Below are positions 1 to 64,000 of a stretch of DNA of 64,000 nucleotides, in pieces; the first letter of the stretch is position 1; the number at the start of each line of letters is the position of its first letter. The notes under the pieces are model-generated. The model ran no database searches. It worked only from the letters and a program-made list of their open reading frames with translations, and was not told the origin of the DNA. Made by a program: the position numbers and the translations under genes. This DNA is from Flavobacterium johnsoniae. GTDB lineage: Bacteria; Bacteroidota; Bacteroidia; Flavobacteriales; Flavobacteriaceae. The DNA lies in the NCBI RefSeq assembly GCF_030388325.1, contig NZ_CP103794.1:3410001-3474000 (forward strand). The letters are read 5' to 3'.

Positions 1-594
1 TTCCAGAGGCTGCATTACTTCAGTTTCCAGACAGTAATCTTCAGTAGTCAGTTTGGATAATATCAAGTTCATATCAATGGCACGCAGTATCCTGTGCAGG
101 TTGTATTCGGTTCTTGTACGGAAGGTAACAGGCTGGAGGATTACCATTTTTTCCTGCCTCTTTTTCCAATCAGTCAGAACCAGTTTCTGGAGCTGTTCCG
201 GACGAATGCCGATGTATTCATTTTCCTTTAAAAGAAGAGGAGCGTTCTCTAGAGGATAAATAACAAATACATTGTCAAATTCTGGAGCAGATTCAGGCAG
301 AACAGTATTGTCAAAATTATGTTTGGTCAAGAAACGGTTCATTTCTGCAAGACCTGATGCGCTTTTTGCCAGTCCTATAAAACGCAGTTTATGTTCCGAG
401 CGGAATTCTATTCCGACAATAGGCTTAATTCCAATAGCTTTACATCCTTTTATAAAATCATAAATGCCTGTTACGGTATTAATATCAGTCAGAGCCATTG
501 CATTAACACCGCAAACCGTGGCCTGCGAGATCAACTCTTCGAGCGGAATAGTTCCGTGGCGAAGAGAATGAAAAGAATGACAGTTGAGATACAT
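1..594 (-). CDS. dnaE: DNA polymerase III alpha subunit (DnaE type), PHP-domain N-terminus, partial
   Basis: The reverse strand is open for 198 codons from an ATG at 594 to the window edge, so the gene continues to the left. The translation begins MYLNCHSFHSLRHGT, the opening of the PHP domain of DnaE-type replicative polymerases, with the early His-x-x-His metal-site pattern. The ATG directly abuts the dinB stop, so the two genes form one transcription unit. By analogy with other bacteria that place a second dnaE beside a Y-family polymerase gene, this is probably an error-prone paralogue used in damage-induced synthesis. That role is inferred from context, because the polymerase core lies outside the window. 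Confidence 0.85.
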   Translation of the reverse strand, partial: MYLNCHSFHSLRHGTIPLEELISQATVCGVNAMALTDINTVTGIYDFIKGCKAIGIKPIVGIEFRSEHKLRFIGLAKSASGLAEMNRFLTKHNFDNTVLPESAPEFDNVFVIYPLENAPLLLKENEYIGIRPEQLQKLVLTDWKKRQEKMVILQPVTFRTRTEYNLHRILRAIDMNLILSKLTTEDYCLETEVMQPLE

Positions 595-1779
595 TTAATC
601 TGATTTACGTTTTAAAATTTCATTTTTAGTATTGGGTTTGAAAGATGCCCCAGCGCATCGCATTACTGCATCAAAGCCGTAACGGCTTTTCATTCGATCC
701 ATGGCCTGATAAAGTGCCAGCATTTCCTCAGTATCCTGAAAAAGGTCTATTTGGTAAGTTCCCCGCACGAGTCCACTGAATCTTACTCCAATTAGGCGAA
801 GTCGCATACGACGTTGGTATAGTTTTTCAAATAAATCTGTAACAGTTTTCGAAAGGATATGATCAGCTGAGGTATATTGAACCCGGCACTGTTTGGTTTC
901 AGTATCAAAATTTGCATAACGTATTTTGATGGTTACTGTCGAGGTCAGCCATTCTTCCGAGCGCAATTGAAAAGCCAGTTTTTCTACCATACCTAAAATA
1001 ATCCTTTTGAGTTTTGGAATATCGATGGTATCTTGGGTAAAAGTATGTTCGGTAGATATTGACTTTCTTTCGGTATATGGCTCAACGGGATTGTTATCTA
1101 TTCCATTGGCTTTCTTCCACAGCTCAGAACCATTCTTTCCTATCATCTGCTGAAGTACTTCGCAGGGCATCTTAGAAAGGGTTTCAATTGTACGAATCCC
1201 TATACGTGAGAGAAGCTGAAAAGTTTTATCTCCGACCATGGGTATTTTCTGAACAGACAAGGGATTCAGAAAAGACTGAACTAAATGTTGAGGTATCTCC
1301 AGATTCTGTTTTTGTTTGCCTTCGCCTGTACCAATTTTAGAAACTGTCTTGTTGATGGATAGGGCAAATGTCAGGGGTAGGCCAGTTTCTTTTATAATGG
1401 TCTGAGCAAGCTCATTTGTCCACTTATAACTGCCATGAAACTTATCCATACCTGTAATGTCCAGATAAAATTCATCAATGCTTGCTTTTTCTACAACAGG
1501 CGCTTTTTCTTGAATTATTTCTGTGATCTCATGGGAAAGCCTGGAGTATAATTCCATATCACCTTTCATAATTTTAGCCTGCGGGCATAATTTCATTGCC
1601 ATATGAATCGGCATTGCTGAACGCACTCCAAAACGGCGTGCTTCGTAAGAACATGATGCTACAACACCTCTATCACCACCTCCAATGATGAGAGGAATCC
1701 CGTTAAGTTCAGAATTGGTAAGTCTCTCGCAGGAAACGAAAAACGTATTCATGTCAATATGTACAATGGCCCGGCTCAT
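595..1779 (-). CDS. dinB: Y-family translesion DNA polymerase IV
   Basis: A 394-residue Y-family polymerase that copies past DNA lesions in the cytoplasm. The palm motif starts at residue 7 (HIDMNTFF, metal ligand D9), and the second catalytic motif SIDEFYLD supplies D102 and E103. The conserved YEARRFGVRSAMP segment is at 45-57. Helix-hairpin-helix and little-finger regions follow, and the length is normal for the family. The dnaE-like gene starts at the very next base, giving a two-gene mutagenesis operon. A lexA or imuA-like partner, often found beside such pairs, is not present in the window. The gene may be chromosomal or belong to the left end of the element. Confidence 0.93.
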   Translation of the reverse strand: MSRAIVHIDMNTFFVSCERLTNSELNGIPLIIGGGDRGVVASCSYEARRFGVRSAMPIHMAMKLCPQAKIMKGDMELYSRLSHEITEIIQEKAPVVEKASIDEFYLDITGMDKFHGSYKWTNELAQTIIKETGLPLTFALSINKTVSKIGTGEGKQKQNLEIPQHLVQSFLNPLSVQKIPMVGDKTFQLLSRIGIRTIETLSKMPCEVLQQMIGKNGSELWKKANGIDNNPVEPYTERKSISTEHTFTQDTIDIPKLKRIILGMVEKLAFQLRSEEWLTSTVTIKIRYANFDTETKQCRVQYTSADHILSKTVTDLFEKLYQRRMRLRLIGVRFSGLVRGTYQIDLFQDTEEMLALYQAMDRMKSRYGFDAVMRCAGASFKPNTKNEILKRKSD

Positions 1780-2138
1780 AATCTATATCATTTTACACAG
1801 GTCAAAATTAGTACAGATAATAACATTATTTAAATATTATTATGTTACAAATAGCAACAAAATTTAAAAATCCTTATTTTACAATACTTTATGAAATGCA
1901 AAAAAAATCAGAATTTGGGTTTGTTCAGAATTTACGTCGTAATCAATAAAAAGATTTTATTTATGAATAGACCTAATGAAATGTTTTGCCGGTATAAATA
2001 TTAAGATCAATTAATTTAGTGTAAGAGAAACATAAATATGCTGATCCTTTTTCCAAAAAAGCAAAATCAGCTGTCCTAAATTTAAATTTTAATACACATT
2101 TTTTCTTTATCTAAACGATCAAGATTGTGAAAACGTTT
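1780..2138. other. 359-bp AT-rich gap between dinB and the coupling-protein gene
   Basis: No gene is supported here; the short open frames are not protein-like. The dinB promoter candidate is at the left. The rest is AT-rich with long A and T runs. If dinB is chromosomal, the left end of the conjugative element must lie in this gap, but no direct repeat shared with the sequence beyond the recombinase (50032 onward) could be recognised by eye. Confidence 0.5.
1803..1810 (-). promoter_or_regulatory. candidate -7 element for dinB
   Basis: On the reverse strand this reads TAATTTTG, a full match to the Bacteroidota -7 consensus TAnnTTTG. Transcription would start near 1796, about 17 nt before the dinB ATG at 1779. 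No convincing TTG -33 element sits at the usual 17-23 nt spacing, so the call rests on one element. Confidence 0.35.
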
Positions 2139-4130
2139 TTAATTTTTCTTTTTTTTCACTATCAGATGTTTGCGGTTCACGTCACCTGCAATAATATCAA
2201 TTTCAGATTCAGAAAGATCCTGAATATCTTTTTTAATCTGCGCGTAATTTCTATTTACAATTCCATTTTCCAAACTGCGAACTGTGGGAAAATCTATATT
2301 ATTTTCAGTTTCTTTCTGAAGTGCTTTATGATCGTTTAAAATTTCTGAATGGAAACTTTTAAGATCAATCCTGCAATCAGGATTATCTGCCGTCATACCA
2401 ACAAATTCCCCAGAACTCAGCGATGCAATTTTAGAGGCAGGAACGGCAGATTCAAGCTGGCGGGACCTGCTTATGGACGTATCTGAACTGTTAATGGAAA
2501 GGCTTTCACGTTCCTGCATGATCTTTCCAAAACGCTCAGAAAGCTGTTTAGCAGTATCCCCTGTAACTTGTCCTGAGATTATATTTCCCGTTATGTTCAT
2601 AATCACATCGGCCTGCTCACGGCCATAATCTTTTTTGAGCTGGCTAAAGTCCTGTATTCCCAAACAGGTACTGACTTTATTGCTTCTTGCTGTTGCAATC
2701 AAACTATCTATATTGTTTAGATATACGGTTGGAAATTCGTCAAATATCAGACTGCTTTTAAATTTATCCTTCTGGTTTACCTGCTTGACAAGGCGGTTGA
2801 TATACAAAGAAAGTACGGCTCCATAAGTCTGTATTTTCTGCGGATTATTTCCCATGCATACGATTTTAGGATCTCGTGGATTATTAATATCAAGCGTAAA
2901 ATCATTGCCGCAAAGCACGTAATAAAGCTGAGGAGAGGAGAGCCTTGACATGGCAATTTTAGCTGAAGCAATTTGTCCCTCAAGCTGCTCTGACGCCTCA
3001 TTTAAATACGCGCTGACAAAGGGATTAATAAGCACTTCAATTTCTTTTTCAGATCTAAGAAGCGTAAATAGATTATTATATTCCAGCTGCATGAGTTCAA
3101 TCACATGAGGAAGAGTGCAGAATTCACCATTGTTGTATTTTTTCAAATACCATATGACAGCGGTTAAAAAATTGATCGGGGATTCAACAAAAAAATCGCC
3201 TTGTTTTTTGATCCACTCGCGGTTGAGTCCCAAAAGGATAGTACGCGCAGATTCTGCTGCGTCGGTTATGTCTGTCATGGAAGAAGGCTCAAGGGGATTG
3301 CATCTGTGGGAGCGGGTGAGATCGTCAAAATTAATGACAAAAAACTTAGGCTCGATTAAATACAAATGTCTGTATTTCAAATAAGCATTATAAGTGATTT
3401 TGGTCAGGTCATCGAACTTAAAATCATACACAAACATCGTGAAACCCTTTGCGATATGCTGGGTGATGATATGTCGGATAACAAAATAGGATTTACCTGA
3501 TCCTGGCGAGCCGCATACCAGAAGACCTCGAAAAGGATTGATGATATTGATCCAGCTTTTTCTCACTTTATCCTTAAGATAATACTTTGCAGGGAGATTA
3601 ATGGAAAATTCATTTTCCAGAAGCCTTTCTTCCTGCGGAAAGGTTTCATTTTCCCTATTGAAGATGTCACGTCCGTTTAAAGTCCTGCTGATCATTCTGC
3701 TGATCAGTGTTCCTCCGGTAATCACCAGAAGGAAACCAAGGCAGGTCAAGCAGATATAGACACCAAAGGCAGATAAATTAGTAAATCTAAGCAACAAAAT
3801 AAGCTGACTTCCAAAATATAAAAAAAGCCCTGAAGCAATAAAATATACAGCCGTCTTAAGTCTTAATTTTTCATTCTTACGGCCCTTAGCACCCATTAGG
3901 GAAATAAATACCAACAGCAGTGCTATAAACTTGGATTTAAGGAAGCTGCTGAAGAGCCCAGTCCTGTAAATATTCTCCAAAATCCGGTTGCTGAATTTCG
4001 ATGTCAGTCCTAAGTCAGCAAAAAAGCTGTAACCGTAATAATAAAAATGGACCCCCAAAATAATAATGCTAATCAGCCGGGTCATATCCAAAATTTTTCT
4101 CAGTGCCTGTTCATTTTCTCCTGTCTGCAT
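2139..4130 (-). CDS. mobC: type IV coupling protein (VirD4/TraG-like, YWFCY-type N-terminus)
   Basis: A 663-residue inner-membrane ATPase that brings the relaxase-DNA complex to the transfer channel. About four hydrophobic segments occupy residues 20-145, including an aromatic FYYYGYSFF stretch like the YWFCY domain of Bacteroidota MobC proteins. The Walker A motif GSPGSGKS is at 207-214, and a Walker B-like SLIFDEFP follows in the second half. It lies 21 bp downstream of the relaxase gene in the same operon. It is named MobC in many Bacteroidota elements and TraG elsewhere. It is distinct from the VirB4-type TraG at 37381. Confidence 0.9.
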   Translation of the reverse strand: MQTGENEQALRKILDMTRLISIIILGVHFYYYGYSFFADLGLTSKFSNRILENIYRTGLFSSFLKSKFIALLLVFISLMGAKGRKNEKLRLKTAVYFIASGLFLYFGSQLILLLRFTNLSAFGVYICLTCLGFLLVITGGTLISRMISRTLNGRDIFNRENETFPQEERLLENEFSINLPAKYYLKDKVRKSWINIINPFRGLLVCGSPGSGKSYFVIRHIITQHIAKGFTMFVYDFKFDDLTKITYNAYLKYRHLYLIEPKFFVINFDDLTRSHRCNPLEPSSMTDITDAAESARTILLGLNREWIKKQGDFFVESPINFLTAVIWYLKKYNNGEFCTLPHVIELMQLEYNNLFTLLRSEKEIEVLINPFVSAYLNEASEQLEGQIASAKIAMSRLSSPQLYYVLCGNDFTLDINNPRDPKIVCMGNNPQKIQTYGAVLSLYINRLVKQVNQKDKFKSSLIFDEFPTVYLNNIDSLIATARSNKVSTCLGIQDFSQLKKDYGREQADVIMNITGNIISGQVTGDTAKQLSERFGKIMQERESLSINSSDTSISRSRQLESAVPASKIASLSSGEFVGMTADNPDCRIDLKSFHSEILNDHKALQKETENNIDFPTVRSLENGIVNRNYAQIKKDIQDLSESEIDIIAGDVNRKHLIVKKKKN

Positions 4131-4151
4131 AACTGTAATTTTTAGAATTTA

Positions 4152-5435
4152 TTAATTATTTGAAAGACCCTTTCTTTTTCTTCTTTTCTTTTTTTTCTTC
4201 AATGCCGCAGGAAGATAAATGCCGGGATATTCCTTTTGAAAGAGACTGCTGATAAATTCCTGCAATGGCTGTGGGGATAGGTTCTTTGACACCAGAATGT
4301 CCTGTATTTCCAAAAGGATTTTGACCGCTGGATTTTTTAGAAATTCAGATGTAAAAGCAGTATTTAAAAAATTTGCTTTCGTGTTTCTGCACCCCTGCAG
4401 TACAGCCGCTGCAGAGAATTCTTTTCCCAGCTCGCTTCCGTTGCAAACCTGTTTAGAAACATGGTCTATATACGTTAGGCCATACAATGAACCATTTTGG
4501 GCAAGCCTTTTAACCAATGTAATTCCGTGGGATTCCAGAGCCAGTGCCAGTTCCTGCAGAGACGGTGTTTCTGATTGAAATAGAGAACGTACCTCATTTT
4601 TTATTCTAAGACCGGGTCTGGAATTCTTAATCCTGTTTTCTTCAAATTTTCCCTCAAGGAACCTAAGGGTTGGCTTGTTATAAAAATCACTGGCTTTAAT
4701 AGGAACACCGATCTGTTTGCCATCTTTATCCACAATGCGGTAAACCAATCCTCCGCCTTTAAAAACACGTGAACTTTCAGAGCCGCGGTCTGCCATTACA
4801 TTGTAAAGGTTCAGGACAGCATTAAGCTGCGGAAGGCTTTTATACTGATAGGTATTCAGTACAAAATCCAGTACTTTGGCAACTGCTTTTTTGGACTGAA
4901 TTTTTCCATAACTTACTATTGAGGGGTTTATAGGCTCTAAGCTGTAATCGACCTGCTTTTCCCGGCCCTGCGCTTTTATGAGATTGAAGTCCTTTTCAAT
5001 TTTTATACGGGCATTCTCAGACTGGTTGCGGCCAATATTCTGCATATCAATTCTTCTGCCGTCTGGTTTTACTTTTATTGAAATTATATGAATGTGCGGA
5101 TGTGCTGCATCAAAGTGCTGATAAACCAGAAAGGGCTGGTTGCTGAATCCGATTTCAGTCATATAGGTATAGGCGATCTCCATCAATCTATCCGGGTTCA
5201 GATCTTTCTCCAAGGGATGAAAATTAAGGGATATATGAACACTTCCACGCTTAACATTTTCATTAAGTTCCAATTGATTGAGGAGTAAATTTATTTTTAG
5301 TGAGCTGCTCAGATGGTTGTGATCTGCAGGATAATTTCTCTCACCAATACACAAGGCATCACCAAGAGAAACTTTGTTTTCGTTGTAATGAAATATCCTT
5401 CTTACCGACTGTCCTGTTTTAATTACTGCAACCAT
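4152..5435 (-). CDS. mobB: relaxase/mobilization nuclease MobB
   Basis: A 427-residue relaxase that nicks the transfer origin and stays bound to the 5' end. The N-terminal catalytic domain has the metal-binding histidine cluster HPHIHI (H112, H114, H116) and a candidate nucleophile Y17 in FHYNENK. The C-terminal half is basic and ends in a lysine/arginine-rich tail. Its start overlaps the mobA gene by 13 bp, indicating translational coupling. It belongs to the relaxase family (Pfam Relaxase) found in Bacteroidota mobilisable and conjugative elements. Confidence 0.92.
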   Translation of the reverse strand: MVAVIKTGQSVRRIFHYNENKVSLGDALCIGERNYPADHNHLSSSLKINLLLNQLELNENVKRGSVHISLNFHPLEKDLNPDRLMEIAYTYMTEIGFSNQPFLVYQHFDAAHPHIHIISIKVKPDGRRIDMQNIGRNQSENARIKIEKDFNLIKAQGREKQVDYSLEPINPSIVSYGKIQSKKAVAKVLDFVLNTYQYKSLPQLNAVLNLYNVMADRGSESSRVFKGGGLVYRIVDKDGKQIGVPIKASDFYNKPTLRFLEGKFEENRIKNSRPGLRIKNEVRSLFQSETPSLQELALALESHGITLVKRLAQNGSLYGLTYIDHVSKQVCNGSELGKEFSAAAVLQGCRNTKANFLNTAFTSEFLKNPAVKILLEIQDILVSKNLSPQPLQEFISSLFQKEYPGIYLPAALKKKKKRRKRKGLSNN

Positions 5436-5812
5436 TTTTCAGCGAGTTTTAATACACAGTTTTTTATTTTTTCAATGGAATTAAAAAGTATTTCTTTCTG
5501 CTCCAGAGATGCATAAATCCAATCCCTGAATTCAGGAATCTGCTGCAGGGTATGGAGCTTTTTCACCATCTGGTTATAATTGTTTCCGACCGCATTAAGG
5601 TCTGCTCTGAGCCTGCTGATTTCTAGTATAAAATCATCCACAGACTGGTTTCTGTATTTTAGAATTACTGGTTTTCCCAGCATATTTTTTCTGGCAAAAT
5701 CGCTGAGTTTAGGACATAGGGATTTTTCAAATCTTCTTTGAAGAAGGTTCATTTCTTCTGTCGTAAGCCGAAGGTGGACCCACTTGATACGGTTAGTGTT
5801 TTTCTCTTTCAT
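5423..5812 (-). CDS. mobA: relaxosome accessory protein MobA (ribbon-helix-helix type)
   Basis: A 129-residue basic protein with the family pattern WVHLRLTTEEMNLLQRRFE near the N-terminus, as in relaxosome proteins that bind the transfer origin and help the relaxase. A central helix (LNAVGNNYNQMVKKLH) is also typical. It is the first gene of the mobA-mobB-mobC operon, and the hairpin-rich stretch upstream (5896-5964) is its likely binding region. Origin binding is known for the family; nothing here shows it directly. Confidence 0.85.
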   Translation of the reverse strand: MKEKNTNRIKWVHLRLTTEEMNLLQRRFEKSLCPKLSDFARKNMLGKPVILKYRNQSVDDFILEISRLRADLNAVGNNYNQMVKKLHTLQQIPEFRDWIYASLEQKEILFNSIEKIKNCVLKLAEKWLQ

Positions 5813-6151
5813 CTTGTTTCATTTTCATTTCTAAAACCATATTTTTCTTAAAATTTCTCTGCCAGCGAGTTTCGAGCCATTGGGCAGCCAGAGAGCGGTT
5901 GTGATACAACCGGACATCTGGCCGACTGCAGGAACGATGCAGTCTTTCAGATTCTTTAAAGAATTGCATAGAGAATTATAAGTTATAGGATTTATTATAA
6001 ATCTACAGAGTGGCTCTTCCTTTATAAATCAATGTACGAATGTAGGAAAGCCACAAATGCCGGGCAATCATCACTAGATTTTGATGTGAATAAACTCAAG
6101 GGAGCTTCTTATTTTTACATCAAATAGTATTAATCTAAAAACGTTGAAATT
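5813..6151. other. 339-bp intergenic region between mobA and a small divergent gene
   Basis: Besides the three hairpins at 5896-5964, the gap contains a GATTTAT/ATAAATC near-palindrome around 5991-6005 and the inverted pair TTTGATGT (6080-6087) / ACATCAAA (6117-6124) shortly before the ATG at 6152. Both flanking genes are transcribed away from it, so it should also hold their promoters. No gene is visible. Confidence 0.5.
5896..5964. other. candidate origin of transfer (oriT): three hairpins upstream of mobA
   Basis: Three inverted repeats lie close together. The first is CGGTTGT (5896-5902) with ACAACCG (5906-5912), a 7-bp stem and 3-nt loop. The second is GACTGCA (5924-5930) with TGCAGTC (5938-5944), a 7-bp stem and 7-nt loop. 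The third is the 14-bp perfect palindrome at 5951-5964 (ATTCTTT/AAAGAAT). The position just upstream of the mob operon and the dense symmetry fit an oriT. The nick site cannot be assigned from sequence alone. Confidence 0.55.
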
Positions 6152-6436
6152 ATGATTACAAAAAATGAAGTTTCCAAGGTATATGATACTGTGCTGAGTA
6201 CACCTGGAATGAGCGAGCTGGTGAAGATTGATTTGAAAATTTCGCGAAAAAATGTATTGCTGCTGAGCCATGTCATCAGTAAAGGGCTGGATCCAAAAAC
6301 CGAAGATTCAGGACTGCTGGCCGGAATCTCGGAGCAAGGAATCTCGGACCTCAAAAATCTTTCCGAAGATTGCCTGCAGAAAGCAGGACTTGTGGAACTG
6401 AATCAAAAGCTGATAACACTCAGCGGAAGTCTCTAA
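6152..6436 (+). CDS. small conserved-looking protein, function unknown
   Basis: A 94-residue soluble protein beginning MITKNEVSKVYDTVLSTPGM. It has no signal peptide, membrane segment or cysteine-metal motif, is predicted mostly helical, and has a leucine-rich C-terminus. It is divergent from mobA across the candidate oriT and is followed by a strong terminator, so it is a monocistronic unit of the element. I do not recognise the family. A role in transfer or maintenance would be a guess from position only. Confidence 0.65.
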   Translation: MITKNEVSKVYDTVLSTPGMSELVKIDLKISRKNVLLLSHVISKGLDPKTEDSGLLAGISEQGISDLKNLSEDCLQKAGLVELNQKLITLSGSL

Positions 6437-6464
6437 GAAAGAAAGGAGCATTCTAAAAATGATG

Positions 6465-6502
6465 AGCGCTTAACAAATAAAAACTATTTGTCAAGCGCTT
6501 TT
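6465..6502 (+). terminator. intrinsic terminator after the 94-aa gene
   Basis: AGCGCTT-A-ACAAATA (6465-6479) pairs with TATTTGT-C-AAGCGCT (6485-6499), giving two 7-bp helices around one mismatch and a 5-nt loop, followed by TTTT. It also shows that an upstream start for the next gene at 6488 would fall inside a terminator. Confidence 0.8.
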
Positions 6503-6527
6503 CTCGTATCAGTATTTCTGTACGAAA

Positions 6528-6561
6528 TTGGCACGTTTTTTAAAACTTTTGGCACGTTTTT
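6528..6561 (+). repeat. two 13-bp direct repeats, 21 bp apart, upstream of the MauE-like gene
   Basis: The sequence TTGGCACGTTTTT occurs exactly at 6528-6540 and again at 6549-6561. The period of 21 bp is two helical turns. The second copy ends about 28 bp before the -7 candidate at 6589, the place expected for an activator or other regulator binding as a dimer on one DNA face. Confidence 0.7.
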
Positions 6562-6588
6562 GATAACCTCAGTTCAAAAAAACACCTC

Positions 6589-6596
6589 TACATTTG
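6589..6596 (+). promoter_or_regulatory. candidate -7 element for the MauE-like gene
   Basis: TACATTTG matches TAnnTTTG. Transcription would start near 6603, about 55 nt upstream of the ATG at 6659. A TTG at 6560-6562 is a little too far away (26 nt) for a standard -33 element, which would fit a promoter helped by the tandem repeats just upstream. Confidence 0.45.
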
Positions 6597-6658
6597 CTAA
6601 TGATCTTTTTTGCTGTTACCGGCATTCTCGAAATAGGAATATTATAAACTTTTTGATT

Positions 6659-8179
6659 ATGAAACTACGATTCAATTTTAAAAGTGTTTTTATAGAAGTA
6701 GTAAGCCTATTGTTTATACTATTATTTGTCTATGCCGCTATCACTAAGCTTCTCGATTTTGAAAATTTTCAGGTCCAATTGGGACAGTCCCCGCTACTAA
6801 GTGCATACGCTTCGTGGGTATCGTGGCTGGTACCGATAATTGAATTGGTCATTGCAACGGCCTTGATTATTCCAAAGTGTCGTACAGCAGCTCTTATAGC
6901 ATCTCTGGGTATGATGACTATGTTCTCGGTATATATCATAATCATATTGAATTATAGTTCTTTTGTTCCCTGCTCCTGTGGAGGAATCCTAGAGAAAATG
7001 AACTGGAAGGAGCATCTAGTATTTAATTTGTTTTTTGTACTACTTGCTGTAATAACTATTATGATCATGCCTGTAAAAAAAGAATTTAATGCCGAAAACA
7101 GGATTTTTAATTTTGAAAAAAAACACAAGTATATTTCATTACTTTCTTCAATTTTTCTAGCTGTAGGAATTATGTTTTTACTCTTTATAAAGTCTGAAAG
7201 CACCATGAAATTTGATAATTCTTTTATAAGGAGGTTCGCAGGAGGGACTGAAAAGATTTATGAAAAAAACCTGTATTATAACTCCTTTTATTTTGCAGGT
7301 GCAGTTGAAGGGAAGATCTATTTGGGAAATCGAAGCGCACCGCTAATTGCCACAGAATTGGATACCGCTCTTGTTATTGTGAAGTATCACACAATAAAAG
7401 TAAATGATACTGCAATTTCAAAAAGTGCACAATTGAGGATTAATCAATCGGGCTTTTATCTTATTGATGGCAGCATATCATCGGTTTTCAGGGGAAAAAT
7501 GCTTGATTGGAAGGCAAAAATTATTAGGAGAGAAAAACTGAGATTCACACAGCCGCAAGTTGTAGATTCTCTCAATATATCTTTCAGGACTATTGATCAA
7601 AGTACTGATCAGAGCGAGCTTGGAAGTCTGTTTTTGGGGTATCATGCAAGAGTTAGTATTCAATCTGATTTGCTGCAGAAACAAGTAGATGGAATGTTTG
7701 ATGTTGACGGAAAATTATATTATGACTATTACAGCAAGCGGCATGTCTATATTTACACGTACCGAAATGAATTTATAGTATCGGACAGCAAATTAAATTT
7801 GATTTATCGAAGCAATACGATTGACACAGTTAGAATGGCCAAAATTAAGGTAGCCTTCATAAAAAGCCGTGGGGTAAAGAAATTGGCGGCTCCACCTTTG
7901 GTTGTCAATAAATATGGAGCTGTTTGCCACAATTTATTGTTTATAAATTCTAATATAACCGGAAGATATGAGGATCGGAAAATGTGGAATCAGGCGGCTG
8001 TTATAGATGTCTATAATCTTAAAAACAAGTCCTATATTTCAAGCTTTTATGTCTATAATATCAAAGATGAAAAACTGAAAAGCTTTTATGTAAAAAATGA
8101 TATTTTCTATGCACTGATTGGTACGCATTTGACTGCCTACAGACTTGGGAAAATAATTAAAAACCAATATAATAATTAG
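6659..8179 (+). CDS. MauE/DoxX-type redox-associated membrane protein with C-terminal extracytoplasmic domain
   Basis: A 506-residue protein. The N-terminal ~150 residues hold four membrane helices of the MauE/DoxX fold with a PCSCGG motif (C105, C107), the feature of family members tied to thiol oxidation or maturation of exported proteins. A further hydrophobic stretch near 176-193 precedes a large polar C-terminal region, rich in aromatic and Ser/Thr residues, with no recognised domain. The ATG at 6659 is chosen over an open frame from 6488 because that start lies in a terminator and before the promoter. It is followed by an exported four-cysteine peptide, the likely substrate or partner (inference). 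Confidence 0.8.
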   Translation: MKLRFNFKSVFIEVVSLLFILLFVYAAITKLLDFENFQVQLGQSPLLSAYASWVSWLVPIIELVIATALIIPKCRTAALIASLGMMTMFSVYIIIILNYSSFVPCSCGGILEKMNWKEHLVFNLFFVLLAVITIMIMPVKKEFNAENRIFNFEKKHKYISLLSSIFLAVGIMFLLFIKSESTMKFDNSFIRRFAGGTEKIYEKNLYYNSFYFAGAVEGKIYLGNRSAPLIATELDTALVIVKYHTIKVNDTAISKSAQLRINQSGFYLIDGSISSVFRGKMLDWKAKIIRREKLRFTQPQVVDSLNISFRTIDQSTDQSELGSLFLGYHARVSIQSDLLQKQVDGMFDVDGKLYYDYYSKRHVYIYTYRNEFIVSDSKLNLIYRSNTIDTVRMAKIKVAFIKSRGVKKLAAPPLVVNKYGAVCHNLLFINSNITGRYEDRKMWNQAAVIDVYNLKNKSYISSFYVYNIKDEKLKSFYVKNDIFYALIGTHLTAYRLGKIIKNQYNN

Positions 8180-8259
8180 CTAATTGAAAACTGCGCAGTG
8201 TCAGGGGGAAGATTGAAAACCTGTAAAAGAGTAGATCGTTAACTATATAAACTTTTATT

Positions 8260-8547
8260 ATGAAATCAATTAATTTAAAACAGGCTGTGCCTGTTATGGT
8301 TTTTGCCCTTGCAATTGCGGGTGCATTTACAACTAGTGCGATGGAGAGAAGCAGTAGAGCTGCTATCAATGTGGATGCTTATAAAAGACTTAATCCTGCC
8401 GGATTGTGTGATGAGGAAAAATTCACATGTTCAACAAACAACTTGAATGATATTTGTCGAGTTGATTACACCAATCCTTCATCCCAGCAACTGTGGGCAA
8501 AAAACTCCAACGGATCTTGTGCCGTTCAAGTTTATAGAGAAGAATAA
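8260..8547 (+). CDS. small exported four-cysteine protein, DUF6520 type
   Basis: A 95-residue precursor with an N-terminal hydrophobic segment (residues 10-27, PVMVFALAIAGAFTTSA) and a mature part of about 65 residues with four cysteines (C50, C57, C66, C87), enough for two disulphides. Size, signal and cysteine layout resemble the DUF6520 peptides common in Flavobacteria, whose function is not known. It lies 80 bp after the MauE-like gene on the same strand and before a strong terminator, so the two are probably cotranscribed. Possible roles include a secreted effector, signal peptide or surface factor. Confidence 0.8.
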   Translation: MKSINLKQAVPVMVFALAIAGAFTTSAMERSSRAAINVDAYKRLNPAGLCDEEKFTCSTNNLNDICRVDYTNPSSQQLWAKNSNGSCAVQVYREE

Positions 8548-8554
8548 TAATTGT

Positions 8555-8590
8555 AAATGCAGTTCCAAAGAACTGCATTTATTTTTTTTA
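8555..8590 (+). terminator. intrinsic terminator after the DUF6520 gene
   Basis: An 11-bp perfect stem, AAATGCAGTTC (8555-8565) with GAACTGCATTT (8570-8580), 4-nt loop, then A followed by a run of eight T. It separates the convergent DUF6520 and S9-peptidase genes. Confidence 0.9.
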
Positions 8591-8594
8591 AATA

Positions 8595-11243
8595 TTATGG
8601 TTTAATATGCACAATGGAAGAGTTACTTTGCAAATATTTATCAAACCATTCCATAATTTGCTTACTCAGATGTAATTGCTGGTCTTTGTTTGTAAGAGTG
8701 TGACCCTGTTCAGGATAAAGAAGCATCACATGTTTCTTGCCAAGTCTTCTCAAAGCAAGGTAAAACTCTATGGTCTGGTAGTGGTGCACTTGCTTATCTT
8801 CAGATCCTGCCCAAGACAGCAGAGGAGTATTTACTTTATCAGCGTAATAAATAGGTGAGTTGGAAAGATAACCCATAAAATTTTTAAAAATAGATTCCCC
8901 CATACGAAGCTGTGAGGATTCATATTGAAAGAAATTAGGTCGGGAATAATTTACTGAGAAGTGGAAATAACTGCTTACCATGTCGGTAATCGCGGCGCCA
9001 GCCACCGCAGCTGAAAACAGATCGGTTTGGGTGATAATGAAATCTGCTTCATACGCTCCGAAGGAATGACCAATTAGCCCTACAGCTTTAGGATCTATTG
9101 GGAAGGATTCTAAAGCCTTTTTTGTACCCGATACAACACAGTCCACAGCAGATTTTCCAGGATTTCCGGATTCATATATGATGTCGGGGAGCAGGACGAA
9201 ATAGCCATTATTTGTGTAGTTGCTTATATTAAAACCGGTACTGCTGTACAAGGAAGGATTAACATATTCCAATGCTTTTTCAGATTGACGACTGTAAATG
9301 TACACTATCATCGGATAATTTTTAGAAGGTGTGTAGTCTGATGGAAAAAAAATGGCAGCGTGGATAATCTGTCCTTTGGAATTACGGTAATTGATTACTT
9401 CTGAGCGACCTTGATTAAAATTCTTGCTATGCGGATTACTTTGATATATCAGCGATGAAGTATTATGATTTTTTTGCCAGCGCATCATCTGCGGTGACAA
9501 GTCAAAATTTTCCTCCCGGTACACAATAGTCTTTCCATCTTGAGATATTAAGGGTGCTGAAATTTTATTTTTGCCACTGATAACAGCTATCACTGTATTT
9601 TTTGGCGTAAGCCAGTATAAACCGTTTACATTTTTATTTTTTGCTTGCAGCAGTAAGTCCTTGTTTTTATAAATAATTAAGGATGTGGTTCCATCAAAAT
9701 TAGCTACTTGCCTTTTTTTATCCAGCGAGTGAATTATCCTGTATTGAGTATTTATCTCACGACCGAACGTTATTCTTTTGGTCTTTAAATCATGCGGTGA
9801 AATTTCCCAGATATCAAATTTATCATACAGTAAGACGGATTGATCATCAGGAGTCCATCCCGGATGACCATAGGGTGTTGCTTCTCCAGGGTAGTCATTC
9901 TCTTCGTTTGAGAATGAGTGTTTTAAATTTAATGTAAGATTGCTGTGAAAATGTTCTTCAATATTGTAAAGCCACCAATCCCCATTTTTAAAATAAGTTA
10001 TATATTTTCCCGCAGGAGATAATGAAATCTTGTCAACACCATAACTAAAATCCCTTAAAAAAATGACTTCTTCTCCCGTTGCCAAGTCAACACTTTTATA
10101 GTCTCTTAATGCATATAAATTAGGCTGGGGCTCATTAAGGGAAGGATTCCATAACACCGCATATTTTTGTCCATAACTAAGCATTAATTCAGAATACAAG
10201 GTGTCGGTTAGGATTTTGAACAGTTGCTTTTCAGGATACCACACAGCCGTTTTCGGGCGCTGGATAGAACTTCTTGTGCCATTGCTGACTGGAGGCAGAT
10301 ATTTGTCTGCAGCATTCCATACCTGAACGATACTTTTTTTGTTAAGATCAAAATCTATTTCCTGATTCTTGAGTTTAAAAAATATACTCTGGCCATCTTG
10401 TGATAGTACTAATTCAGAAATTGCCGGCGCAGGTGTAGGAGATAAATTTGAACCAGTAGATTGTTCAGGCTGGAATGTGTAGAGTTTTTTGATGTTTGGC
10501 TTATAGCATATAATTTTTTGGCTTTGGGGCAAGTTTTCCGTTATTGAACTTGCTTTAGAAAGGAAAATGGACGATGCGCCATTTTGCTGCCAGATAAAGT
10601 TGTAAAAATTTTCATCTGAACTTTCACAAACCGGGTCAGTATTGTATTTGTCTGTGTTTAAAATAAAAACACGGCAGTTTCCTTCAGAAATAGTGCTATA
10701 AATCAGTTGGCTTCCCACTGCATTATATGCATACTCTAAAACATTTTGAATTTTATACGATTCTGTCTTTTCCAATGTCTTAACAAGAAGGGTTTTATTA
10801 TTACTGTCCGTTTTTAAAACTACAATCACCAGTTTGTTATCAGCTGCAATTTCGTATTGTAAAACATTACTAATAACTTCTTTTTTTCCTGAATCCAAAT
10901 TGACAATTGATAATTGATCTGTATTGTTTAAACTACAGAACCATTTTTCACCTATAAAGCTACTTTTTCGGTTTTGAGGGTAAAAGTAGAGAATGGGTCT
11001 GTGAAGGTCTTTAACAAAAAGCGTATCAGCTCCATCCTCATAGTGCACTTTATAAGAGTACCACTGACCGGAATCAGAAAGTCCTATAGAAACGGTCTGA
11101 CTCCAGAGTTTATAGTCCGAAGTCACTGCATTTCTCTTTTTCGTTAAATTCTGAGATCTTAAATTAAAGGATATAAATAATACAGTTATTAAGAGCATTA
11201 TTTTTCCAAGTAATAATCTTGCTGTTTTACAATAATTTTCCAT
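8595..11243 (-). CDS. S9 family (prolyl oligopeptidase/DPP-IV-like) serine peptidase, exported
   Basis: An 882-residue protein with an N-terminal signal segment (LLLGKIMLLITVLFISF), a long beta-propeller-like region of about 600 residues, and a C-terminal alpha/beta-hydrolase domain. The triad is visible: S727 in GHSFG, D816 in SEDKQVHH and H848 in EQGHT. Such enzymes cut short peptides in the periplasm. It is the last gene of the susC-susD-peptidase operon, 5 bp after susD, so it would process peptides imported by the SusCD pair. Substrate preference cannot be read from sequence. Confidence 0.88.
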   Translation of the reverse strand: MENYCKTARLLLGKIMLLITVLFISFNLRSQNLTKKRNAVTSDYKLWSQTVSIGLSDSGQWYSYKVHYEDGADTLFVKDLHRPILYFYPQNRKSSFIGEKWFCSLNNTDQLSIVNLDSGKKEVISNVLQYEIAADNKLVIVVLKTDSNNKTLLVKTLEKTESYKIQNVLEYAYNAVGSQLIYSTISEGNCRVFILNTDKYNTDPVCESSDENFYNFIWQQNGASSIFLSKASSITENLPQSQKIICYKPNIKKLYTFQPEQSTGSNLSPTPAPAISELVLSQDGQSIFFKLKNQEIDFDLNKKSIVQVWNAADKYLPPVSNGTRSSIQRPKTAVWYPEKQLFKILTDTLYSELMLSYGQKYAVLWNPSLNEPQPNLYALRDYKSVDLATGEEVIFLRDFSYGVDKISLSPAGKYITYFKNGDWWLYNIEEHFHSNLTLNLKHSFSNEENDYPGEATPYGHPGWTPDDQSVLLYDKFDIWEISPHDLKTKRITFGREINTQYRIIHSLDKKRQVANFDGTTSLIIYKNKDLLLQAKNKNVNGLYWLTPKNTVIAVISGKNKISAPLISQDGKTIVYREENFDLSPQMMRWQKNHNTSSLIYQSNPHSKNFNQGRSEVINYRNSKGQIIHAAIFFPSDYTPSKNYPMIVYIYSRQSEKALEYVNPSLYSSTGFNISNYTNNGYFVLLPDIIYESGNPGKSAVDCVVSGTKKALESFPIDPKAVGLIGHSFGAYEADFIITQTDLFSAAVAGAAITDMVSSYFHFSVNYSRPNFFQYESSQLRMGESIFKNFMGYLSNSPIYYADKVNTPLLSWAGSEDKQVHHYQTIEFYLALRRLGKKHVMLLYPEQGHTLTNKDQQLHLSKQIMEWFDKYLQSNSSIVHIKP

Positions 11244-11248
11244 AATTA

Positions 11249-12658
11249 TTAATAACCTGGATTTTGAGGTTGTAAATTTGGATTCAAGATAAGCTCAGAT
11301 TCAGGAATCGGGAGCAGTCGGTCTGTTGAATTCCAGCCAAATTTTACTCCCGTTAATACGGCATCTAGGTCTCCATTTCTTTTCAAATCAAAAAAGCGAT
11401 GGCCGGATTCAGTAAACATCTCGTAGCGACGTTCCGTTTTTACAGCTGCAATTATTTCCTGTTGTGAAAGCGCATTTGTATCATTCAAACCTGCATTACG
11501 TCTAATTTTATTGAGATCTTCCTTTGCGCCAATTAAATCTCCCTGATAGGCTCTTGCTTCTGCCCTAATCAGGTATTGCTCTGCTAATCTGAATTGAATT
11601 GAATACTCAACTGATGCCGAGGTCATGAGCTTCGTCTTATATTTATATGCAAAGGACCAGCTAAGGGAACCTTTGGAGACAGACCCTATCCATTTTTGTT
11701 TTCTCAGGTCGCCTGTTTCAAAAGAGTCCACAAACATGGGATTTAATGCAACATCGGAGGGAGGGCCAGCAAGCAAGATCATCGCACCACCTTCAGCGGT
11801 ATTTTGCCCTTCAAGCGCTGGCTTGTACTGCCAAATAGTAGTGGTACTTCCTTTTAGAAATATCTTGTTGAGATCACTTTCCCACTTATATATATCATTT
11901 TTATTTATGATATAAGAAGCCGCATTACTCGCTTCTGCCCAATGTTGCGAGTATAGGTATACTCGCGCGAGAAGGGCCATTGCAACAGCTTTATTAGGAC
12001 GGGTTCGCTCCGTTGTTAAATATTTTTCCTGCAGCAGGGAATACGAAACAAGCAGATCCTCTATTATTTTTGAATATAAGAACTCTGCAGGACGTCTGAC
12101 TGCCCTATTGTTTGAAACATAATCTGTACTTGTAATGTAGGGAACATCACCATAGAGGTTCATCAGATAGAAATGTATCAAAGACCTGATAAATAATGAT
12201 TCGCCTGTAAATTGATCTTTATCTGCTTGGGATAGTTGTTTAGAGTTGGAAATTCCCTCGATTAAAGAGTTTGTGGCATAAATTTGACTATAGGCCGCTT
12301 TCCACCAATTATTCACCTGTGGATTTGAGGGAAGTAACGTATTGTTATAAAAATTCAACGTTGTGTTTGAACTTGTCCCGTAAAAATTCAATTCATCTGC
12401 ATATGCGCCCATTTTTGTTGTTATCGATATATTGCTTCCAGATAAAATGCCCGTATCGCGCATCGAAGAATATACCGCTGTTACTGCTGCTTCGGCAGTT
12501 GCCCTGTCTTGAAAGACAGTCTCAGTGGTGAGCTGTCCAGATGGCTGGCTGACCTCCACAAAAGAATCACATCCAGTATTAAAAAGAAGGAGTGCCAAAA
12601 AGATTGCAATCTTTTGGCAAGTATTATTTTTTCCGATTGTATATAGGATTGCTGTCAT
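11249..12658 (-). CDS. SusD/RagB family outer-membrane nutrient-binding lipoprotein
   Basis: A 469-residue surface lipoprotein with lipobox LLFNTGC (C30). It has the typical SusD segments: an N-terminal TPR-like part (FQDRATAEAAVTAVYSSMRD), RLAEQYLIRAEARAYQGD and the C-terminal LLPIPESELILNPNLQ. It forms the lid over the SusC barrel and binds the ligand. It lies between susC (12-bp gap) and the S9 peptidase (5-bp gap). The peptidase partner suggests an oligopeptide ligand, as in RagAB; that is inference. Confidence 0.92.
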   Translation of the reverse strand: MTAILYTIGKNNTCQKIAIFLALLLFNTGCDSFVEVSQPSGQLTTETVFQDRATAEAAVTAVYSSMRDTGILSGSNISITTKMGAYADELNFYGTSSNTTLNFYNNTLLPSNPQVNNWWKAAYSQIYATNSLIEGISNSKQLSQADKDQFTGESLFIRSLIHFYLMNLYGDVPYITSTDYVSNNRAVRRPAEFLYSKIIEDLLVSYSLLQEKYLTTERTRPNKAVAMALLARVYLYSQHWAEASNAASYIINKNDIYKWESDLNKIFLKGSTTTIWQYKPALEGQNTAEGGAMILLAGPPSDVALNPMFVDSFETGDLRKQKWIGSVSKGSLSWSFAYKYKTKLMTSASVEYSIQFRLAEQYLIRAEARAYQGDLIGAKEDLNKIRRNAGLNDTNALSQQEIIAAVKTERRYEMFTESGHRFFDLKRNGDLDAVLTGVKFGWNSTDRLLPIPESELILNPNLQPQNPGY

Positions 12659-12670
12659 AGTGTTGAAACT

Positions 12671-15600
12671 TTAAAATGTGAGATTAAGACCGGTTGTGAA
12701 AACTGTCAAAGGGGGCAAATACCCTGTAAATTTAAATTCGGGATCCATTCCTTTGTAAGGAGTGAAAGTCAGCAGGTTCTGACCTTCAAATGATATACGG
12801 CACTGCACTTTTTTAATCCATTCTTTAGGCAGTGCAAATGATAATGAAACATTTTTCAGACGTACATAAGAAGCGTCAGTTATAACCGCATCACTGCTAA
12901 AATATTTTGAAGCCGCATCGAGTGTTTTACCATCTGCACCTGTACTGTACTTTTGTAACTCCGAAGCATCACCAATTTTCTGCCACCTGTTTGTGATCCG
13001 GGTTGTCTGATTGTTCATTGTTCCGGGCATTCCCAGTGTATATTCTTCGCTGTAATTTTTCTGCTTGGAAAACTGAAAAAGAAAGTCGAGTCTCCAGTTC
13101 TTCCACGTGATCTGGTTCTGAAGTCCGCCGAAAAATTTTGGATTGAGATCTGAAACGAAAATTTTATCTTCTGGTGATGTAATCTTACCGTCATTATTAA
13201 CATCTTCAAACTGATAATTTCCACTTGACGGATCAACTGCTTTATAGTGATACGTTTTTACAATATTCAGAGGTTCTCCAATAATAAATTTGTTTTCGTA
13301 AGTCGATCCTTTAAGCTGGGGAAAGGAAAGCAGTTTATTTTTGGCGATCGATATGTTGAAATTAGTTGTCCAGCTGAAATGTTTTTTTTGAAAGTTTACA
13401 GTCCTCAAAGTGATTTCAAGGCCCGTATTTTGAACAGTCGCATTTAGATTGGATTGAATAGAAGCAAAGCCTGTAGTGGCGGCGAGAGGTATTCCCACCA
13501 ACTGGCTTGATGACCTGTTTAAATACCAAGCCGCAGTTAAAAAGATTCGGTCCTCAAAGAAGCCCGTTTCCAGTGCAGCTTCTAGTTTGTTGTTAATTTC
13601 CCATTTAAAATTTGGGTTAAACAGCCGTGTCGGTAAAATTCCTATAACCCCACCGTACTTTACACCAGTCGACGTGTAGGTGTTAATGAATTGGTAATCA
13701 CCAATCTGATCACTTCCGGTTGTTCCGTAACTGGCTCTTATTTTTCCGTAATTAATAATACTTAAGTTGTTGTTTTTTTCTCTTATAAATATCCATGCCG
13801 CGCCAACTGCACCGAAATTAGCAAATTGATTTCCGGGACCAAATCGGCTTGATCCGTCCCGTCTGCCGGTAAGATTGATAATATACTTATCGTCAAAAAC
13901 AAAGTTCAAACGGCCAAAAAAAGCCTGATACTTATAAATTGATTCGGTGTCTGATACAGCGTTTAGTACCTTTGCAGAAGCCAAATTATAAATCAGAGCG
14001 TTGCTTGTATAACCAGTGGCCTCCTGAAGTAATTGGCCTCCTGTAAGTTTTTGAAAGGTACTACCAAAAAGTACCTGTGTTTTGAGTTTTCCATATGTTT
14101 CGCTCCATTCAAGCTGAGGTTCAATTATCCATGACTGCCTTTCTGTTGAATTTGCGGTAATTGCGGAGTATTCACTGCCTAACTGATAAACAGGATCAAA
14201 CATAGTGGAGGGTTGCGTGCGGGTCTCATAATGATTTGTGCTGGTAAATCCCAGACTCGTCTTTATCGTCAGCTGTGGAATTATCGCATAAGACAGCATA
14301 GTGCTTGCAGTGAGATCATTTGTGTTAGTCCTGTATTTCCCTTCCAGTGCCGCGAGGGGATTTTCCCATGTACTGTTCTCCCAGTTTAGATTGCCGCTTT
14401 CATCGTAAAGAGACGGCGCATTGGGAGCCAGAACTGTTACATATCTAGTCAGGTCGATGGATGGCTGGCTGTTTTTCTGCACTGTGTATCCCGCTGTTGT
14501 ATTAATTTTAAATTTGCCGTTTTCCGATTCATGGTTAACTGCAATGCGAAAATTTGCTTTGTTATAACCAAAATCTCCGGGAAAAACTGTTGTTTCCCTG
14601 TGAAGTGAGGAGCTTGAAAGGAATTGAGTTTGTGCAGAACCGCCTGATAAAGTGCCCTGTAAATCGGTATAGCTGGCCATACCGCCTATAAATTCTTTCT
14701 GCCAGTCTGTGTACCGGTTTTGAGCCCAAGTTCCGTTTACATCGTAGTCCGAGGGACCAAATGGAATACCGTCATTTTTAAAAGCTTCAGTACGCATCTG
14801 TAAATACTGTTCTGTATGCATCAGATCCATAAATCTGGTGACCATACCAATTCCCTGCCGGTAATCCAGAACAAATCGTGTAACACCTTCTTTACCTTTT
14901 TTTGTGGTAATAAGCACAACACCATTTGCCCCCCTAGACCCGTAAATAGCTGTTGCATCTGCATCTTTTAGTACCTCGATACTTTCAATGTCGGAAGGAT
15001 TTATCGAATTTAAAGGGTCTGATGTAGCAGGAAGAACTACAGTACTGCGGTTGTTTCCTATTGTTTCAGATGAATAGGGAACCCCATCAATGATATACAA
15101 TGGAGCATTCCCATCCGTACGTATACTATTTCTTCCTCTAATTTGTATGTCAAATCCGCCTCCTGCCACACCAGTTGTCTGGGTAATGTTTACTCCGGCC
15201 ATACGCCCCTGCATTGCGGCAAGGACATTGGAGACTGGCTGATTTTCGATGTCCTTAGAGGTTATACGTGCAATACTTCCTGTTCTTTCGCTTTCCTTGA
15301 CAGAATAATATCCAGCATTGACATGTACTTCCTGAAGCGTAGTCGTATCATACTCAAGAACTATATCCATTCTAGTACGGCTCTGAATTGGATAAAATGC
15401 CTTCTTAAATCCAATGAAGGAAACAACTAAAGTGTCTCCCGGTGACGCAGATATACTGTAATGACCATTATAATCAGAAATAGCGGCAACATGACTTTTG
15501 TTTTTAATGGAGATTGTAACACCTGGCAAGGGATTACTACCGTCGGTAACTGTACCCTGAATCTGCTGCTGCAGGATTGAAGAAAGATTCCGTCTAGGAT

Positions 15601-15694
15601 CTTTGGCTTGAAGTGATGAAAAAGACAATATAAAGCCAAGAAAAATTAGGCAATAAAGAGCTCTTCCATCCTTGTAAAATGAAAAATTATTCAT
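12671..15694 (-). CDS. SusC/RagA family TonB-linked outer-membrane transporter
   Basis: A 1007-residue protein with signal peptide, then a carboxypeptidase-like regulatory domain (about 47-115, QGTVTDGSNPLPGVTISIKN), a plug with the family signatures GRMAGVNI, IQIRGRNSI and PLYIIDGVPY, ADATAIYGSRGANGVVLITTKKG, and a 22-stranded barrel ending in Phe (GLNLTF). It actively imports the ligand captured by the SusD partner. It is first in the operon with susD and the S9 peptidase. No anti-sigma/ECF pair is adjacent, so regulation must come from elsewhere. Confidence 0.95.
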   Translation of the reverse strand: MNNFSFYKDGRALYCLIFLGFILSFSSLQAKDPRRNLSSILQQQIQGTVTDGSNPLPGVTISIKNKSHVAAISDYNGHYSISASPGDTLVVSFIGFKKAFYPIQSRTRMDIVLEYDTTTLQEVHVNAGYYSVKESERTGSIARITSKDIENQPVSNVLAAMQGRMAGVNITQTTGVAGGGFDIQIRGRNSIRTDGNAPLYIIDGVPYSSETIGNNRSTVVLPATSDPLNSINPSDIESIEVLKDADATAIYGSRGANGVVLITTKKGKEGVTRFVLDYRQGIGMVTRFMDLMHTEQYLQMRTEAFKNDGIPFGPSDYDVNGTWAQNRYTDWQKEFIGGMASYTDLQGTLSGGSAQTQFLSSSSLHRETTVFPGDFGYNKANFRIAVNHESENGKFKINTTAGYTVQKNSQPSIDLTRYVTVLAPNAPSLYDESGNLNWENSTWENPLAALEGKYRTNTNDLTASTMLSYAIIPQLTIKTSLGFTSTNHYETRTQPSTMFDPVYQLGSEYSAITANSTERQSWIIEPQLEWSETYGKLKTQVLFGSTFQKLTGGQLLQEATGYTSNALIYNLASAKVLNAVSDTESIYKYQAFFGRLNFVFDDKYIINLTGRRDGSSRFGPGNQFANFGAVGAAWIFIREKNNNLSIINYGKIRASYGTTGSDQIGDYQFINTYTSTGVKYGGVIGILPTRLFNPNFKWEINNKLEAALETGFFEDRIFLTAAWYLNRSSSQLVGIPLAATTGFASIQSNLNATVQNTGLEITLRTVNFQKKHFSWTTNFNISIAKNKLLSFPQLKGSTYENKFIIGEPLNIVKTYHYKAVDPSSGNYQFEDVNNDGKITSPEDKIFVSDLNPKFFGGLQNQITWKNWRLDFLFQFSKQKNYSEEYTLGMPGTMNNQTTRITNRWQKIGDASELQKYSTGADGKTLDAASKYFSSDAVITDASYVRLKNVSLSFALPKEWIKKVQCRISFEGQNLLTFTPYKGMDPEFKFTGYLPPLTVFTTGLNLTF

Positions 15695-15735
15695 AATATT
15701 GGATTGGTTAGTTTAAACGTTAGTTTGATTGGCTA

Positions 15736-15782
15736 CAACCCTCTATACTAGTTTTGTCGCTGTGGTAGGGGGTTGTTTTTTT
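15736..15782 (+). terminator. hairpin plus T-run upstream of susC
   Basis: CAACCCTCTA (15736-15745) pairs with TAGGGGGTTG (15766-15775), a 10-bp stem with one T-G pair and a 20-nt loop, then seven T. Read on the plus strand it looks like a terminator, although no plus-strand gene lies to its left. Read on the minus strand it lies 42 bp before the susC ATG and could be a leader hairpin. Confidence 0.5.
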
Positions 15783-15948
15783 ATTCTTCAAAGAAATCTT
15801 TGAATTATCATAAGAGGATTTTTTTTATTTCACATTGATACTGATTAAAGATTCGACATTTAAGAAAATGCGAAGTCTCAAATAACTATTTTGAAATATT
15901 TACTTTGAATTTGTCTGAGGTATAAAAAAAGGCGCAGAACTCAGCTTA

Positions 15949-16062
15949 TCGTTTCAGAGGCATTGGCATACCTAACCACAAATAAGTGAGCCCACGCCCA
16001 TAAGGTCGTGAGCATCTTACTTATCATCTCGTGGTTATAAAAACGCCAATTTTCTGAAACGA
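15949..16062. ncRNA. candidate structured RNA or long imperfect hairpin element
   Basis: Five nested helices can be drawn. TCGTTTCAGA (15949-15958) pairs with TCTGAAACGA (16053-16062), ATTGGC (15962-15967) with GCCAAT (16045-16050), and AACCAC (15974-15979) with GTGGTT (16031-16036). Further in, ATAAGT (15982-15987) pairs with ACTTAT (16019-16024), and CACG (15993-15996) with CGTG (16007-16010). The helices are collinear and separated by small internal loops, which chance would rarely give. There is no T-run, so it is not a simple terminator. It could be a small RNA, a leader element or the end of a small mobile element. The strand is unknown. Confidence 0.5.
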
Positions 16063-16151
16063 GATTCAAAGCGAATGCTTCAATATTGTCTTGAAGAGTC
16101 GCAAAGATATTAATTCATTTTTAATTGAATTGTTACAAATATATGTAAAAT

Positions 16152-16183
16152 AATATTTATGGTGATATATCACCATAAATATT
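16152..16183. promoter_or_regulatory. 32-bp perfect palindrome, probable operator of the XRE regulator
   Basis: Perfect dyad symmetry centred at 16167/16168 with core GGTGATATATCACC (16161-16174) and AT-rich arms. It lies 40 bp before the XRE start. A possible promoter overlaps it: TTG at 16130-16132 and, 21 nt later, TATTTATG at 16154-16161 (one mismatch to TAnnTTTG). A dimeric regulator bound here would block that promoter, so autorepression is likely. Confidence 0.75.
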
Positions 16184-16223
16184 TTTAATAAAAGTCAAAT
16201 ATTGTTCTTTTAAATAAAACATT

Positions 16224-16484
16224 ATGGCTAAGGAGGAAATATTAAAAGCATATAAAAAGGCTTTTGGCGAAAATCTAAAAAAGATTAGGGCAGAAAAAAT
16301 AAAAACTCTTAGTGGAGTAGACAGTACAACTAAGTTTGATTCGAGTAATTACCATAAATATGAGATTGGTACTGGAAATCCAACTCTTGAAACAATAATT
16401 AGTATTGCAACAGGGCTTGGGATTCATCCAAAGGAATTACTTGATTTTGATTTCGATTTAAAAAAATTAGATATTCACAGATAA
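16224..16484 (+). CDS. XRE-family helix-turn-helix regulator
   Basis: An 86-residue DNA-binding protein consisting of one HTH domain: the segment from FGENLKKIRAEK to NPTLETIISIATGLGIHPKELLDF has the helix pattern of Cro/cI-type regulators. The recognition region (STTKFDSSNYHKYEIG) is slightly longer than usual. The gene has its own palindromic operator and a terminator right at its stop codon, so it is transcribed separately from sspE downstream. It likely controls itself and perhaps the phosphorothioation island; the exact palindrome is not repeated in front of sspE. Confidence 0.85.
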   Translation: MAKEEILKAYKKAFGENLKKIRAEKIKTLSGVDSTTKFDSSNYHKYEIGTGNPTLETIISIATGLGIHPKELLDFDFDLKKLDIHR

Positions 16485-16507
16485 GATGCTTTGAGCATCT
16501 TTTTTTA
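16483..16507 (+). terminator. intrinsic terminator overlapping the XRE stop codon
   Basis: AAGATGC (16483-16489) pairs with GCATCTT (16495-16501) around a 5-nt loop, followed by six or seven T. It isolates the regulator gene from the sspE operon. Confidence 0.85.
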
Positions 16508-16522
16508 TGATCATAAATTTTA

Positions 16523-16579
16523 AAAACAGGTATAAATACTGTAATGATTTTTATTATAAAGAATTATTTTGCCTGTTTT
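16523..16579 (+). promoter_or_regulatory. sspE promoter region with flanking inverted repeat
   Basis: AAAACAGG (16523-16530) is repeated inverted as CCTGTTTT (16572-16579). The right arm directly follows TTATTTTG (16564-16571), a near match to the -7 consensus about 28 nt before the sspE ATG. The same octamer occurs before sspB (19296-19303). This is a candidate operator around the promoter; it is not proven. Confidence 0.3.
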
Positions 16580-16598
16580 AAACCGTCAAATAAAATTT

Positions 16599-18347
16599 AT
16601 GTCATTTTTCCCTCCATTATCAGTTGCCGATGCAATTGAAAAGATAGATTATAATCAATATTTATTGCCTGCTATTCAAAGAGATTTTGTTTGGTCAAGT
16701 TCAAAAATTGAAATGCTTTTTGATTCATTGATGCAAGGTTATCCAATTGGCTCAATGCTTTTATGGCGCGTAAATGGTAAGAATACCGAAAATCAAAGAT
16801 TTTACGGAATTTTGAAAAAATATCGTGAACGTTATTTAATAAGGTCAGAGGAAGTTTCTACCAAAAACATACCGAGTTTTGAAGTAGTCTTAGATGGGCA
16901 ACAAAGGTTAACAGCTTTATATTTAGGTTTAAAAGGATCATATGCTTTTAAAGGCTATAACTTGGCATGGAAAGATACTGAGTATTCAATACCAACTAGA
17001 TATCTATATTTAAATTTAAGATATAAAAAGAATAAACGAAATGACTTAAATGACAGTGATGATGACAGAAGGTATGAATTTACGTTTTTAAAGCCTGAAG
17101 AAATATTAAATATTGATGAAGACAACAAATGGTTTAAAGTAGGTGATATTCTTGGAATAAAAGGTACATCTCAATTGAATACATATTTTAAAAATAATAA
17201 TATAATTTGTGATGAAGCTCAGGAAATATTAAGCAGACTTCATGATATTGTACATTTAGAAAAATTAATTCACTATTATCTTGAGGAAAGTTCTGATTTC
17301 ACTAGAGCTTTAAATATTTTTATTAGAGTTAATTCAGGAGGCATTTCACTCAGTTACTCTGATTTAGTTATGTCTACGACTATTATGGGATGGCAGAATC
17401 TTGATGCAAAAAAAGAAATAAATGGATTAGTGGACGAATTGATAAAGGAATATGGTTATGCTGTAAATAAAGATTTTGTTCTACGCACTTATTTAGTACT
17501 TTACAGTGATGATATTAAATTTAGGGTTAAAAACTTTTCTATAAAAAATGCAAAAGAATTTGAAGAATATTGGAAAGAAATAAAAACTACAATTAGAGAA
17601 GTTTTTCAACTTGTAACTGACTTTGGTTATGCACCAAGTACTTTGACATCTTTAAATGCGCTGCTACCAATTGTGTACTATTTGTACAAAACAGATAGGG
17701 TACAAGGCTTTTGCCAGAAAGTTAAATATAAAAAAGATAGAGAATTAATAAAGAGATGGTTGCATGTCGCTCTATTACATCAAATATTTGGTGGACAAGC
17801 AGAAGGCGTCTTAAAGGCAATTAGAGATACCGTGAAAAAAGACATTGAAAAAGGAGCCGAAATTTTCCCTGCACAGTCAATAGCAAGCCGATTGTCCAAA
17901 ACTAATAAGTCAATTACAGTTGATGAAGAATTTATAGACGGACTTTTATTTACAAGTAAAGATAGTAGGTATGCGTTTCCCATCTTAGCTCTACTATTTC
18001 CTCACTTAGATTACAAAAACAGAGATTTCCATTTAGATCATTGTCACCCTATTTCGCATTTTAATGAAAAAAAACTAAAATCAAAAGGTATTTTACTAAC
18101 TGATAAAAATAAAGAATATTATACTGAAGCGGACTATTTTAACTCTATACTTAATTTGCAAATGCTCGATGGAAATGAGAACAAATCTAAAAATTCGAAA
18201 GATTTGAAAATATGGATTGATGAAAATAATATTTCTTTAAAAGCTTACCACTTACCTAAAGAAGTTGATCTGGGTGACTTTCCAATTTTTTTAGAAAAAA
18301 GAAGTGAATTATTACGCAAAGTTTTGACTGAAGAATTGACATTTTAA
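16599..18347 (+). CDS. sspE: SspE-like phosphorothioate-sensing nickase (DUF262-DUF1524)
   Basis: A 582-residue effector. The N-terminal DUF262 domain has the LPAIQRDFVW entry and the NTPase signature DGQQR (D99-R103). The C-terminal DUF1524/HNH domain has DHCHP (D480, H481, H483) followed by a distal asparagine cluster (NLQMLDGNENKSKNSK). In Ssp systems SspE senses the sulphur-modified host DNA through an NTPase domain and nicks or damages unmodified phage DNA. The ATG at 16599 is preferred to a TTG at 16569, which lies in the promoter region. The DUF262-DUF1524 architecture is shared with GmrSD restriction enzymes; the sspBCD genes downstream favour SspE. Confidence 0.85.
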   Translation: MSFFPPLSVADAIEKIDYNQYLLPAIQRDFVWSSSKIEMLFDSLMQGYPIGSMLLWRVNGKNTENQRFYGILKKYRERYLIRSEEVSTKNIPSFEVVLDGQQRLTALYLGLKGSYAFKGYNLAWKDTEYSIPTRYLYLNLRYKKNKRNDLNDSDDDRRYEFTFLKPEEILNIDEDNKWFKVGDILGIKGTSQLNTYFKNNNIICDEAQEILSRLHDIVHLEKLIHYYLEESSDFTRALNIFIRVNSGGISLSYSDLVMSTTIMGWQNLDAKKEINGLVDELIKEYGYAVNKDFVLRTYLVLYSDDIKFRVKNFSIKNAKEFEEYWKEIKTTIREVFQLVTDFGYAPSTLTSLNALLPIVYYLYKTDRVQGFCQKVKYKKDRELIKRWLHVALLHQIFGGQAEGVLKAIRDTVKKDIEKGAEIFPAQSIASRLSKTNKSITVDEEFIDGLLFTSKDSRYAFPILALLFPHLDYKNRDFHLDHCHPISHFNEKKLKSKGILLTDKNKEYYTEADYFNSILNLQMLDGNENKSKNSKDLKIWIDENNISLKAYHLPKEVDLGDFPIFLEKRSELLRKVLTEELTF

Positions 18348-18385
18348 ATTTTTATATAAAGTTATAGTTTAAAAAAAAAAATTAA

Positions 18386-19162
18386 ATGAATTCATCAGAA
18401 ATAATTGAACAAATTAAAATTGGATTAACTAAAGGATATAATCAAAACTTACTTTTATTAAGTTCATCCAGTTATTTTATCGAACAGGTTCGAGAATATT
18501 TACTGACAGTTAATGTTGCTCAGCAACTTTTAGAATGGAATAAATATCATAATTATAAAATCCAATTAGAATATCCCATTTTGCAATTTTATAATAATGC
18601 GTTTCTTTCTCATGACTTAGACGTTACTGACATATTTAATATGGTGTTACTTCAGCGCCAAACTGGACATTCACCGACTAATAAATTAAATCAAAAAATT
18701 GATATTGCGATCACTCGAGAAGAAACAGATTTTCAAGCATTTTCACAGGACCGTACTATTTGTGGAATAGAATTAAAAGCTATTAATAAAACTGACAATG
18801 AAATCATAAATGATGCAAAGAGGATGGGTAGTGCAATGACACTTACAGACAATATTTCTTCAAACAGTATTCAATATTGTTTTTGTGGTTTTCTTCGAAG
18901 GTTTGATAAGTGTGAGGAATTAGTGACAGACATTTTTATCAAAACTAAAATAATTCAAGAACAAAATCGCTGGGATAGTATCTGTACAAATTTGTCAATA
19001 GAATTTTCAACACTTAATTTTTCTGTAGAAAAATTTGATGTAGTTAATACTTCTCTGGAATTAATAGCTGATATTCATAATAAAATGGGTAGCGACTTTT
19101 CTGAAGTAGCAAATGCAACAGGAATTATAGTAGGTTATATTTTATCTATCAACCGAAAATAA
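18386..19162 (+). CDS. putative PD-(D/E)XK nuclease-fold protein of the Ssp island
   Basis: A 258-residue protein with no family I can name. Residues E62 (LEYP), D106 (KIDIAI) and E129-x-K131 (GIELKA) are spaced as in the PD-(D/E)XK nuclease fold, and the strand KIDIAI leads into the GIELKAI strand as expected. It starts 38 bp after sspE on the same strand, so it is probably its operon partner. It could be an additional DNA-cleaving effector. The motif is short, so the fold assignment is tentative. Confidence 0.6.
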   Translation: MNSSEIIEQIKIGLTKGYNQNLLLLSSSSYFIEQVREYLLTVNVAQQLLEWNKYHNYKIQLEYPILQFYNNAFLSHDLDVTDIFNMVLLQRQTGHSPTNKLNQKIDIAITREETDFQAFSQDRTICGIELKAINKTDNEIINDAKRMGSAMTLTDNISSNSIQYCFCGFLRRFDKCEELVTDIFIKTKIIQEQNRWDSICTNLSIEFSTLNFSVEKFDVVNTSLELIADIHNKMGSDFSEVANATGIIVGYILSINRK

Positions 19163-19295
19163 AAAAGGGGAGGGTAAATTATCTAATACTCTCATCTACA
19201 ATCTGTAGCTTAATTGATTTAATATAGAAATTGATAATATTTAAAACTTTAATAAAACTATATTTTATAAATCGGAAACAAGTTTCTTTTTTTCG

Positions 19296-19303
19296 TTATT
19301 TTG
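19296..19303 (+). promoter_or_regulatory. candidate -7 element upstream of sspB
   Basis: TTATTTTG (one mismatch to TAnnTTTG) lies 32 nt before the sspB ATG in a 173-bp gap. The identical octamer lies at the same kind of distance before sspE, which suggests separate but similar promoters for the effector and modification operons. No clear -33 element is seen. Confidence 0.25.
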
Positions 19304-19335
19304 TATAATTAGAATAAATTCATATTAAATTTAAA

Positions 19336-20217
19336 ATGATTGAAGAAAAACAAACTATAAAATTCACTTTTTCAGGACATGACACATTTCATTGTCGTCA
19401 TTTGTGGTTAAAGAAAGGATATGATTTTGTTAAGAAAGGGAATAAATTTTCTCAATTAAACGCTGTTTTAGAATTGGGAGTGGGTAAAAATATGGTTTCT
19501 GCTATCAGTTTTTGGATGAAAGCATTTGGGTTATTAGACAATGACGGGCATCTAACAGAGTTTGCGAACTATATTTTTGACGATGAAATGGGAAAAGACC
19601 CTTACATTGAGGATGAAGGTACTTTATGGCTTTTACATTATATATTAGTAAAGAATGACAATGCATCCATTTATAATTTAATATATAATGATTTTAGACG
19701 TGAAAAAATTGAATTTTCAAAGGAACATTTTATTGCATATGTTTCAAGAAAGATTGATGAGAATAACTTAACTCAAATTAGTAAAAATACAATTGCTAGT
19801 GATTTTGAAGTATTTGTAAAAATGTATACAATACCGGAAAATATTAAAGATAAGGAGGAGAACCTAACAGGACTATTGGCAGAACTTAATTTGTTGCACA
19901 AAGAAAAACTAACCTTTAGTGTAATCAACGATGAAAAAAATAATATTCCTGATGAAATATTACTCTTTTCTATTCTTGATAATGATGATTTTAGTAATTC
20001 GATCAATTTATACTCATTAGAGCATGAAAAAAATCAAGTCGGTAGTGTCTTTGCAATTAATAGGGCAGGAATTGTAAATAAAATTGAAGGAATTGCATCG
20101 GATACTAATTTTAAAAAGTATGGCATTACTTATAACGATCATGCAGGAATTAAAGAATTGCAATTTAGAGATAAACCAAACAAATACGAAGTATTAAACA
20201 TATATTATGCTAAATAA
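19336..20217 (+). CDS. sspB: SspB-like DUF4007 protein of DNA phosphorothioation
   Basis: A 293-residue protein opening with the DUF4007 hallmark FSGHDTFHCRHLWLKKGYD (residues 12-30; H15, R21, W24). In Ssp systems SspB is the DUF4007 component with DNA-nicking activity that prepares the strand for sulphur insertion. Length is normal. It overlaps sspC by 11 bp, and the order sspB-sspC-sspD is the known one for single-strand phosphorothioation. No DndB, DndD or DndE homologue is present, so this is not a Dnd system. Confidence 0.85.
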   Translation: MIEEKQTIKFTFSGHDTFHCRHLWLKKGYDFVKKGNKFSQLNAVLELGVGKNMVSAISFWMKAFGLLDNDGHLTEFANYIFDDEMGKDPYIEDEGTLWLLHYILVKNDNASIYNLIYNDFRREKIEFSKEHFIAYVSRKIDENNLTQISKNTIASDFEVFVKMYTIPENIKDKEENLTGLLAELNLLHKEKLTFSVINDEKNNIPDEILLFSILDNDDFSNSINLYSLEHEKNQVGSVFAINRAGIVNKIEGIASDTNFKKYGITYNDHAGIKELQFRDKPNKYEVLNIYYAK

Positions 20218-23200
20218 ATTTACAACATCTGTAAATATTATACGAGATGAGGAGAAGGAAATAAATTATATCCCAACTCATAATGCTATACGTTTAGCAT
20301 CACAAATCGTAAGTGATTTTAAAAAAGGAATTCGTTCCTTCAATATTATTGGTTCTTACGGGACAGGTAAAAGTTCATTTTTGCTTGCTTTTCAAGAAAG
20401 CTTATCAAATAGAAAAAAATATTTTAATGTAGCTTTTTTACCAAATCAGGAATATGGTAAAATCAACATTATTGGAGAATACAGGTCTTTAATAGATGTT
20501 TTCATCGACTTATTTGACTTAGAGTCAAAAAATACTACTGCTGAAACTATATTTTCAGAAGTTTTTAATAGATATTATGCTTTAGGGCAAAATCCGTTGT
20601 TAATCATAACAATTGATGAGTTTGGTAAGTTTTTAGAATATGCTTCAAAAAACAACCCCGAAAAAGAATTATTTTTCTTGCAGCAGTTTTCAGAATTTGT
20701 AAATGATACTTCTCATAATATAGTTTTACTAACATCTGTACATCAAAATTTTGATGCTTATGCTTTTTCATTAGATTACACTCAAAAACAAGAATGGACA
20801 AAAGTTAAAGGCCGTTTTAAAGAAATTACTTTTAATGAGCCCATCGAACAATTATTGTTTTTAGCTGCAGAACATCTAAACAAACTGCCATCTTCAGACA
20901 GAGAAAATACACAGATTAAGGAAGCTAACAAGCTTTTGTATGATTCAAAAGCATTTAACTTTAATGAAGATTATATTAGCGAAATAGCAGAAAAATTGTA
21001 TCCATTAGATGCAATTTCTGCGTATGTTATCACTCAATCTCTACAAAAATATGGACAAAATGAGAGGTCTCTTTTTACATTTTTAGAGTCTACCGATTTT
21101 GCGGGTTTATTTCAGTTCAAGCAATTAAAAAAAGGTTTTTATTCATTGCCAGAGATTTATGATTATTTAACTTTTAATTTTTACTCTTTTCTTAATTCGA
21201 AGTATAATCCAGATTTTAATTCTTGGAAGTCTATAAAGAATGCATTAGAAGTTGTCGAAGCTTCATTCGAGACAAATTTAAGTGAATATTCAAAACTAAT
21301 TAAAAGTATAGGAGTTTTAAATATTAATACCGGTGCCAGTGCGGTTTTAGACAGCGGTTTTTGGGAAAAATACTCGGAGAAAGTTTTATCAGTTAATAAC
21401 TCAAAAGAGCTATTAAAGAATCTAGTTGATAAAAAAATAATAGTTTACAGAAATTATTTGAAGAGATTTATTCTTCATGAAGGTACAGATTTAGATATTG
21501 AGCTGGCATTGTTGGAGGCAGAAAATAAGGTTGATAATATCACTGATGTTGTTACTATGCTAAACAAGTATTATAACTTGCATCCTGTTTTAGCAAAGAA
21601 GGTAATGTTTGAAGTTGGAACTCCAAGATTATTTGAATATAAAATATCACATTTTCCTATTGATGAGATACCTCAAAATGAAATTGACGGATTTATTAAT
21701 TTAGTTTTTAATGATAAAGATATTTTAGATGAAGTAAAAATAAAATCTGCCGAGAGCCAAGAAGCTATTTTATATTGTTACTATAAAAATGCTAAACAGA
21801 TAAAAGAGCTTTTGTTTGAAATTGAGAAAACGAGAAAAGTGATTGCAGAAAATGAAAATGATAAAGTTGCAACTAGAGAATTAAATAATATCGTTCAGCA
21901 TCAAATTAATCTTTTAAATCATAAAATTCTAAATAACTTTTATGGAACAAATTCTGAGGTTGTTTGGTTTTATAAAGGAAGCCAATTAGAAATTAAAAGT
22001 AAAAAAGATTTAAACAGTAAGCTCTCTGAAATATCGGATTCAGTTTATTGTAACTCACCAATTTTTAAAAATGAGTTGGTAAATAAACATAAGATTTCGA
22101 CATCAATACATGTTGCAAAAAAAAATTACTTAAAAGCATTAGTTACTAATTGGAATAAATTACAATTAGGATTTCCAGAAGACAAATTTCCTGCAGAAAA
22201 AACAATTTATTTATCTCTGCTTGAAAATAATGATATATATCTATATTCTGATAAAATTAGTGATATAATAAAGCCTAACGAAAGAAATAGGTTCAATTTT
22301 TTATGGGACGAATCCCTTAATTTTCTTGAAAGTGCTAAAATCGGAAGAAGAAAAGTAAGTGAATTTGCTGATGTTTTAAGTAAAAGACCTTACAAACTTA
22401 AACAAGGTCTTATTGATTTATGGATTCCCACTTTTTTGTTTATTAAGCGTGACGATTTTGCGTTATTTAGCAATAACGGATATATTGCGAATCTTAGTGA
22501 TGAAGTACTTGAGTTGTTAATAAAAAAACCAGAAGATTTTGAGATAAAAACATTTGCGATTGAAGGCGTTAAATTAGATATTTTTAATAGATACAGAATT
22601 TTTTTAGATCAGACAACAAAAGAGAAAATATCAAATGACAGTTTTATAGAAACTATAAAACCGTTTTTAACTTTCTATAGAGATTTACCTGATTATACAA
22701 AAAATACTAATCGTTTATCTAAAGAAGCTCTCGGAATTCGTAGCGCAATTTTTTTGGCAAAAGATCCTGAACATACATTTTTTGAATCATTTCCTAATGC
22801 ACTAAATTTTAAAATTCAACAGATTCAATCCTCTGCAGAGAAGTTACAATCCTTTTCGATCAAGCTACAAGATTCAATTAAAGAAATAAGAAATTGTTAC
22901 GATGAATTAATTAATAGAGTAGAAGATTTTATAAAAAGTGATGTTGTAGGAGAAGATTTTGATTTTGAAGATTATAAAAACAATTTACAAACTAGATATA
23001 AAAAATTGAGACGACACTTATTATTGCCCAGTCAAAAAATATTTGTTCAACGATTGGATTCTCAAATTGATGATAAAAAAGCATGGCTTAATTCATTAGT
23101 TCAAGCACTCATTGGTAAGACGTTAGACAAAACTACAGATGAAGATGAGCTTTTAATATATGATAAGTTTAAGTCTATGATTATGGAATTAGATAGTTTA

Positions 23201-23428
23201 ACTTCACTTTCTAAATCTGATTTTAATGAAGAAAAGGAAGATGTTTATGATTTACAAATTAATACCTTTTTTAAAGGTCTAAGTAAAAAAATTATTCGTT
23301 TACCAAAAGAAAAGAAAGAAGAAGTTTTTAAAATACAAAAAGAGTTAGAAAATGTTTTGTCTAGAGATAGTTCTTTAAATATTGCAGCATTGACTAATCT
23401 TTTAAAAGAAATGCTTAAAAATGAGTAA
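20207..23428 (+). CDS. sspC: SspC-like large P-loop ATPase of DNA phosphorothioation
   Basis: A 1073-residue protein with Walker A GSYGTGKS (49-56) and Walker B IITIDEF (D137, E138) in an N-terminal ATPase domain. It is followed by a long, highly charged region with predicted coiled-coil stretches (for example around residues 540-600 and the last 200). In Ssp systems SspC is the ATPase that couples the nicking and sulphur-insertion proteins. It overlaps sspB by 11 bp and sspD by 8 bp, so the three are translationally linked. G+C is extremely low: one 60-base line (21901-21960) has only 12 G/C. Confidence 0.85.
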   Translation: MLNKFTTSVNIIRDEEKEINYIPTHNAIRLASQIVSDFKKGIRSFNIIGSYGTGKSSFLLAFQESLSNRKKYFNVAFLPNQEYGKINIIGEYRSLIDVFIDLFDLESKNTTAETIFSEVFNRYYALGQNPLLIITIDEFGKFLEYASKNNPEKELFFLQQFSEFVNDTSHNIVLLTSVHQNFDAYAFSLDYTQKQEWTKVKGRFKEITFNEPIEQLLFLAAEHLNKLPSSDRENTQIKEANKLLYDSKAFNFNEDYISEIAEKLYPLDAISAYVITQSLQKYGQNERSLFTFLESTDFAGLFQFKQLKKGFYSLPEIYDYLTFNFYSFLNSKYNPDFNSWKSIKNALEVVEASFETNLSEYSKLIKSIGVLNINTGASAVLDSGFWEKYSEKVLSVNNSKELLKNLVDKKIIVYRNYLKRFILHEGTDLDIELALLEAENKVDNITDVVTMLNKYYNLHPVLAKKVMFEVGTPRLFEYKISHFPIDEIPQNEIDGFINLVFNDKDILDEVKIKSAESQEAILYCYYKNAKQIKELLFEIEKTRKVIAENENDKVATRELNNIVQHQINLLNHKILNNFYGTNSEVVWFYKGSQLEIKSKKDLNSKLSEISDSVYCNSPIFKNELVNKHKISTSIHVAKKNYLKALVTNWNKLQLGFPEDKFPAEKTIYLSLLENNDIYLYSDKISDIIKPNERNRFNFLWDESLNFLESAKIGRRKVSEFADVLSKRPYKLKQGLIDLWIPTFLFIKRDDFALFSNNGYIANLSDEVLELLIKKPEDFEIKTFAIEGVKLDIFNRYRIFLDQTTKEKISNDSFIETIKPFLTFYRDLPDYTKNTNRLSKEALGIRSAIFLAKDPEHTFFESFPNALNFKIQQIQSSAEKLQSFSIKLQDSIKEIRNCYDELINRVEDFIKSDVVGEDFDFEDYKNNLQTRYKKLRRHLLLPSQKIFVQRLDSQIDDKKAWLNSLVQALIGKTLDKTTDEDELLIYDKFKSMIMELDSLTSLSKSDFNEEKEDVYDLQINTFFKGLSKKIIRLPKEKKEEVFKIQKELENVLSRDSSLNIAALTNLLKEMLKNE

Positions 23429-24530
23429 GGTAAGACATGTGTTAGGAATATCCGGAGGGAAAGATAGTGCTGCTTTGGCAATATATATGAAAAAAAAATA
23501 TCCTGATTTGGATATAGAATATTATACTTCAGATACAGGGAAAGAATTGCAGGAAACTTATGATTTAATCTCAAATTTGGAGACCTTTCTTGGGAAAAAA
23601 ATAACTGTTTTAAAAGCAGTAAATGACAGTTCTGAAGATAATCCATTCGATCATTTCATAAAATTATTTAAAGGATATTTACCATCATCAAATGCGAGAT
23701 GGTGTACCAAAAAATTAAAGTTAGATCCGTTTGAAAATTTTGTTGGTGATGATCCCGTTATTTCGTATGTTGGAATTAGAGGTGATGAGGATAGGGAAGG
23801 CTATATTTCAAAGAAAAACAATATTCAATCGATCTTTCCTTTTAGAAAAAGTATATGGAGTGAGGATGTAATTTCAAAAGTTCTTTCTAATAAGAATATA
23901 TCATTAACAAGTAAAATACTTTCTTCACAGCCAAAAAATGACAAAACCGAAAGAATATTAGAGCTTATAAATACTGAAATTTCGACAAGTTTTTCTCAAA
24001 GTCAAAAACTTAATGCATTGTTAGATTTAGGAATTAAAGAATTTAATGCAATTGTTTTTCAATTTTTGAAAACTACTGAATATCCTTTATCAACTGAAGA
24101 ATTGTTTCCATTAATTGAAAATGAAGATATTCTAGTTCGAGATGATATATTTAAATTACTTGAAGATTCTGGAGTAGGTGTTCCAGCTTATTATAAACAA
24201 GTAGAATTTGAAATCAATGGAGAAAAGTCCTCATATGCAAGAAGTCGCTCAGGTTGTTTCTTCTGTTTCTATCAACAAAAGATTGAATGGATATGGTTAT
24301 ATGAACAACACCCGGATTTATTTTATAAAGCATTAGAATATGAGAAAGATGGATATACTTGGATGCAAGACGAAAGTTTAGAGGAAATTATAAAACCAGA
24401 GCGTGTAGCTAAAATTAAAGAAGATCACTTAAAAAGAACCAATAAAAAAGCACAAAATAAAAAATCCCCCTATCTTCTAGATTTATTAGATGATGCCGAA
24501 GGAGAAGGATGCGCTTCTTGTTTTATATAG
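23421..24530 (+). CDS. sspD: SspD-like PAPS reductase/ATP pyrophosphatase family protein
   Basis: A 369-residue protein with the PP-loop SGGKDS (10-15) that binds ATP, and four cysteines in two pairs (C279-x-x-C282 and C364-x-x-C367) suited to an Fe-S cluster, as in DndC/SspD. The enzyme is thought to activate the DNA backbone and accept sulphur from the cysteine desulfurase SspA. It follows sspC with an 8-bp overlap. The middle ~150 residues carry a helical insertion between the PP-loop domain and the first cysteine pair. The second cysteine pair is at the extreme C-terminus. Confidence 0.88.
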   Translation: MSKVRHVLGISGGKDSAALAIYMKKKYPDLDIEYYTSDTGKELQETYDLISNLETFLGKKITVLKAVNDSSEDNPFDHFIKLFKGYLPSSNARWCTKKLKLDPFENFVGDDPVISYVGIRGDEDREGYISKKNNIQSIFPFRKSIWSEDVISKVLSNKNISLTSKILSSQPKNDKTERILELINTEISTSFSQSQKLNALLDLGIKEFNAIVFQFLKTTEYPLSTEELFPLIENEDILVRDDIFKLLEDSGVGVPAYYKQVEFEINGEKSSYARSRSGCFFCFYQQKIEWIWLYEQHPDLFYKALEYEKDGYTWMQDESLEEIIKPERVAKIKEDHLKRTNKKAQNKKSPYLLDLLDDAEGEGCASCFI

Positions 24531-24532
24531 AT

Positions 24533-25630
24533 ATGAAATACACAATTACTAAATGGACAGTCGAAAAATTACTGTTAATGCAATCGCAAGGGGACATAAT
24601 TTTAAGTCCACCTTATCAAAGAAATTTTATATGGTCTATTAAAGATCAACAATACTTAATAGATTCTATTATCAAGGGAAGTCCTATACCTAATTTTTTT
24701 CTTCTTGAAAAGGCTGATGGAAAATTAGAAATGGTAGATGGACAGCAAAGATCTCGGACGATTTTGAGTTTTATCTCCGGTCAATTTACTGACTTGGAAG
24801 GTAAAACTTATTCTGCGCAAGATCATCCTACCTTTTTAAATTATGAGTTTCCGGTAACAATAATAACAGATACAGAAGGTGAACAAATAGAGAAGTTTTA
24901 TGCATTAGTAAATAAAACAGGAGTACATTTAAATAAACCTGAGGTACGTAAGGCAGATTATTATGACACGAATTTCTTAAATCTTATAAATGAAATATCG
25001 ACATCAAAAAAAGTAGAAATTTTGAACTTATTTTCTGAGGGGTCACTTAAAAGAATGAATGATACTGATTTTATTTCAGAATTAATCGTTCTTATAAAGA
25101 TCGGGCATGTTGATAAAAAAAATCATATTGATGAGTATTTTAAGAGTGATATTAGAACCGATGAAGCATCAGAAATTAAAATAACATTCAATAGTATTTT
25201 GGATAAGATTAATCTTTTGAATAAAACTTTTGAAGTTAGTAAAACAAGATATAAGCAACGGAATGATTTTTACACTTTATTTAATTTTATTCTGGATAAT
25301 TCTACAATTGACTTAGATGTGCTAAAATATTTTTATAAAATTTTAGTATTAATTTCAAAAGATATAAAACCCACACAAGATAACTGCGAACCTTTAAAAG
25401 AATATGCTAGAAACTGTGTAACCCAATCTAATTCAAAATTAGCAAGAGAAAATAGATTAAACTTTTTTAATGAGCTATTATTAAATAAAAATTTAAAAGC
25501 AAATAAAACACAAAAGTTAATTTTAAAATTTTACAATTTAGATGCTAAAAATATAGTTAAAGTTGGAGCATACACAGTTATTGACATCGAAGAATTAAAT
25601 AAAATTAAAAACATAACCTTTAAAAGATGA
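24533..25630 (+). CDS. second DUF262 protein, without HNH domain
   Basis: A 365-residue protein with the DUF262 core: WTVEKLL, SPPYQRNFIW and VDGQQRSRTIL (DGQQR at about residues 69-73). The C-terminal half is helical and has no DUF1524/HNH motif, so it should hydrolyse or bind nucleotide and perhaps sense modified DNA without cutting it. The ATG at 24533, 2 bp after the sspD stop, is used; an upstream ATG at 24509 overlapping sspD by 22 bp is possible. Its stop overlaps the ATG of the kinase gene (ATGA), so the two products probably act together. It is not part of the minimal Ssp set. Confidence 0.8.
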   Translation: MKYTITKWTVEKLLLMQSQGDIILSPPYQRNFIWSIKDQQYLIDSIIKGSPIPNFFLLEKADGKLEMVDGQQRSRTILSFISGQFTDLEGKTYSAQDHPTFLNYEFPVTIITDTEGEQIEKFYALVNKTGVHLNKPEVRKADYYDTNFLNLINEISTSKKVEILNLFSEGSLKRMNDTDFISELIVLIKIGHVDKKNHIDEYFKSDIRTDEASEIKITFNSILDKINLLNKTFEVSKTRYKQRNDFYTLFNFILDNSTIDLDVLKYFYKILVLISKDIKPTQDNCEPLKEYARNCVTQSNSKLARENRLNFFNELLLNKNLKANKTQKLILKFYNLDAKNIVKVGAYTVIDIEELNKIKNITFKR

Positions 25631-26541
25631 AATTTGTAGATGGCAACATAAAACTATCAGATAATCAAGATGAAAATTATATTGAAATTGATAATGAAGA
25701 TTTCTTTCTTTCTTACTTGAATGCGGATTTTAAATCTAATAAAGGGGCAAGTTCTAATCTATTTATTTTGCATGATCCGAATGGAGATACGGAGGACAGG
25801 GTAATTAAAATCTGTAAAACCCCATTAAATCCGGCTGCCAGGACTCAAGATAAACGTATAACTAGATTTAAAAGAGAGATTAAGGCATTTACTCTCGTTA
25901 AAAAGTATAATTTATCAGGCGTTGTAATATTTTTCGGAAATGGAGAAGTTGAAATTGCGGACCAAACTTTTTTATTCATAATTTTAGAAAAAGCAGATAA
26001 TGATTTAGCTAATTATCTAGAAAAAAATAATTTTAAATTTTCATTAAACCAAAAGCTTTCATTTTGTGTTAGTATATTGAATGGTATTAAGCAGCTTCAT
26101 GATAAAGGAATTTATCATAGAGATATTAAACATGACAATATTTTAATAGTTAACAATGAATTCAAAATCGCAGATTTAGGACTTGTGCAATTTCGAGAAA
26201 AGGATTCAGATATAGACTCTGCGAATGAAAAAATTGGACCTATAGGTTGGTTATCTCCGGAAGCAACAAATAAGATGCTCACAAAAAATAAAAAAATTGG
26301 AAATATCTATGATTGCGATATTAATTACAAATCAGATATATTTCAGTTAGGTAAATTATTTTGGTATATTTTTCAAGGAAATTTACCCTTGGGGCAATTA
26401 ATTTTGAATGATAAAAAATCTGGCGAATCTGACATTTTTGAAATTATATTTTTAATGTTGCAATATGATAAGCAAAGACGACCTGAAATAGATCAAATCA
26501 ATTTACTGTTTGATCCAATAAAAATTAGATTAGCAGTTTAG
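25627..26541 (+). CDS. Hanks-type (eukaryote-like) Ser/Thr protein kinase
   Basis: A 304-residue soluble kinase. Conserved residues are present: K61 in VIKICK, E84 of helix C, the catalytic loop HRDIKHDN (H164, D166, K168, N171), and DLG (D183) in place of DFG, followed by an APE-like SPEA. The glycine-rich loop is degenerate (NKGASSNLF). There is no membrane segment or sensor domain, so input probably comes from its partner. It overlaps the DUF262 gene by 4 bp and ends the modification operon. A kinase coupled to a DUF262 protein in an Ssp island suggests infection signalling (inference). Confidence 0.85.
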   Translation: MKFVDGNIKLSDNQDENYIEIDNEDFFLSYLNADFKSNKGASSNLFILHDPNGDTEDRVIKICKTPLNPAARTQDKRITRFKREIKAFTLVKKYNLSGVVIFFGNGEVEIADQTFLFIILEKADNDLANYLEKNNFKFSLNQKLSFCVSILNGIKQLHDKGIYHRDIKHDNILIVNNEFKIADLGLVQFREKDSDIDSANEKIGPIGWLSPEATNKMLTKNKKIGNIYDCDINYKSDIFQLGKLFWYIFQGNLPLGQLILNDKKSGESDIFEIIFLMLQYDKQRRPEIDQINLLFDPIKIRLAV

Positions 26542-26564
26542 TTTAAAGTAATTAATCAATTTTT

Positions 26565-28967
26565 TTATTCTTCTAAAGCTCCCATCAATTGTTCCATTCC
26601 AAAGTTCAATAAAAAATCGCTATAATAACTATCGAATACATCCATTATATATTCATCTATAGTTATGTCTACATCAACACCATCCTTTACTCTGGTCATA
26701 GTATAGTTTCTTCTTTTTGTTATCATGTATAGAAACAGTGTGTGAAAATAAACGGAAGAAATATATTTTCGCTGTGCTGTGACAATTTGTTCTTCATTCT
26801 TCAATTTTGATCGATGACTTAAGAATACATGACTGTCTAGATTTATGAAGATTTCCTCTAATTTATCACCTTCTGAAGAAGGATACATGACAGTTTTTCG
26901 ATCCATAGTGATTCCCCTTTCTTCTAATACAGCCCAGTCTTTTTCGTATATTTTTTGAAGTTTAGGCAGTCCGATTTGATCAAGATCTTCTTCTTGTTCT
27001 AGAACTGGTTCTTTTATAGATTCTTTATCAGTGATTTTAACTAAGACAATTTCCTCAAAAATTTTACCTGGGGAAGTTAAAGAGGCCTTAATTTCAATTT
27101 CGTCGCCTATTTGAATATTGTTAGTTGGTTCAAGTGTAACTTTAATTGTTCCTTTATTAGGACTGCTTTTAGTCACATTAAGTAATCCGGATACCTCGGT
27201 ACTTACTCCTGCTTGGTCACCTCCATCTTTTTTATCTCGTTTAATTTTTAAAAAAGATAATTGTAGCTCTCCAGGTTCATCAGTCCTGTCAAAGTAGTCG
27301 TTATCTATATCTGAATCAAATTTAATAATTTTCTCACCATTCTTTGGCAGGCTAATAATATTAATTCCTTCTTTTTTATGGAATAAATCAAATTTTGTTG
27401 GAAATCTTTGAGGTAAAAAAGGTCTTTGTTCTAACTTCGGTTTGGACGTACTGGGTGCGTTTTTTTTGAGTTCTTCTTTTTTTTCGTCTAATTTTAAAGT
27501 ATTCTGAAGTAATTTAAAAAGCTCGCTGTCCTTAGGTAAATTTTTAGCAAAAGATTTAATTAGTTCAGAAGTGTCTTCGCTTTCTAAACCAATAGTTTCT
27601 TTTCTTCTTCTGTTAATTTCATCTAGCTGACTTTTTCGTAATTTTTTACCTAAATAATCTCGTAAAGCATTTGCTTCATCACCATGTTTTAGTCTATCAC
27701 GAGATGCCATAAATAATTCTTCTCTAAAATCCGGATTCATAGACGTACAATCGACATGAATTAATAGATAATCTTTTAACAGATTAAATTTTAGTGTTCT
27801 TGTGATAAATTCTGAGGAATAATTTCCATGAACTTGTCCGTTAATAGAAAACATGACAGACATATTATTTTTAAAAAATCTACTCCTAATAATATCTTTA
27901 CTTTTTTTTAGGTCATGTTTATCTGTTTTAGGTTTAAAAACATAACAGGTAACTTTAGCCTTTCCAAATAACTCATCATCGTAATCTTCTGAAAAATAAG
28001 TATCTATGTAGTCACTTTGTGAATCTTCAAGTCTTCTCTTCAACCCAAATAAATCAAGTTCCAAAACTTTATTATTTGGATACCGATCTTTATTGTCAAC
28101 GGTTAGGATAGGCAATACCGGTTCGAAAAGAAATTCATTTAAACTTTGGTTTAAATCTTGAGCAAATCCTGAATAGCCAACGGGAAATTGGTAAGAATAC
28201 ATTTTAATTATTGTACCGGTCTTAAATTTTCTTCCATTTAACTTTAAATCTAATTCAGTGATTGGAAAATTTGGAATTTCATTTTCGATTTTTAAAAATT
28301 CAAAATGACTTGAACGTCTATTTTCACCAGATTCACTGATTCTTCTCTGCCTAATTAGTGTAAATCCAAAATTACCTGAATTATCAAATCGTTTTGATCC
28401 TATAAGTTGGTATCTTCTTTTCCCGCAGAAAACTAAAGCACCGCTTCCGCCCATATTGTATTTACCTTGTACAAATTGAATATTAATTTTATTTCCCCTT
28501 ACCAAAGAAAGAAAGGTATTTTCAAATTGATTCGGATGCTGGCCTTCTCCATTATCATAAATTATAACTGAGGTGTTTTTTGGCGGTCCATCGGCAATAA
28601 TTTGAATGTCTTCTGATTGTTTTCGTCTATTTTGTTTTAGATCCCAATTTTTATAGTCAGGATAAAACATTTTTATGGCTTGCTCCATTGATTGTGGAGC
28701 ATCATTTGAAACTGGGGAAATATTTTTTTCTAAGCACTTTTTTGTTAAAATTGCATCAATCGAATTAGTTACCTTCTCAACTAAAGCTGCGATAGGGCTA
28801 GATTGTTGGTTTCTAACAATTCCAAACATATTTTCGTTACCACCAAGCGGAGCCCAATTTTTATCAGCAAATTTATCAGGATATTTATGTAATAATTCTT
28901 CAACCTTATCTTCAGTAGAACATTGATACAGTTCTTGAAACAATTTCTCTTTACTAATTTCTCCCAT
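26565..28967 (-). CDS. GHKL (HSP90-like) ATPase, phosphorothioation-island associated
   Basis: An 800-residue protein with an N-terminal GHKL ATPase: N-box EKVTNSIDA (E64, N68, D71), DNGEGQ (138-143) and the glycine lid MGGSGAL (172-178). The middle is charged with a proline-rich linker near 500-520, and the C-terminal part is unassigned. It lies 3 bp downstream of sspA on the reverse strand, so both are cotranscribed, and it converges with the kinase gene. Large GHKL ATPases of this kind act as DNA-engaging clamps in MORC, MutL and gyrase. Its role here is unknown, and it is not in the minimal Ssp set. Confidence 0.8.
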   Translation of the reverse strand: MGEISKEKLFQELYQCSTEDKVEELLHKYPDKFADKNWAPLGGNENMFGIVRNQQSSPIAALVEKVTNSIDAILTKKCLEKNISPVSNDAPQSMEQAIKMFYPDYKNWDLKQNRRKQSEDIQIIADGPPKNTSVIIYDNGEGQHPNQFENTFLSLVRGNKINIQFVQGKYNMGGSGALVFCGKRRYQLIGSKRFDNSGNFGFTLIRQRRISESGENRRSSHFEFLKIENEIPNFPITELDLKLNGRKFKTGTIIKMYSYQFPVGYSGFAQDLNQSLNEFLFEPVLPILTVDNKDRYPNNKVLELDLFGLKRRLEDSQSDYIDTYFSEDYDDELFGKAKVTCYVFKPKTDKHDLKKSKDIIRSRFFKNNMSVMFSINGQVHGNYSSEFITRTLKFNLLKDYLLIHVDCTSMNPDFREELFMASRDRLKHGDEANALRDYLGKKLRKSQLDEINRRRKETIGLESEDTSELIKSFAKNLPKDSELFKLLQNTLKLDEKKEELKKNAPSTSKPKLEQRPFLPQRFPTKFDLFHKKEGINIISLPKNGEKIIKFDSDIDNDYFDRTDEPGELQLSFLKIKRDKKDGGDQAGVSTEVSGLLNVTKSSPNKGTIKVTLEPTNNIQIGDEIEIKASLTSPGKIFEEIVLVKITDKESIKEPVLEQEEDLDQIGLPKLQKIYEKDWAVLEERGITMDRKTVMYPSSEGDKLEEIFINLDSHVFLSHRSKLKNEEQIVTAQRKYISSVYFHTLFLYMITKRRNYTMTRVKDGVDVDITIDEYIMDVFDSYYSDFLLNFGMEQLMGALEE

Positions 28968-28970
28968 AAA

Positions 28971-30122
28971 TTAATTTGCTAATTGGATTAAAGTTTCTTT
29001 AATGTTACTAATAACAGTCAATATTTCTTGCTCAGTGTTTTTATTGCTCAGGCTAAATCTGATAGCAGAGAATGCATCTGTATCATTTAGGCCCATTGCT
29101 AATAAAACATGTGATGGTTCAAATAATGCAGAGGTACATGCTGAACCGTTACTAACTGCTATTGTTTGATATCTATCTATAAACATGTTGGCATCAAAAT
29201 TTGGAAAGCAGGCATTAATAGTATTATACAGACGATGCTCTTTACTGCCATTAATAAAGACACCTCTGATGTTAAGTAATTCTGCTTCCAGAATATCTCT
29301 CAGCGATTTAATATAAGTGGTATTCTCTTTCATTTCCAAAGATGCAATTTCACATGCTTTAGCAAAACCAACAATTGCTGGAACGTTCAGAGTACCACTC
29401 CTAAGCCCGCGCTCATGTCCTCCGCCATGTTGTGTAGGAGATATCTGCCTTGTTGAAACTGTTTCTTGATTAATATATAATGCTCCTATTCCCTTTGGGC
29501 CATAAAATTTGTGTGCAGAAAAACATAATAAGTCTATATAATTAAATTCAGTAATGTTAATTGGTAATTTACCAACTGCCTGAGTAGCATCAGTCATTAA
29601 CAGTACTTTCTTAGAATTAGTAATTGTACTAATTTCCTTAATTGGTTGTATAACACCGGTTTCATTATTTACCCACATGATACAAACTACTAGAGTATCT
29701 TGCCTAATTGAAAGAATAAGATTCTCTAAATCTAATAATCCATTAGGATTGACGGGAAGATACTCAATTTCAAACCCAACGGTTTCTAAAAATTTGCAAG
29801 TATCTAAAACGGCCTTATGTTCAGTTTGCAAGGTTATTATATGTCTTTTCGAATTATTTGGATTTAACGCGATTCCTTTTAATGCAATATTTATACTTTC
29901 TGTGGCACCTGAAGTAAAAATAATTTCTTTCGGATCGCAATTGATCAAAGATGAAACTATTTCTCTAGAATTTTCTACAATTTTTTTTGTTGCAAGTCCA
30001 AAATGGTGTGTACTCGATGCATTTCCATAATTATTTTTAAAATAGGGGTACATTGCCTCAATTACACGATCATCAATAGCTGTTGTTGAATTATTATCAA
30101 GATATATTAATTCGTTATTCAT
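28971..30122 (-). CDS. sspA: cysteine desulfurase, SspA/DndA/IscS type
   Basis: A 383-residue PLP enzyme that takes sulphur from cysteine. It opens with YLDNNSTT, has SAHK with the PLP lysine K205, H102 in the EHKAV motif, and the catalytic C329 in NGSACTS. IscS-like length and loop are seen. In Ssp systems SspA passes sulphur to SspD. Here the gene is convergent to the sspBCD operon, about 4.4 kb away and on the other strand, and leads a two-gene operon with the GHKL ATPase. An IscS housekeeping role is possible by sequence alone, but the neighbours make SspA much more likely. Confidence 0.87.
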   Translation of the reverse strand: MNNELIYLDNNSTTAIDDRVIEAMYPYFKNNYGNASSTHHFGLATKKIVENSREIVSSLINCDPKEIIFTSGATESINIALKGIALNPNNSKRHIITLQTEHKAVLDTCKFLETVGFEIEYLPVNPNGLLDLENLILSIRQDTLVVCIMWVNNETGVIQPIKEISTITNSKKVLLMTDATQAVGKLPINITEFNYIDLLCFSAHKFYGPKGIGALYINQETVSTRQISPTQHGGGHERGLRSGTLNVPAIVGFAKACEIASLEMKENTTYIKSLRDILEAELLNIRGVFINGSKEHRLYNTINACFPNFDANMFIDRYQTIAVSNGSACTSALFEPSHVLLAMGLNDTDAFSAIRFSLSNKNTEQEILTVISNIKETLIQLAN

Positions 30123-30141
30123 TTTAAGTGTATAAATTTTG

Positions 30142-30169
30142 TTTCTAAATTAACTAAATAATTTAGAAA
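30142..30169 (-). repeat. 11-bp inverted repeat just upstream of sspA
   Basis: TTTCTAAATTA (30142-30152) pairs perfectly with TAATTTAGAAA (30159-30169) around a 6-nt loop, 20 bp before the sspA ATG at 30122. It could be an operator or leader hairpin controlling the sspA-GHKL operon. It does not resemble the GGTGATATATCACC operator of the XRE gene. Confidence 0.5.
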
Positions 30170-30380
30170 ATTCCGAAGTGATTTTATATTTTCTAAAAAA
30201 AATATTAGTTTTTTATTTACAATATCTTAGTTTATTTGATAGGCAAATAAAATTCGGAATAATTTTCAATTCATTTTGTTCATTTTGACAAAAATTAGCA
30301 ACTATTAAAACTCTATACAAAAAATATGAAAAGAGTGATAATGGCTTAATTTTTAGTAAAATGAAATTTTGAGTTTAAAC

Positions 30381-32060
30381 TTATCCCTTTTTTTTAATCT
30401 GTTCTATAAAAAAAAATGTAGGCATTCCAGTTTTACTTTTAAAAGCCTTAACAAATCTTTGTGTACTGCTAAAGCCGACTTCGGCGGCTAAAGCTTTATT
30501 TGTATAGTTACGTACAAGTTTATCATTATAAAGTAATGACATAATATAATCTATTTTGAGATCATTAATATATTCGGTAAATCCTTTTTCTTTGTAATGA
30601 CGAATAATTGATGAAAGATAAGTTGGATTGGATTTAAATGCAGCAGACAATTTTGAAAGGCTCCAGTCATTTTCTAAAAATTTCTTATCTATTTCAAATT
30701 TTTCCAGCTGATTAAGTATAGTTGAGACAGTTTCAGGATTTATATCTGATAAAACTGGTTTTTCAATTTTTTGCCTGTATTTAGTTTTATTCTCTGAAGC
30801 AGAAATCTGTAACATCTGCTCATCAAACTTTTGACGATATATTTTTCGGTTCTTATAATATCTATATGTTAAGACAACAAAAGACAAGAAAAGGAGGGAA
30901 GTGAAACCGGTTAAAACTGAATACTTAAAATTTTTACTTACCAGCTCATTTTTCAAACTTTGCTTCTCAAACATTAATTCTTGGGTATTGTATTCCTTGT
31001 TGATTTTTCCAACCAAATATTTGAAAGTCTCATTAAGTACTTTATCAGCCTTAAGCAATTGATCAATGTAATATAATTGCAAATCCTGATTTTCTTGATT
31101 TTTGTAATATTTAATAAGAATCTCGTACATTTCCCTTTGGTCAGTCCGTAGATACCCTCTCGTATTAAACAGCTGATCAACCTTTTCAAAGTAAGGAAGT
31201 GCTTTTTCATATTGTCGGACCTCCCAATAACTTTTACCAATGTAGAAATAACCAACTGATTCATTACCAAAATCTTTCTTTTCTTTTAATTCTTCAATTG
31301 AAGATTCTATGCTTTTAATTGCAGATGAATAATTTTTCTGAAAGAAGTCGTTAATACCCTCAGAGTGGATAAAATAAACTTCCATTTCTTTAATATCCAA
31401 TTTCTGGCACTCAACAAGTCCCAATGCATTTGTATTGGAGCATAATCCATAATTACCGATTCTGTTATAGCACAATCCCAAAGAATGAAGTGAATTTAAG
31501 TAGGCTCTGGAATTTTCATTTTTAAAATAGTCGGTACATTCTCTAAGTAATGAAATTGCTTCATCGTAATAACCAAGATAGTATTTAACCAAAGCAATAT
31601 GATACTTCAGTTTGTAGATAAGGTATTTGTCAGCTGTCTGTGAAATATAACTGTCTGCAGTTATGAAGTTGTCAAGTGCGTTATTTTGCTTTTTAAGTAG
31701 ATAATACACAATTCCTTTTGATAAGTAAGCTGATCCTATTAAAGCTTTATCATTTGTTTTTTTTGCAGTATATATCATACTGTCGGCATAAATTAACCGC
31801 ATACTGTGTGGAGATTCATGAAGAAGATTCTGATATCCATTAATAATTTCCTTGTAATTTTTTTCAACTTTAGCCTTGCGAAGATATTCAAACATATATA
31901 CAGAAGATCGGGCACTATCATTTCGAAGTTCATATATTTTCTCATCAAGATATTCATAACTCTTTCTTTTTAGAGAGTCAGGATATTTTTGAAAATGTTT
32001 CTGTGCTTCACACCATGAAAAAACACATATTAGTACTAAGATGAAATGTTTTTTGCTCAT
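30381..32060 (-). CDS. TPR-containing AraC-type transcriptional regulator, membrane-anchored
   Basis: A 559-residue protein with an N-terminal signal segment (FILVLICVFSW), a periplasmic TPR region (about 60-370), one membrane helix (YSVLTGFTSLLFLSFVVLTY), a short coiled segment and a C-terminal AraC/XylS HTH domain ending in FVKAFKSKTGMPTFFF. This layout is a common one-component sensor in Flavobacteria. The ATG at 32060 is chosen because the signal peptide starts there; the open frame extends to 32129. It is divergent from the lipoprotein gene at 32398, whose promoter carries direct repeats it could bind. Confidence 0.85.
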   Translation of the reverse strand: MSKKHFILVLICVFSWCEAQKHFQKYPDSLKRKSYEYLDEKIYELRNDSARSSVYMFEYLRKAKVEKNYKEIINGYQNLLHESPHSMRLIYADSMIYTAKKTNDKALIGSAYLSKGIVYYLLKKQNNALDNFITADSYISQTADKYLIYKLKYHIALVKYYLGYYDEAISLLRECTDYFKNENSRAYLNSLHSLGLCYNRIGNYGLCSNTNALGLVECQKLDIKEMEVYFIHSEGINDFFQKNYSSAIKSIESSIEELKEKKDFGNESVGYFYIGKSYWEVRQYEKALPYFEKVDQLFNTRGYLRTDQREMYEILIKYYKNQENQDLQLYYIDQLLKADKVLNETFKYLVGKINKEYNTQELMFEKQSLKNELVSKNFKYSVLTGFTSLLFLSFVVLTYRYYKNRKIYRQKFDEQMLQISASENKTKYRQKIEKPVLSDINPETVSTILNQLEKFEIDKKFLENDWSLSKLSAAFKSNPTYLSSIIRHYKEKGFTEYINDLKIDYIMSLLYNDKLVRNYTNKALAAEVGFSSTQRFVKAFKSKTGMPTFFFIEQIKKKG

Positions 32061-32397
32061 ATTTAAGGTAGTTTGGGAACTCAATTTCTCAATAAAGTTA
32101 CCGCAAACTGTCCATCGGTGCTTTACCAATAAATTTACATGAAATTAACTCAAAAATAATATAAACATTTGGATTTTAGTGAGTTGTTTGTGAAAAAAGG
32201 AGTGTGGATTTATTGAAAATCCATACCATATTTACGGTAAATCCATACCCATATGGTTGTAGGAAACTTTTCAACGAGATAGTTTTGTTTCGAATTCAAA
32301 AGCGAAAATGTTTGGCATGGTGCCGAATTAAAGTTCCGCTTATCCGGATGAAATGAACTGAGAAGAAATTCTCATTCACTCTCATACACCCTTTACG
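32061..32397. other. 337-bp divergent intergenic region
   Basis: It separates the TPR-AraC gene and the lipoprotein gene. Beyond the promoter and direct repeats, TGGATTT and AAATCCA form a small hairpin around 32205-32223. No additional gene is supported. Confidence 0.6.
32218..32287 (+). promoter_or_regulatory. promoter with two direct repeats upstream of the lipoprotein gene
   Basis: A TTG at 32257-32259 and TAGTTTTG at 32280-32287 (20-nt spacer) match the Bacteroidota -33/-7 promoter fully. Just upstream are AATCCATACCATAT (32218-32231) and AATCCATACCCATAT (32240-32254), 22 bp apart start to start, as expected for an AraC-type activator. The leader of about 104 nt contains a 7-codon mini-frame (ATG at 32309) before the ATG at 32398. 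Confidence 0.7.
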
Positions 32398-33090
32398 ATG
32401 AAAAATCTAATATTATGCAGCGTTTTAGTATGTTTCTTTTCTTCATGTTCAACCGATTCAGAAATTAATCAATCTGAACCCTTTTCAAATGCAGACGCCA
32501 AATCTATTAACGGTTTAGCGCTACCAATGAATAGTTCTAATCCTTTTGATTACAAAGGAAAAATTTATTATGATGAACTAAGTAGTTATTATCAGGATCA
32601 TCAAATACCAAATTCGACCTTTGAACTTAATAATCAAATTAAATTTATCTCAATGAAAATGGGCTACGGTAGATTTTCCCATAAAAATATAATTTCATTT
32701 AACGATTCGATTGTAGATTTTATAATGTCTGATCCTGATAACATGATGATTACGATTGTACAGAATAGTTTACTCGCTTCAGCATCAAAATCTAGTCTAG
32801 CAAACTTCTTACAAGGTCTTCTCTTGAAACGTGAATTAGAATTTGGGGTTAAATATGACTATGTCGTTTCTTACGAGGATAGTATTATTGAAAATAGCAA
32901 TATCGGCGAAGATGATAAGGATACTATTCTAACTGTAACTTCCATTTCGAGATACTCACTTTACTCAGCATCTGAACGAAAAGATAGGGACTGGGAATCA
33001 TCTGCTGGCAATAAAAAAGCTAACCCCATTTTTTCTCCTGATGAAATCGCCTTCACTTCCATCATTGTATTACTTAAAAACATTCTGTGA
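32398..33090 (+). CDS. hypothetical lipoprotein
   Basis: A 230-residue protein with a lipoprotein signal (LVCFFSSC, C17) and a polar body without recognised domain; it probably sits in a membrane facing the periplasm or surface. It is the first gene after a strong promoter, and the small membrane-protein gene downstream nearly abuts it. Expression is likely controlled by the divergent TPR-AraC regulator. Function unknown. Confidence 0.75.
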   Translation: MKNLILCSVLVCFFSSCSTDSEINQSEPFSNADAKSINGLALPMNSSNPFDYKGKIYYDELSSYYQDHQIPNSTFELNNQIKFISMKMGYGRFSHKNIISFNDSIVDFIMSDPDNMMITIVQNSLLASASKSSLANFLQGLLLKRELEFGVKYDYVVSYEDSIIENSNIGEDDKDTILTVTSISRYSLYSASERKDRDWESSAGNKKANPIFSPDEIAFTSIIVLLKNIL

Positions 33091-33122
33091 CATTGATTCT
33101 GATTAATCTTGATCTCTTTAAA

Positions 33123-33353
33123 ATGAAACCTCGAACTATCCTTTATTTATTACTGGTCATTTTTAATCTTGTAAGCCTTTATTTCATCATATCCTTATTC
33201 AGCTATGATGAAATAGTTGGCTACATCGTTACAGGGGGAAGAAAAAGCAGTGACCCTAGAAAATTGGCGTATCTACTATTTATAACTTGTCTCCTGAACC
33301 TTTATTTTTTGTCATTCATAATGATCGAAAATTCTTTTAAGGATAAGATCTAA
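33123..33353 (+). CDS. small two-helix membrane protein, unknown
   Basis: A 76-residue protein with two hydrophobic segments (ILYLLLVIFNLVSLYFIISL and YLLFITCLLNLYFLSFIMI) joined by a polar loop with TGGRKSSDPRK. The ATG at 33123 is chosen; the open frame begins with a GTG at 33087 that overlaps the lipoprotein stop and would add a hydrophobic extension. It is in the same transcription unit as the lipoprotein. No family is recognised. Confidence 0.6.
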   Translation: MKPRTILYLLLVIFNLVSLYFIISLFSYDEIVGYIVTGGRKSSDPRKLAYLLFITCLLNLYFLSFIMIENSFKDKI

Positions 33354-33405
33354 TTAACATGCAAGATCTATTATTCTTTTCCATAATTAACTTAACTATG
33401 ATATT

Positions 33406-34302
33406 ATGATGAAGGATTTAATAAATATTGAAATGAAGAATCTGCCTATGTCTGGACTTGATGTACACATTATTAAAAAGTACATAGTCAAAACTGCAGC
33501 AGATGATTCCTTTCAAGTGAGCAATTATTCAATTATACTGATAAAGTCTGGACAATTCAAAATACGGCTAAGTGATTTAACACAGGAATTACTTCCGCAC
33601 GATCTGCTCGTAATTCCTAAAAATTCATTTTGTACTATTATGGAAGTTAAAGGTAGACTGCAGTTGCTGCTCCTTTCTTTTACATCAGATTTCGCTTTTG
33701 AAAATTGCCTAAAGAAAGAATTGGTTGATTCATTCAATTTTCTGCTTGGTGAACCGTCATCAAAAATAACACTTAGTGAGAAGGATTTTTTGGTCTTGTC
33801 ATTAATTTACAAACTAATCTGTTTTGTCAATAAAGATGCAGCAGGAAATGAGCAGGATGTGGAACTGCAACGCATAAGTTTCAACCTTTTATTATATGAG
33901 CTTAAATTTATTTTTAATAGATCAGATTTACAAACTCAGAACAGTTTTACCCGGCAGGAGCGGCTTACTATTAAGTTTCTGACTATTTTGACCATTCACT
34001 GCAAAAAGCAGCACAGCGCCAAGTTCTATGCAGGTGTGTTATTTGTTACAAGAGGTTATTTAAATCGAACTGTCAAACAGATAACAGGAAAGACCGTTAA
34101 AAGCCTCATTGATGTGGCAATCATAAATGAAATAAAGAATCTTCTTGAAAATTCACAATCCTCCATTGCTTTTATTGGACAAGATTTTGAATTTAGTAGT
34201 CTGGCGAACTTTAGTGCCTTTTTTAGGAAACACACTTCGCTTTCTCCTTCTGAATATCGTCAAAAGACTGTTGGGAGATTTAAAACGTCAGATTTTCGTT
34301 GA
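33406..34302 (+). CDS. AraC family transcriptional regulator
   Basis: A 298-residue protein with a cupin-like N-terminal sensing domain (NYSIILIKSGQF... LLPHDLLVIP) and a C-terminal pair of helix-turn-helix motifs ending in FSAFFRKHTSLSPSEYRQ, the AraC signature. It lies 52 bp after the small membrane protein and 24 bp before the next gene on the same strand, within the regulatory block in front of the transfer genes. It may control transfer; its target and ligand cannot be read from sequence. Confidence 0.88.
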   Translation: MMKDLINIEMKNLPMSGLDVHIIKKYIVKTAADDSFQVSNYSIILIKSGQFKIRLSDLTQELLPHDLLVIPKNSFCTIMEVKGRLQLLLLSFTSDFAFENCLKKELVDSFNFLLGEPSSKITLSEKDFLVLSLIYKLICFVNKDAAGNEQDVELQRISFNLLLYELKFIFNRSDLQTQNSFTRQERLTIKFLTILTIHCKKQHSAKFYAGVLFVTRGYLNRTVKQITGKTVKSLIDVAIINEIKNLLENSQSSIAFIGQDFEFSSLANFSAFFRKHTSLSPSEYRQKTVGRFKTSDFR

Positions 34303-34326
34303 CTAATTTAAATTAAAACTACTGTC

Positions 34327-35520
34327 ATGATTACTATATATCCTTTAGAATGGATAGATTCATTGATATTGCTTACCCTAAATCCTAATAAATCAAATAT
34401 CGGTAATCTATCACAGAGTGATTTGGTTTTTATAACTGAGAATCTTTCTAGAGAATCTCATAAAATTCAAATCCAGTTAAAGAACGAAATTTTTGCTCTA
34501 CAAAAAAAGAGGCAAATTCGACTTTTGGTAAGAAAGTATCATTCAACGTTGGTTTATCTCCTTGATAATATTATTGAAAATCAAAATAATGAAATTCTTA
34601 AAGACGGTATTTTTTTGCGCATAACTGAATCGATAATAGACACATTGGATGATTTATTGTATTTTGTTGAAAATCGTTATCCCAATTATTTGAATCTTGA
34701 TGAGCGTGTTCCTTTACCATATTTATTAGTTTCGAGAAAGGAAATACTTTTAAAGATAGGAAGACTTTCAAAAAAAAAGACAACTATAAGTGATGTCAAT
34801 CAAGTTATTCAGATCATTGTTGATGCTTTAACTGTATCAAATCAAATTAATGCAGGAAACAAAATTACATACAGAGAAGTACTATATCAAAAAGAACTAT
34901 TAAAGAAAGTGGAGATGCAACTGGCAATGGAAAGTAAATCAAACTTTTATTCTGTATTAGACGAGTTATTGATAGAAGTAAATTTTAATGACAGTTTTTA
35001 TATAAGCCATGTTATCGAGAAGGTAGATAATCATCTTAAATCCCAGAAAACATTGGCTGGTAAAATTGGCGAGTTGTTATTCTGTTATAAAGAGTTCAGT
35101 CAATTATCCTCTAGTGAAAGAATAGCTTTTGATCCTTCAAAGCAGAATATAAGTTTTATGCTGGAAAATTGGTTTAAACATGAAATAAAATATCTTGAGA
35201 GAAAAAAGGAACTTTCTGTAGATTTAGATGAAAACAATGCAGCAACTGAATCCATGCAAATGGGAGAAGATAAAGTTGAATGCACACTTTCAACCGATCA
35301 AATGGCACTGATACTAAGAGCTGGTGATGAATCAAGAGTTTTGAAAGCTAGATCAATGAGTTTAGTCTTTAAAACTATTGTGCCATTTCTTTCCACTCCT
35401 TTTAAAAAGAATCTTTCTTATCAATCAGTAAGAAGTAAATCGTATAATGCTGAAGACAGGGATAAAGAAATTGCTATTCAAACCTTAAAAAAAATTATAG
35501 AAAAGATCAAGTCGTACTAA
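34327..35520 (+). CDS. conjugative-element-associated protein, function unknown
   Basis: A 397-residue, mostly helical cytoplasmic protein. I recognise the C-terminal pattern (STDQMALILRAGDESRVLKA, then LSYQSVRSKSYNAEDRDK) as typical of proteins found beside Bacteroidota transfer genes, but cannot attach a function. It is 24 bp after the AraC gene. The position recalls RteC-like regulators of CTnDOT, but the sequence does not look like RteC to me. A regulatory role is inference only. Confidence 0.6.
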   Translation: MITIYPLEWIDSLILLTLNPNKSNIGNLSQSDLVFITENLSRESHKIQIQLKNEIFALQKKRQIRLLVRKYHSTLVYLLDNIIENQNNEILKDGIFLRITESIIDTLDDLLYFVENRYPNYLNLDERVPLPYLLVSRKEILLKIGRLSKKKTTISDVNQVIQIIVDALTVSNQINAGNKITYREVLYQKELLKKVEMQLAMESKSNFYSVLDELLIEVNFNDSFYISHVIEKVDNHLKSQKTLAGKIGELLFCYKEFSQLSSSERIAFDPSKQNISFMLENWFKHEIKYLERKKELSVDLDENNAATESMQMGEDKVECTLSTDQMALILRAGDESRVLKARSMSLVFKTIVPFLSTPFKKNLSYQSVRSKSYNAEDRDKEIAIQTLKKIIEKIKSY

Positions 35521-35563
35521 TAGTCATTACGGTTATAGTATTGAACTTGAAAAGAAAATAACT

Positions 35564-35584
35564 GTGTTTTCGTAACGAAAACAC
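35564..35584 (+). repeat. 9-bp perfect hairpin before the yqaE-like gene
   Basis: GTGTTTTCG (35564-35572) and CGAAAACAC (35576-35584) form a 9-bp stem with a 3-nt loop. There is no T-run after it, so it is not an obvious terminator. It lies between the 397-aa gene and the YqaE gene and may act in the mRNA leader or bind a regulator. Confidence 0.5.
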
Positions 35585-35644
35585 TGAAGAGGTGTCTATT
35601 AATGAACAATCACTTAATCAAAATCATCATCAAATATTATAATT

Positions 35645-35839
35645 ATGATAATAATTGCAATATTACTCCCGTGGCTCTCTTTTATATTAAGAGGGAAAAT
35701 ATTTACCGCTGTTATTTGCCTCATTTTGCAGATAACGCTAATTGGCTGGCTGCCAGCAGCAATTTGGGCCGTAGTATCCCTTCAAAATGCTAGAACTGAG
35801 AGGCGAACTAATAAACTTATAAAAGCTATGAGGAGATAA
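35645..35839 (+). CDS. YqaE/Pmp3 family small membrane protein
   Basis: A 64-residue protein with the Pmp3 layout: first helix IIIAILLPWLSFILRG, second helix ICLILQITLIGWLPAAIWAVV, then a basic tail (RTERRTNKLIKAMRR). Family members are proteolipids of the inner membrane linked to membrane potential and stress. The gene stands alone before a terminator in the regulatory block of the element. Its role in transfer, if any, is unknown. Confidence 0.8.
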   Translation: MIIIAILLPWLSFILRGKIFTAVICLILQITLIGWLPAAIWAVVSLQNARTERRTNKLIKAMRR

Positions 35840-35868
35840 TTTTCCCCGCGGCACCACATTTTTGAGTG

Positions 35869-35909
35869 AATCCATGTTAGAAGAATTTAGCCTTCTAGCA
35901 TGGATTTTT
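35869..35909 (+). terminator. intrinsic terminator after yqaE
   Basis: AATCCATG-T-TAGAAG (35869-35883) pairs with CTTCTA-G-CATGGATT (35892-35906), 14 bp around one mismatch, followed by T residues. It separates the regulatory block from the transfer operon. Confidence 0.88.
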
Positions 35910-35933
35910 GTTTTAATTCATTTGTAAAACCTA

Positions 35934-35994
35934 GGGGTACAACGGGGTACAAAAAAGTTGTACTTGTAGAGGCAGTATTGTAGTTGTTCCTTTG
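35934..35994 (+). promoter_or_regulatory. probable control region of the transfer operon
   Basis: GGGGTACAAC (35934-35943) and GGGGTACAAA (35944-35953) are back-to-back direct repeats. GTTGTAC (35957-35963) is the inverse of the GTACAAC in the first copy. A TTG at 35964-35966 and TTCCTTTG at 35987-35994 (20-nt spacer, one mismatch to TAnnTTTG) form a plausible promoter for the 36077 gene and tra operon. The repeats directly overlap the upstream edge, so a repressor or activator site is likely. Confidence 0.5.
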
Positions 35995-36076
35995 GCCTAT
36001 AAAATAAATCATGTCAAACAATTTGATACTGATTTGCATAGAAGGAGATGAATGTTGAATAATAAATGATGATGCT

Positions 36077-36550
36077 ATGTTTACAAATATTTCATGGAGC
36101 AGTTTCTTAACTGTTTTAGGTTTGGTGGTACTGATCTGGTATTTTATATTACTATTAAAGTTTTACTATAAAGATCTGTTGAAGATATTCTCAGGAGAAA
36201 AGAAACTCAAGTTTACTTCGTTCAAAAATATGAATGAAAATAAAGTACAAGATTCGGGAGAATATAAATCTTTGTCTTCATCTTTTTCAGAATCGTTCGA
36301 CACTTTGGAAGATGCTGAAGAACTTTCTGCCCGAATACTTCAGGCAGTGAAAGAGAGTAATGAAAAGAACTTTTCAAAAGAACATTTTCAAAACTATCTA
36401 AGAATGGTTCTCGATGAATATCCTTATGTGAAGATTTCCTCACTTAGAGAAAACATCAATAAACTAATGGTAACTGAATCTTCAAAATATCCAAACCTGC
36501 TTTTGACTTTAAGTGAGGCTGACAGTCTGTGGGAAGGAAGTGTTTTCTAA
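36077..36550 (+). CDS. conjugative-element membrane protein, unknown
   Basis: A 157-residue protein with one N-terminal membrane helix (SFLTVLGLVVLIWYFILLL) and a cytoplasmic, charged, helical body rich in serine and glutamate. It is the first gene downstream of the terminator and candidate transfer promoter, 121 bp before traE. Similar single-helix proteins commonly precede traE in Bacteroidota elements. Function is not known to me. Confidence 0.7.
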   Translation: MFTNISWSSFLTVLGLVVLIWYFILLLKFYYKDLLKIFSGEKKLKFTSFKNMNENKVQDSGEYKSLSSSFSESFDTLEDAEELSARILQAVKESNEKNFSKEHFQNYLRMVLDEYPYVKISSLRENINKLMVTESSKYPNLLLTLSEADSLWEGSVF

Positions 36551-36671
36551 AATTCAGCGGAGGAATAATCCCTGTTCTCTCTGGTGCGGTATGGCTTTAT
36601 GTGACAAGAAAAAAGAGTTGCAACAGTGATATTCCTCTGCTTTTTAAATAAGTGTATTGAAAACTTTAAAA

Positions 36672-37019
36672 ATGATGATTATGAAAAAATGTGGATGGAA
36701 ATTAAAGCAATTAGATGAGGAAAAAGTATTGTCTTACTGCATACTTGCGTTGCTGCTGGTATATGAAACAAAAATTTATGCCCAAGATGGTGTAGCCGGC
36801 ATTAATGAAGCGAATCAAAAAGTAAGAAGCTATTTTGATGCAGGTACTGAGTTAATGTACGCTGTAGGCGCAATACTGGGCTTGATAGGAGCAGTAAAAG
36901 TTTATCAGAAATGGAATGCTGGTGATCCTGATACCGGCAAGGTTGCGGCGGCTTGGTTTGGAAGTTGTGTCTTTCTGGTTGTAGTGGCTACAGTAATTAA
37001 ATCCTTCTTCGGGGTTTAA
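36672..37019 (+). CDS. traE: conjugative transposon protein TraE (DUF4134, VirB2-like)
   Basis: A 115-residue protein with a first hydrophobic segment acting as signal (SYCILALLLVYETKIYAQ) and two further helices around AGTELMYAVGAILGLIGAVKVYQKW and WFGSCVFLVVVATVIKSFFGV, the DUF4134 pattern and pilin-like in shape. In CTnDOT-type transfer systems TraE holds the VirB2 position. The ATG at 36672 is taken as the start; the frame can be extended to a TTG at 36657, and another ATG is at 36681. traF starts 12 bp later. Confidence 0.88.
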   Translation: MMIMKKCGWKLKQLDEEKVLSYCILALLLVYETKIYAQDGVAGINEANQKVRSYFDAGTELMYAVGAILGLIGAVKVYQKWNAGDPDTGKVAAAWFGSCVFLVVVATVIKSFFGV

Positions 37020-37031
37020 ACACAGATCCTT

Positions 37032-37361
37032 ATGAGTAACAGTGTTTACCAGATCAACAAAGGAATTAATCAAAGTATAGAATTTAAAGGCTTAAAAGCT
37101 CAGTATATATGGTATTTGGGAGGAGGCGTTGTATCACTTACGATCGTTTTTGCAATCCTTTATATCATTGGGCTTCCTTCGCTATTATGCGTTGGACTCG
37201 TTGGGACTGCTGGTGCCTTTTTAGTTTTTAAAATATACAAAATGAGTAATCAATACGGAGAATTCGGCATGATGAAGGCACTAGCCAAGAAGCAGATTCC
37301 AAAATGTATTAATGTTTATAGTAGAGGTATTTTTTTTAAAGATATAGCTATAGAACGTTAA
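37032..37361 (+). CDS. traF: conjugative transposon protein TraF (DUF4133, VirB3-like)
   Basis: A 109-residue protein beginning VYQINKGINQSIEFKGLKAQYIWYLGGG, the DUF4133 signature, with two membrane helices close together (VVSLTIVFAILYIIGL and LLCVGLVGTAGAFLVFKIY). It holds the VirB3 position of the mating channel, next to the VirB4-type ATPase gene that follows after 19 bp. Confidence 0.9.
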   Translation: MSNSVYQINKGINQSIEFKGLKAQYIWYLGGGVVSLTIVFAILYIIGLPSLLCVGLVGTAGAFLVFKIYKMSNQYGEFGMMKALAKKQIPKCINVYSRGIFFKDIAIER

Positions 37362-37380
37362 TAGTAAAAATGAAGAGGAG

Positions 37381-39849
37381 ATGGAGAAGAGGATGGAAGA
37401 TTTACTGCCCATTATGGCAGTCGAACATGATTGTATTTTGTCAAAGCATGGTGATGTTACGGTAGCATTCAGAGTAGAACTGCCTGAGATTTTTACATTA
37501 TCGGATCAGGAATATGAGGCTTTTCATCAGTCATGGATCAAGGCACTAAAGGTATTACCTAAGTTCTGTGTTTTTCACAAGCAGGATTGGTTTATAGAAA
37601 AGAAATATAAAGCTGATTTCACAAGTGATGACAGTAGTTTTTTGACAAGAAGCAGTGAACGATTTTTTAATGAAAGACCTTTTCTGGAGCATTCCTGTTA
37701 TATTATGCTTACCAAGAAACCGCAGGGAAGGAAGAATTCAAGTTCTTTATTTTCAAGTCTTATAAGAAATAAAATGGTGCCTGAAGAGACACTCAATATA
37801 CAGCTGTTGCAGGACTTTATTGACTGCACCGGACAGTTTAAGAGAATATTGGAAGACAGCGGTTTTGTTAAACTTATCCGATTGAAAAACAATTCACTCA
37901 GAAGTGAAAGCAGAAAAATTGGTCTTATTGAGCAGTACTGTTTCTTATCTGAACGGGAAGATTCTTTTGTCTATACGGACATTAAATTTGATGAAGGTCT
38001 TTCAGTAGGTGATAAACACTGCCAGCTTTTTACTCTTGGTGACGCTGCTGACCTTCCAGGCCTTTGTGGATCTAGAATTAATTTTGACCGCTATTCTACC
38101 GATAAAACTAAATTCAGTGTCGGATTTGCATCAACTTTAGGGCAGCTTTTGTCGTGCAACCATATTTACAATCAGTACATTTTTATTGAAGATGCACAGA
38201 AAACTATACAAAAACTCGAGAGTAAAAGATTAAGACTTCAATCACTGTCGGCTTACAGCAGGGAGAATATGATGGCCAGAGACGCCACTAATGATTTCCT
38301 GAATGAAGCTGTGTCTCAGCAAAGACTTCCCGTTAAGGCACATTTTAATGTTCTTGCTTGGAGTACTGATAAAGAAGAAATGAAAGATATCAAAAACAAG
38401 GTATCGTCAGCACTTGCTCAGATGGATTCAGCAGCTAAACAGGAAACGGTAGGAGCTCCACAGATTTATTGGGCTGGAATACCAGGAAATGAAGCAGATT
38501 TTCCAATGAATGATACTTTTGACACTTTTACAGAGCAGGCAGTATGTTTTCTAAACATGGAAACAGGTTACAAGTCTTCTTTAAGTCCAACTGGTATCAG
38601 ACTGGGAGACCGATTAACTGGCAAACCAGTTCATGTGGATATTAGCGATGAACCTGTAAAAATGGGAATATGTACTAACAGGAATAAGTTTATACTCGGA
38701 CCTTCAGGAAGCGGTAAATCTTTTTTTACTAATCATATGGTAAGAAGTTATTATGAGCAGGGTACACATATAGTTCTTGTAGATGTTGGACACAGCTATA
38801 AAGGACTCTGTGATATGGTCGGCGGCTATTATTTTACTTATGATGAAAAGAACCCGATCCGTTTTAATCCTTTCTATATTTCTGAAGGTGATAATTTGGA
38901 TACTGAGAAAAAGGAAAGTATTAAAACGCTGCTTTTGGCTCTGTGGAAAAAAGATGATGAAACCTTTAACCGAAGTGAGTATGTGGCCCTTTCAAATGCT
39001 CTTCAGCTATATTATGAAAAGCTGGATAATGACTCTAGTATTTTTCCCTGTTTTGATAGCTTTTATGATTTTTTGAAAAATGATTTTGTAAAGATACTGG
39101 AAGATGATAGAGTCAAAGAAAAGGATTTTGATGTAAATAATTTTCTCTATGTACTCCGCCCATATTATAAAGGCGGTGAGTTTGACTATCTGCTTAATGC
39201 CACTGAGAATCTGGAACTTTTGAAAGAGCGTTTTATTGTATTCGAATTGGACAATATCAAAGATCATCCTATTTTATTTCCAGTTGTGACTATCATTATT
39301 ATGGAAGTATTTATTAGTAAAATGCGCAAACTAAAAGGTGTCCGCAAGATGATTTTGATCGAGGAAGCATGGAAAGCCATTGCCAAAGAAGGAATGTCCG
39401 AATATATTAAGTACTTATTTAAAACTGTTAGGAAGTTCTTTGGGGAAGCCATTGTAGTCACGCAGGAGATAGAAGATATCATTTCTTCACCAGTAGTAAA
39501 ACAAGCCATTATAAATAACAGCGACTGCAAAATCCTATTGGACCAGAGCAAATATCAAAACAAGTTTGATCAGATACAGGAGCTTCTGGGGCTTACAGAT
39601 AAGGAAAAAGCTCTTGTACTTTCAGTTAATAAAGCCAATGATCCCGATAAAAAGTACAAAGAAGTATTTATTTCTCTGGGCGGAAGGCTTTCGAAGGTCT
39701 ATAGGACAGAAGTTTCTTTGGAGGAATATCTGGCTTACACGACTGAGGAAAGCGAGAAGGTAAAAATGAACGCCTATGCTAAAAAGTTTGACGGTGACAT
39801 AAAAAAAGGTATAGCTGCAATGGCGCAAGATATAAGAGATGGAATTTAA
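37381..39849 (+). CDS. traG: TraG family conjugative transposon ATPase (VirB4-like)
   Basis: An 822-residue ATPase that powers assembly and substrate passage of the mating channel at the inner membrane. Walker A ILGPSGSGKS is near residues 438-447, Walker B MILIEEAW near 656-663, and the N-terminal half has the VirB4 domain. The length is normal. The traI-like gene begins on the next base after its stop. It is distinct from the VirD4-type coupling protein at 2139, which in other nomenclatures is also called TraG. Confidence 0.94.
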   Translation: MEKRMEDLLPIMAVEHDCILSKHGDVTVAFRVELPEIFTLSDQEYEAFHQSWIKALKVLPKFCVFHKQDWFIEKKYKADFTSDDSSFLTRSSERFFNERPFLEHSCYIMLTKKPQGRKNSSSLFSSLIRNKMVPEETLNIQLLQDFIDCTGQFKRILEDSGFVKLIRLKNNSLRSESRKIGLIEQYCFLSEREDSFVYTDIKFDEGLSVGDKHCQLFTLGDAADLPGLCGSRINFDRYSTDKTKFSVGFASTLGQLLSCNHIYNQYIFIEDAQKTIQKLESKRLRLQSLSAYSRENMMARDATNDFLNEAVSQQRLPVKAHFNVLAWSTDKEEMKDIKNKVSSALAQMDSAAKQETVGAPQIYWAGIPGNEADFPMNDTFDTFTEQAVCFLNMETGYKSSLSPTGIRLGDRLTGKPVHVDISDEPVKMGICTNRNKFILGPSGSGKSFFTNHMVRSYYEQGTHIVLVDVGHSYKGLCDMVGGYYFTYDEKNPIRFNPFYISEGDNLDTEKKESIKTLLLALWKKDDETFNRSEYVALSNALQLYYEKLDNDSSIFPCFDSFYDFLKNDFVKILEDDRVKEKDFDVNNFLYVLRPYYKGGEFDYLLNATENLELLKERFIVFELDNIKDHPILFPVVTIIIMEVFISKMRKLKGVRKMILIEEAWKAIAKEGMSEYIKYLFKTVRKFFGEAIVVTQEIEDIISSPVVKQAIINNSDCKILLDQSKYQNKFDQIQELLGLTDKEKALVLSVNKANDPDKKYKEVFISLGGRLSKVYRTEVSLEEYLAYTTEESEKVKMNAYAKKFDGDIKKGIAAMAQDIRDGI

Positions 39850-40545
39850 ATGAAAGAGAAAATGAAAGCAAAATTAATTACCTGCATGATATGTCTGCTA
39901 CTCATCAGCAATCCTGCAAGATCGGCAAATAATACAGCAGTGTTGCCAATACTGGAGATCGTGAAAGCAGTTACCAAGAAAGTTATTAAAGCAATTGACC
40001 TAAGAATTCAAAAACTGCAAAATAAGACAATCTGGCTTCAGAATGCCCAGAAAAAAGTTGAAAATATACTTTCTAAATTAAAGCTGGATGAAATTTCGGA
40101 TTGGACGAAGAAACAGAAAGACTTATATCAAGGCTATTATGAAGAACTGGCAAAAGTAAAATCTATTATTGCTTACTATCAGAGGATAAAGGATATTACA
40201 AAGAAGCAGACAAAACTGGTTGAGGAATATGAAAGAGCATGGAATCTGTTTAAGCAGGATTCTCACTTTAAAGAAAGCGAAATTCAGTATATGGAACGCG
40301 TTTATTCCGGGATTCTGGAGGAGAGTGTCAAGAATATTGACCAGATCTTTTTAATTCTAGATTCTTTCTCAACGCAGATGAGTGATTTAAAAAGATTGGA
40401 GATTATTAATAAAGCTGCTGATCAAATCGATTCCAATTATGATGACTTGAAACTTTTTAATCAACAGAATGTAATGCTAAGTCTTCAAAGAGCAAAAACT
40501 GAAACAGAAATAAATCAGGTCAAACAATTTTACGGAATTCCGTAA
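39850..40545 (+). CDS. traI: TraI-like exported transfer protein
   Basis: A 231-residue protein with a signal peptide (LITCMICLLLISNPARS) and a long helical coiled-coil body (LRIQKLQNKTIWLQNAQKK). It resembles the proteins called TraI that lie between traG and traJ in Bacteroidota elements, possibly a VirB5-like periplasmic component. It starts directly at the traG stop. Two shorter genes with a related layout follow; together they form a tandem set of three. Confidence 0.7.
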   Translation: MKEKMKAKLITCMICLLLISNPARSANNTAVLPILEIVKAVTKKVIKAIDLRIQKLQNKTIWLQNAQKKVENILSKLKLDEISDWTKKQKDLYQGYYEELAKVKSIIAYYQRIKDITKKQTKLVEEYERAWNLFKQDSHFKESEIQYMERVYSGILEESVKNIDQIFLILDSFSTQMSDLKRLEIINKAADQIDSNYDDLKLFNQQNVMLSLQRAKTETEINQVKQFYGIP

Positions 40546-40559
40546 TAAAGGAAAATATT

Positions 40560-41180
40560 ATGAAAAAAGTAATCGTATTACTCTTTGCTGGGTTTGTTTT
40601 AAATCAAGGAATTCACGCACAGGCCAAGCAGAGAAAGGAACTGCTGTTGCAGATCGCTGCACTTCAGGTTTACATGGATTATGCTAAAAAAGGATATTCA
40701 GCTGTTTCCAAAGGTCTGAATTTCATTGGTGATGTGAAGAAAGGAGAAGTCAATCTTCATGGTGATTATTTCGCTTCACTTTTGAAAATTAATCCCAAAA
40801 TAAAGAACTATTATAAAACAGTAGAGATTATCTCCTTGCAGTTTAAGATAGTGAAAATGTATAAAAGCACTTATACTAAACTCAAGACTGATGATTTATT
40901 TCAGGGAAATGAGCTCGATTATATTGAGCGTTCTTTTGAAAGACTACTAGAAAGCTGCAATGAAACTTTAGACCAGCTTCTGGTTCTTACTACTGATTCA
41001 GAACTGGAACTTAAAGATGACCAAAGGATAGAACGTATAGATGAGCTATACAAAACGATGGTTAGTAATTACGATTTCTGTTTGTCTTTTAGTAATGAAG
41101 CAAAGTTATTGTCATTGTCAAAATCTCATGAAAAAAGAAGTGCTGAATCCACACAAATTATTTACGGACTTAAAAATTAA
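40560..41180 (+). CDS. TraI-related exported helical protein, copy 2
   Basis: A 206-residue protein with a signal peptide (VIVLLFAGFVLNQGIHAQ) and helical body. It shares with the next gene the pattern AKKGY...VSKG, K-GE-NLHGDYF, NPKIKNY and a late ERIDELY motif, so the two are tandem paralogues. Automated annotation often names such proteins TerB family tellurite resistance; nothing in the sequence supports a tellurite role. A periplasmic role in mating-channel assembly is inferred from position. Confidence 0.7.
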   Translation: MKKVIVLLFAGFVLNQGIHAQAKQRKELLLQIAALQVYMDYAKKGYSAVSKGLNFIGDVKKGEVNLHGDYFASLLKINPKIKNYYKTVEIISLQFKIVKMYKSTYTKLKTDDLFQGNELDYIERSFERLLESCNETLDQLLVLTTDSELELKDDQRIERIDELYKTMVSNYDFCLSFSNEAKLLSLSKSHEKRSAESTQIIYGLKN

Positions 41181-41184
41181 CGCC

Positions 41185-41820
41185 ATGAAAAGGATATTGA
41201 TTTTAGTATTTCTGGTCTTTTTTGGATTTATCCCAAGCAGTATGAATGCACAGTCGGCAGAAATCCAGCAGTTGATCTTAAACATTGAAAAACTCTCGCA
41301 GTTCAAAAAGATTCTCAGCGATATGAAAAAGGGGTATGAACTGCTTTCGGGAGGTTACAAAACAGTTAAAGATATGTCCGAAGGCAACTTTAGTCTTCAT
41401 AAAACATTTTTAGATGCCCTTATGCAGGTAAGCCCAACGGTCAAGAATTACAAAAGGGTAGGAGATATTGTAAACTATCAAATACTGTTGGTAAAAGAAA
41501 GTAAAAAAGGATTGAGCAGGTTTTTGAAAAGTGAAAGTTTTAGCCAGCAGGAGATCAATTATTTTGAGAAAGTTTATGCAAACCTTTTGAACCAAAGTTT
41601 AAGAAACCTTGATGAACTTACTATGGTAATTACAGCTGATAAGTTGAGAATGTCTGACGATGAAAGGCTTCAAGCAATTGATACTATTTATATGGAGATG
41701 CAGGATAAACTTTTGTTTTTGAGAGACTTTAATAAATCATCAAGCATACTGGTACTGCAGAGAGCAAAGGAAAAGAAAGATGTATATGCTTCCAAAGAAC
41801 TTCTTGATTTAAAAAATTAA
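41185..41820 (+). CDS. TraI-related exported helical protein, copy 3
   Basis: A 211-residue protein with a signal peptide (ILILVFLVFFGFIPSSMNAQ), then QSAEIQQLILNIEKLSQFKKI and MKKGYELLSGGYKTVKDMSEGNFSLHKTFLDAL. The start at ATG 41185, 4 bp after the previous stop, is chosen because the signal peptide begins there; the open frame begins earlier inside the upstream gene. It is a paralogue of the preceding gene and a common element of Flavobacteria transfer operons, annotated as TerB-like without evidence of function. Confidence 0.75.
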   Translation: MKRILILVFLVFFGFIPSSMNAQSAEIQQLILNIEKLSQFKKILSDMKKGYELLSGGYKTVKDMSEGNFSLHKTFLDALMQVSPTVKNYKRVGDIVNYQILLVKESKKGLSRFLKSESFSQQEINYFEKVYANLLNQSLRNLDELTMVITADKLRMSDDERLQAIDTIYMEMQDKLLFLRDFNKSSSILVLQRAKEKKDVYASKELLDLKN

Positions 41821-41824
41821 AACG

Positions 41825-43027
41825 ATGAACATATATAAATTTTTTAAAACAGTGCTTTTATTAACTGGTGCAATGATAGTACCCTTTGCTGCAAGTGCAC
41901 AGGGACTCGGCGATAATATGCAGAGTATGCACTCGGTTTTAGATCAGCTTTATGATGAGATGATGCCCTTGTGCAGTAATCTTTTGGCTGTAGGGCAGGG
42001 GATAGCTGGTTTTGGGACAATTTGGTATATAGCTTCCAGAGTCTGGCGTCATATTGCAAATGCAGAACCTATTGACTTTTATCCGCTTTTCAGGCCTTTT
42101 GTTATTGGATTCTGTATTATGATTTTTCCATCTGTACTGGCACTTATTAATGGGGTAATGAAACCAACTGTTACAGCCACTGCTGCGATGGTGACAGGAT
42201 CTAATAATGCTGTTGCAGTTCTTTTAAAGGAAAAAGAAAAGGCTATAAAAGAAACCGATCCATGGAAAATGTATGTTGGTTCCACAGGAACAGGAGATCG
42301 AGATAAATGGTATAAATATACTCATGATGAGGATCCTTCCGATGAGAGCATGCTTGCAGGTATAGGAAACGACGTAAAGTTTGCCATGGAAAAGGCCTCT
42401 TATAATTTCAGAAATTCTGTAAAAGAATGGATGAGTGAAGTACTGAGAGTATTGTTTGAAGCTGCCGCTCTGTGTATTGACACACTTAGGACTTTTCAAT
42501 TGGTAGTACTCTCCATACTTGGCCCCCTTGTATTTGGCATAGCAGTCTTTGATGGATTTCAGCATACTCTCACCGTTTGGCTGGCAAGATATATTAATAT
42601 TTATTTATGGCTGCCTGTTGCAAATATCTTTGGAAGCATCATCGGTAAAATTCAGGAGCTAATGCTGAAGCTGGATTTATCACAGGTAGAGTCGACGGGA
42701 GATACTTTCTTCAGCAGGACTGATATGTCATATCTCATTTTTATGATTATTGGTATCATCGGATATTTTACTGTCCCATCAGTCGCTAATTACATCGTTC
42801 ATGCAGGTGGAGGCGGAGCCTTAGGGCAGAAAGTTACTGGCATTCTTAGCAGTACCACTAATTCAGTTATTACAAAAACCTCGCAAGGCGCTGGTATGGT
42901 AATGGACTCTATGGGAAATGCTGCAGGTCAAATGTCACAAAGCATGTCCTCATCAGCTGGTAATACTCCGTATTTTAAAGAGAAAGGAAATTACATGAAT
43001 GATAAGCTTAAAGGAAATTCAGAGTAA
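41825..43027 (+). CDS. traJ: TraJ, polytopic inner-membrane transfer protein (VirB6-like)
   Basis: A 400-residue protein with a signal segment (VLLLTGAMIVPFAASAQG) and several membrane helices in the middle (FVIGFCIMIFPSVLALING, VLSILGPLVFGIAVF, YLIFMIIGIIGYF), with a Ser/Met-rich C-terminal tail. This layout and position match TraJ of CTnDOT, the VirB6-like channel component. It lies 4 bp after the previous gene and 16 bp before traK. Confidence 0.88.
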   Translation: MNIYKFFKTVLLLTGAMIVPFAASAQGLGDNMQSMHSVLDQLYDEMMPLCSNLLAVGQGIAGFGTIWYIASRVWRHIANAEPIDFYPLFRPFVIGFCIMIFPSVLALINGVMKPTVTATAAMVTGSNNAVAVLLKEKEKAIKETDPWKMYVGSTGTGDRDKWYKYTHDEDPSDESMLAGIGNDVKFAMEKASYNFRNSVKEWMSEVLRVLFEAAALCIDTLRTFQLVVLSILGPLVFGIAVFDGFQHTLTVWLARYINIYLWLPVANIFGSIIGKIQELMLKLDLSQVESTGDTFFSRTDMSYLIFMIIGIIGYFTVPSVANYIVHAGGGGALGQKVTGILSSTTNSVITKTSQGAGMVMDSMGNAAGQMSQSMSSSAGNTPYFKEKGNYMNDKLKGNSE

Positions 43028-43043
43028 CCTAAAAAGATAAAAT

Positions 43044-43664
43044 ATGTTTACTAAAATGAAAAATATAGATACTGCATTCAGATATGTGAGAGGATTTACA
43101 ATGCTGGTAATTGCAGGATGTATTATTATCTGCTGTTACACGCTTTATAAGAGCTTTGAGTCTGTAGCTCTGATGCAGGATAAGGTTTATATTCTTGCCA
43201 ATGGGAAAGCTATGGAAGCATATGCATCAGATAGAAGAGATAATGTACCTGTGGAAGCAAGAGATCATGTAAAGACATTTCATAAATTTTTCTTTACCCT
43301 TGATCCTGATGATAAAGTAATTAAAACCAATGTTACAAAAGCTCTTTATCTGGCTGATGACAGTGCAAAGCGAATTTATGATGATCTAAAAGAGAATGGT
43401 TTCTACTCTGGAATCATTTCAGGAAATATAAGCCAGACAATCCAGATTGACAGTATAACTATAGATATCAAAGAATACCCGTACCGCTTTCAATGCTACG
43501 CCAAACAAAGCATAATAAGAACTACCAGTATCTTGAAAAGAAGCCTTATAACCCAAGGAAGCCTTCGTAATGTATCTAGGAGCGACAACAATCCACATGG
43601 TTTTTTAATCGAACGATGGAATACCATCGAAAACAAAGATTTAACTGTTGAAAATAGAAAATAG
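43044..43664 (+). CDS. traK: TraK conjugative transposon protein
   Basis: A 206-residue protein with one N-terminal membrane helix (VRGFTMLVIAGCIIICCYTLY) and a periplasmic domain with RDHVKTFHKFFFTLDPDD, a TraK signature. Its location after traJ and single-helix topology place it at the VirB8-like position of the transfer machine (inference). It is cotranscribed with the flanking genes. Confidence 0.9.
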   Translation: MFTKMKNIDTAFRYVRGFTMLVIAGCIIICCYTLYKSFESVALMQDKVYILANGKAMEAYASDRRDNVPVEARDHVKTFHKFFFTLDPDDKVIKTNVTKALYLADDSAKRIYDDLKENGFYSGIISGNISQTIQIDSITIDIKEYPYRFQCYAKQSIIRTTSILKRSLITQGSLRNVSRSDNNPHGFLIERWNTIENKDLTVENRK

Positions 43665-43670
43665 ACAGTT

Positions 43671-43937
43671 ATGAAACCATTAATTAAAAAGCGAGAAGAG
43701 CCATTTATTTACAATAAGTATTACTTATATGCACAAGATAAGTGGGTGCAAAAAATGGAAACTTTAACGGGCAGACTTTCTAAAAGAGCCATTATTTATC
43801 TGCTGGTTCTGTTTACTGTTTTGGAGGGAGGTTATTTTCTCTATAACATTTACGCAGAATTCTCAAAGAAAAATTCTGAAACAAATAAAAACCCGGCAGC
43901 TATTCCAAAAATTAAAACAATCAATTTTAAAAAGTAA
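43671..43937 (+). CDS. small single-helix transfer-operon protein (TraL position)
   Basis: An 88-residue protein with a central membrane helix (AIIYLLVLFTVLEGGYFLYNIY), a basic cytoplasmic N-terminus and a proline/lysine-rich C-terminus. It occupies the place of TraL between traK and traM, 6 bp after traK and 4 bp before traM. I assign it by position and size only. Confidence 0.75.
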   Translation: MKPLIKKREEPFIYNKYYLYAQDKWVQKMETLTGRLSKRAIIYLLVLFTVLEGGYFLYNIYAEFSKKNSETNKNPAAIPKIKTINFKK

Positions 43938-43941
43938 TGTC

Positions 43942-45216
43942 ATGAAGCAAAAAATAATATCACTCAAAGAATCTAAAAGAAGAAAAATGCTTTTAGTTCT
44001 GCCTCTTATAACACTTCCTTTTATAACCATATTATTCTACATTTTAGGTGGTGGAAGAATGGAAGTAGGAACGGCCAAAAGAGAAATCAAAAAGGGATTT
44101 AACTTTAATCTTCCCATTCCTAAATTTAAAGAAGATGCATCACTCGATAAAATGAGTTACTACGACCAGGCGGCAGTAGATTCGATCAAATTGCTGGAAC
44201 AAATAAAAAAAGACCCTAATTACTCAAATCAAAAAATAGTAGAAGGATCAATAAATGATTTTACGGATAATAATTTAGTAAGAGCACATAGTGCATTTAA
44301 TACATCCTCTTATCAAGATGCAAACGAACAGAAAGTTTATCAAAAACTTAAAGCACTTCAAAAAGTAATCAGCCAGCCTGCTGTCCCTGATAATTATGGT
44401 CAGGATATGAGGGAGTTTGAAAACTATGGGTCATCAAAAGGTGAATCAGATGAGATAAAAAACTTAGAGCAAATGATGTCACAAATGGGCACTTCGCAAG
44501 AACCTGATCCAGAACTAAAACAACTCGGCGGTATGCTTGAAAACATTCTGGATATTCAGCATCCATCACGTGTACAGGAAAAGTTAAAGCAAGCTTCAGA
44601 AATAAACAAAGGTAAAGTTTTCACTGTCAGCCATAAAAAAGAAGTAGTTAATATTACTTCTCTACAGCAAAATACAGTACCTCCAGATCTCTTAAAATCT
44701 AACTCATTTTATTCAGTTGATGAAAACTTAGATTCGGAACAGCAGCAGAATTCAATTGAAGCAATAATACACGAGACACAAACTATTGTAAACGGGTCAA
44801 TTATAAAATTAAGATTAAAAACTGACGTATTTCTCCAGGGGATACTTATTCCTAAGAACACTTTTTTGTATGGAATCGCATCTTTGAAAGGAGAAAGACT
44901 GGAGGTTAAAATTAATAATATCCAGTATCGAAATTCAATTTTTCCTGTTGAACTCTCAGTTTACGACTTGGATGGAATTGACGGAATCTATATTCCGGGA
45001 GCAATAAGCAGGGACGTAGCTAAAACTTCTGCAGACCGCTCTCTTCAAACTTTAGGATTAAATGGAGTTACCGACTCATGGGGTGCGCAGGCTGCAGAGA
45101 TGGGAATTGAAGCAGCAAAAAGCCTTATGAGCAAAAAGGTAAAACTTATAAAAGTTGTGATAAAGGCTGGATATCAAGTTTTACTCTACGATGAAAAACA
45201 AAAGAATTTGAAATAA
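43942..45216 (+). CDS. traM: TraM conjugative transposon protein (VirB10-like)
   Basis: A 424-residue protein with one N-terminal membrane helix (MLLVLPLITLPFITILFYILGGG), a long, low-complexity Gln/Asp/Ser-rich periplasmic stalk (about 60-250) and a C-terminal conserved domain with LRLKTDVFLQGILIPKNT and DLDGIDGIYIPGAISRDVAK, characteristic of TraM. It bridges inner and outer membrane like VirB10. It is followed by traN after 16 bp. Confidence 0.92.
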   Translation: MKQKIISLKESKRRKMLLVLPLITLPFITILFYILGGGRMEVGTAKREIKKGFNFNLPIPKFKEDASLDKMSYYDQAAVDSIKLLEQIKKDPNYSNQKIVEGSINDFTDNNLVRAHSAFNTSSYQDANEQKVYQKLKALQKVISQPAVPDNYGQDMREFENYGSSKGESDEIKNLEQMMSQMGTSQEPDPELKQLGGMLENILDIQHPSRVQEKLKQASEINKGKVFTVSHKKEVVNITSLQQNTVPPDLLKSNSFYSVDENLDSEQQQNSIEAIIHETQTIVNGSIIKLRLKTDVFLQGILIPKNTFLYGIASLKGERLEVKINNIQYRNSIFPVELSVYDLDGIDGIYIPGAISRDVAKTSADRSLQTLGLNGVTDSWGAQAAEMGIEAAKSLMSKKVKLIKVVIKAGYQVLLYDEKQKNLK

Positions 45217-45232
45217 TTAAAATCTTGAAAAA

Positions 45233-46081
45233 ATGAAAAATAATAATTGGATGAATTTGGTCTGCCTGCTTTTAAGTATACTGTCGGGCAATGCACAATT
45301 GATAAATAGAGCTGTTGATTTCAATCAGGATCAGTTTAAAAATGTGCAGATTGCTTATTCTAAAACAACAAGCATAGTGTTTCCTTATGCGATAAAAAGC
45401 ATAGATAAGGGAAGTTCGGATATTTTAATGCAAAAGGCAAAAGGAGTAGAAAATATTTTACTACTGAAAGCTGCAAAGCAGAATTTTATACAGACCAATA
45501 TTACTGTAGTTACAGCCGACAGCAGGTTGTATGTTTTTGTTTTGAATTTTGATGAGGTATGCCCGGATTTAAACATTAAGGCTGACAATAGTGCAATTGT
45601 AAACAATGATATTTTGTTTTCACTCGATAATGAAAATCAAAAGAAAATTGAGCAGTATTCAAAGCTTGCTTTGTTGAAAAAGAAAAAAATAGGCGGCTTA
45701 AAGAGGTCAAGATTTGATATTAATCTTAGTGTGAACGGCATATTTATTCATCAGGATGTTCTTTACTTCAGACTTGTTTTAGGTAATACTTCAAAGATAA
45801 ATTACGACATAGACCAGCTTCGTTTTTTTATTCGGGATCAGAGAAAATCTAAGCGCACTGCTTCACAGGAAATAGAAATAGTTCCGCTTTTTTCAACTTC
45901 CAGCTCCATGCTGATTCCAGATAAATCGGAAGTGAATTTAGTCTATGCTTTATCAAAGTTTACTATCCCTGAGAAAAAATACCTCACGATTCAACTTATT
46001 GAAAAGGATGGTGGCAGACAATTAGAAATAGACATCAAGAATAATGATCTAATTGATCTTGATGTTCTTAACAGCTTTTAA
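45233..46081 (+). CDS. traN: TraN conjugative transposon protein (DUF4138, VirB9-like)
   Basis: A 282-residue exported protein with an N-terminal signal (LVCLLLSILSGNAQ) and the DUF4138 pattern (KTTSIVFPYAIKSIDKGS, LYVFVLNFDE, FTIPEKKYLTIQLIEKDGGR). It is the outer-membrane-associated core component at the VirB9 position and closes the recognised tra set here. Homologues of CTnDOT TraO, TraP and TraQ are not found downstream. Confidence 0.9.
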   Translation: MKNNNWMNLVCLLLSILSGNAQLINRAVDFNQDQFKNVQIAYSKTTSIVFPYAIKSIDKGSSDILMQKAKGVENILLLKAAKQNFIQTNITVVTADSRLYVFVLNFDEVCPDLNIKADNSAIVNNDILFSLDNENQKKIEQYSKLALLKKKKIGGLKRSRFDINLSVNGIFIHQDVLYFRLVLGNTSKINYDIDQLRFFIRDQRKSKRTASQEIEIVPLFSTSSSMLIPDKSEVNLVYALSKFTIPEKKYLTIQLIEKDGGRQLEIDIKNNDLIDLDVLNSF

Positions 46082-46109
46082 AAGAATAATAACTTTAAAA
46101 TAATTTATC

Positions 46110-46913
46110 ATGAATCAGAAAAATTTAGAATTCCTAAAAGATCAGTTAAAATATACTGGATTTGGAGAAACTTTCGATCAGGATCTGAAAGAAAAGATGC
46201 TAAAAGGAGAGACAGAGTTTAAGATTATAAAAGAAGGTGTTTATGGAAAAGATGCAATGACTGCCGAATTGAATTTTAAAAAATCCGACCAAAGTGATCT
46301 TTACTTTTTTAATTCTTATCATGTAAATCTTAAAAAAGAAGAATCGAAAGAAGGATTAGAACAGACTTTTTATATTAATAACAACAGCAGTAATATTACC
46401 CTTAAAGAAGCCTATAATTTAATGGAAGGACGTTCTGTAAATAAAGATCTTAAAACTAAGGAAGGTGAAGTGTATAATTCCTGGCTCAAAATTGACTTTA
46501 AGGAATCCGAGAGCAATGGAAACTTTAAAATAAATCATTACCATCAAAATTATGGGTACGATTTGGAAGCAAGTTTAGCAAAACATTCTATAAAGGAACT
46601 TGAAACACCTAAATACAAAGAAGATCTTTTAAATTCACTTAAAAAAGGTAATCTTCAGTCCGTAACTTTTGTTGTTAGTGGAGTAGAAAGCAAACAGTAT
46701 GTAGAGGCAAATCCACAATTTAAAACTGTAAATGTTTACGACGATAATTTACAAAGGATTAATCATCGCGAGAGCAAGGATCAAAAGCAGGCGGAATCGA
46801 AAGAAAAGTCAGCTTCGAAAGAACAATCCCAGAAGCAGGATAGTGATGATGATCCTGATCAGAGGGAAAAGAAAACTGCTGCCCATAAAAGAAAGGCAGG
46901 TAAATCTGTATAG
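46110..46913 (+). CDS. element-associated protein with C-terminal repeat domain, unknown
   Basis: A 267-residue cytoplasmic protein without signal. A module near residues 100-215 (LMEGRSVNKDL, KIDFKE, YHQNYGYDLEASL, VTFVVSGVESKQYVEANPQ) recurs in the next gene. The last 40 residues are highly charged Lys/Glu/Ser. It lies 28 bp after traN. Such proteins occur in many Bacteroidota elements, and some carry DUF3945-type names; function is unknown. Confidence 0.7.
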   Translation: MNQKNLEFLKDQLKYTGFGETFDQDLKEKMLKGETEFKIIKEGVYGKDAMTAELNFKKSDQSDLYFFNSYHVNLKKEESKEGLEQTFYINNNSSNITLKEAYNLMEGRSVNKDLKTKEGEVYNSWLKIDFKESESNGNFKINHYHQNYGYDLEASLAKHSIKELETPKYKEDLLNSLKKGNLQSVTFVVSGVESKQYVEANPQFKTVNVYDDNLQRINHRESKDQKQAESKEKSASKEQSQKQDSDDDPDQREKKTAAHKRKAGKSV

Positions 46914-46941
46914 AAATTCTTAACCTCTAAAGTTTAAAATT

Positions 46942-47985
46942 ATGAATAATGAGTTTCTTACAAATAGACTGGAGTCAGAGATTGCTGGGTGGAATTCAAA
47001 AGAAGACCGACTGAAGAAACTTTTTAAATCAAGTTCATCGTTAGAAAATTCTCTATTAAAAGAGAAATTAAGGTTCTATGAAAGTATTTTATTGAAGTAT
47101 AAGAATACAAATCAATTAGATGAACGTACTGCATTGCAGATTATAAGAAACGAACGAAACGCTTTAATTAAGAAAATTTATCCGGACAGGTTTCGGCAGT
47201 ATTTTTATAAACTAATGAGCAAAATTGTTGTAGAAAGAATCAATGCTCAAAAAGAAAGCAGAGAGGAGCTAAAAAGCAATCAGTTGCTTACATATAATCT
47301 GGAACGCACTGGCTTTAAAGATGCATACAATAAAGTTGATAGGTATATGAGGTTGGGGCAGGATAAATTTACTGTTCCGATATCTTATTATCTTAATGAG
47401 CACGAACAGATGAATCATTCCCTTCATTTTATAAGAAATGAGCAGGGACATTATGATTTTAAAGGTTTTAATTCTAGTCTCCATCATCAGAATGGTAATA
47501 ATGAGACTAGGCAATATTATTTTGATGTTGATGAGGTAAAAGCTTTTAATTCAGAACAGGCTTACGAATTACTATCAGGTAGAGCAGTTTTAACAGCAGG
47601 GACTTGGAAACAATTAGACTTTAATCAAAAAGGAGTTGATAATAATTATCAATTAAAAGAATTTCATGAATCATATGGCTTCAACATTGAGAAAAGTGTA
47701 TCTGAATTATTCCTGAAGACTTGGGATCAATCGGAAATCAATTCTTTAATAGATTCACTTAAAGATGGCAGAAGAGAAGCAGTGACTTTAACCAAAGAAG
47801 GAACGGAATCTAAGGTCTATATCGAAGCTAATCCTCAAAATAAGTGTCTGAATATTTACAATGAAAATTTAAGGAAGGTGACAATTGAAAGTTTGTTTAG
47901 AGTTAAAAGGGACATCCCTTTGAAAGTACAATCAAGTTTAAAACTTGAAGATAACAAAGTCAAAAGTAAATGCAGAAAAATATAA
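46942..47985 (+). CDS. paralogue of the preceding protein with a different N-terminus
   Basis: A 347-residue protein whose C-terminal half repeats the module of the preceding gene (LLSGRAVLTAGTWKQLDFNQK, FHESYGFNIEKSV, VTLTKEGTESKVYIEANPQ), while its first ~120 residues are a separate helical domain with many Lys/Arg. The 28-bp spacing to its neighbour suggests duplication and domain gain. Function unknown. Confidence 0.7.
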   Translation: MNNEFLTNRLESEIAGWNSKEDRLKKLFKSSSSLENSLLKEKLRFYESILLKYKNTNQLDERTALQIIRNERNALIKKIYPDRFRQYFYKLMSKIVVERINAQKESREELKSNQLLTYNLERTGFKDAYNKVDRYMRLGQDKFTVPISYYLNEHEQMNHSLHFIRNEQGHYDFKGFNSSLHHQNGNNETRQYYFDVDEVKAFNSEQAYELLSGRAVLTAGTWKQLDFNQKGVDNNYQLKEFHESYGFNIEKSVSELFLKTWDQSEINSLIDSLKDGRREAVTLTKEGTESKVYIEANPQNKCLNIYNENLRKVTIESLFRVKRDIPLKVQSSLKLEDNKVKSKCRKI

Positions 47986-47995
47986 AATAAAGGCT

Positions 47996-48280
47996 ATGGA
48001 AAATCTGAAAAGCTTACTAGACTTCTTTTCTGCAATTGAAAATGATTTTAGAATAAGTTCCACCCATATTGCAATTTATGCCGCACTTCTAAAGTATAGA
48101 GTTGAGAAAGGTTTCGTAAATCCTATACAGGTCTATAGACATGAGATAACTCCTTTGGCAAAAATTTCGTCAGCGTACACTTATCATAAGTGTATTCAGG
48201 AATTGAGTACTTATGGTTATATAAAGTACGAGCGGTCGTTTAAGAAAACACAAGGGAGTAAGATTTATTTTTTTGAGTAA
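47996..48280 (+). CDS. small winged-helix-like protein, probable DNA-binding
   Basis: A 94-residue protein with no signal. Its helices (ISSTHIAIYAALLKYRV, TYHKCIQELSTYGYIKYERS) and the following beta hairpin (KKTQGSKIYFFE) resemble the winged-helix fold of small regulators. The ATG at 47996, 10 bp after the previous stop, is preferred to one at 47945 inside the previous gene. It is the last gene before a terminator; it may regulate transfer or excision. Confidence 0.65.
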   Translation: MENLKSLLDFFSAIENDFRISSTHIAIYAALLKYRVEKGFVNPIQVYRHEITPLAKISSAYTYHKCIQELSTYGYIKYERSFKKTQGSKIYFFE

Positions 48281-48297
48281 TGTATTAATAAAATATT

Positions 48298-48321
48298 AAA
48301 GCCCTCACAAGGGCTTTTTTT
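48298..48321 (+). terminator. intrinsic terminator ending the tra operon
   Basis: AAAGCCCT (48298-48305) and AGGGCTTT (48310-48317) form an 8-bp stem with a CACA loop, running into seven T. It separates the transfer operon from the recombinase unit. Confidence 0.92.
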
Positions 48322-48340
48322 ATATAAAGTATTTTTAGAG

Positions 48341-48505
48341 ATGGAAGATGAAGAGGAAAACACAAGAGGAAAAATAACCCCAGAGAAAGCTATGAATATG
48401 TTAAACTCTGAGGGTATGAATGTTACAATCGAAGAAGCAACTGAAATTTTGCTATTTTTACGAAAAATGGCTCATGTAGCCGTATCTAAATTTTTGGAGT
48501 CATGA
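48341..48505 (+). CDS. 54-aa acidic protein translationally coupled to the recombinase
   Basis: An open frame of 54 codons (ATG at 48341, TGA at 48503) encoding a small acidic, helical protein (MEDEEENTRGKITPEKAMNM at the start). Its TGA overlaps the recombinase ATG (ATGA at 48502-48505), a typical coupling. Size and place would suit a recombination directionality factor, though it is acidic rather than basic. No family is recognised. Confidence 0.6.
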   Translation: MEDEEENTRGKITPEKAMNMLNSEGMNVTIEEATEILLFLRKMAHVAVSKFLES

Positions 48506-50031
48506 GTATTATAGCAGATTTATACATACGTGTAAGCACGGACGAACAAGCAGAGAAAGGTTATTCGCAAAGAAATCAGGAAGAAGTTTTAAGGAAATAT
48601 TGCTCAATAAATTATATTGAAGTGCGTAACGTTATTTATGAGGACCATTCCGCTAAAACATTTAATAGACCACAATGGAATAAACTTTTACTGAATCTGA
48701 AAAGACAGAAAAACACAACTGATCTGGTCTTATTTACCAAATGGGATCGTTTCAGCAGAAACGCAGGTGATGCCTATCAGATGATAAGCATATTAAGAAA
48801 GTTAGGTGTAGAACCGCAAGCGATTGAGCAACCTCTTGATTTGGCAATTCCAGAAAATAAGATGATGCTGGCTTTTTACCTAGCGGCTCCTGAAGTTGAA
48901 AACGATCGAAGAGCTTTAAATACCTTTCATGGAATGAGGAGGGCGAAAAAAGAAGGTAGATATATGGGTATTGCACCGTTTGGATATGCTAATAAATCCA
49001 AAGAAGACGGAAGTAAATATATTGCACTTGTAGAACCTGCCGCTTCTGTTATGCGCTGGATATTTGAAGAATTGGCTAAAGGAATATTCAATACAGAGCA
49101 AATATATCATATGGCTTGCAGAAGAGGATTTAAAAGAACTAAAAATAACATGTGGGGCCTAATAAGAAATCCTGTTTATTGTGGTAAAATATTTATACCG
49201 AAATATAAAGATGAAGAAAGCAGATTTGTTACAGGGCAACATGAGCCACTTATTTCTGAGGGCCTTTTTTATAATGTACAGGATATCTTAGATGGAAAAT
49301 CACGCCTTTACAGACCTAAAATTAAAACTGTCGTTGATTTCCCATTAAGAGGCTTTTTTATCTGTCCAAAGTGCCAAAAGAAGCTGCAAGGAAGTAAATG
49401 TAAAGGAAGACACAAATACTATCATTATTACCACTGTGAAGCGCAATGTAAGTTTAGAATTAACTCAGAAATCGCCAATGAACTTTTTATTAAAGATCTT
49501 AATAAGTATCAACCTATAGCTGAAGTTAAGAAATTATACAGCTCGATTTTATATGAAACGCATCGTGATCTCGCAAATAATGCCGGCGAACAGAAAAGAA
49601 GACTTGTAGAACAGATAAAAGATTATGAACTCAGATTAAGCAATGCAAGAGATCTTCTTCTAACATCAAAGATTGAAGCTGATGATTATAAGCTGATGAA
49701 AGATGACTATGGTGCACGAATTGCAAACCTTGAACGTGAGCTATCAACAGTCACTAAAGATAAGCATAGTATTGAAGAGCTACTGATAAAGGGGGTTGAC
49801 AACCTTATCAAGCTTAGTGATTCATATTTGAAAAGGGATTTATCAGATGCAAGAAGCCTAATTGGTTTAGTTTACCCCGAAAATTTCACAATTCACGAAA
49901 ATAAAGTACAAACCGCTAGAGTGAACAAAATAGTGGAGTCTATTTATCTGATTAACAAACAGTTAAAGGCAAAAAAAAACGGGACAAAAGATGATTTTTA
50001 TCTTTTGTCCCGAGAAGTGACCGTTACTTAA
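48502..50031 (+). CDS. large serine recombinase (element integrase)
   Basis: A 509-residue site-specific recombinase. The catalytic domain starts LYIRVSTDEQ with nucleophile S12 and includes KWDRFSRNAGD. A recombinase domain follows (HGMRRAKKEGRYMGIAPFGY), then a zinc ribbon (CPKCQ... HCEAQC) and a coiled-coil region. It should integrate and excise the element. It lies at the right end of all transfer-related genes, which places the right attachment site just beyond about 50031. No tRNA is at the junction, consistent with serine-type integration. Confidence 0.93.
   Translation: MSIIADLYIRVSTDEQAEKGYSQRNQEEVLRKYCSINYIEVRNVIYEDHSAKTFNRPQWNKLLLNLKRQKNTTDLVLFTKWDRFSRNAGDAYQMISILRKLGVEPQAIEQPLDLAIPENKMMLAFYLAAPEVENDRRALNTFHGMRRAKKEGRYMGIAPFGYANKSKEDGSKYIALVEPAASVMRWIFEELAKGIFNTEQIYHMACRRGFKRTKNNMWGLIRNPVYCGKIFIPKYKDEESRFVTGQHEPLISEGLFYNVQDILDGKSRLYRPKIKTVVDFPLRGFFICPKCQKKLQGSKCKGRHKYYHYYHCEAQCKFRINSEIANELFIKDLNKYQPIAEVKKLYSSILYETHRDLANNAGEQKRRLVEQIKDYELRLSNARDLLLTSKIEADDYKLMKDDYGARIANLERELSTVTKDKHSIEELLIKGVDNLIKLSDSYLKRDLSDARSLIGLVYPENFTIHENKVQTARVNKIVESIYLINKQLKAKKNGTKDDFYLLSREVTVT
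49980..50012. repeat. 13-bp perfect inverted repeat inside the 3' end of the recombinase gene
   Basis: CGGGACAAAAGAT (49980-49992) pairs with ATCTTTTGTCCCG (50000-50012) around a 7-nt loop. An A-run precedes it on the plus strand, so on the minus strand it would look like a terminator. It could protect the recombinase from transcription entering from the flank, or be part of the attachment region. Confidence 0.6.
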
Positions 50032-50647
50032 CAATTTACAAACCATTTTATGAATGATTTAAAGAAATTGGCTTTCTATATGTAGTGTGTGTCTTTTATT
50101 GGCTAAGTAAATTTGGTTTAGATAAAAGTATTAGTCCATACTTATTGATTGTTGTTCGACCGGAGCTGAAAATTGGTTTATTTCTTTTTCCGCACAGCTG
50201 TTTTGCAGGCTTTTGAGAATGGGAATAAAACCTAGTTTTTGCCTCAGTTGAGCGGCAATAAATAATCAGAGTCATGAGGCTGGAAAATTTAAGTGGTGAT
50301 CAGATTATCGGCTGTTTACAGACCAATATCAAACGGATAGTTTATCTTTTGCATAGAAACGTATTCTTTGAATAAAAGCCTGTTTAGTTGTATTAATAAA
50401 AAAATGGCGCTGATAGAGCTGGTAAAGATGGAAAGTATTTTTTAACGGCATCTGAAAATGGGCAAGAGCTGATAAAATCATAATAGTTGCAGAGGGAGAT
50501 TGTGGACAGACTCTATCGCTTGGATGGCTTATGCTAAGGAATTATACAGCTGGATTAGATTTAGATTTGATCCTAGACTAAGCGGTAAGCAGAAAAGGAG
50601 GCCTGTTATTTAACAGGTCTCCTTTTCAAAAATAAAAATGAAAACTA
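50032..50647. other. 616-bp region without an intact gene beyond the recombinase
   Basis: All frames are broken by stops. One stretch around 50408-50482 reads as an open C-terminal-like fragment (NGADRAGKDGKYFLTASENG, then a stop) and may be the remnant of a gene cut by integration; I cannot identify it. The efflux-operon terminator is at the right. The attachment site of the element is expected in this region. Confidence 0.4.
50593..50626 (-). terminator. terminator of the RND efflux operon
   Basis: AAAAGGAG-G-CCTGTT (50593-50607) pairs with AACAGG-T-CTCCTTTT (50612-50626), a 15-bp stem with one G-T pair and a 4-nt loop. The stem ends in T residues on both strands, so it can work in both directions. 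It lies 21 bp after the last efflux gene. Confidence 0.88.
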
Positions 50648-52084
50648 TTAATTCCAGCCGCCTCCGAGTGCTCTGTAAACATTTACAAAGGCGTTCATCT
50701 GCTGTTTTTTGGTTTCAATAAGTTCAAACTTAGATTCTAAAGCGTCTTTCTGGGTCAATAAAACTTCCATATAATCTGCCCTGGCAGAACTAAATAGGTT
50801 GTTTGATATTTGAATAGACTCATTTAAAGCCTGCACCTGCTTTGACTTTAAGTCATAGCTTTTTGCCGTATTCTGGATTTTAGACAATTGGTTGGCCACT
50901 TCAACATAAGCGTTTATCAATGTTCTCTCATAATTGTAAACAGCCTGAATCTGTTTAGCGCCAGCAGTAAAGTATTCTGCTTTAATTGCATTTCTGTTAA
51001 TCAAAGGAGCTACTAAATCGCCAGCTATAGAATATAATAGAGATTCTGGAGAAGTCAGCAAATATTTAGTGTTAAAAGCCTCGTATCCGATTCCAGCAGA
51101 AATGCCCAGCGAAGGATAAAATTTAGCTTTAGCGGCTTTAATATCCAGTTTTGCAGCGATTAGTTCCATTTCGGCTTTTTTAATATCGGGACGATTTTCT
51201 AAAAGCTGAGAAGGCACTCCGGCATGAACATCTGCTGGAGTTATAGTGCTGAAAGTATTGCTGCTTCTGGTAATTTTCTGGGGAAAACGTCCCAACAGGA
51301 AATTGATTTTATTTTCCGTTTCGGTTATCTGCTGCTGAATATCAAACTGAAGGCTCTGAGTGCTTAAAATCTGCGCTTCAAATCTTCGTACAGCCAGTTC
51401 GTTTACTCGGGCAGCCTCCTTCTGTATTTTTACAACTCTTAAAGCATTGGTCTGGATATCAATATTTTGTTTGATAATTTCCAACTGATTATCCAAAGCT
51501 AGAAGCTCGTAGTACGAATCGGCTATTTCTGCAATTAAATTGGTAATTACAAAATTCTTTCCTTCGATGGAACCTAAATATCGGTTTAAAGCGGCTTTTT
51601 TTGCATTATGCAGTTTGTTCCAAATATCTATTTCCCAGCTTGAAGTAAGGGCAAAACGATAATTGGGAAGCGGATCGGGCGTTTCTCTGCCAGGCATAAT
51701 CTCGGTTGTTGCCTCGCCTGAACCTGTGCTTGTATACCTTCCGGACTTGGTTAGATCAGCACCAGCGCTAAAGCCAACAAATGGCAGGTATTCACCTTTT
51801 CTGGCTTTTACTTCGCTTTTTGCAATTTCGATTTCTTGAAGCGTAATATTCAATTCCTGATTGTTTTTCAGTGCAATATCAATCAGGTTTTCTAGATTTT
51901 CATCCGTAAAATAGCTTCTCCACTTTACTTTTCCAGTGTTAAGCGTATCTAAACCATTATCGGCATAGTTTTCGGGTACTGTCCTGTTTTCTGTTTTCTC
52001 TGCAATAGAAGCCGTCTTACAGCCCGCTATAGAGAGCATTACGCAGGCAAGACCTGCGTATTTTATATTTCTGTTATTCTTCAT
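50648..52084 (-). CDS. TolC-like outer-membrane efflux lipoprotein (NodT/OprM family)
   Basis: A 478-residue outer-membrane channel with lipobox MLSIAGC and the family motifs LDTLNTGKVKWRSYFTDENL, SSWEIDIWNKLHNAKKAALNRY and VPSQLLENRPDIKKAEMELIAAK. It exports drugs handed over by the RND pump. The ATG at 52084 is chosen because the lipoprotein signal follows it; the gene overlaps the pump gene by 11 bp. It is the third gene of the adaptor-pump-channel operon. Confidence 0.92.
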   Translation of the reverse strand: MKNNRNIKYAGLACVMLSIAGCKTASIAEKTENRTVPENYADNGLDTLNTGKVKWRSYFTDENLENLIDIALKNNQELNITLQEIEIAKSEVKARKGEYLPFVGFSAGADLTKSGRYTSTGSGEATTEIMPGRETPDPLPNYRFALTSSWEIDIWNKLHNAKKAALNRYLGSIEGKNFVITNLIAEIADSYYELLALDNQLEIIKQNIDIQTNALRVVKIQKEAARVNELAVRRFEAQILSTQSLQFDIQQQITETENKINFLLGRFPQKITRSSNTFSTITPADVHAGVPSQLLENRPDIKKAEMELIAAKLDIKAAKAKFYPSLGISAGIGYEAFNTKYLLTSPESLLYSIAGDLVAPLINRNAIKAEYFTAGAKQIQAVYNYERTLINAYVEVANQLSKIQNTAKSYDLKSKQVQALNESIQISNNLFSSARADYMEVLLTQKDALESKFELIETKKQQMNAFVNVYRALGGGWN

Positions 52085-55000
52085 TTTCCTGAGTTTGATT
52101 GTTTGTTGAAAAATCATCTACATGATGCATGAAATCATCAGACAATGAACTTTCTTCTTCTCCTTTAATTAGTTTTCGGCCCTCGGCCAATGAGCCAAAA
52201 ATGTAATATAGTCCAGGAACTATGATTACTCCGAAAATGGTTCCGAAAAGCATTCCTCCAAGTGCAGATCCACCGATGGTCCTGTTTCCGATTGCACCGG
52301 CTCCAGAAGCAAAGATTAACGGAATCAAACCGGCAATAAAGGCAAAAGATGTCATTAAGATCGGTCTGAAACGAACTTTGGCGCCTTCAATAGCCGCTTC
52401 CAGTATTGTGGCGCCCTGCTGGTGCTTGAGGACAGCAAATTCAACTATCAGTACGGCATTTTTACCCAGCAGTCCAACCAGCATGATCAATCCGACCTGG
52501 GCATAAATATCGTTTTGCAGGCCCATAATCTGCAGAATGACAAAAGAGCCTAAAATTCCAACAGGAATAGATAAAATTACAGACAATGGAATAATAAAGC
52601 TTTCATATTGCGCCGCTAGTACAAAGTAAACGAAAGCCAATACCACTAAAAAGATATAGATCGATTCGTTTCCTCTGCCGGCTTCATCGTAAGAAAGCCC
52701 TTCCCATGCAATATCATAACCTTTCGGAAGCGTTTTTGCAGCTGTTTCCTGCACCGCCTTAATCGCGTCTGCTGTGGTATAGCCGCTTGCAGGCTGCCCC
52801 TGAATAGCGGCAGAATTGTACATGTTGTAACGCGTGATCTCATTAGGCCCCTGCGTTTTTTTAAGCGTCATAAAGGCAGAATAAGGCACCATTTCTCCAT
52901 GATCATTTTTCACAAAAAGATTCAACACATCTGATGGCAGCCTTCTGAATTTTGGATCCGATTGCACGTATAGTTTAAAAAATCTTCCAAATTTGATGAA
53001 TCCCTGTTCGTAGGTGCTTCCGATTAAGATATTCAGGTTTTCCATTGCCTTGCCGATAGAAACGCCTTTCTGCATAGCCAGATCGTTATTGATCTCCAAC
53101 TCATACTGCGGATAATTGGCGGCGAAGAAAGTAAACAAGCCAGAAAGCTCTTTACGTTTTCTCAGCTCGGCCATAAACTGCTTGTTGATTTTATCAAATT
53201 CCTGATAATTGGTACTCGTCGTTTTGTCTAATAGACGCATAGAGAAACCTCCTGAAGAACCAAATCCTGGAATTGCGGGCGGTTCAAAAAACTCCACAAC
53301 AGCCCCCAGATCTTTTGATTTCTTCTCCAGTTCTTCCATGATTTGGGTTACAGAATGTTTCCTGTCAGACCATGATTTTAAGTTAATCAGACAGGTTCCG
53401 GCATTAGAGCCGCGACCTTCGGTCATGATTTCGTAACCCGCCAAAGAAGAAACCGATTCAACTCCTTCAACACTTTCGCAGATTTTCTGCAGTTTCTGAG
53501 CGACCTGATTGGTTCTTTCCAAAGTTGCGCCGGGAGGCGTCTGGATGATTCCGTAAATGGTTCCCTGATCTTCGCTCGGAATAAACCCGGATGGAAGCAC
53601 TTTGTTCTCTATAAAAATGAAAGCGCAGAATGCAATCAGGATTCCAAAAGTCAATACTCTTCGGCTTACGATTGTTTTTAAAACAGCAACATAACGGCCT
53701 GTAAGCCTTTCAAACCATCTGTTGAAAGCATCAAGCGATTTTGTCAGGATATTTCCTTTTTTCTCTTTTCCATGGTTGTTTTTCAAAAGAATGGCACAGA
53801 GAACAGGGGTAAGGGTCAAAGCTACAATAGCAGAAATGATAATCGAGCTGGACATGGTAACCGAAAACTGTCTGTAGAAGGTTCCCACCGGTCCCGACAT
53901 AAAGGAAACGGGAATAAAAACGGAAACCATAACAGCTGTAATGGCAATAATGGCGCCTCCAATTTCGCCCAATACTAATTTAACGGCATGATACGGCGTA
54001 ATATGCGGAAATTCTTCAAACTTGGCATGGACCGCCTCGACGACGACAATCGCATTGTCGACCACAATTCCGATTGCCAATACCAAAGAAAACAGCGTTA
54101 CCAGGTTGATTGACATTCCAAACATTTGGATTACAAAGAAAGCTCCAACTAAAGATACGGGAACGGCAATAATCGGGATTAAAGTCGAACGCCAGTCTCC
54201 TAAAAATATAAATACAACCAAAGCAACCAAAATGAAGGCATCTCTTAGCGTATGGACAACCTGATCAATAGAAGCATCTAAGAACTGCGAAACGTCGTAG
54301 CTGATTTTATAATCCATTCCTGGAGGAAAACCCGCTTTCATTTCTTCCAGTTTTGCTTTCACGTCGCGAATTACATCACTCGCGTTACTTCCATAGTTTT
54401 GTTTCAGTACAATAGCGGCAGAAGGATGACCGTCCAGGTTCGAATAAATATCAAAGAATTCGCTTCCTAATTCGACTTTTGCAATATCTTTCAGGCGAAT
54501 GCTTTCTCCTTCTGAATTGGCGCGTACAATTACATTTTCATATTCTTTAGGTTCGTCGTACCTGCCTTTATAAGTCAGTACATATTCTAAAGATTGTGCG
54601 GCAATACCGGAACTCTGCCCTAATCGGCCTGGACGGCCGATGATGCTTTGTTCCTGAAGCGCCTGCATCACTTCTTCAACAGAAATTTTATAAGCCCTCA
54701 TTCTGTCCGGATTAAGCCATACACGCATGGCATATTTGCGGCTTCCTAATATCTGGGTTCTTGCCACACCCTTAACACGGCTGATTTCAGGAATCATTTT
54801 CACATCGGCATAGTTGTAGAGAAACTTCTCATCCATGCTTTTGCTTTTCGAATAAAGGTTCACGTACATCAGCATACTGGGCTGAATAGGAGTAATGACA
54901 ACCCCTTCACGCTGAACCAGTTCAGGTAATAATGGCATTACCTGATCTACCCTTGTTTTTACCCTGATTACAGCTTCATTAGGATCTGTTCCTGGTTCAA

Positions 55001-55280
55001 ATATGATTCTAAGAGTTGCTTCTCCGGCACTCGTTGCATCTGTCGCCATGTAACGCACGCCTTGCGTGCCGTTAAGGGAATTCTCCAAGGTGATTAAAGT
55101 CGATTTAACCAGTACATCGGCACTTGCTCCCGGATAAGCGATAAAGATATTTACGGTTGTGGGTGCAATTTCAGGGAATTGCGATATAGGGAGCTGTCTG
55201 ATGGACAGCGTACCTATAAAGACAATTATAATCGAAATTATAATTGCAAAAACGGGTCTATGTATAAATTTATTAAACAT
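52074..55280 (-). CDS. RND multidrug efflux permease (AcrB/HAE1 family)
   Basis: A 1068-residue proton-driven inner-membrane transporter with twelve predicted helices and two large periplasmic loops. Clear motifs are FIHRPVFAIIISIIIVFIGTL at the N-terminus, GIVVDNAIVVVEAV in helix 4 (one Asp where many AcrB have two), and LVGLLGKNAVLIVEFA in helix 10. Start and length are normal. It lies 21 bp after the adaptor gene. Substrates are not predictable from sequence. Confidence 0.95.
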   Translation of the reverse strand: MFNKFIHRPVFAIIISIIIVFIGTLSIRQLPISQFPEIAPTTVNIFIAYPGASADVLVKSTLITLENSLNGTQGVRYMATDATSAGEATLRIIFEPGTDPNEAVIRVKTRVDQVMPLLPELVQREGVVITPIQPSMLMYVNLYSKSKSMDEKFLYNYADVKMIPEISRVKGVARTQILGSRKYAMRVWLNPDRMRAYKISVEEVMQALQEQSIIGRPGRLGQSSGIAAQSLEYVLTYKGRYDEPKEYENVIVRANSEGESIRLKDIAKVELGSEFFDIYSNLDGHPSAAIVLKQNYGSNASDVIRDVKAKLEEMKAGFPPGMDYKISYDVSQFLDASIDQVVHTLRDAFILVALVVFIFLGDWRSTLIPIIAVPVSLVGAFFVIQMFGMSINLVTLFSLVLAIGIVVDNAIVVVEAVHAKFEEFPHITPYHAVKLVLGEIGGAIIAITAVMVSVFIPVSFMSGPVGTFYRQFSVTMSSSIIISAIVALTLTPVLCAILLKNNHGKEKKGNILTKSLDAFNRWFERLTGRYVAVLKTIVSRRVLTFGILIAFCAFIFIENKVLPSGFIPSEDQGTIYGIIQTPPGATLERTNQVAQKLQKICESVEGVESVSSLAGYEIMTEGRGSNAGTCLINLKSWSDRKHSVTQIMEELEKKSKDLGAVVEFFEPPAIPGFGSSGGFSMRLLDKTTSTNYQEFDKINKQFMAELRKRKELSGLFTFFAANYPQYELEINNDLAMQKGVSIGKAMENLNILIGSTYEQGFIKFGRFFKLYVQSDPKFRRLPSDVLNLFVKNDHGEMVPYSAFMTLKKTQGPNEITRYNMYNSAAIQGQPASGYTTADAIKAVQETAAKTLPKGYDIAWEGLSYDEAGRGNESIYIFLVVLAFVYFVLAAQYESFIIPLSVILSIPVGILGSFVILQIMGLQNDIYAQVGLIMLVGLLGKNAVLIVEFAVLKHQQGATILEAAIEGAKVRFRPILMTSFAFIAGLIPLIFASGAGAIGNRTIGGSALGGMLFGTIFGVIIVPGLYYIFGSLAEGRKLIKGEEESSLSDDFMHHVDDFSTNNQTQENEE

Positions 55281-55301
55281 GTGTTCTTTTTTTAGATTCG
55301 G

Positions 55302-56384
55302 TTATTCTGCATACAGTTCTAAATTGGAGATAACCGACTGGGGTTTTACCACTTGGTAATCTATTTTCTGGTTTTCTTTTACAAGACGAAGCCCCTCTAA
55401 AAGTATTTTATCATCAACAGACAAGCCTTCTTTTATTGCAAATAGGTGAGGCATCTCGGCAGCAATAACAACCTCTCTGGATTTTACAGCATTGTTTTTG
55501 TCAATTACATATACATATTTTTTATCTAAAACCTCAAATGTGGCTTTCTGAGGTATCAGCATAGCATTTTTCAGTTCTATAGGCATCTGGATGCTTCCTG
55601 TTTCTCCGTGTCTCAATAATCTTTTTGGGTTAGGGAAAGTAGCTCTAAAAGGGATGTTTCCTGTTTCATTGTCAAAGTCGGCTTCAATGGTTTCTACAAC
55701 TCCTGGATATTGGAATTTTTTATTATTGGCCATCAAGAGATTGACTTTCATTTTTCCAGTTTTTCCAGTTTTCTCCTGATAGTCCAGATATTCAGATTCA
55801 GGAACATTGTAATACACCCACATCGAGCTGTTATCTGCCAGTTCTGTCAGCAGTTCTCCTTCATCGACCAAACTTCCCTGACGTACATGAAACTTATCTA
55901 TGATTCCGTCAAAAGGCGCTCTGATTTCTGTAAACTGAAGATGGACTTTGCTTAAAGCCATTTCTGCATCTGCTTTTTCCAGTTTTGCTTTGGCCATTGC
56001 CAGTTCGTTTGGAGAAACCACTTTTTCATCGGCCAATTTTTTAGCATTCTGGTATTCAATTGAGCTGAAACTTACCTCTGCTTTGGATTTTTTTAATTCG
56101 GCTTCATAAAGTGCAGGCATGATTTTAAATAACAGCTGTCCTTTTTTAACCATCTGGCCTTCGTCGACATAAATTTTTTCAAGATAACCGCGTTCTTGGG
56201 CTCTTATTTCGATATGCTGGATGGAATGTATCTGAGATACATAATCTTTTGTAATGGTAGTATCCTTTTCGATTGGATTGGTAACCAGAAATTTGGTTTT
56301 TTCCTCTTTTTCTTCTTCTTTTTTAGAATTGCAGCCTGCCAAAACTAAGGCGCACAGACTCATGATCATGAAAATTCTCTTCAT
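55302..56384 (-). CDS. RND efflux periplasmic adaptor lipoprotein (AcrA/MexA family)
   Basis: A 360-residue adaptor with lipobox LVLAGC, the lipoyl/barrel-sandwich halves (EIRAQERGYLEKIYVDEGQM and FTEIRAPFDGIIDKFHVRQG), a helical hairpin between them and the C-terminal barrel. It links the RND pump to the outer-membrane channel. It is the first gene of the operon; no regulator gene is adjacent. Confidence 0.93.
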   Translation of the reverse strand: MKRIFMIMSLCALVLAGCNSKKEEEKEEKTKFLVTNPIEKDTTITKDYVSQIHSIQHIEIRAQERGYLEKIYVDEGQMVKKGQLLFKIMPALYEAELKKSKAEVSFSSIEYQNAKKLADEKVVSPNELAMAKAKLEKADAEMALSKVHLQFTEIRAPFDGIIDKFHVRQGSLVDEGELLTELADNSSMWVYYNVPESEYLDYQEKTGKTGKMKVNLLMANNKKFQYPGVVETIEADFDNETGNIPFRATFPNPKRLLRHGETGSIQMPIELKNAMLIPQKATFEVLDKKYVYVIDKNNAVKSREVVIAAEMPHLFAIKEGLSVDDKILLEGLRLVKENQKIDYQVVKPQSVISNLELYAE

Positions 56385-56544
56385 AATTATTTCAGCGTTA
56401 AAACGTAATTTATTTTTGATTTTTAGGTAAAAAGGCCTTTAGAAACAGACCATAGGAGTTCTTGTCCGTCTATTTTCTAATTAAAGCCTACAGCGGATAA
56501 AAACAATAAAGCAGTGAGCTATTGAGCAGCAATAGCCTTAAAAA

Positions 56545-56934
56545 TCAAATTCGGAAAACCTGAAACAGCAGATATACTTTATTATCAAGTAAACTGAAGA
56601 TTTTGCGGCCATTCACTTTTTGGGTAAAAGCAGTCGCTGAATGGACAAAATGATTGGTGCTGTGAAAAATTAAAAAGTAGTTATTTTTTGCAGGCTGTTT
56701 TTGAGCTGCAGAAAAATTGTCTTCATTTTCTTCATTATCAAAAAGGCATATTTTTCTTTTAAAAGATTCAAATGAGCGTCCTCGATTTAATTCCGGTTCA
56801 TTATGAACATTATTTACAAGAGTGCAGAATGAGAACTTTTTGAAAATTACAATATTATGGTGTGCATAAGCGCTGCCATATCCATTTAGAAGAATGACAA
56901 TTGAAATGAAGAGTTTAGTGCACCAATTTTTCAT
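56545..56934 (-). CDS. small exported protein, unknown
   Basis: A 129-residue protein with a signal peptide (LFISIVILLNGYGSAYA) and a polar mature part, without recognised domain. The ATG at 56934, at the signal peptide, is chosen over one at 56973. It lies 160 bp upstream of the efflux operon on the same strand and may be cotranscribed with it. Only the signal peptide supports it as a real gene. Confidence 0.5.
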   Translation of the reverse strand: MKNWCTKLFISIVILLNGYGSAYAHHNIVIFKKFSFCTLVNNVHNEPELNRGRSFESFKRKICLFDNEENEDNFSAAQKQPAKNNYFLIFHSTNHFVHSATAFTQKVNGRKIFSLLDNKVYLLFQVFRI

Positions 56935-57237
56935 AATAGCCACAAATTTAAACAAACGGTGCAATAAAAACAATTGCCGGGATTTATTAATTAGTGAAAA
57001 TATTATTTTCGCATTATCAGGTTCTTGTTTTTACAATATTATTTTTTTTACGGGCGCATAGTTAGAATAGATCAATAAAAAGAAGATGTTCAAATTTTCA
57101 TCTTTGCTTTATGCGTATTTGCAGGCAGCTCAATTTACTGGACAAGGCAGTTCTGTTTTCAATTTTGCTGTTACTGCACTAATTGAAAAGCCCAATGCTA
57201 TGCATTGGGCTTTGATTATTGATTTGATAATTAAATG
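56935..57237. other. 303-bp gap between the small exported protein and the DUF3570 gene
   Basis: Besides the strong hairpin at 57187-57213, nothing gene-like is seen. A short plus-strand frame covers the hairpin and the DUF3570 3' end and is rejected. The base composition of the window changes across this gap. Confidence 0.5.
57187..57213 (-). terminator. terminator of the thioredoxin-ApbE-DUF3570 operon
   Basis: AAAGCCCAATGC (57187-57198) and GCATTGGGCTTT (57202-57213) form a 12-bp perfect stem with a 3-nt loop. On the minus strand it is followed by TTTTC. It lies 24 bp after the DUF3570 stop. Confidence 0.88.
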
Positions 57238-58422
57238 CTATTTGTATTTGATATTGATGCTGATAATATCAGATGTCATATTTGTGGTTCTGGTGTAATG
57301 GCCGTAACGGACCTCCAGAGTGTTCCAGTGTTTAAGGCCGAAAATACCATTTGGCGGGGTGAACTTCATTCCCATTCCGAAAAAACTGCTGTCAAACTTC
57401 GACAGATCATAGTTGCTGGTGTAGTATTCGTCCGCGCCAGTATGTTCTGCGTAAGGTTTGAAATATTTGGTGCCGGTCTGGGTATAATATCTGTAAAACG
57501 GGCTCAGCGAAAAAGCCTGTGTCAGTTTTACGGGAATTTCCAGATCTGCGGTATGCGCCTTAAGGCTCCAGTCATCGGTATAATATCGATAATATGCCCT
57601 TATGATCATGTTATCGCCTAAGAAATAGCTGGCCCTGATTCCCAGGGGAATTTTGAGTCTGGTATCAGGCATTTTTTCCTGGTGCACCGACCCGTCTGCG
57701 AAATAAACCCTGTGGAAGGGAAGGCTTAAATACCCGTTCTGGCTGATGAGATCACCCACCAGCATCACCTGAAGGTTTTTGTTTATGATCTGCGAATAGC
57801 TCAGGGTTCCCGCAAAGGTATTTCGGCCGGCGCTTCCATATCCATCACTTCCCGGAGTACGCAGTTCAACGGGTTCAATCAGTTTGAGCTGGTCTATAAA
57901 GGTCTGGAATTTAGCGGTGAATTCCCCATTTCGGTCTTTTGTCTTCTGGGAAAAGCTGATATTGCCCCCAAATGACTGGTAGTCAAACTCTGTAGAGGAT
58001 GAAACCCCGATTCCGATTGTTCTGCCTTTCTGTTCATTTTCCCTTAGATAGTTCAGCGAAGGGTAGAAGCGGTTGTCTGAAGAAGAGGCCGATGAATTGG
58101 CGCTCAAGTCAATCATATCCGAAGAGGCGGAAGTATAATGGTCAATCCCGGCTTCTATATCAAAGGTATGCCTGATTCCGGTCTGTCCGTATTTTACCAG
58201 TTTCACATCGATGGTGTTGGCTATATCGGTCAGGTGCTCGGATCCGATGCCCCCGGTAACGGCAGAATTGTTCCCGTCCTGCTTGTAATAGCTGGAGACA
58301 AGGTTCACTTCTTCGAGTTTTAATTTCCTGCTCTTATAGGACGTGGAATCAGAAGCAGTATCCTGCGCCCTTGCCTGAAAGAGCATCAGCAGGGTAAATC
58401 CGGTAATGAATTTTCTTTTCAT
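57238..58422 (-). CDS. DUF3570 outer-membrane beta-barrel-like protein
   Basis: A 394-residue protein with a signal peptide (ITGFTLLMLFQARAQ) and alternating amphipathic strands typical of an outer-membrane barrel. It closes with aromatic/basic residues (SIINIKYK-like end). It follows the DUF4266 lipoprotein gene with a 21-bp gap. DUF3570 and DUF4266 genes are regularly neighbours of ApbE-type flavin transferases. The exact transport or redox role is not known. Confidence 0.85.
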   Translation of the reverse strand: MKRKFITGFTLLMLFQARAQDTASDSTSYKSRKLKLEEVNLVSSYYKQDGNNSAVTGGIGSEHLTDIANTIDVKLVKYGQTGIRHTFDIEAGIDHYTSASSDMIDLSANSSASSSDNRFYPSLNYLRENEQKGRTIGIGVSSSTEFDYQSFGGNISFSQKTKDRNGEFTAKFQTFIDQLKLIEPVELRTPGSDGYGSAGRNTFAGTLSYSQIINKNLQVMLVGDLISQNGYLSLPFHRVYFADGSVHQEKMPDTRLKIPLGIRASYFLGDNMIIRAYYRYYTDDWSLKAHTADLEIPVKLTQAFSLSPFYRYYTQTGTKYFKPYAEHTGADEYYTSNYDLSKFDSSFFGMGMKFTPPNGIFGLKHWNTLEVRYGHYTRTTNMTSDIISINIKYK

Positions 58423-58443
58423 TTTTGATTTTTGATTTTGCTG

Positions 58444-58677
58444 TTAATTGCAGCCGCATCCGCCGCCGCTTTTTCCTGAATTTGCCCCGGAAGCTCCCTC
58501 TCGGTAGGATTGAAAACTAAGTTCTGTCTTCTCGATTTTTCTGTTGGAAAGCACCATTTCAGAATCGTTTATTTTTCCCTTCTGGTATTCCTTTACCGGG
58601 GAGCAGGAGCATAGCAGAATGCCTGTTAGAGCAATGCTGCAGAGCAGTTTCAGGCTTTTTTGTTTTGGCTTTCTCAT
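58444..58677 (-). CDS. DUF4266 small lipoprotein
   Basis: A 77-residue lipoprotein with lipobox ILLCSC and a Gly/Ser-rich tail ending GKSGGGCGCN. DUF4266 proteins share this short form with a glycine-cysteine tail. It overlaps apbE by 4 bp (ATGA) and precedes the DUF3570 gene. The cysteine tail may take part in redox or metal binding (inference). Confidence 0.85.
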   Translation of the reverse strand: MRKPKQKSLKLLCSIALTGILLCSCSPVKEYQKGKINDSEMVLSNRKIEKTELSFQSYREGASGANSGKSGGGCGCN

Positions 58678-59624
58678 TTCAGGTTAATGTTTTTTGAAGT
58701 GTAAATTTTGTTGCCTTCGTCTATGATGATACAATATAGATCCGGTATCTGATCTATTAAAAACAGTCCTGCTTTAATGCCCATAACGGCTATAGGCGTG
58801 GCCATGGCATCTGCAAATTCCGCGTTCGGAGCTATGATGGTCACGCTTTTTATCCCGGTTATCGGCAGTCCTGTTTTTGGGTCAATGGTATGGGAGTATT
58901 TTTTGCCGTCGATTGTTATATATTTTTCATAATTGCCCGAGGTGGCCACAGCCCTGTCGGATATTTCCATATAAGAGAATGCAGCGTTTGGCCATTCGGG
59001 ATCGGCCACGCCGATGGTCCATTTTTGCCCGTTTGGCTGCAGTCCCCAGGCGCAGAGGTCACCGCTGGCATTGATAATGCCGCTCTGTACATTGTGTCTT
59101 AAAAGCACCTGTTTGGCCATTTCTGCAGCATAGCCTTTTCCAATGCCTCCAAAACCGATCCGCATGCCTTTCTCCCTTAGATATACCGCGGTATTTTCCC
59201 TGTCCAGGATAATATTGCGGTAATTGATAAGATGCACCATTTTAAGTGCTGTACGGGCATCGGGGAGCTTAGCCATGGATTTGTCAAAATTCCAAAGGCT
59301 TTTGTCAATGCTCCCGTAAGAGATATCAAAAGCGCCCTGGGTAATTGCCGAAATCCCGATGCTTCTTTCAATTAAATTAAAAACTTCCAGATCTACACTC
59401 ACGGGCCTGATTCCGGCATTGTCATTGATCAGATTGGTCTGGCTGTCCTCTTTATAGGTAGTCAGAAGTTTTTCGATCCGCCGTATTTCGTCAACGGCCA
59501 GATTGATGTACCCATTACCCGTCCTTTGATTCTCAGCCACAACGGTAATGGTAAAGCTGTTTCCCATCAGTTTTAGGGACTGGGAATACTTCTGTGTTTT
59601 TGGAATGTTATTTTCGGCTCTCAC
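58674..59624 (-). CDS. apbE: ApbE-family FAD:protein FMN transferase
   Basis: A 316-residue enzyme that attaches FMN to Ser/Thr of exported redox proteins using FAD. Family motifs are visible: GGIGKGYA, INASGDL, ATSGNYE and SHTIDPKTG. Most ApbE proteins have a signal or lipobox; this one starts MRAENNIPKTQKYSQ with none, so it may act in the cytoplasm or need another start. It overlaps the thioredoxin gene by 17 bp and the DUF4266 gene by 4 bp. Confidence 0.9.
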   Translation of the reverse strand: MRAENNIPKTQKYSQSLKLMGNSFTITVVAENQRTGNGYINLAVDEIRRIEKLLTTYKEDSQTNLINDNAGIRPVSVDLEVFNLIERSIGISAITQGAFDISYGSIDKSLWNFDKSMAKLPDARTALKMVHLINYRNIILDRENTAVYLREKGMRIGFGGIGKGYAAEMAKQVLLRHNVQSGIINASGDLCAWGLQPNGQKWTIGVADPEWPNAAFSYMEISDRAVATSGNYEKYITIDGKKYSHTIDPKTGLPITGIKSVTIIAPNAEFADAMATPIAVMGIKAGLFLIDQIPDLYCIIIDEGNKIYTSKNINLK

Positions 59625-60042
59625 AGATCGCTTTTATTTCGGCAGTCCACTCATCGGGTGTTTTTTCGGGTTTTCCATGCCAGGTTTTGATTACCCTGCC
59701 CTCAGCATCCAGAAGCAGCGTTAAGGGAAAGCTGCCTTCCTTGTTGTAGATTTCCGCTAAATCTTCATTTCGTTTAATCTGTTGTGCAGATCCCATATTT
59801 TTCTTTTTTCTGGGAAAATCAGCATTGACCAGTACTAAATTTTCATTTGCCATAGCTGTAAAGCCGGGACTTTCAAAATAGTCCCTGCGTGTTGCAATGC
59901 AGGGGCCGCACCAGTCCGAGCCCGAGAAGTTCAACAGGATTAATTCATGTTTTTCTTTTGCAGTTTTTTTTGCATTAGCAAAGTCAGGTTCCCAATTTAT
60001 GGGCAGAACCGTCACCAGCAGCAGTAATGTAATGAGCTTCAT
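59608..60042 (-). CDS. exported thioredoxin-like protein
   Basis: A 144-residue protein with an N-terminal hydrophobic segment (LITLLLLVTVLPINW) and the thioredoxin active site WCGPC (C45, C48), followed by the cis-Pro region (SFPLTLLLDAEGRV). It probably reduces disulphides in the periplasm. It is the first gene of the thioredoxin-ApbE-DUF4266-DUF3570 cassette; the overlaps with apbE indicate coupled production. Confidence 0.9.
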   Translation of the reverse strand: MKLITLLLLVTVLPINWEPDFANAKKTAKEKHELILLNFSGSDWCGPCIATRRDYFESPGFTAMANENLVLVNADFPRKKKNMGSAQQIKRNEDLAEIYNKEGSFPLTLLLDAEGRVIKTWHGKPEKTPDEWTAEIKAICESRK

Positions 60043-60144
60043 TTGCAGTTTTTTTTTTTTTGGATATATACGAAATAACGAATTGAGCGGTTTCTTATTT
60101 TTTCTAATTGCTTAAGATTGGCTTAAATCTTAAATGAAAAAAAA

Positions 60145-60834
60145 TTATGAAGTCTGCACCCCGAATATATAGCCGACCAGCGCCGATGCGGCCATCGCAA
60201 AAGTTCCCCAGATGCAGATGCGGAGCACTGCAGTGAAGATTTTTGACCCTCCGGCCCTTGCGGCCAAAAAGCCGGAAAATGCCAGAAACAGGATAGAGCA
60301 GCCATACTGGTAGAAGACCATCTGATTTATAGGGGCAAAAATGGCGACAAGAAGAGGAAATAATCCGCCGATGGTAAAGGAAACTGCTGATGCAAAAGCA
60401 GCCATAAATGGATTGGCCTGGGTAATTTCATTGATCCCGAGTTCATCCCTTGCATGGGCTTCAAGGGCATTATGAGCCGTCAGCTGCACAGCGACCGCTC
60501 TGGCAAGTTCTTCACTGAGCCCCCTTTGGGTGTAGATCGCCGCAAGTTCTTCAAGCTCTTCTTCAGGGGCGGTCTGAAGTGCTGTTTTTTCTCTTTTCAG
60601 GTCTGCCTGCTCAATATCTGCCTGCGAGCTGACAGATACATATTCACCCGCCGCCATAGAAAGCGCGCCTGCAGCAAGTCCGGCTACCGCTGCCAGCAGG
60701 ATCGGCTCTCTGGAAACACTTGCGGCCGCCACGCCGATTGCTAAGCTGGTGGTGGATAAAATCCCGTCATTAGCCCCAAGGACCGCTGCCCTTAACCAGC
60801 CGCTTCTATTGATGTAATGGTTTTCGATGTGCAT
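60145..60834 (-). CDS. VIT family (VIT1/CCC1-like) metal transporter
   Basis: A 229-residue membrane protein with the VIT1/CCC1 signature near the start (GWLRAAVLGANDGILSTTSL) and about five helices. Between helices 2 and 3 is a charged Glu-rich cytoplasmic segment (LEELAAIYTQRGL) as in the metal-binding domain. The family moves Fe(II) or Mn(II). It follows the unknown 135-aa gene with 3 bp between, so both form one operon. Confidence 0.9.
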   Translation of the reverse strand: MHIENHYINRSGWLRAAVLGANDGILSTTSLAIGVAAASVSREPILLAAVAGLAAGALSMAAGEYVSVSSQADIEQADLKREKTALQTAPEEELEELAAIYTQRGLSEELARAVAVQLTAHNALEAHARDELGINEITQANPFMAAFASAVSFTIGGLFPLLVAIFAPINQMVFYQYGCSILFLAFSGFLAARAGGSKIFTAVLRICIWGTFAMAASALVGYIFGVQTS

Positions 60835-60837
60835 TTT

Positions 60838-61245
60838 TTATTTGAATAACAGTTTGACCCAGTCACGCTTTTCAGCGGTTTTTTCGGTGCCTCCAAAATT
60901 TGTTTTGAGCAGTTCCCTGATTTGAAATTTTGTTTTGTTCCTGGTGCTTTTATCCCAAAGAGCAAAATCATAGATATGAATCTGGGCTGCATTGGGATTA
61001 ATGGCCAGTGCAACCCCAGAGATGAGATCTTTATATTTTTTTATTTCATTAAAAATACTCCGGCTTGGAACCACTATGAGCACCGTTTCCCAGTTCAGAT
61101 ATTCTTTGGAAATATCATTTCTTTCAAGCAGGCCAAGCGATTCAATTAAAGCCGTTATTTTTTGTCTGTTCAGCCGGTCAATTTTTTCATCTATGCTTTT
61201 AAGAACATCCTGGAGCGACTCTTTATCAATAGCATTCATTTTCAT
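60838..61245 (-). CDS. hypothetical cytoplasmic protein upstream of the VIT transporter
   Basis: A 135-residue soluble protein with alternating strands and helices (WETVLIVVPSRSIFNEI, AAQIHIYDFALWD); no signal or metal motif. It lies immediately before the VIT-family gene (3-bp gap). No family is recognised; it may be a small regulator or partner of the transporter (inference). Confidence 0.65.
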   Translation of the reverse strand: MKMNAIDKESLQDVLKSIDEKIDRLNRQKITALIESLGLLERNDISKEYLNWETVLIVVPSRSIFNEIKKYKDLISGVALAINPNAAQIHIYDFALWDKSTRNKTKFQIRELLKTNFGGTEKTAEKRDWVKLLFK

Positions 61246-61468
61246 CGGTTTAATTCAAACTAAAATTAATTCAAAATATCTTTCCCTGTTAACGGAAAAC
61301 CAGTAGAATGATTCTAAATTTTATTAACGTGGAAAAAGCAGCAGAAAAATTCCTCTGTTAAAATTTAAAGAAGCTTTTTTGAAGATCGTATTATTTATAT
61401 TCAATGGTTTGATCCGGATATGGCTGAGATTTTCTGGATCAGCCTTGATGATATTTTTCATTTTACGA

Positions 61469-61499
61469 TTGGAATAACAGTAATTAAGTTTTAAATTTG
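61469..61499 (+). promoter_or_regulatory. nhaA promoter with almost no leader
   Basis: TTG (61469-61471), 20-nt spacer, TAAATTTG (61492-61499): a full match to the Bacteroidota -33/-7 promoter. The nhaA ATG at 61505 is only 5 nt downstream of the -7 element, so the transcript would be leaderless or nearly so. Confidence 0.7.
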
Positions 61500-61504
61500 T
61501 AAAT

Positions 61505-62689
61505 ATGACAAAACTGATCAACTTAAAAATATTCGCTCATTTTTTCCGCTCCTCTTCGGCAGGCGGCATTTTTTTGATAATCTCCCTGCTGGTGTCATTG
61601 GCCATTGCCAATTCTGGCTGGTCGGAAGCTTTTAAAGGGATGCTTAACTTTGAACTGGGATTCAATACAGCCTGGATTCATTTAAGATATCCTGCAGGGC
61701 TTTGGATCAATGACGGGCTGATGGCGGTTTTCTTCCTGATGGTCGGGCTGGAGATAAAAAGAGAAGTTATAGAAGGGGAGCTTTCCTCTTTTTCCCATGC
61801 GGTTCTGCCTGTTCTGGCCGCGGCGGGAGGGGTGGCGGTCCCTGCCCTCATTTACGCATTTTTTAATGCCTCGGATCCCCAAACGGCTAAAGGCTGGGGC
61901 ATTCCTATGGCTACCGATATCGCCTTTGCACTTGGAATTTTATCGCTTTTGGGCAGCAGAGTGCCTTCGGGCCTGAAGATTTTTCTGGCCGCCCTTGCGA
62001 TTGTCGATGATTTGATTGCAATTTTAGTGATAGCCTTATTCTATTCCTCGGAGCTCAGCTTTATGTATCTGGGTTATGCGGGAGCATTGCTGGTCTTATT
62101 GGTCATTTTTAACCGCTCAGGTGTTAAAAACCTGCTGTTTTATCTGCTCCCGGGGATATTGATCTGGTATTTTATACATCATTCCGGCATCCATGCGACC
62201 ATAGCCGGGGTGCTGGTGGCGATGACCATACCAACCAATGAAGACGATACCGAGTCGCCGCTTGAAAAACTGGAGCATTCCCTTGCACGTCCTGTCAATT
62301 TTCTGATCATGCCTGTCTTTGCGCTTGCCAACACCAATATTACTTTTGAATCTGCAATGATAGAAGGGCTTTTCAGCAGTCTGGGGCTTGGCATAGGCCT
62401 GGGCCTTTTTTTGGGCAAGCCTGTCGGGATTTTCATCATGTCGTGGCTGTCGGTAAAGCTGAAAATAGCCGCACTGCCCGAATCTGTCACCTGGGTGCAT
62501 GTGCTCGGACTTGGACTGCTGGGAGGAATAGGCTTTACGATGTCCATATTTATTGCTTTACTGTCTTTTGACGATGCGCTGCTGCAGAATGAAGCCAAAT
62601 TTGCCATACTGGCCGCCTCCACGGCGGCGGGCATCACAGGCTTCTCCATCCTGAGGCTGTACAGCAGAAAACAGAAAATGGCACTTTAG
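61505..62689 (+). CDS. nhaA: NhaA family Na+/H+ antiporter
   Basis: A 394-residue inner-membrane antiporter with about twelve helices. The transport-site aspartates are present: D138 in ATDIAFA and the pair D168-D169 in ALAIVDDLIAI, with the GLEIKRE motif at 81-87. It uses proton entry to expel sodium. G+C is high: one 60-base line (61801-61860) has 40 G/C. It converges with the DUF389 gene with a 5-bp gap. Confidence 0.95.
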   Translation: MTKLINLKIFAHFFRSSSAGGIFLIISLLVSLAIANSGWSEAFKGMLNFELGFNTAWIHLRYPAGLWINDGLMAVFFLMVGLEIKREVIEGELSSFSHAVLPVLAAAGGVAVPALIYAFFNASDPQTAKGWGIPMATDIAFALGILSLLGSRVPSGLKIFLAALAIVDDLIAILVIALFYSSELSFMYLGYAGALLVLLVIFNRSGVKNLLFYLLPGILIWYFIHHSGIHATIAGVLVAMTIPTNEDDTESPLEKLEHSLARPVNFLIMPVFALANTNITFESAMIEGLFSSLGLGIGLGLFLGKPVGIFIMSWLSVKLKIAALPESVTWVHVLGLGLLGGIGFTMSIFIALLSFDDALLQNEAKFAILAASTAAGITGFSILRLYSRKQKMAL

Positions 62690-62694
62690 TGAGC

Positions 62695-64000
62695 CTAGTG
62701 CCTGCGGAAGAGTTCCACATCATTTACCGATAAGCGCTCATTGAGCCATTTCTGCAGTTTTTCGCTGTCGGTTCTGGAAAGGTCTTTTGACGCGTCATAG
62801 ATAACAGCCGTTATCGAAGTAATGCTGTCTTTAGGGCTTACAAGGGTATTTCTGCTGATCGATAATGAATTGACGGCAGGGTAGAGCGCGCGGGTTTCTT
62901 TGAGGATCTGGCGGCTGTCAAATTTCTTTGCGGCCAGTTCTTTCTCCAGCTGCATGATCCTGACATCTTTCAGGTTCATTTCATTTTCGCTGCTTTTGAT
63001 CTGGCTTAGGATATCTCCCTTCAAGGCATTGAAACGGTCGGTGCTGTCCTGGCGGATCAGCAGCCGTGTGCCGGCAAGGTATTTGTTCCGGCTGAGTCTT
63101 TGGGCCAGGTCTTTTATTTCTGCCTCAGAAAAGCGTTTTGAGAGGAAGGCCAGTTCGAGCTTTTTGTTTTTAGGGTTGAAGTCCGTCTTTCTGTAGACGA
63201 TGGTATATCCTTTGGCGGAAAATTCATTTTCAATAAAAAGATCCGCATTTTTTTTGAACTGCTGTTCCCTGTAAAGCGAATAGGCAAGATAGCTGCTGGG
63301 CACCAGCATAACAGTGATCAGAAAGGCGATGATGTATCTGACCCTTTTCTGATGGGTTTCATCTATCTGCTTTACGGGGGGATAGTTCAGATATTTTATA
63401 ATCAGAAAGGTGGCGATACCTATAAAGACACAGTTGATGCTGTAGAGGTAGAAAGCCCCCAGAAAAAATTTCCACTGTCCGGTTGCCAGTCCGTAACCTG
63501 CCGTACAGAGCGGCGGCATAAGCGCTGTTGCAATGGCCACACCGGGAATCGGGTTCCCTTTTTCGGACCTGGTCACGGCAATAACCCCCACGAGTCCTCC
63601 AAAGAAGGCTATCAGGATATCGTAAATATTGGGAGCGGTTCTGGCCAGCAGTTCGGACTGCACGTCCTTAAAGGGGCTCATGTAAAAATAAAGGGCGGAT
63701 ACCGCAAGACTTACAGCAGTTGCCGTAAGCAGGTTATTAAGTGATTTCTTAAGCAGAGAGAAGTCATAGATGCCCAAAGCAAACCCGGCGCCTACTATCG
63801 GCCCCATTAAAGGGGATATCAGCATGGCTCCGATAATCACCGCGGTGGAGTTTACATTGAGCCCGACCGATGCGACAATTATGGCGCAGGCCAGAATCCA
63901 GAGATTGGCACCTTTGAAGGTGATGTTTTTCTTAACGGCTTCGAGTGTTTTTGCCCTGTCGTCCTCCCCTTCATGAAGGTTCAGCAGATCTGTCAGTATT
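62695..64000 (-). CDS. DUF389 integral membrane protein, 5' end outside the window
   Basis: The reverse frame stays open from the window edge to 62695, at least 434 codons. The translated edge (ILTDLLNLHEGEDDRAKTLE) joins the DUF389 core GLNVNSTAVIIGAMLISPLM and later GGLVGVIAVTRSEKG and GVAIATALMPPLCTAGYG. At least five membrane helices are followed by a long soluble C-terminal domain. The codon at 63838-63840 that opens the short frame is GTG, an internal Val, so the gene starts beyond 64000. Function of the family is unknown. Confidence 0.9.
   Translation of the reverse strand, partial: ILTDLLNLHEGEDDRAKTLEAVKKNITFKGANLWILACAIIVASVGLNVNSTAVIIGAMLISPLMGPIVGAGFALGIYDFSLLKKSLNNLLTATAVSLAVSALYFYMSPFKDVQSELLARTAPNIYDILIAFFGGLVGVIAVTRSEKGNPIPGVAIATALMPPLCTAGYGLATGQWKFFLGAFYLYSINCVFIGIATFLIIKYLNYPPVKQIDETHQKRVRYIIAFLITVMLVPSSYLAYSLYREQQFKKNADLFIENEFSAKGYTIVYRKTDFNPKNKKLELAFLSKRFSEAEIKDLAQRLSRNKYLAGTRLLIRQDSTDRFNALKGDILSQIKSSENEMNLKDVRIMQLEKELAAKKFDSRQILKETRALYPAVNSLSISRNTLVSPKDSITSITAVIYDASKDLSRTDSEKLQKWLNERLSVNDVELFRRH

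Follow-up and report, generated by a model that had tools for sequence, protein, structure and literature searches.

Which of the genes that accompany an SspABCD core are partners of its phosphorothioate (PT) mark, and how might they read it? The question is raised by a block at positions 16152..30122 of a 64,000-nucleotide stretch of Flavobacterium johnsoniae DNA (GCF_030388325.1, contig NZ_CP103794.1), the whole of which we call the window. SspABCD is predicted from its family to place PT marks in DNA. As described in the consulted parts of the literature, the mark in PT systems works together with an arm of nuclease type, be it SspE, SspFGH, DndFGH, DndI or Pbe. The block holds ten ORFs, all of them where a sequence-only reading had placed them; that reading had proposed an Ssp island extending beyond SspABCD(E), a proposal supported here by the linkage of a GHKL ATPase, a DUF262-only protein and a protein kinase to Ssp loci. 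The explanation we lean towards is that a conjugative element carries an SspABCD PT island here, and that the self-mark of this island serves two exchangeable effector cassettes.

The SspABCD core and its carrier

Three overlapping ORFs on the plus strand form one operon and encode SspB (DUF4007; 19336..20217; PF13182 248.6 bits, PADLOC SspB 348 bits), the SspC ATPase (20207..23428; PADLOC 1422 bits) and SspD, a PAPS-reductase-like PP-loop protein (23421..24530; PADLOC 314 bits, PF01507), as expected of an SspABCD system. The cysteine desulfurase of such a system (SspA or IscS) is supplied by an SspA-type gene on the minus strand (28971..30122), the PADLOC scores of which do not separate SspA from DndA (516 vs 514 bits). 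This gene lies directly upstream of the GHKL gene on the same strand, and the convergent layout noted earlier, with sspA and the GHKL gene opposed to the rest, is real, as are the four core assignments.

The block is AT-rich, as had been remarked (28.7% GC vs 37.3% across the remaining window), and its suspected status as conjugative cargo is borne out by its surroundings: a coupling protein is encoded to the left, and to the right lie the genes for TraG, TraJ and TraM, the three ORFs tested in the transfer region at 36077..48280 (plus strand), which belong to a conjugative element of the Bacteroidota type. The TraG P-loop match reaches 783 bits, and TraG is 97% identical in both sister genomes. 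The carrying element is common, in pieces, to another Flavobacterium genome; homology stops at window position 50022, in the final bases of a serine recombinase gene (48502..50031, plus strand; PF00239/PF07508). On sequence grounds, the locus is an SspABCD PT island borne by a conjugative element, its PT output itself being predicted.

A separate insert precedes sspB

The left end of the block is occupied by an insert rather than by Ssp core genes. A small HTH regulator (16224..16484, plus strand; Pfam HTH_19, 1.4e-07) precedes a DUF262-DUF1524 gene (16569..18347, plus strand) that had been read as sspE, an assignment that we reject. Its product is a predicted type IV restriction enzyme of the BrxU/HEC-05-type GmrSD family: PADLOC gives 638 bits for HEC-05 vs 24 bits for SspE, and nearly the whole protein (residues 21-563 of 592) matches BrxU (PDB 7p9k, 313 bits), while the same PDB sequence search returned no SspE chain at E<=1. 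The GmrSD_C profile scores 16 bits, below its cut-off of 23. The protein carries PAIQR, with Ile replacing the PT-sensing Tyr of PxYQR, as in BrxU. Across 26 SspC-bearing genomes, a search at E<=1e-10 found no true SspE; there was a single partial match of 46 bits (genome G289). Correcting the label spares future experiments from being misled by treating this gene as SspE.

The next gene (18386..19162, plus strand), earlier read as PD-(D/E)XK-like, encodes a Tin-like protein, matched by PADLOC Tin over its full length (8.5e-22, residues 3-249) and without a useful match in a PDB sequence search (best E 0.47). It was matched in 1/394 other genomes of the phylum, at 30% identity. Among the Ssp loci examined, the Tin-like and BrxU-type genes occur only in the window and in a near-identical Flavobacterium sister element, and we do not count either as an Ssp part. 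Of four added genes suspected to co-occur with sspBCD, the Tin-like gene thus drops out, and the DUF262-only, kinase and GHKL genes, all with intact signature motifs, stand.

An exchangeable cassette behind sspD

Right behind sspD lies a gene for a DUF262-only protein of ParB/Srx fold (24533..25630, plus strand; PF03235 67.9 bits), for which ATG at 24533 is a more likely start than 24509. The protein has no recognised nuclease domain, and its model (pLDDT 88) shows an N-domain resembling those of SspE, BrxU and ParB. It contains both PPYQR and DGQQR, which makes it a candidate PT sensor: the Tyr of PxYQR senses PT in SspE (Y30/Y63) and DndI (Y25), according to the available portions of PMC11662687 and PMC13251355. 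The following gene encodes a Ser/Thr protein kinase (25627..26541, plus strand; PF00069 84.7 bits) with HRDIKHDN and DLG motifs. Kinases of this cluster are preceded by a DUF262 gene in 13/13 loci, and the three strong matches to the DUF262 profile in 395 phylum genomes all lie behind sspD.

The two genes are exchanged as a unit. Compared with the locus of F. hibisci / F. cutihirudinis, DNA identity is 96.2% until position 24537 and returns (92.7%) from 26564; a DUF262-SIR2 set replaces exactly 24538-26563 in that sister locus, and the GHKL gene is kept. We refer to 24538..26563 as the slot-1 cassette. Another option for this slot among related loci is a pair of DndB and a GIY-YIG protein; DUF262 and DndB belong to the same superfamily, as stated in the consulted part of PMC11662687.

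A GHKL ATPase gene beside sspA

The slot-2 cassette is a gene for an 800-aa GHKL ATPase (26565..28967, minus strand). Motifs and fold matches identify a GHKL domain with an S5-type module, similar to Hsp90, MORC and MutL; the assignment is to this wider GHKL+S5 class, and the MORC-specific GhXhhpXXRhl motif forms no part of it. PF13589 scores 23.2 bits, slightly below its 25-bit cut-off, and the model of residues 490-660 is too poor for naming a domain. No PDB sequence matched at E<=1, PADLOC returned no family, and NCBIfam gave two weak matches far below cut-off.

Close relatives of this protein are tied to Ssp. Six close matches were found in 395 phylum genomes (the window's own included), all of them within genomes encoding SspC, and the plasmid matches of at least 42% identity lie in sspBCD loci in 3/3 cases, two of them alphaproteobacterial; a further plasmid match (H4, 27%) is outside any Ssp locus, and this context count leaves out H5-H7. 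Wherever a locus has both the GHKL gene and sspA, the two are adjacent (9/9), with coordinates 4-25 apart. More distant relatives are found elsewhere: within 20 kb around each of L179-L181 (34-37%) no core ssp gene is present, and L179, the 37% relative, adjoins a type II RM pair. Likewise, no core ssp gene was found in 20 kb around L182 and L183 (23-27%). A large protein set contains at least 2822 GHKL relatives at E<=1e-20 (7993 candidates scored). Judged by their genomic linkage, the DUF262-only protein with its kinase, and the GHKL ATPase, are Ssp partners.

Slot-2 modules exclude each other across related islands

To count modules we reduced 112 neighbourhood sets to 77 loci, window included, leaving out 5 GHKL-only loci, 3 duplicates (G018, G130, G507), 12 loci with less than 7.5 kb past sspC, and 15 loci with SspC below 700 bits against the window's SspC (G049, G185, G186, G237, G268, G284, G286, G289, G326, G328, G343, G371, G406, G421 and G640). 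The kinase pair is present in 13/77 loci and GHKL in 16/77, and a set in which a PbeA-like helicase is joined by an AAA protein (LmuB 62 bits, PbeC 56 bits) in 32/77. The three slot-2 modules compared, namely GHKL, the Pbe-like set and a PLD/GHKL/helicase set, never occur two to a locus (0/77 vs 11.6 by a shuffle that ignores relatedness), nor do they in the maps of the 15 low-SspC loci. Two loci that are 99.996% identical over 23 kb (L099, L145) represent one event counted as two, and the result is unchanged without L145. The accompanying tree is a quick one with SH-aLRT support only and some long branches, and leaves out L139 (broken sspC). PbeA was found in 0/17 GHKL genomes; in the window's own genome the search gave a best score of 29.6 bits and no match at 1e-40, so that a Pbe module is not found there.

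Alternative explanations

Kinase and GHKL had been proposed as signalling layers, and could on that view form a single joint layer of a larger Ssp type. GHKL is indeed present in 5/13 kinase loci, but 8 of these 13 lack it, 11 of the 64 other loci have GHKL without the kinase (Fisher P 0.13), and the sister locus retains GHKL although its kinase cassette has been swapped out. The slot-1 and slot-2 cassettes are independent of each other, and we regard a joint layer as highly improbable.

Alternatively, sspABCD might simply have accumulated unrelated defence genes that ignore the PT mark. The BrxU-type and Tin-like genes fit such a plain defence island well, given their absence from Ssp loci beyond the near-identical sister element and the rarity of Tin in the phylum; however, random accretion would not be expected to tie GHKL and the DUF262-only protein, as families, to Ssp loci, nor to leave slot 2 with one of three modules, and as an account of the whole island we find it unlikely. 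The added genes could also be helpers or regulators of modification, acting in loading, target choice or PT level rather than as effectors. DndB regulates the modification step in Dnd systems and offers a model for this. The position of GHKL next to sspA and the kinship of DUF262 with DndB, itself a slot-1 option, agree with a regulatory role, yet most of the 77 loci with the same core lack the kinase pair, most also lack GHKL, and GHKL replaces sets with helicase, PLD or Pbe-like genes. Such a role strikes us as improbable too.

A model with two exchangeable cassettes

We favour two effector cassettes served by one mark. SspABCD would lay PT self-marks in DNA. In slot 1, a sensor/effector pair, made up of a ParB-fold DUF262 protein and then a partner enzyme (a Ser/Thr kinase here, a SIR2-type enzyme in sister loci), might act as a split SspE: the sensor retains the PT-sensing PxYQR and the NTPase DGQQR motifs of SspE and DndI, and we infer that PT-modulated NTP hydrolysis in the sensor could free or activate the partner upon meeting an unmarked genome. 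In slot 2, on the sspA side, GHKL would serve as the restriction arm, taking the place that related islands give to a Pbe-like or a PLD/GHKL/helicase module; a GHKL+S5 ATPase could clamp or loop DNA, an activity that has been proposed for the MORC-like proteins of restriction-modification systems.

More generally, and as a tentative proposal, Ssp islands might constitute a two-slot platform, in which a split SspE with an exchangeable enzyme and an exchangeable restriction arm would both read the one PT mark. Slot-1 enzymes would include the kinase, the SIR2-type enzyme and, perhaps, a GIY-YIG nuclease via DndB; in slot 2, the Pbe-like set, the PLD/GHKL/helicase set and the MORC-like GHKL clamp would exclude one another. 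If true, this would bring PT-gated protein phosphorylation into anti-phage immunity and provide a MORC-type restriction factor that depends on PT. Kinase and SIR2 outputs have no obvious DNA target, and the GHKL clamp class includes eukaryotic MORC proteins. A MORC-like role in restriction and the gating of a kinase by an epigenetic DNA mark thereby become testable on cassettes of one or two genes.

Comparison with known systems

In the open-licence PMC literature, as distinct from subscription papers and to the extent that its texts were available, we found no DUF262-kinase pair, DUF262-SIR2 pair or 800-aa GHKL protein described as an Ssp partner. The available part of PMC10853773 does not contain the terms GHKL, MORC or SIR2, and its kinase content concerns DndF; GHKL and MORC are likewise absent from PMC12839542. 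The island shares with SspABCD-SspE the core and a DUF262 protein having PxYQR and DGQQR, whereas it lacks a true SspE, and its DUF262 domain stands alone with a kinase (SIR2 in sister loci) as partner. In SspABCD-SspFGH, as portrayed in the excerpt of PMC8092258, a modification core is likewise joined by a separate multi-gene restriction arm; set beside SspFGH by description, the arm proposed here would be a single GHKL ATPase. The part of PMC12707154 consulted calls pbeABCD a branch of PT restriction, and a PbeA-like set is found in related islands, in contrast to the window's genome.

Components of the two cassettes have parallels in other defence systems, here drawn from excerpts of the cited papers. 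The MORC/paraMORC GHKL proteins of restriction-modification systems (PMC2292703) also link a GHKL+S5 ATPase to an epigenetic mark, which in our case is PT, as predicted; neither PAPS nor Dnd is mentioned in that excerpt. VcSduA, a Shedu protein with an N-terminal GHKL ATPase, combines the ATPase with a clamp-like middle domain in phage defence, but is a single protein carrying its own PD-(D/E)xK nuclease, without a PT core (PMC12137116). TgvAB and GrwAB (PMC11411939, PMC12137116) pair a nuclease-less DUF262 protein with a second protein for modification-dependent restriction; their partner is a DUF262-DUF1524 nuclease, as opposed to a kinase or SIR2. Kinases are proposed as PT-linked co-effectors in some Dnd systems as well, where S/T/Y kinase domains are fused to DndF and the DUF262 sensor pair is missing (PMC10853773). 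BrxU/HEC-05 and Tin have their counterparts at window positions 16569-18347 and 18386-19162, which lie outside the Ssp machinery, lodged before sspB. According to the available part of a review (PMC12707154), clusters for PT modification and for restriction are open to exchange and can function two at once, and our evidence extends this idea to swappable outputs in two slots around a common PT core.

The Ssp island and its exchangeable cassette

Ten open reading frames occupy window positions 16224-30122, placed as in the sequence-only reading. The predicted phosphorothioate (PT) modification core comprises the overlapping plus-strand genes sspB (19336-20217), sspC (20207-23428), and sspD (23421-24530), matched by PADLOC profiles at 348, 1422, and 314 bits, respectively, as well as a cysteine desulfurase gene, sspA (28971-30122), on the minus strand, whose product scores alike against SspA (516 bits) and DndA (514 bits). 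On the minus strand, sspA and the gene for an 800-aa GHKL protein lie in succession, 3 bases apart. The GC content of the ssp block is 28.7%, compared with 37.3% across the remaining window.

The sister locus of Flavobacterium hibisci and F. cutihirudinis, whose two copies (loci L099 and L145) are 99.996% alike, matches the window at 96.2% identity across 16422-24537 and at 92.7% across 26564-32115. The DUF262-kinase cassette at 24538-26563 is exchanged there for 3.3 kb carrying a gene of a deoxyribosyltransferase-like cluster, a small gene, and a DUF262+SIR2 pair, with the sspD/DUF262 junction and the GHKL stop codon as boundaries. Homology with F. cutihirudinis starts 11 kb outside the window on its left and continues, with interruptions, as far as 50022, a position within the final bases of a serine recombinase gene. 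TraG is 97% identical between the two; the ssp island is therefore cargo of a conjugative element, as had been claimed. SusC/SusD-like and prolyl-oligopeptidase-like genes at 8595-15694, named by sequence reading, are further element cargo and resemble the sister element in part only (67-73%). A single SspC was found in the window's genome; a second TraG, 87% identical to the window's (contig C1, 4839263-4841722), hints at a second conjugative element.

Two slots around a constant core

We compared 80 loci fetched by SspC alignment, reaching at most 10 kb past sspC, and 26 more from further genomes, by clustering neighbours across loci and scanning representatives with profiles. The related loci combine a constant core with variable modules at two positions. 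Slot 1, after sspD, holds DUF262+kinase, DUF262+SIR2 (ThsA-like), a 547/371/279-aa set, a 745-aa GHKL/HATPase protein with two further genes, GIY-YIG+DndB, or a set with a nucleoside deoxyribosyltransferase-like protein. Slot 2, nearer sspA where sspA is present, holds a Pbe-like set (PbeA-like helicase at 990 bits; an AAA protein at 62 bits to LmuB and 56 bits to PbeC), a PLD, GHKL, and helicase set with a helicase that is PbeA-like at 75 bits, or the 800-aa GHKL protein.

Slot-2 modules exclude one another. Among 77 loci of the close SspC clade that extend 7.5 kb or more past sspC (duplicates dropped), 59 carry exactly one module (Pbe-like in 32, PLD/GHKL/helicase in 11, GHKL in 16), 18 carry none, four of these having a PglZ-like or related set, and none carries two. 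Shuffling, which ignores relatedness, predicts 11.6 two-module loci, and 0 of 10,000 shuffles went as low as zero; with the twin locus L145 dropped, and relatedness again ignored, the count is 0 of 76 against 11.3, and 0 against 8.5 for GHKL together with another module. A genome-wide search for PbeA at 1e-40 found it in none of 17 GHKL-bearing genomes and in 3/3 Pbe controls. Slot 1 is looser, with one set in 50 of the 77 loci, two in 7, and none in 20. Mapped onto an SspC tree with 76 rows, the modules show a minimum of 12 changes in slot 2, for which 58 rows have a state, and of 26 in slot 1, for which 49 do.

Within Ssp islands, a SIR2/ThsA-like gene stands directly behind the DUF262 gene in nine of nine loci (15361-16221 in locus L111 and eight others), and the pair is likely a PT-linked abortive-infection cassette. 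The set with a PLD nuclease-like gene, GHKL, and helicase is found, for example, at L126:15195-17956 and L142:17160-18809, and the GIY-YIG and DndB pair at L118:14339-16098 places a Dnd component within an Ssp island. A further SspC-like ATPase is present in islands L160 (14338-22512), L147, L156, and L158 and in genomes G185 and G406; it is accompanied by an SspB-like gene of one cluster in the four L loci, and by a PglZ-like-cluster gene in L156, L158, L160, G185, and G406. We read these islands as carrying an Ssp/BREX-like hybrid arm.

Partners and inserts among the added genes

The sequence-only reading counted four genes as additions to the Ssp system, of which the DUF262-only, kinase, and GHKL genes are Ssp partners, while the Tin-like gene is taken as part of an insert. 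In a sample of 395 genomes of the window's phylum, presumably Bacteroidota, 22 with SspC at 300 bits or more, the GHKL protein alone as query matched 13 genomes. The six matches at 53% identity or above, one of them in the window's own genome, all fall in SspC genomes (hypergeometric 1.5e-8; 5/5 and 2.6e-7 with the own genome removed). For relatives at 34-37% identity (3 genomes), core ssp genes were not found within the 20 kb fetched; one of 37%, at L179:8933-15205, adjoins a type II cytosine methyltransferase and a restriction enzyme. Searching 72,556 plasmid records with the GHKL protein as sole query gave 7 matches, four of which were inspected in context. Three of these, from Hymenobacter, Ensifer adhaerens, and Devosia neptuniae, reach 42% identity or more and are located inside annotated DUF4007-ATPase-PAPS-reductase loci, and the fourth, at 27%, is not; the Hymenobacter locus also has DUF262+SIR2, and sspA was not found in the stretch inspected. 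The DUF262-only profile reached at least 400 bits in 3/395 genomes (own included), each time behind sspD, with the next-best match at 130 bits, and in 13/13 loci a kinase of the window's cluster comes immediately after a DUF262 gene.

The gene at 16569-18347 had been called sspE, an assignment that fails, as it matches PADLOC HEC-05 at 638 bits and SspE at 24 bits. HEC-05 is BrxU (PMC11411939), and a sequence search of the PDB returned BrxU 7P9K at 313 bits and no SspE chain (7P9K and 7P9M being the BrxU structures; PMC8565348). The PT-sensing tyrosine is given as Y30 in SspE and Y25 in DndI (PMC11662687), and as Y63 in E. coli SspE (PMC13251355). The window's protein has isoleucine in this place, as does BrxU. 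The following gene, for which a PD-(D/E)XK-like product had been proposed, hits the PADLOC Tin profile at 8.5e-22; Tin of phage P2 is active against T-even phages. Since the BrxU-type and Tin-like genes recur, among the mapped Ssp loci, in the sister element only, and the Tin-like match occurs in 1/394 other genomes of the phylum, we take the pair as an embedded insert outside the Ssp machinery.

Possible mechanism and relation to known systems

In published work, SspE is an enzyme that reads PT, hydrolyses GTP, and licenses the nuclease it carries (PMC13251355). Because the putative DUF262 reader domain stands alone beside a kinase or SIR2 enzyme, the arrangement suggests a split SspE, in which the lone domain would sense the mark and the neighbouring enzyme would provide an exchangeable output. 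For MORC-like GHKL proteins in restriction-modification operons, DNA looping between mark and cut site has been proposed (PMC2292703), and the replacement of Pbe-like and helicase sets by GHKL would fit such a role in Ssp islands, with PT as the mark. According to a review, PT modification and restriction clusters are exchangeable and one modification cluster may serve two restriction components (PMC12707154), an account with which our two-slot reading agrees and which also makes it less surprising.
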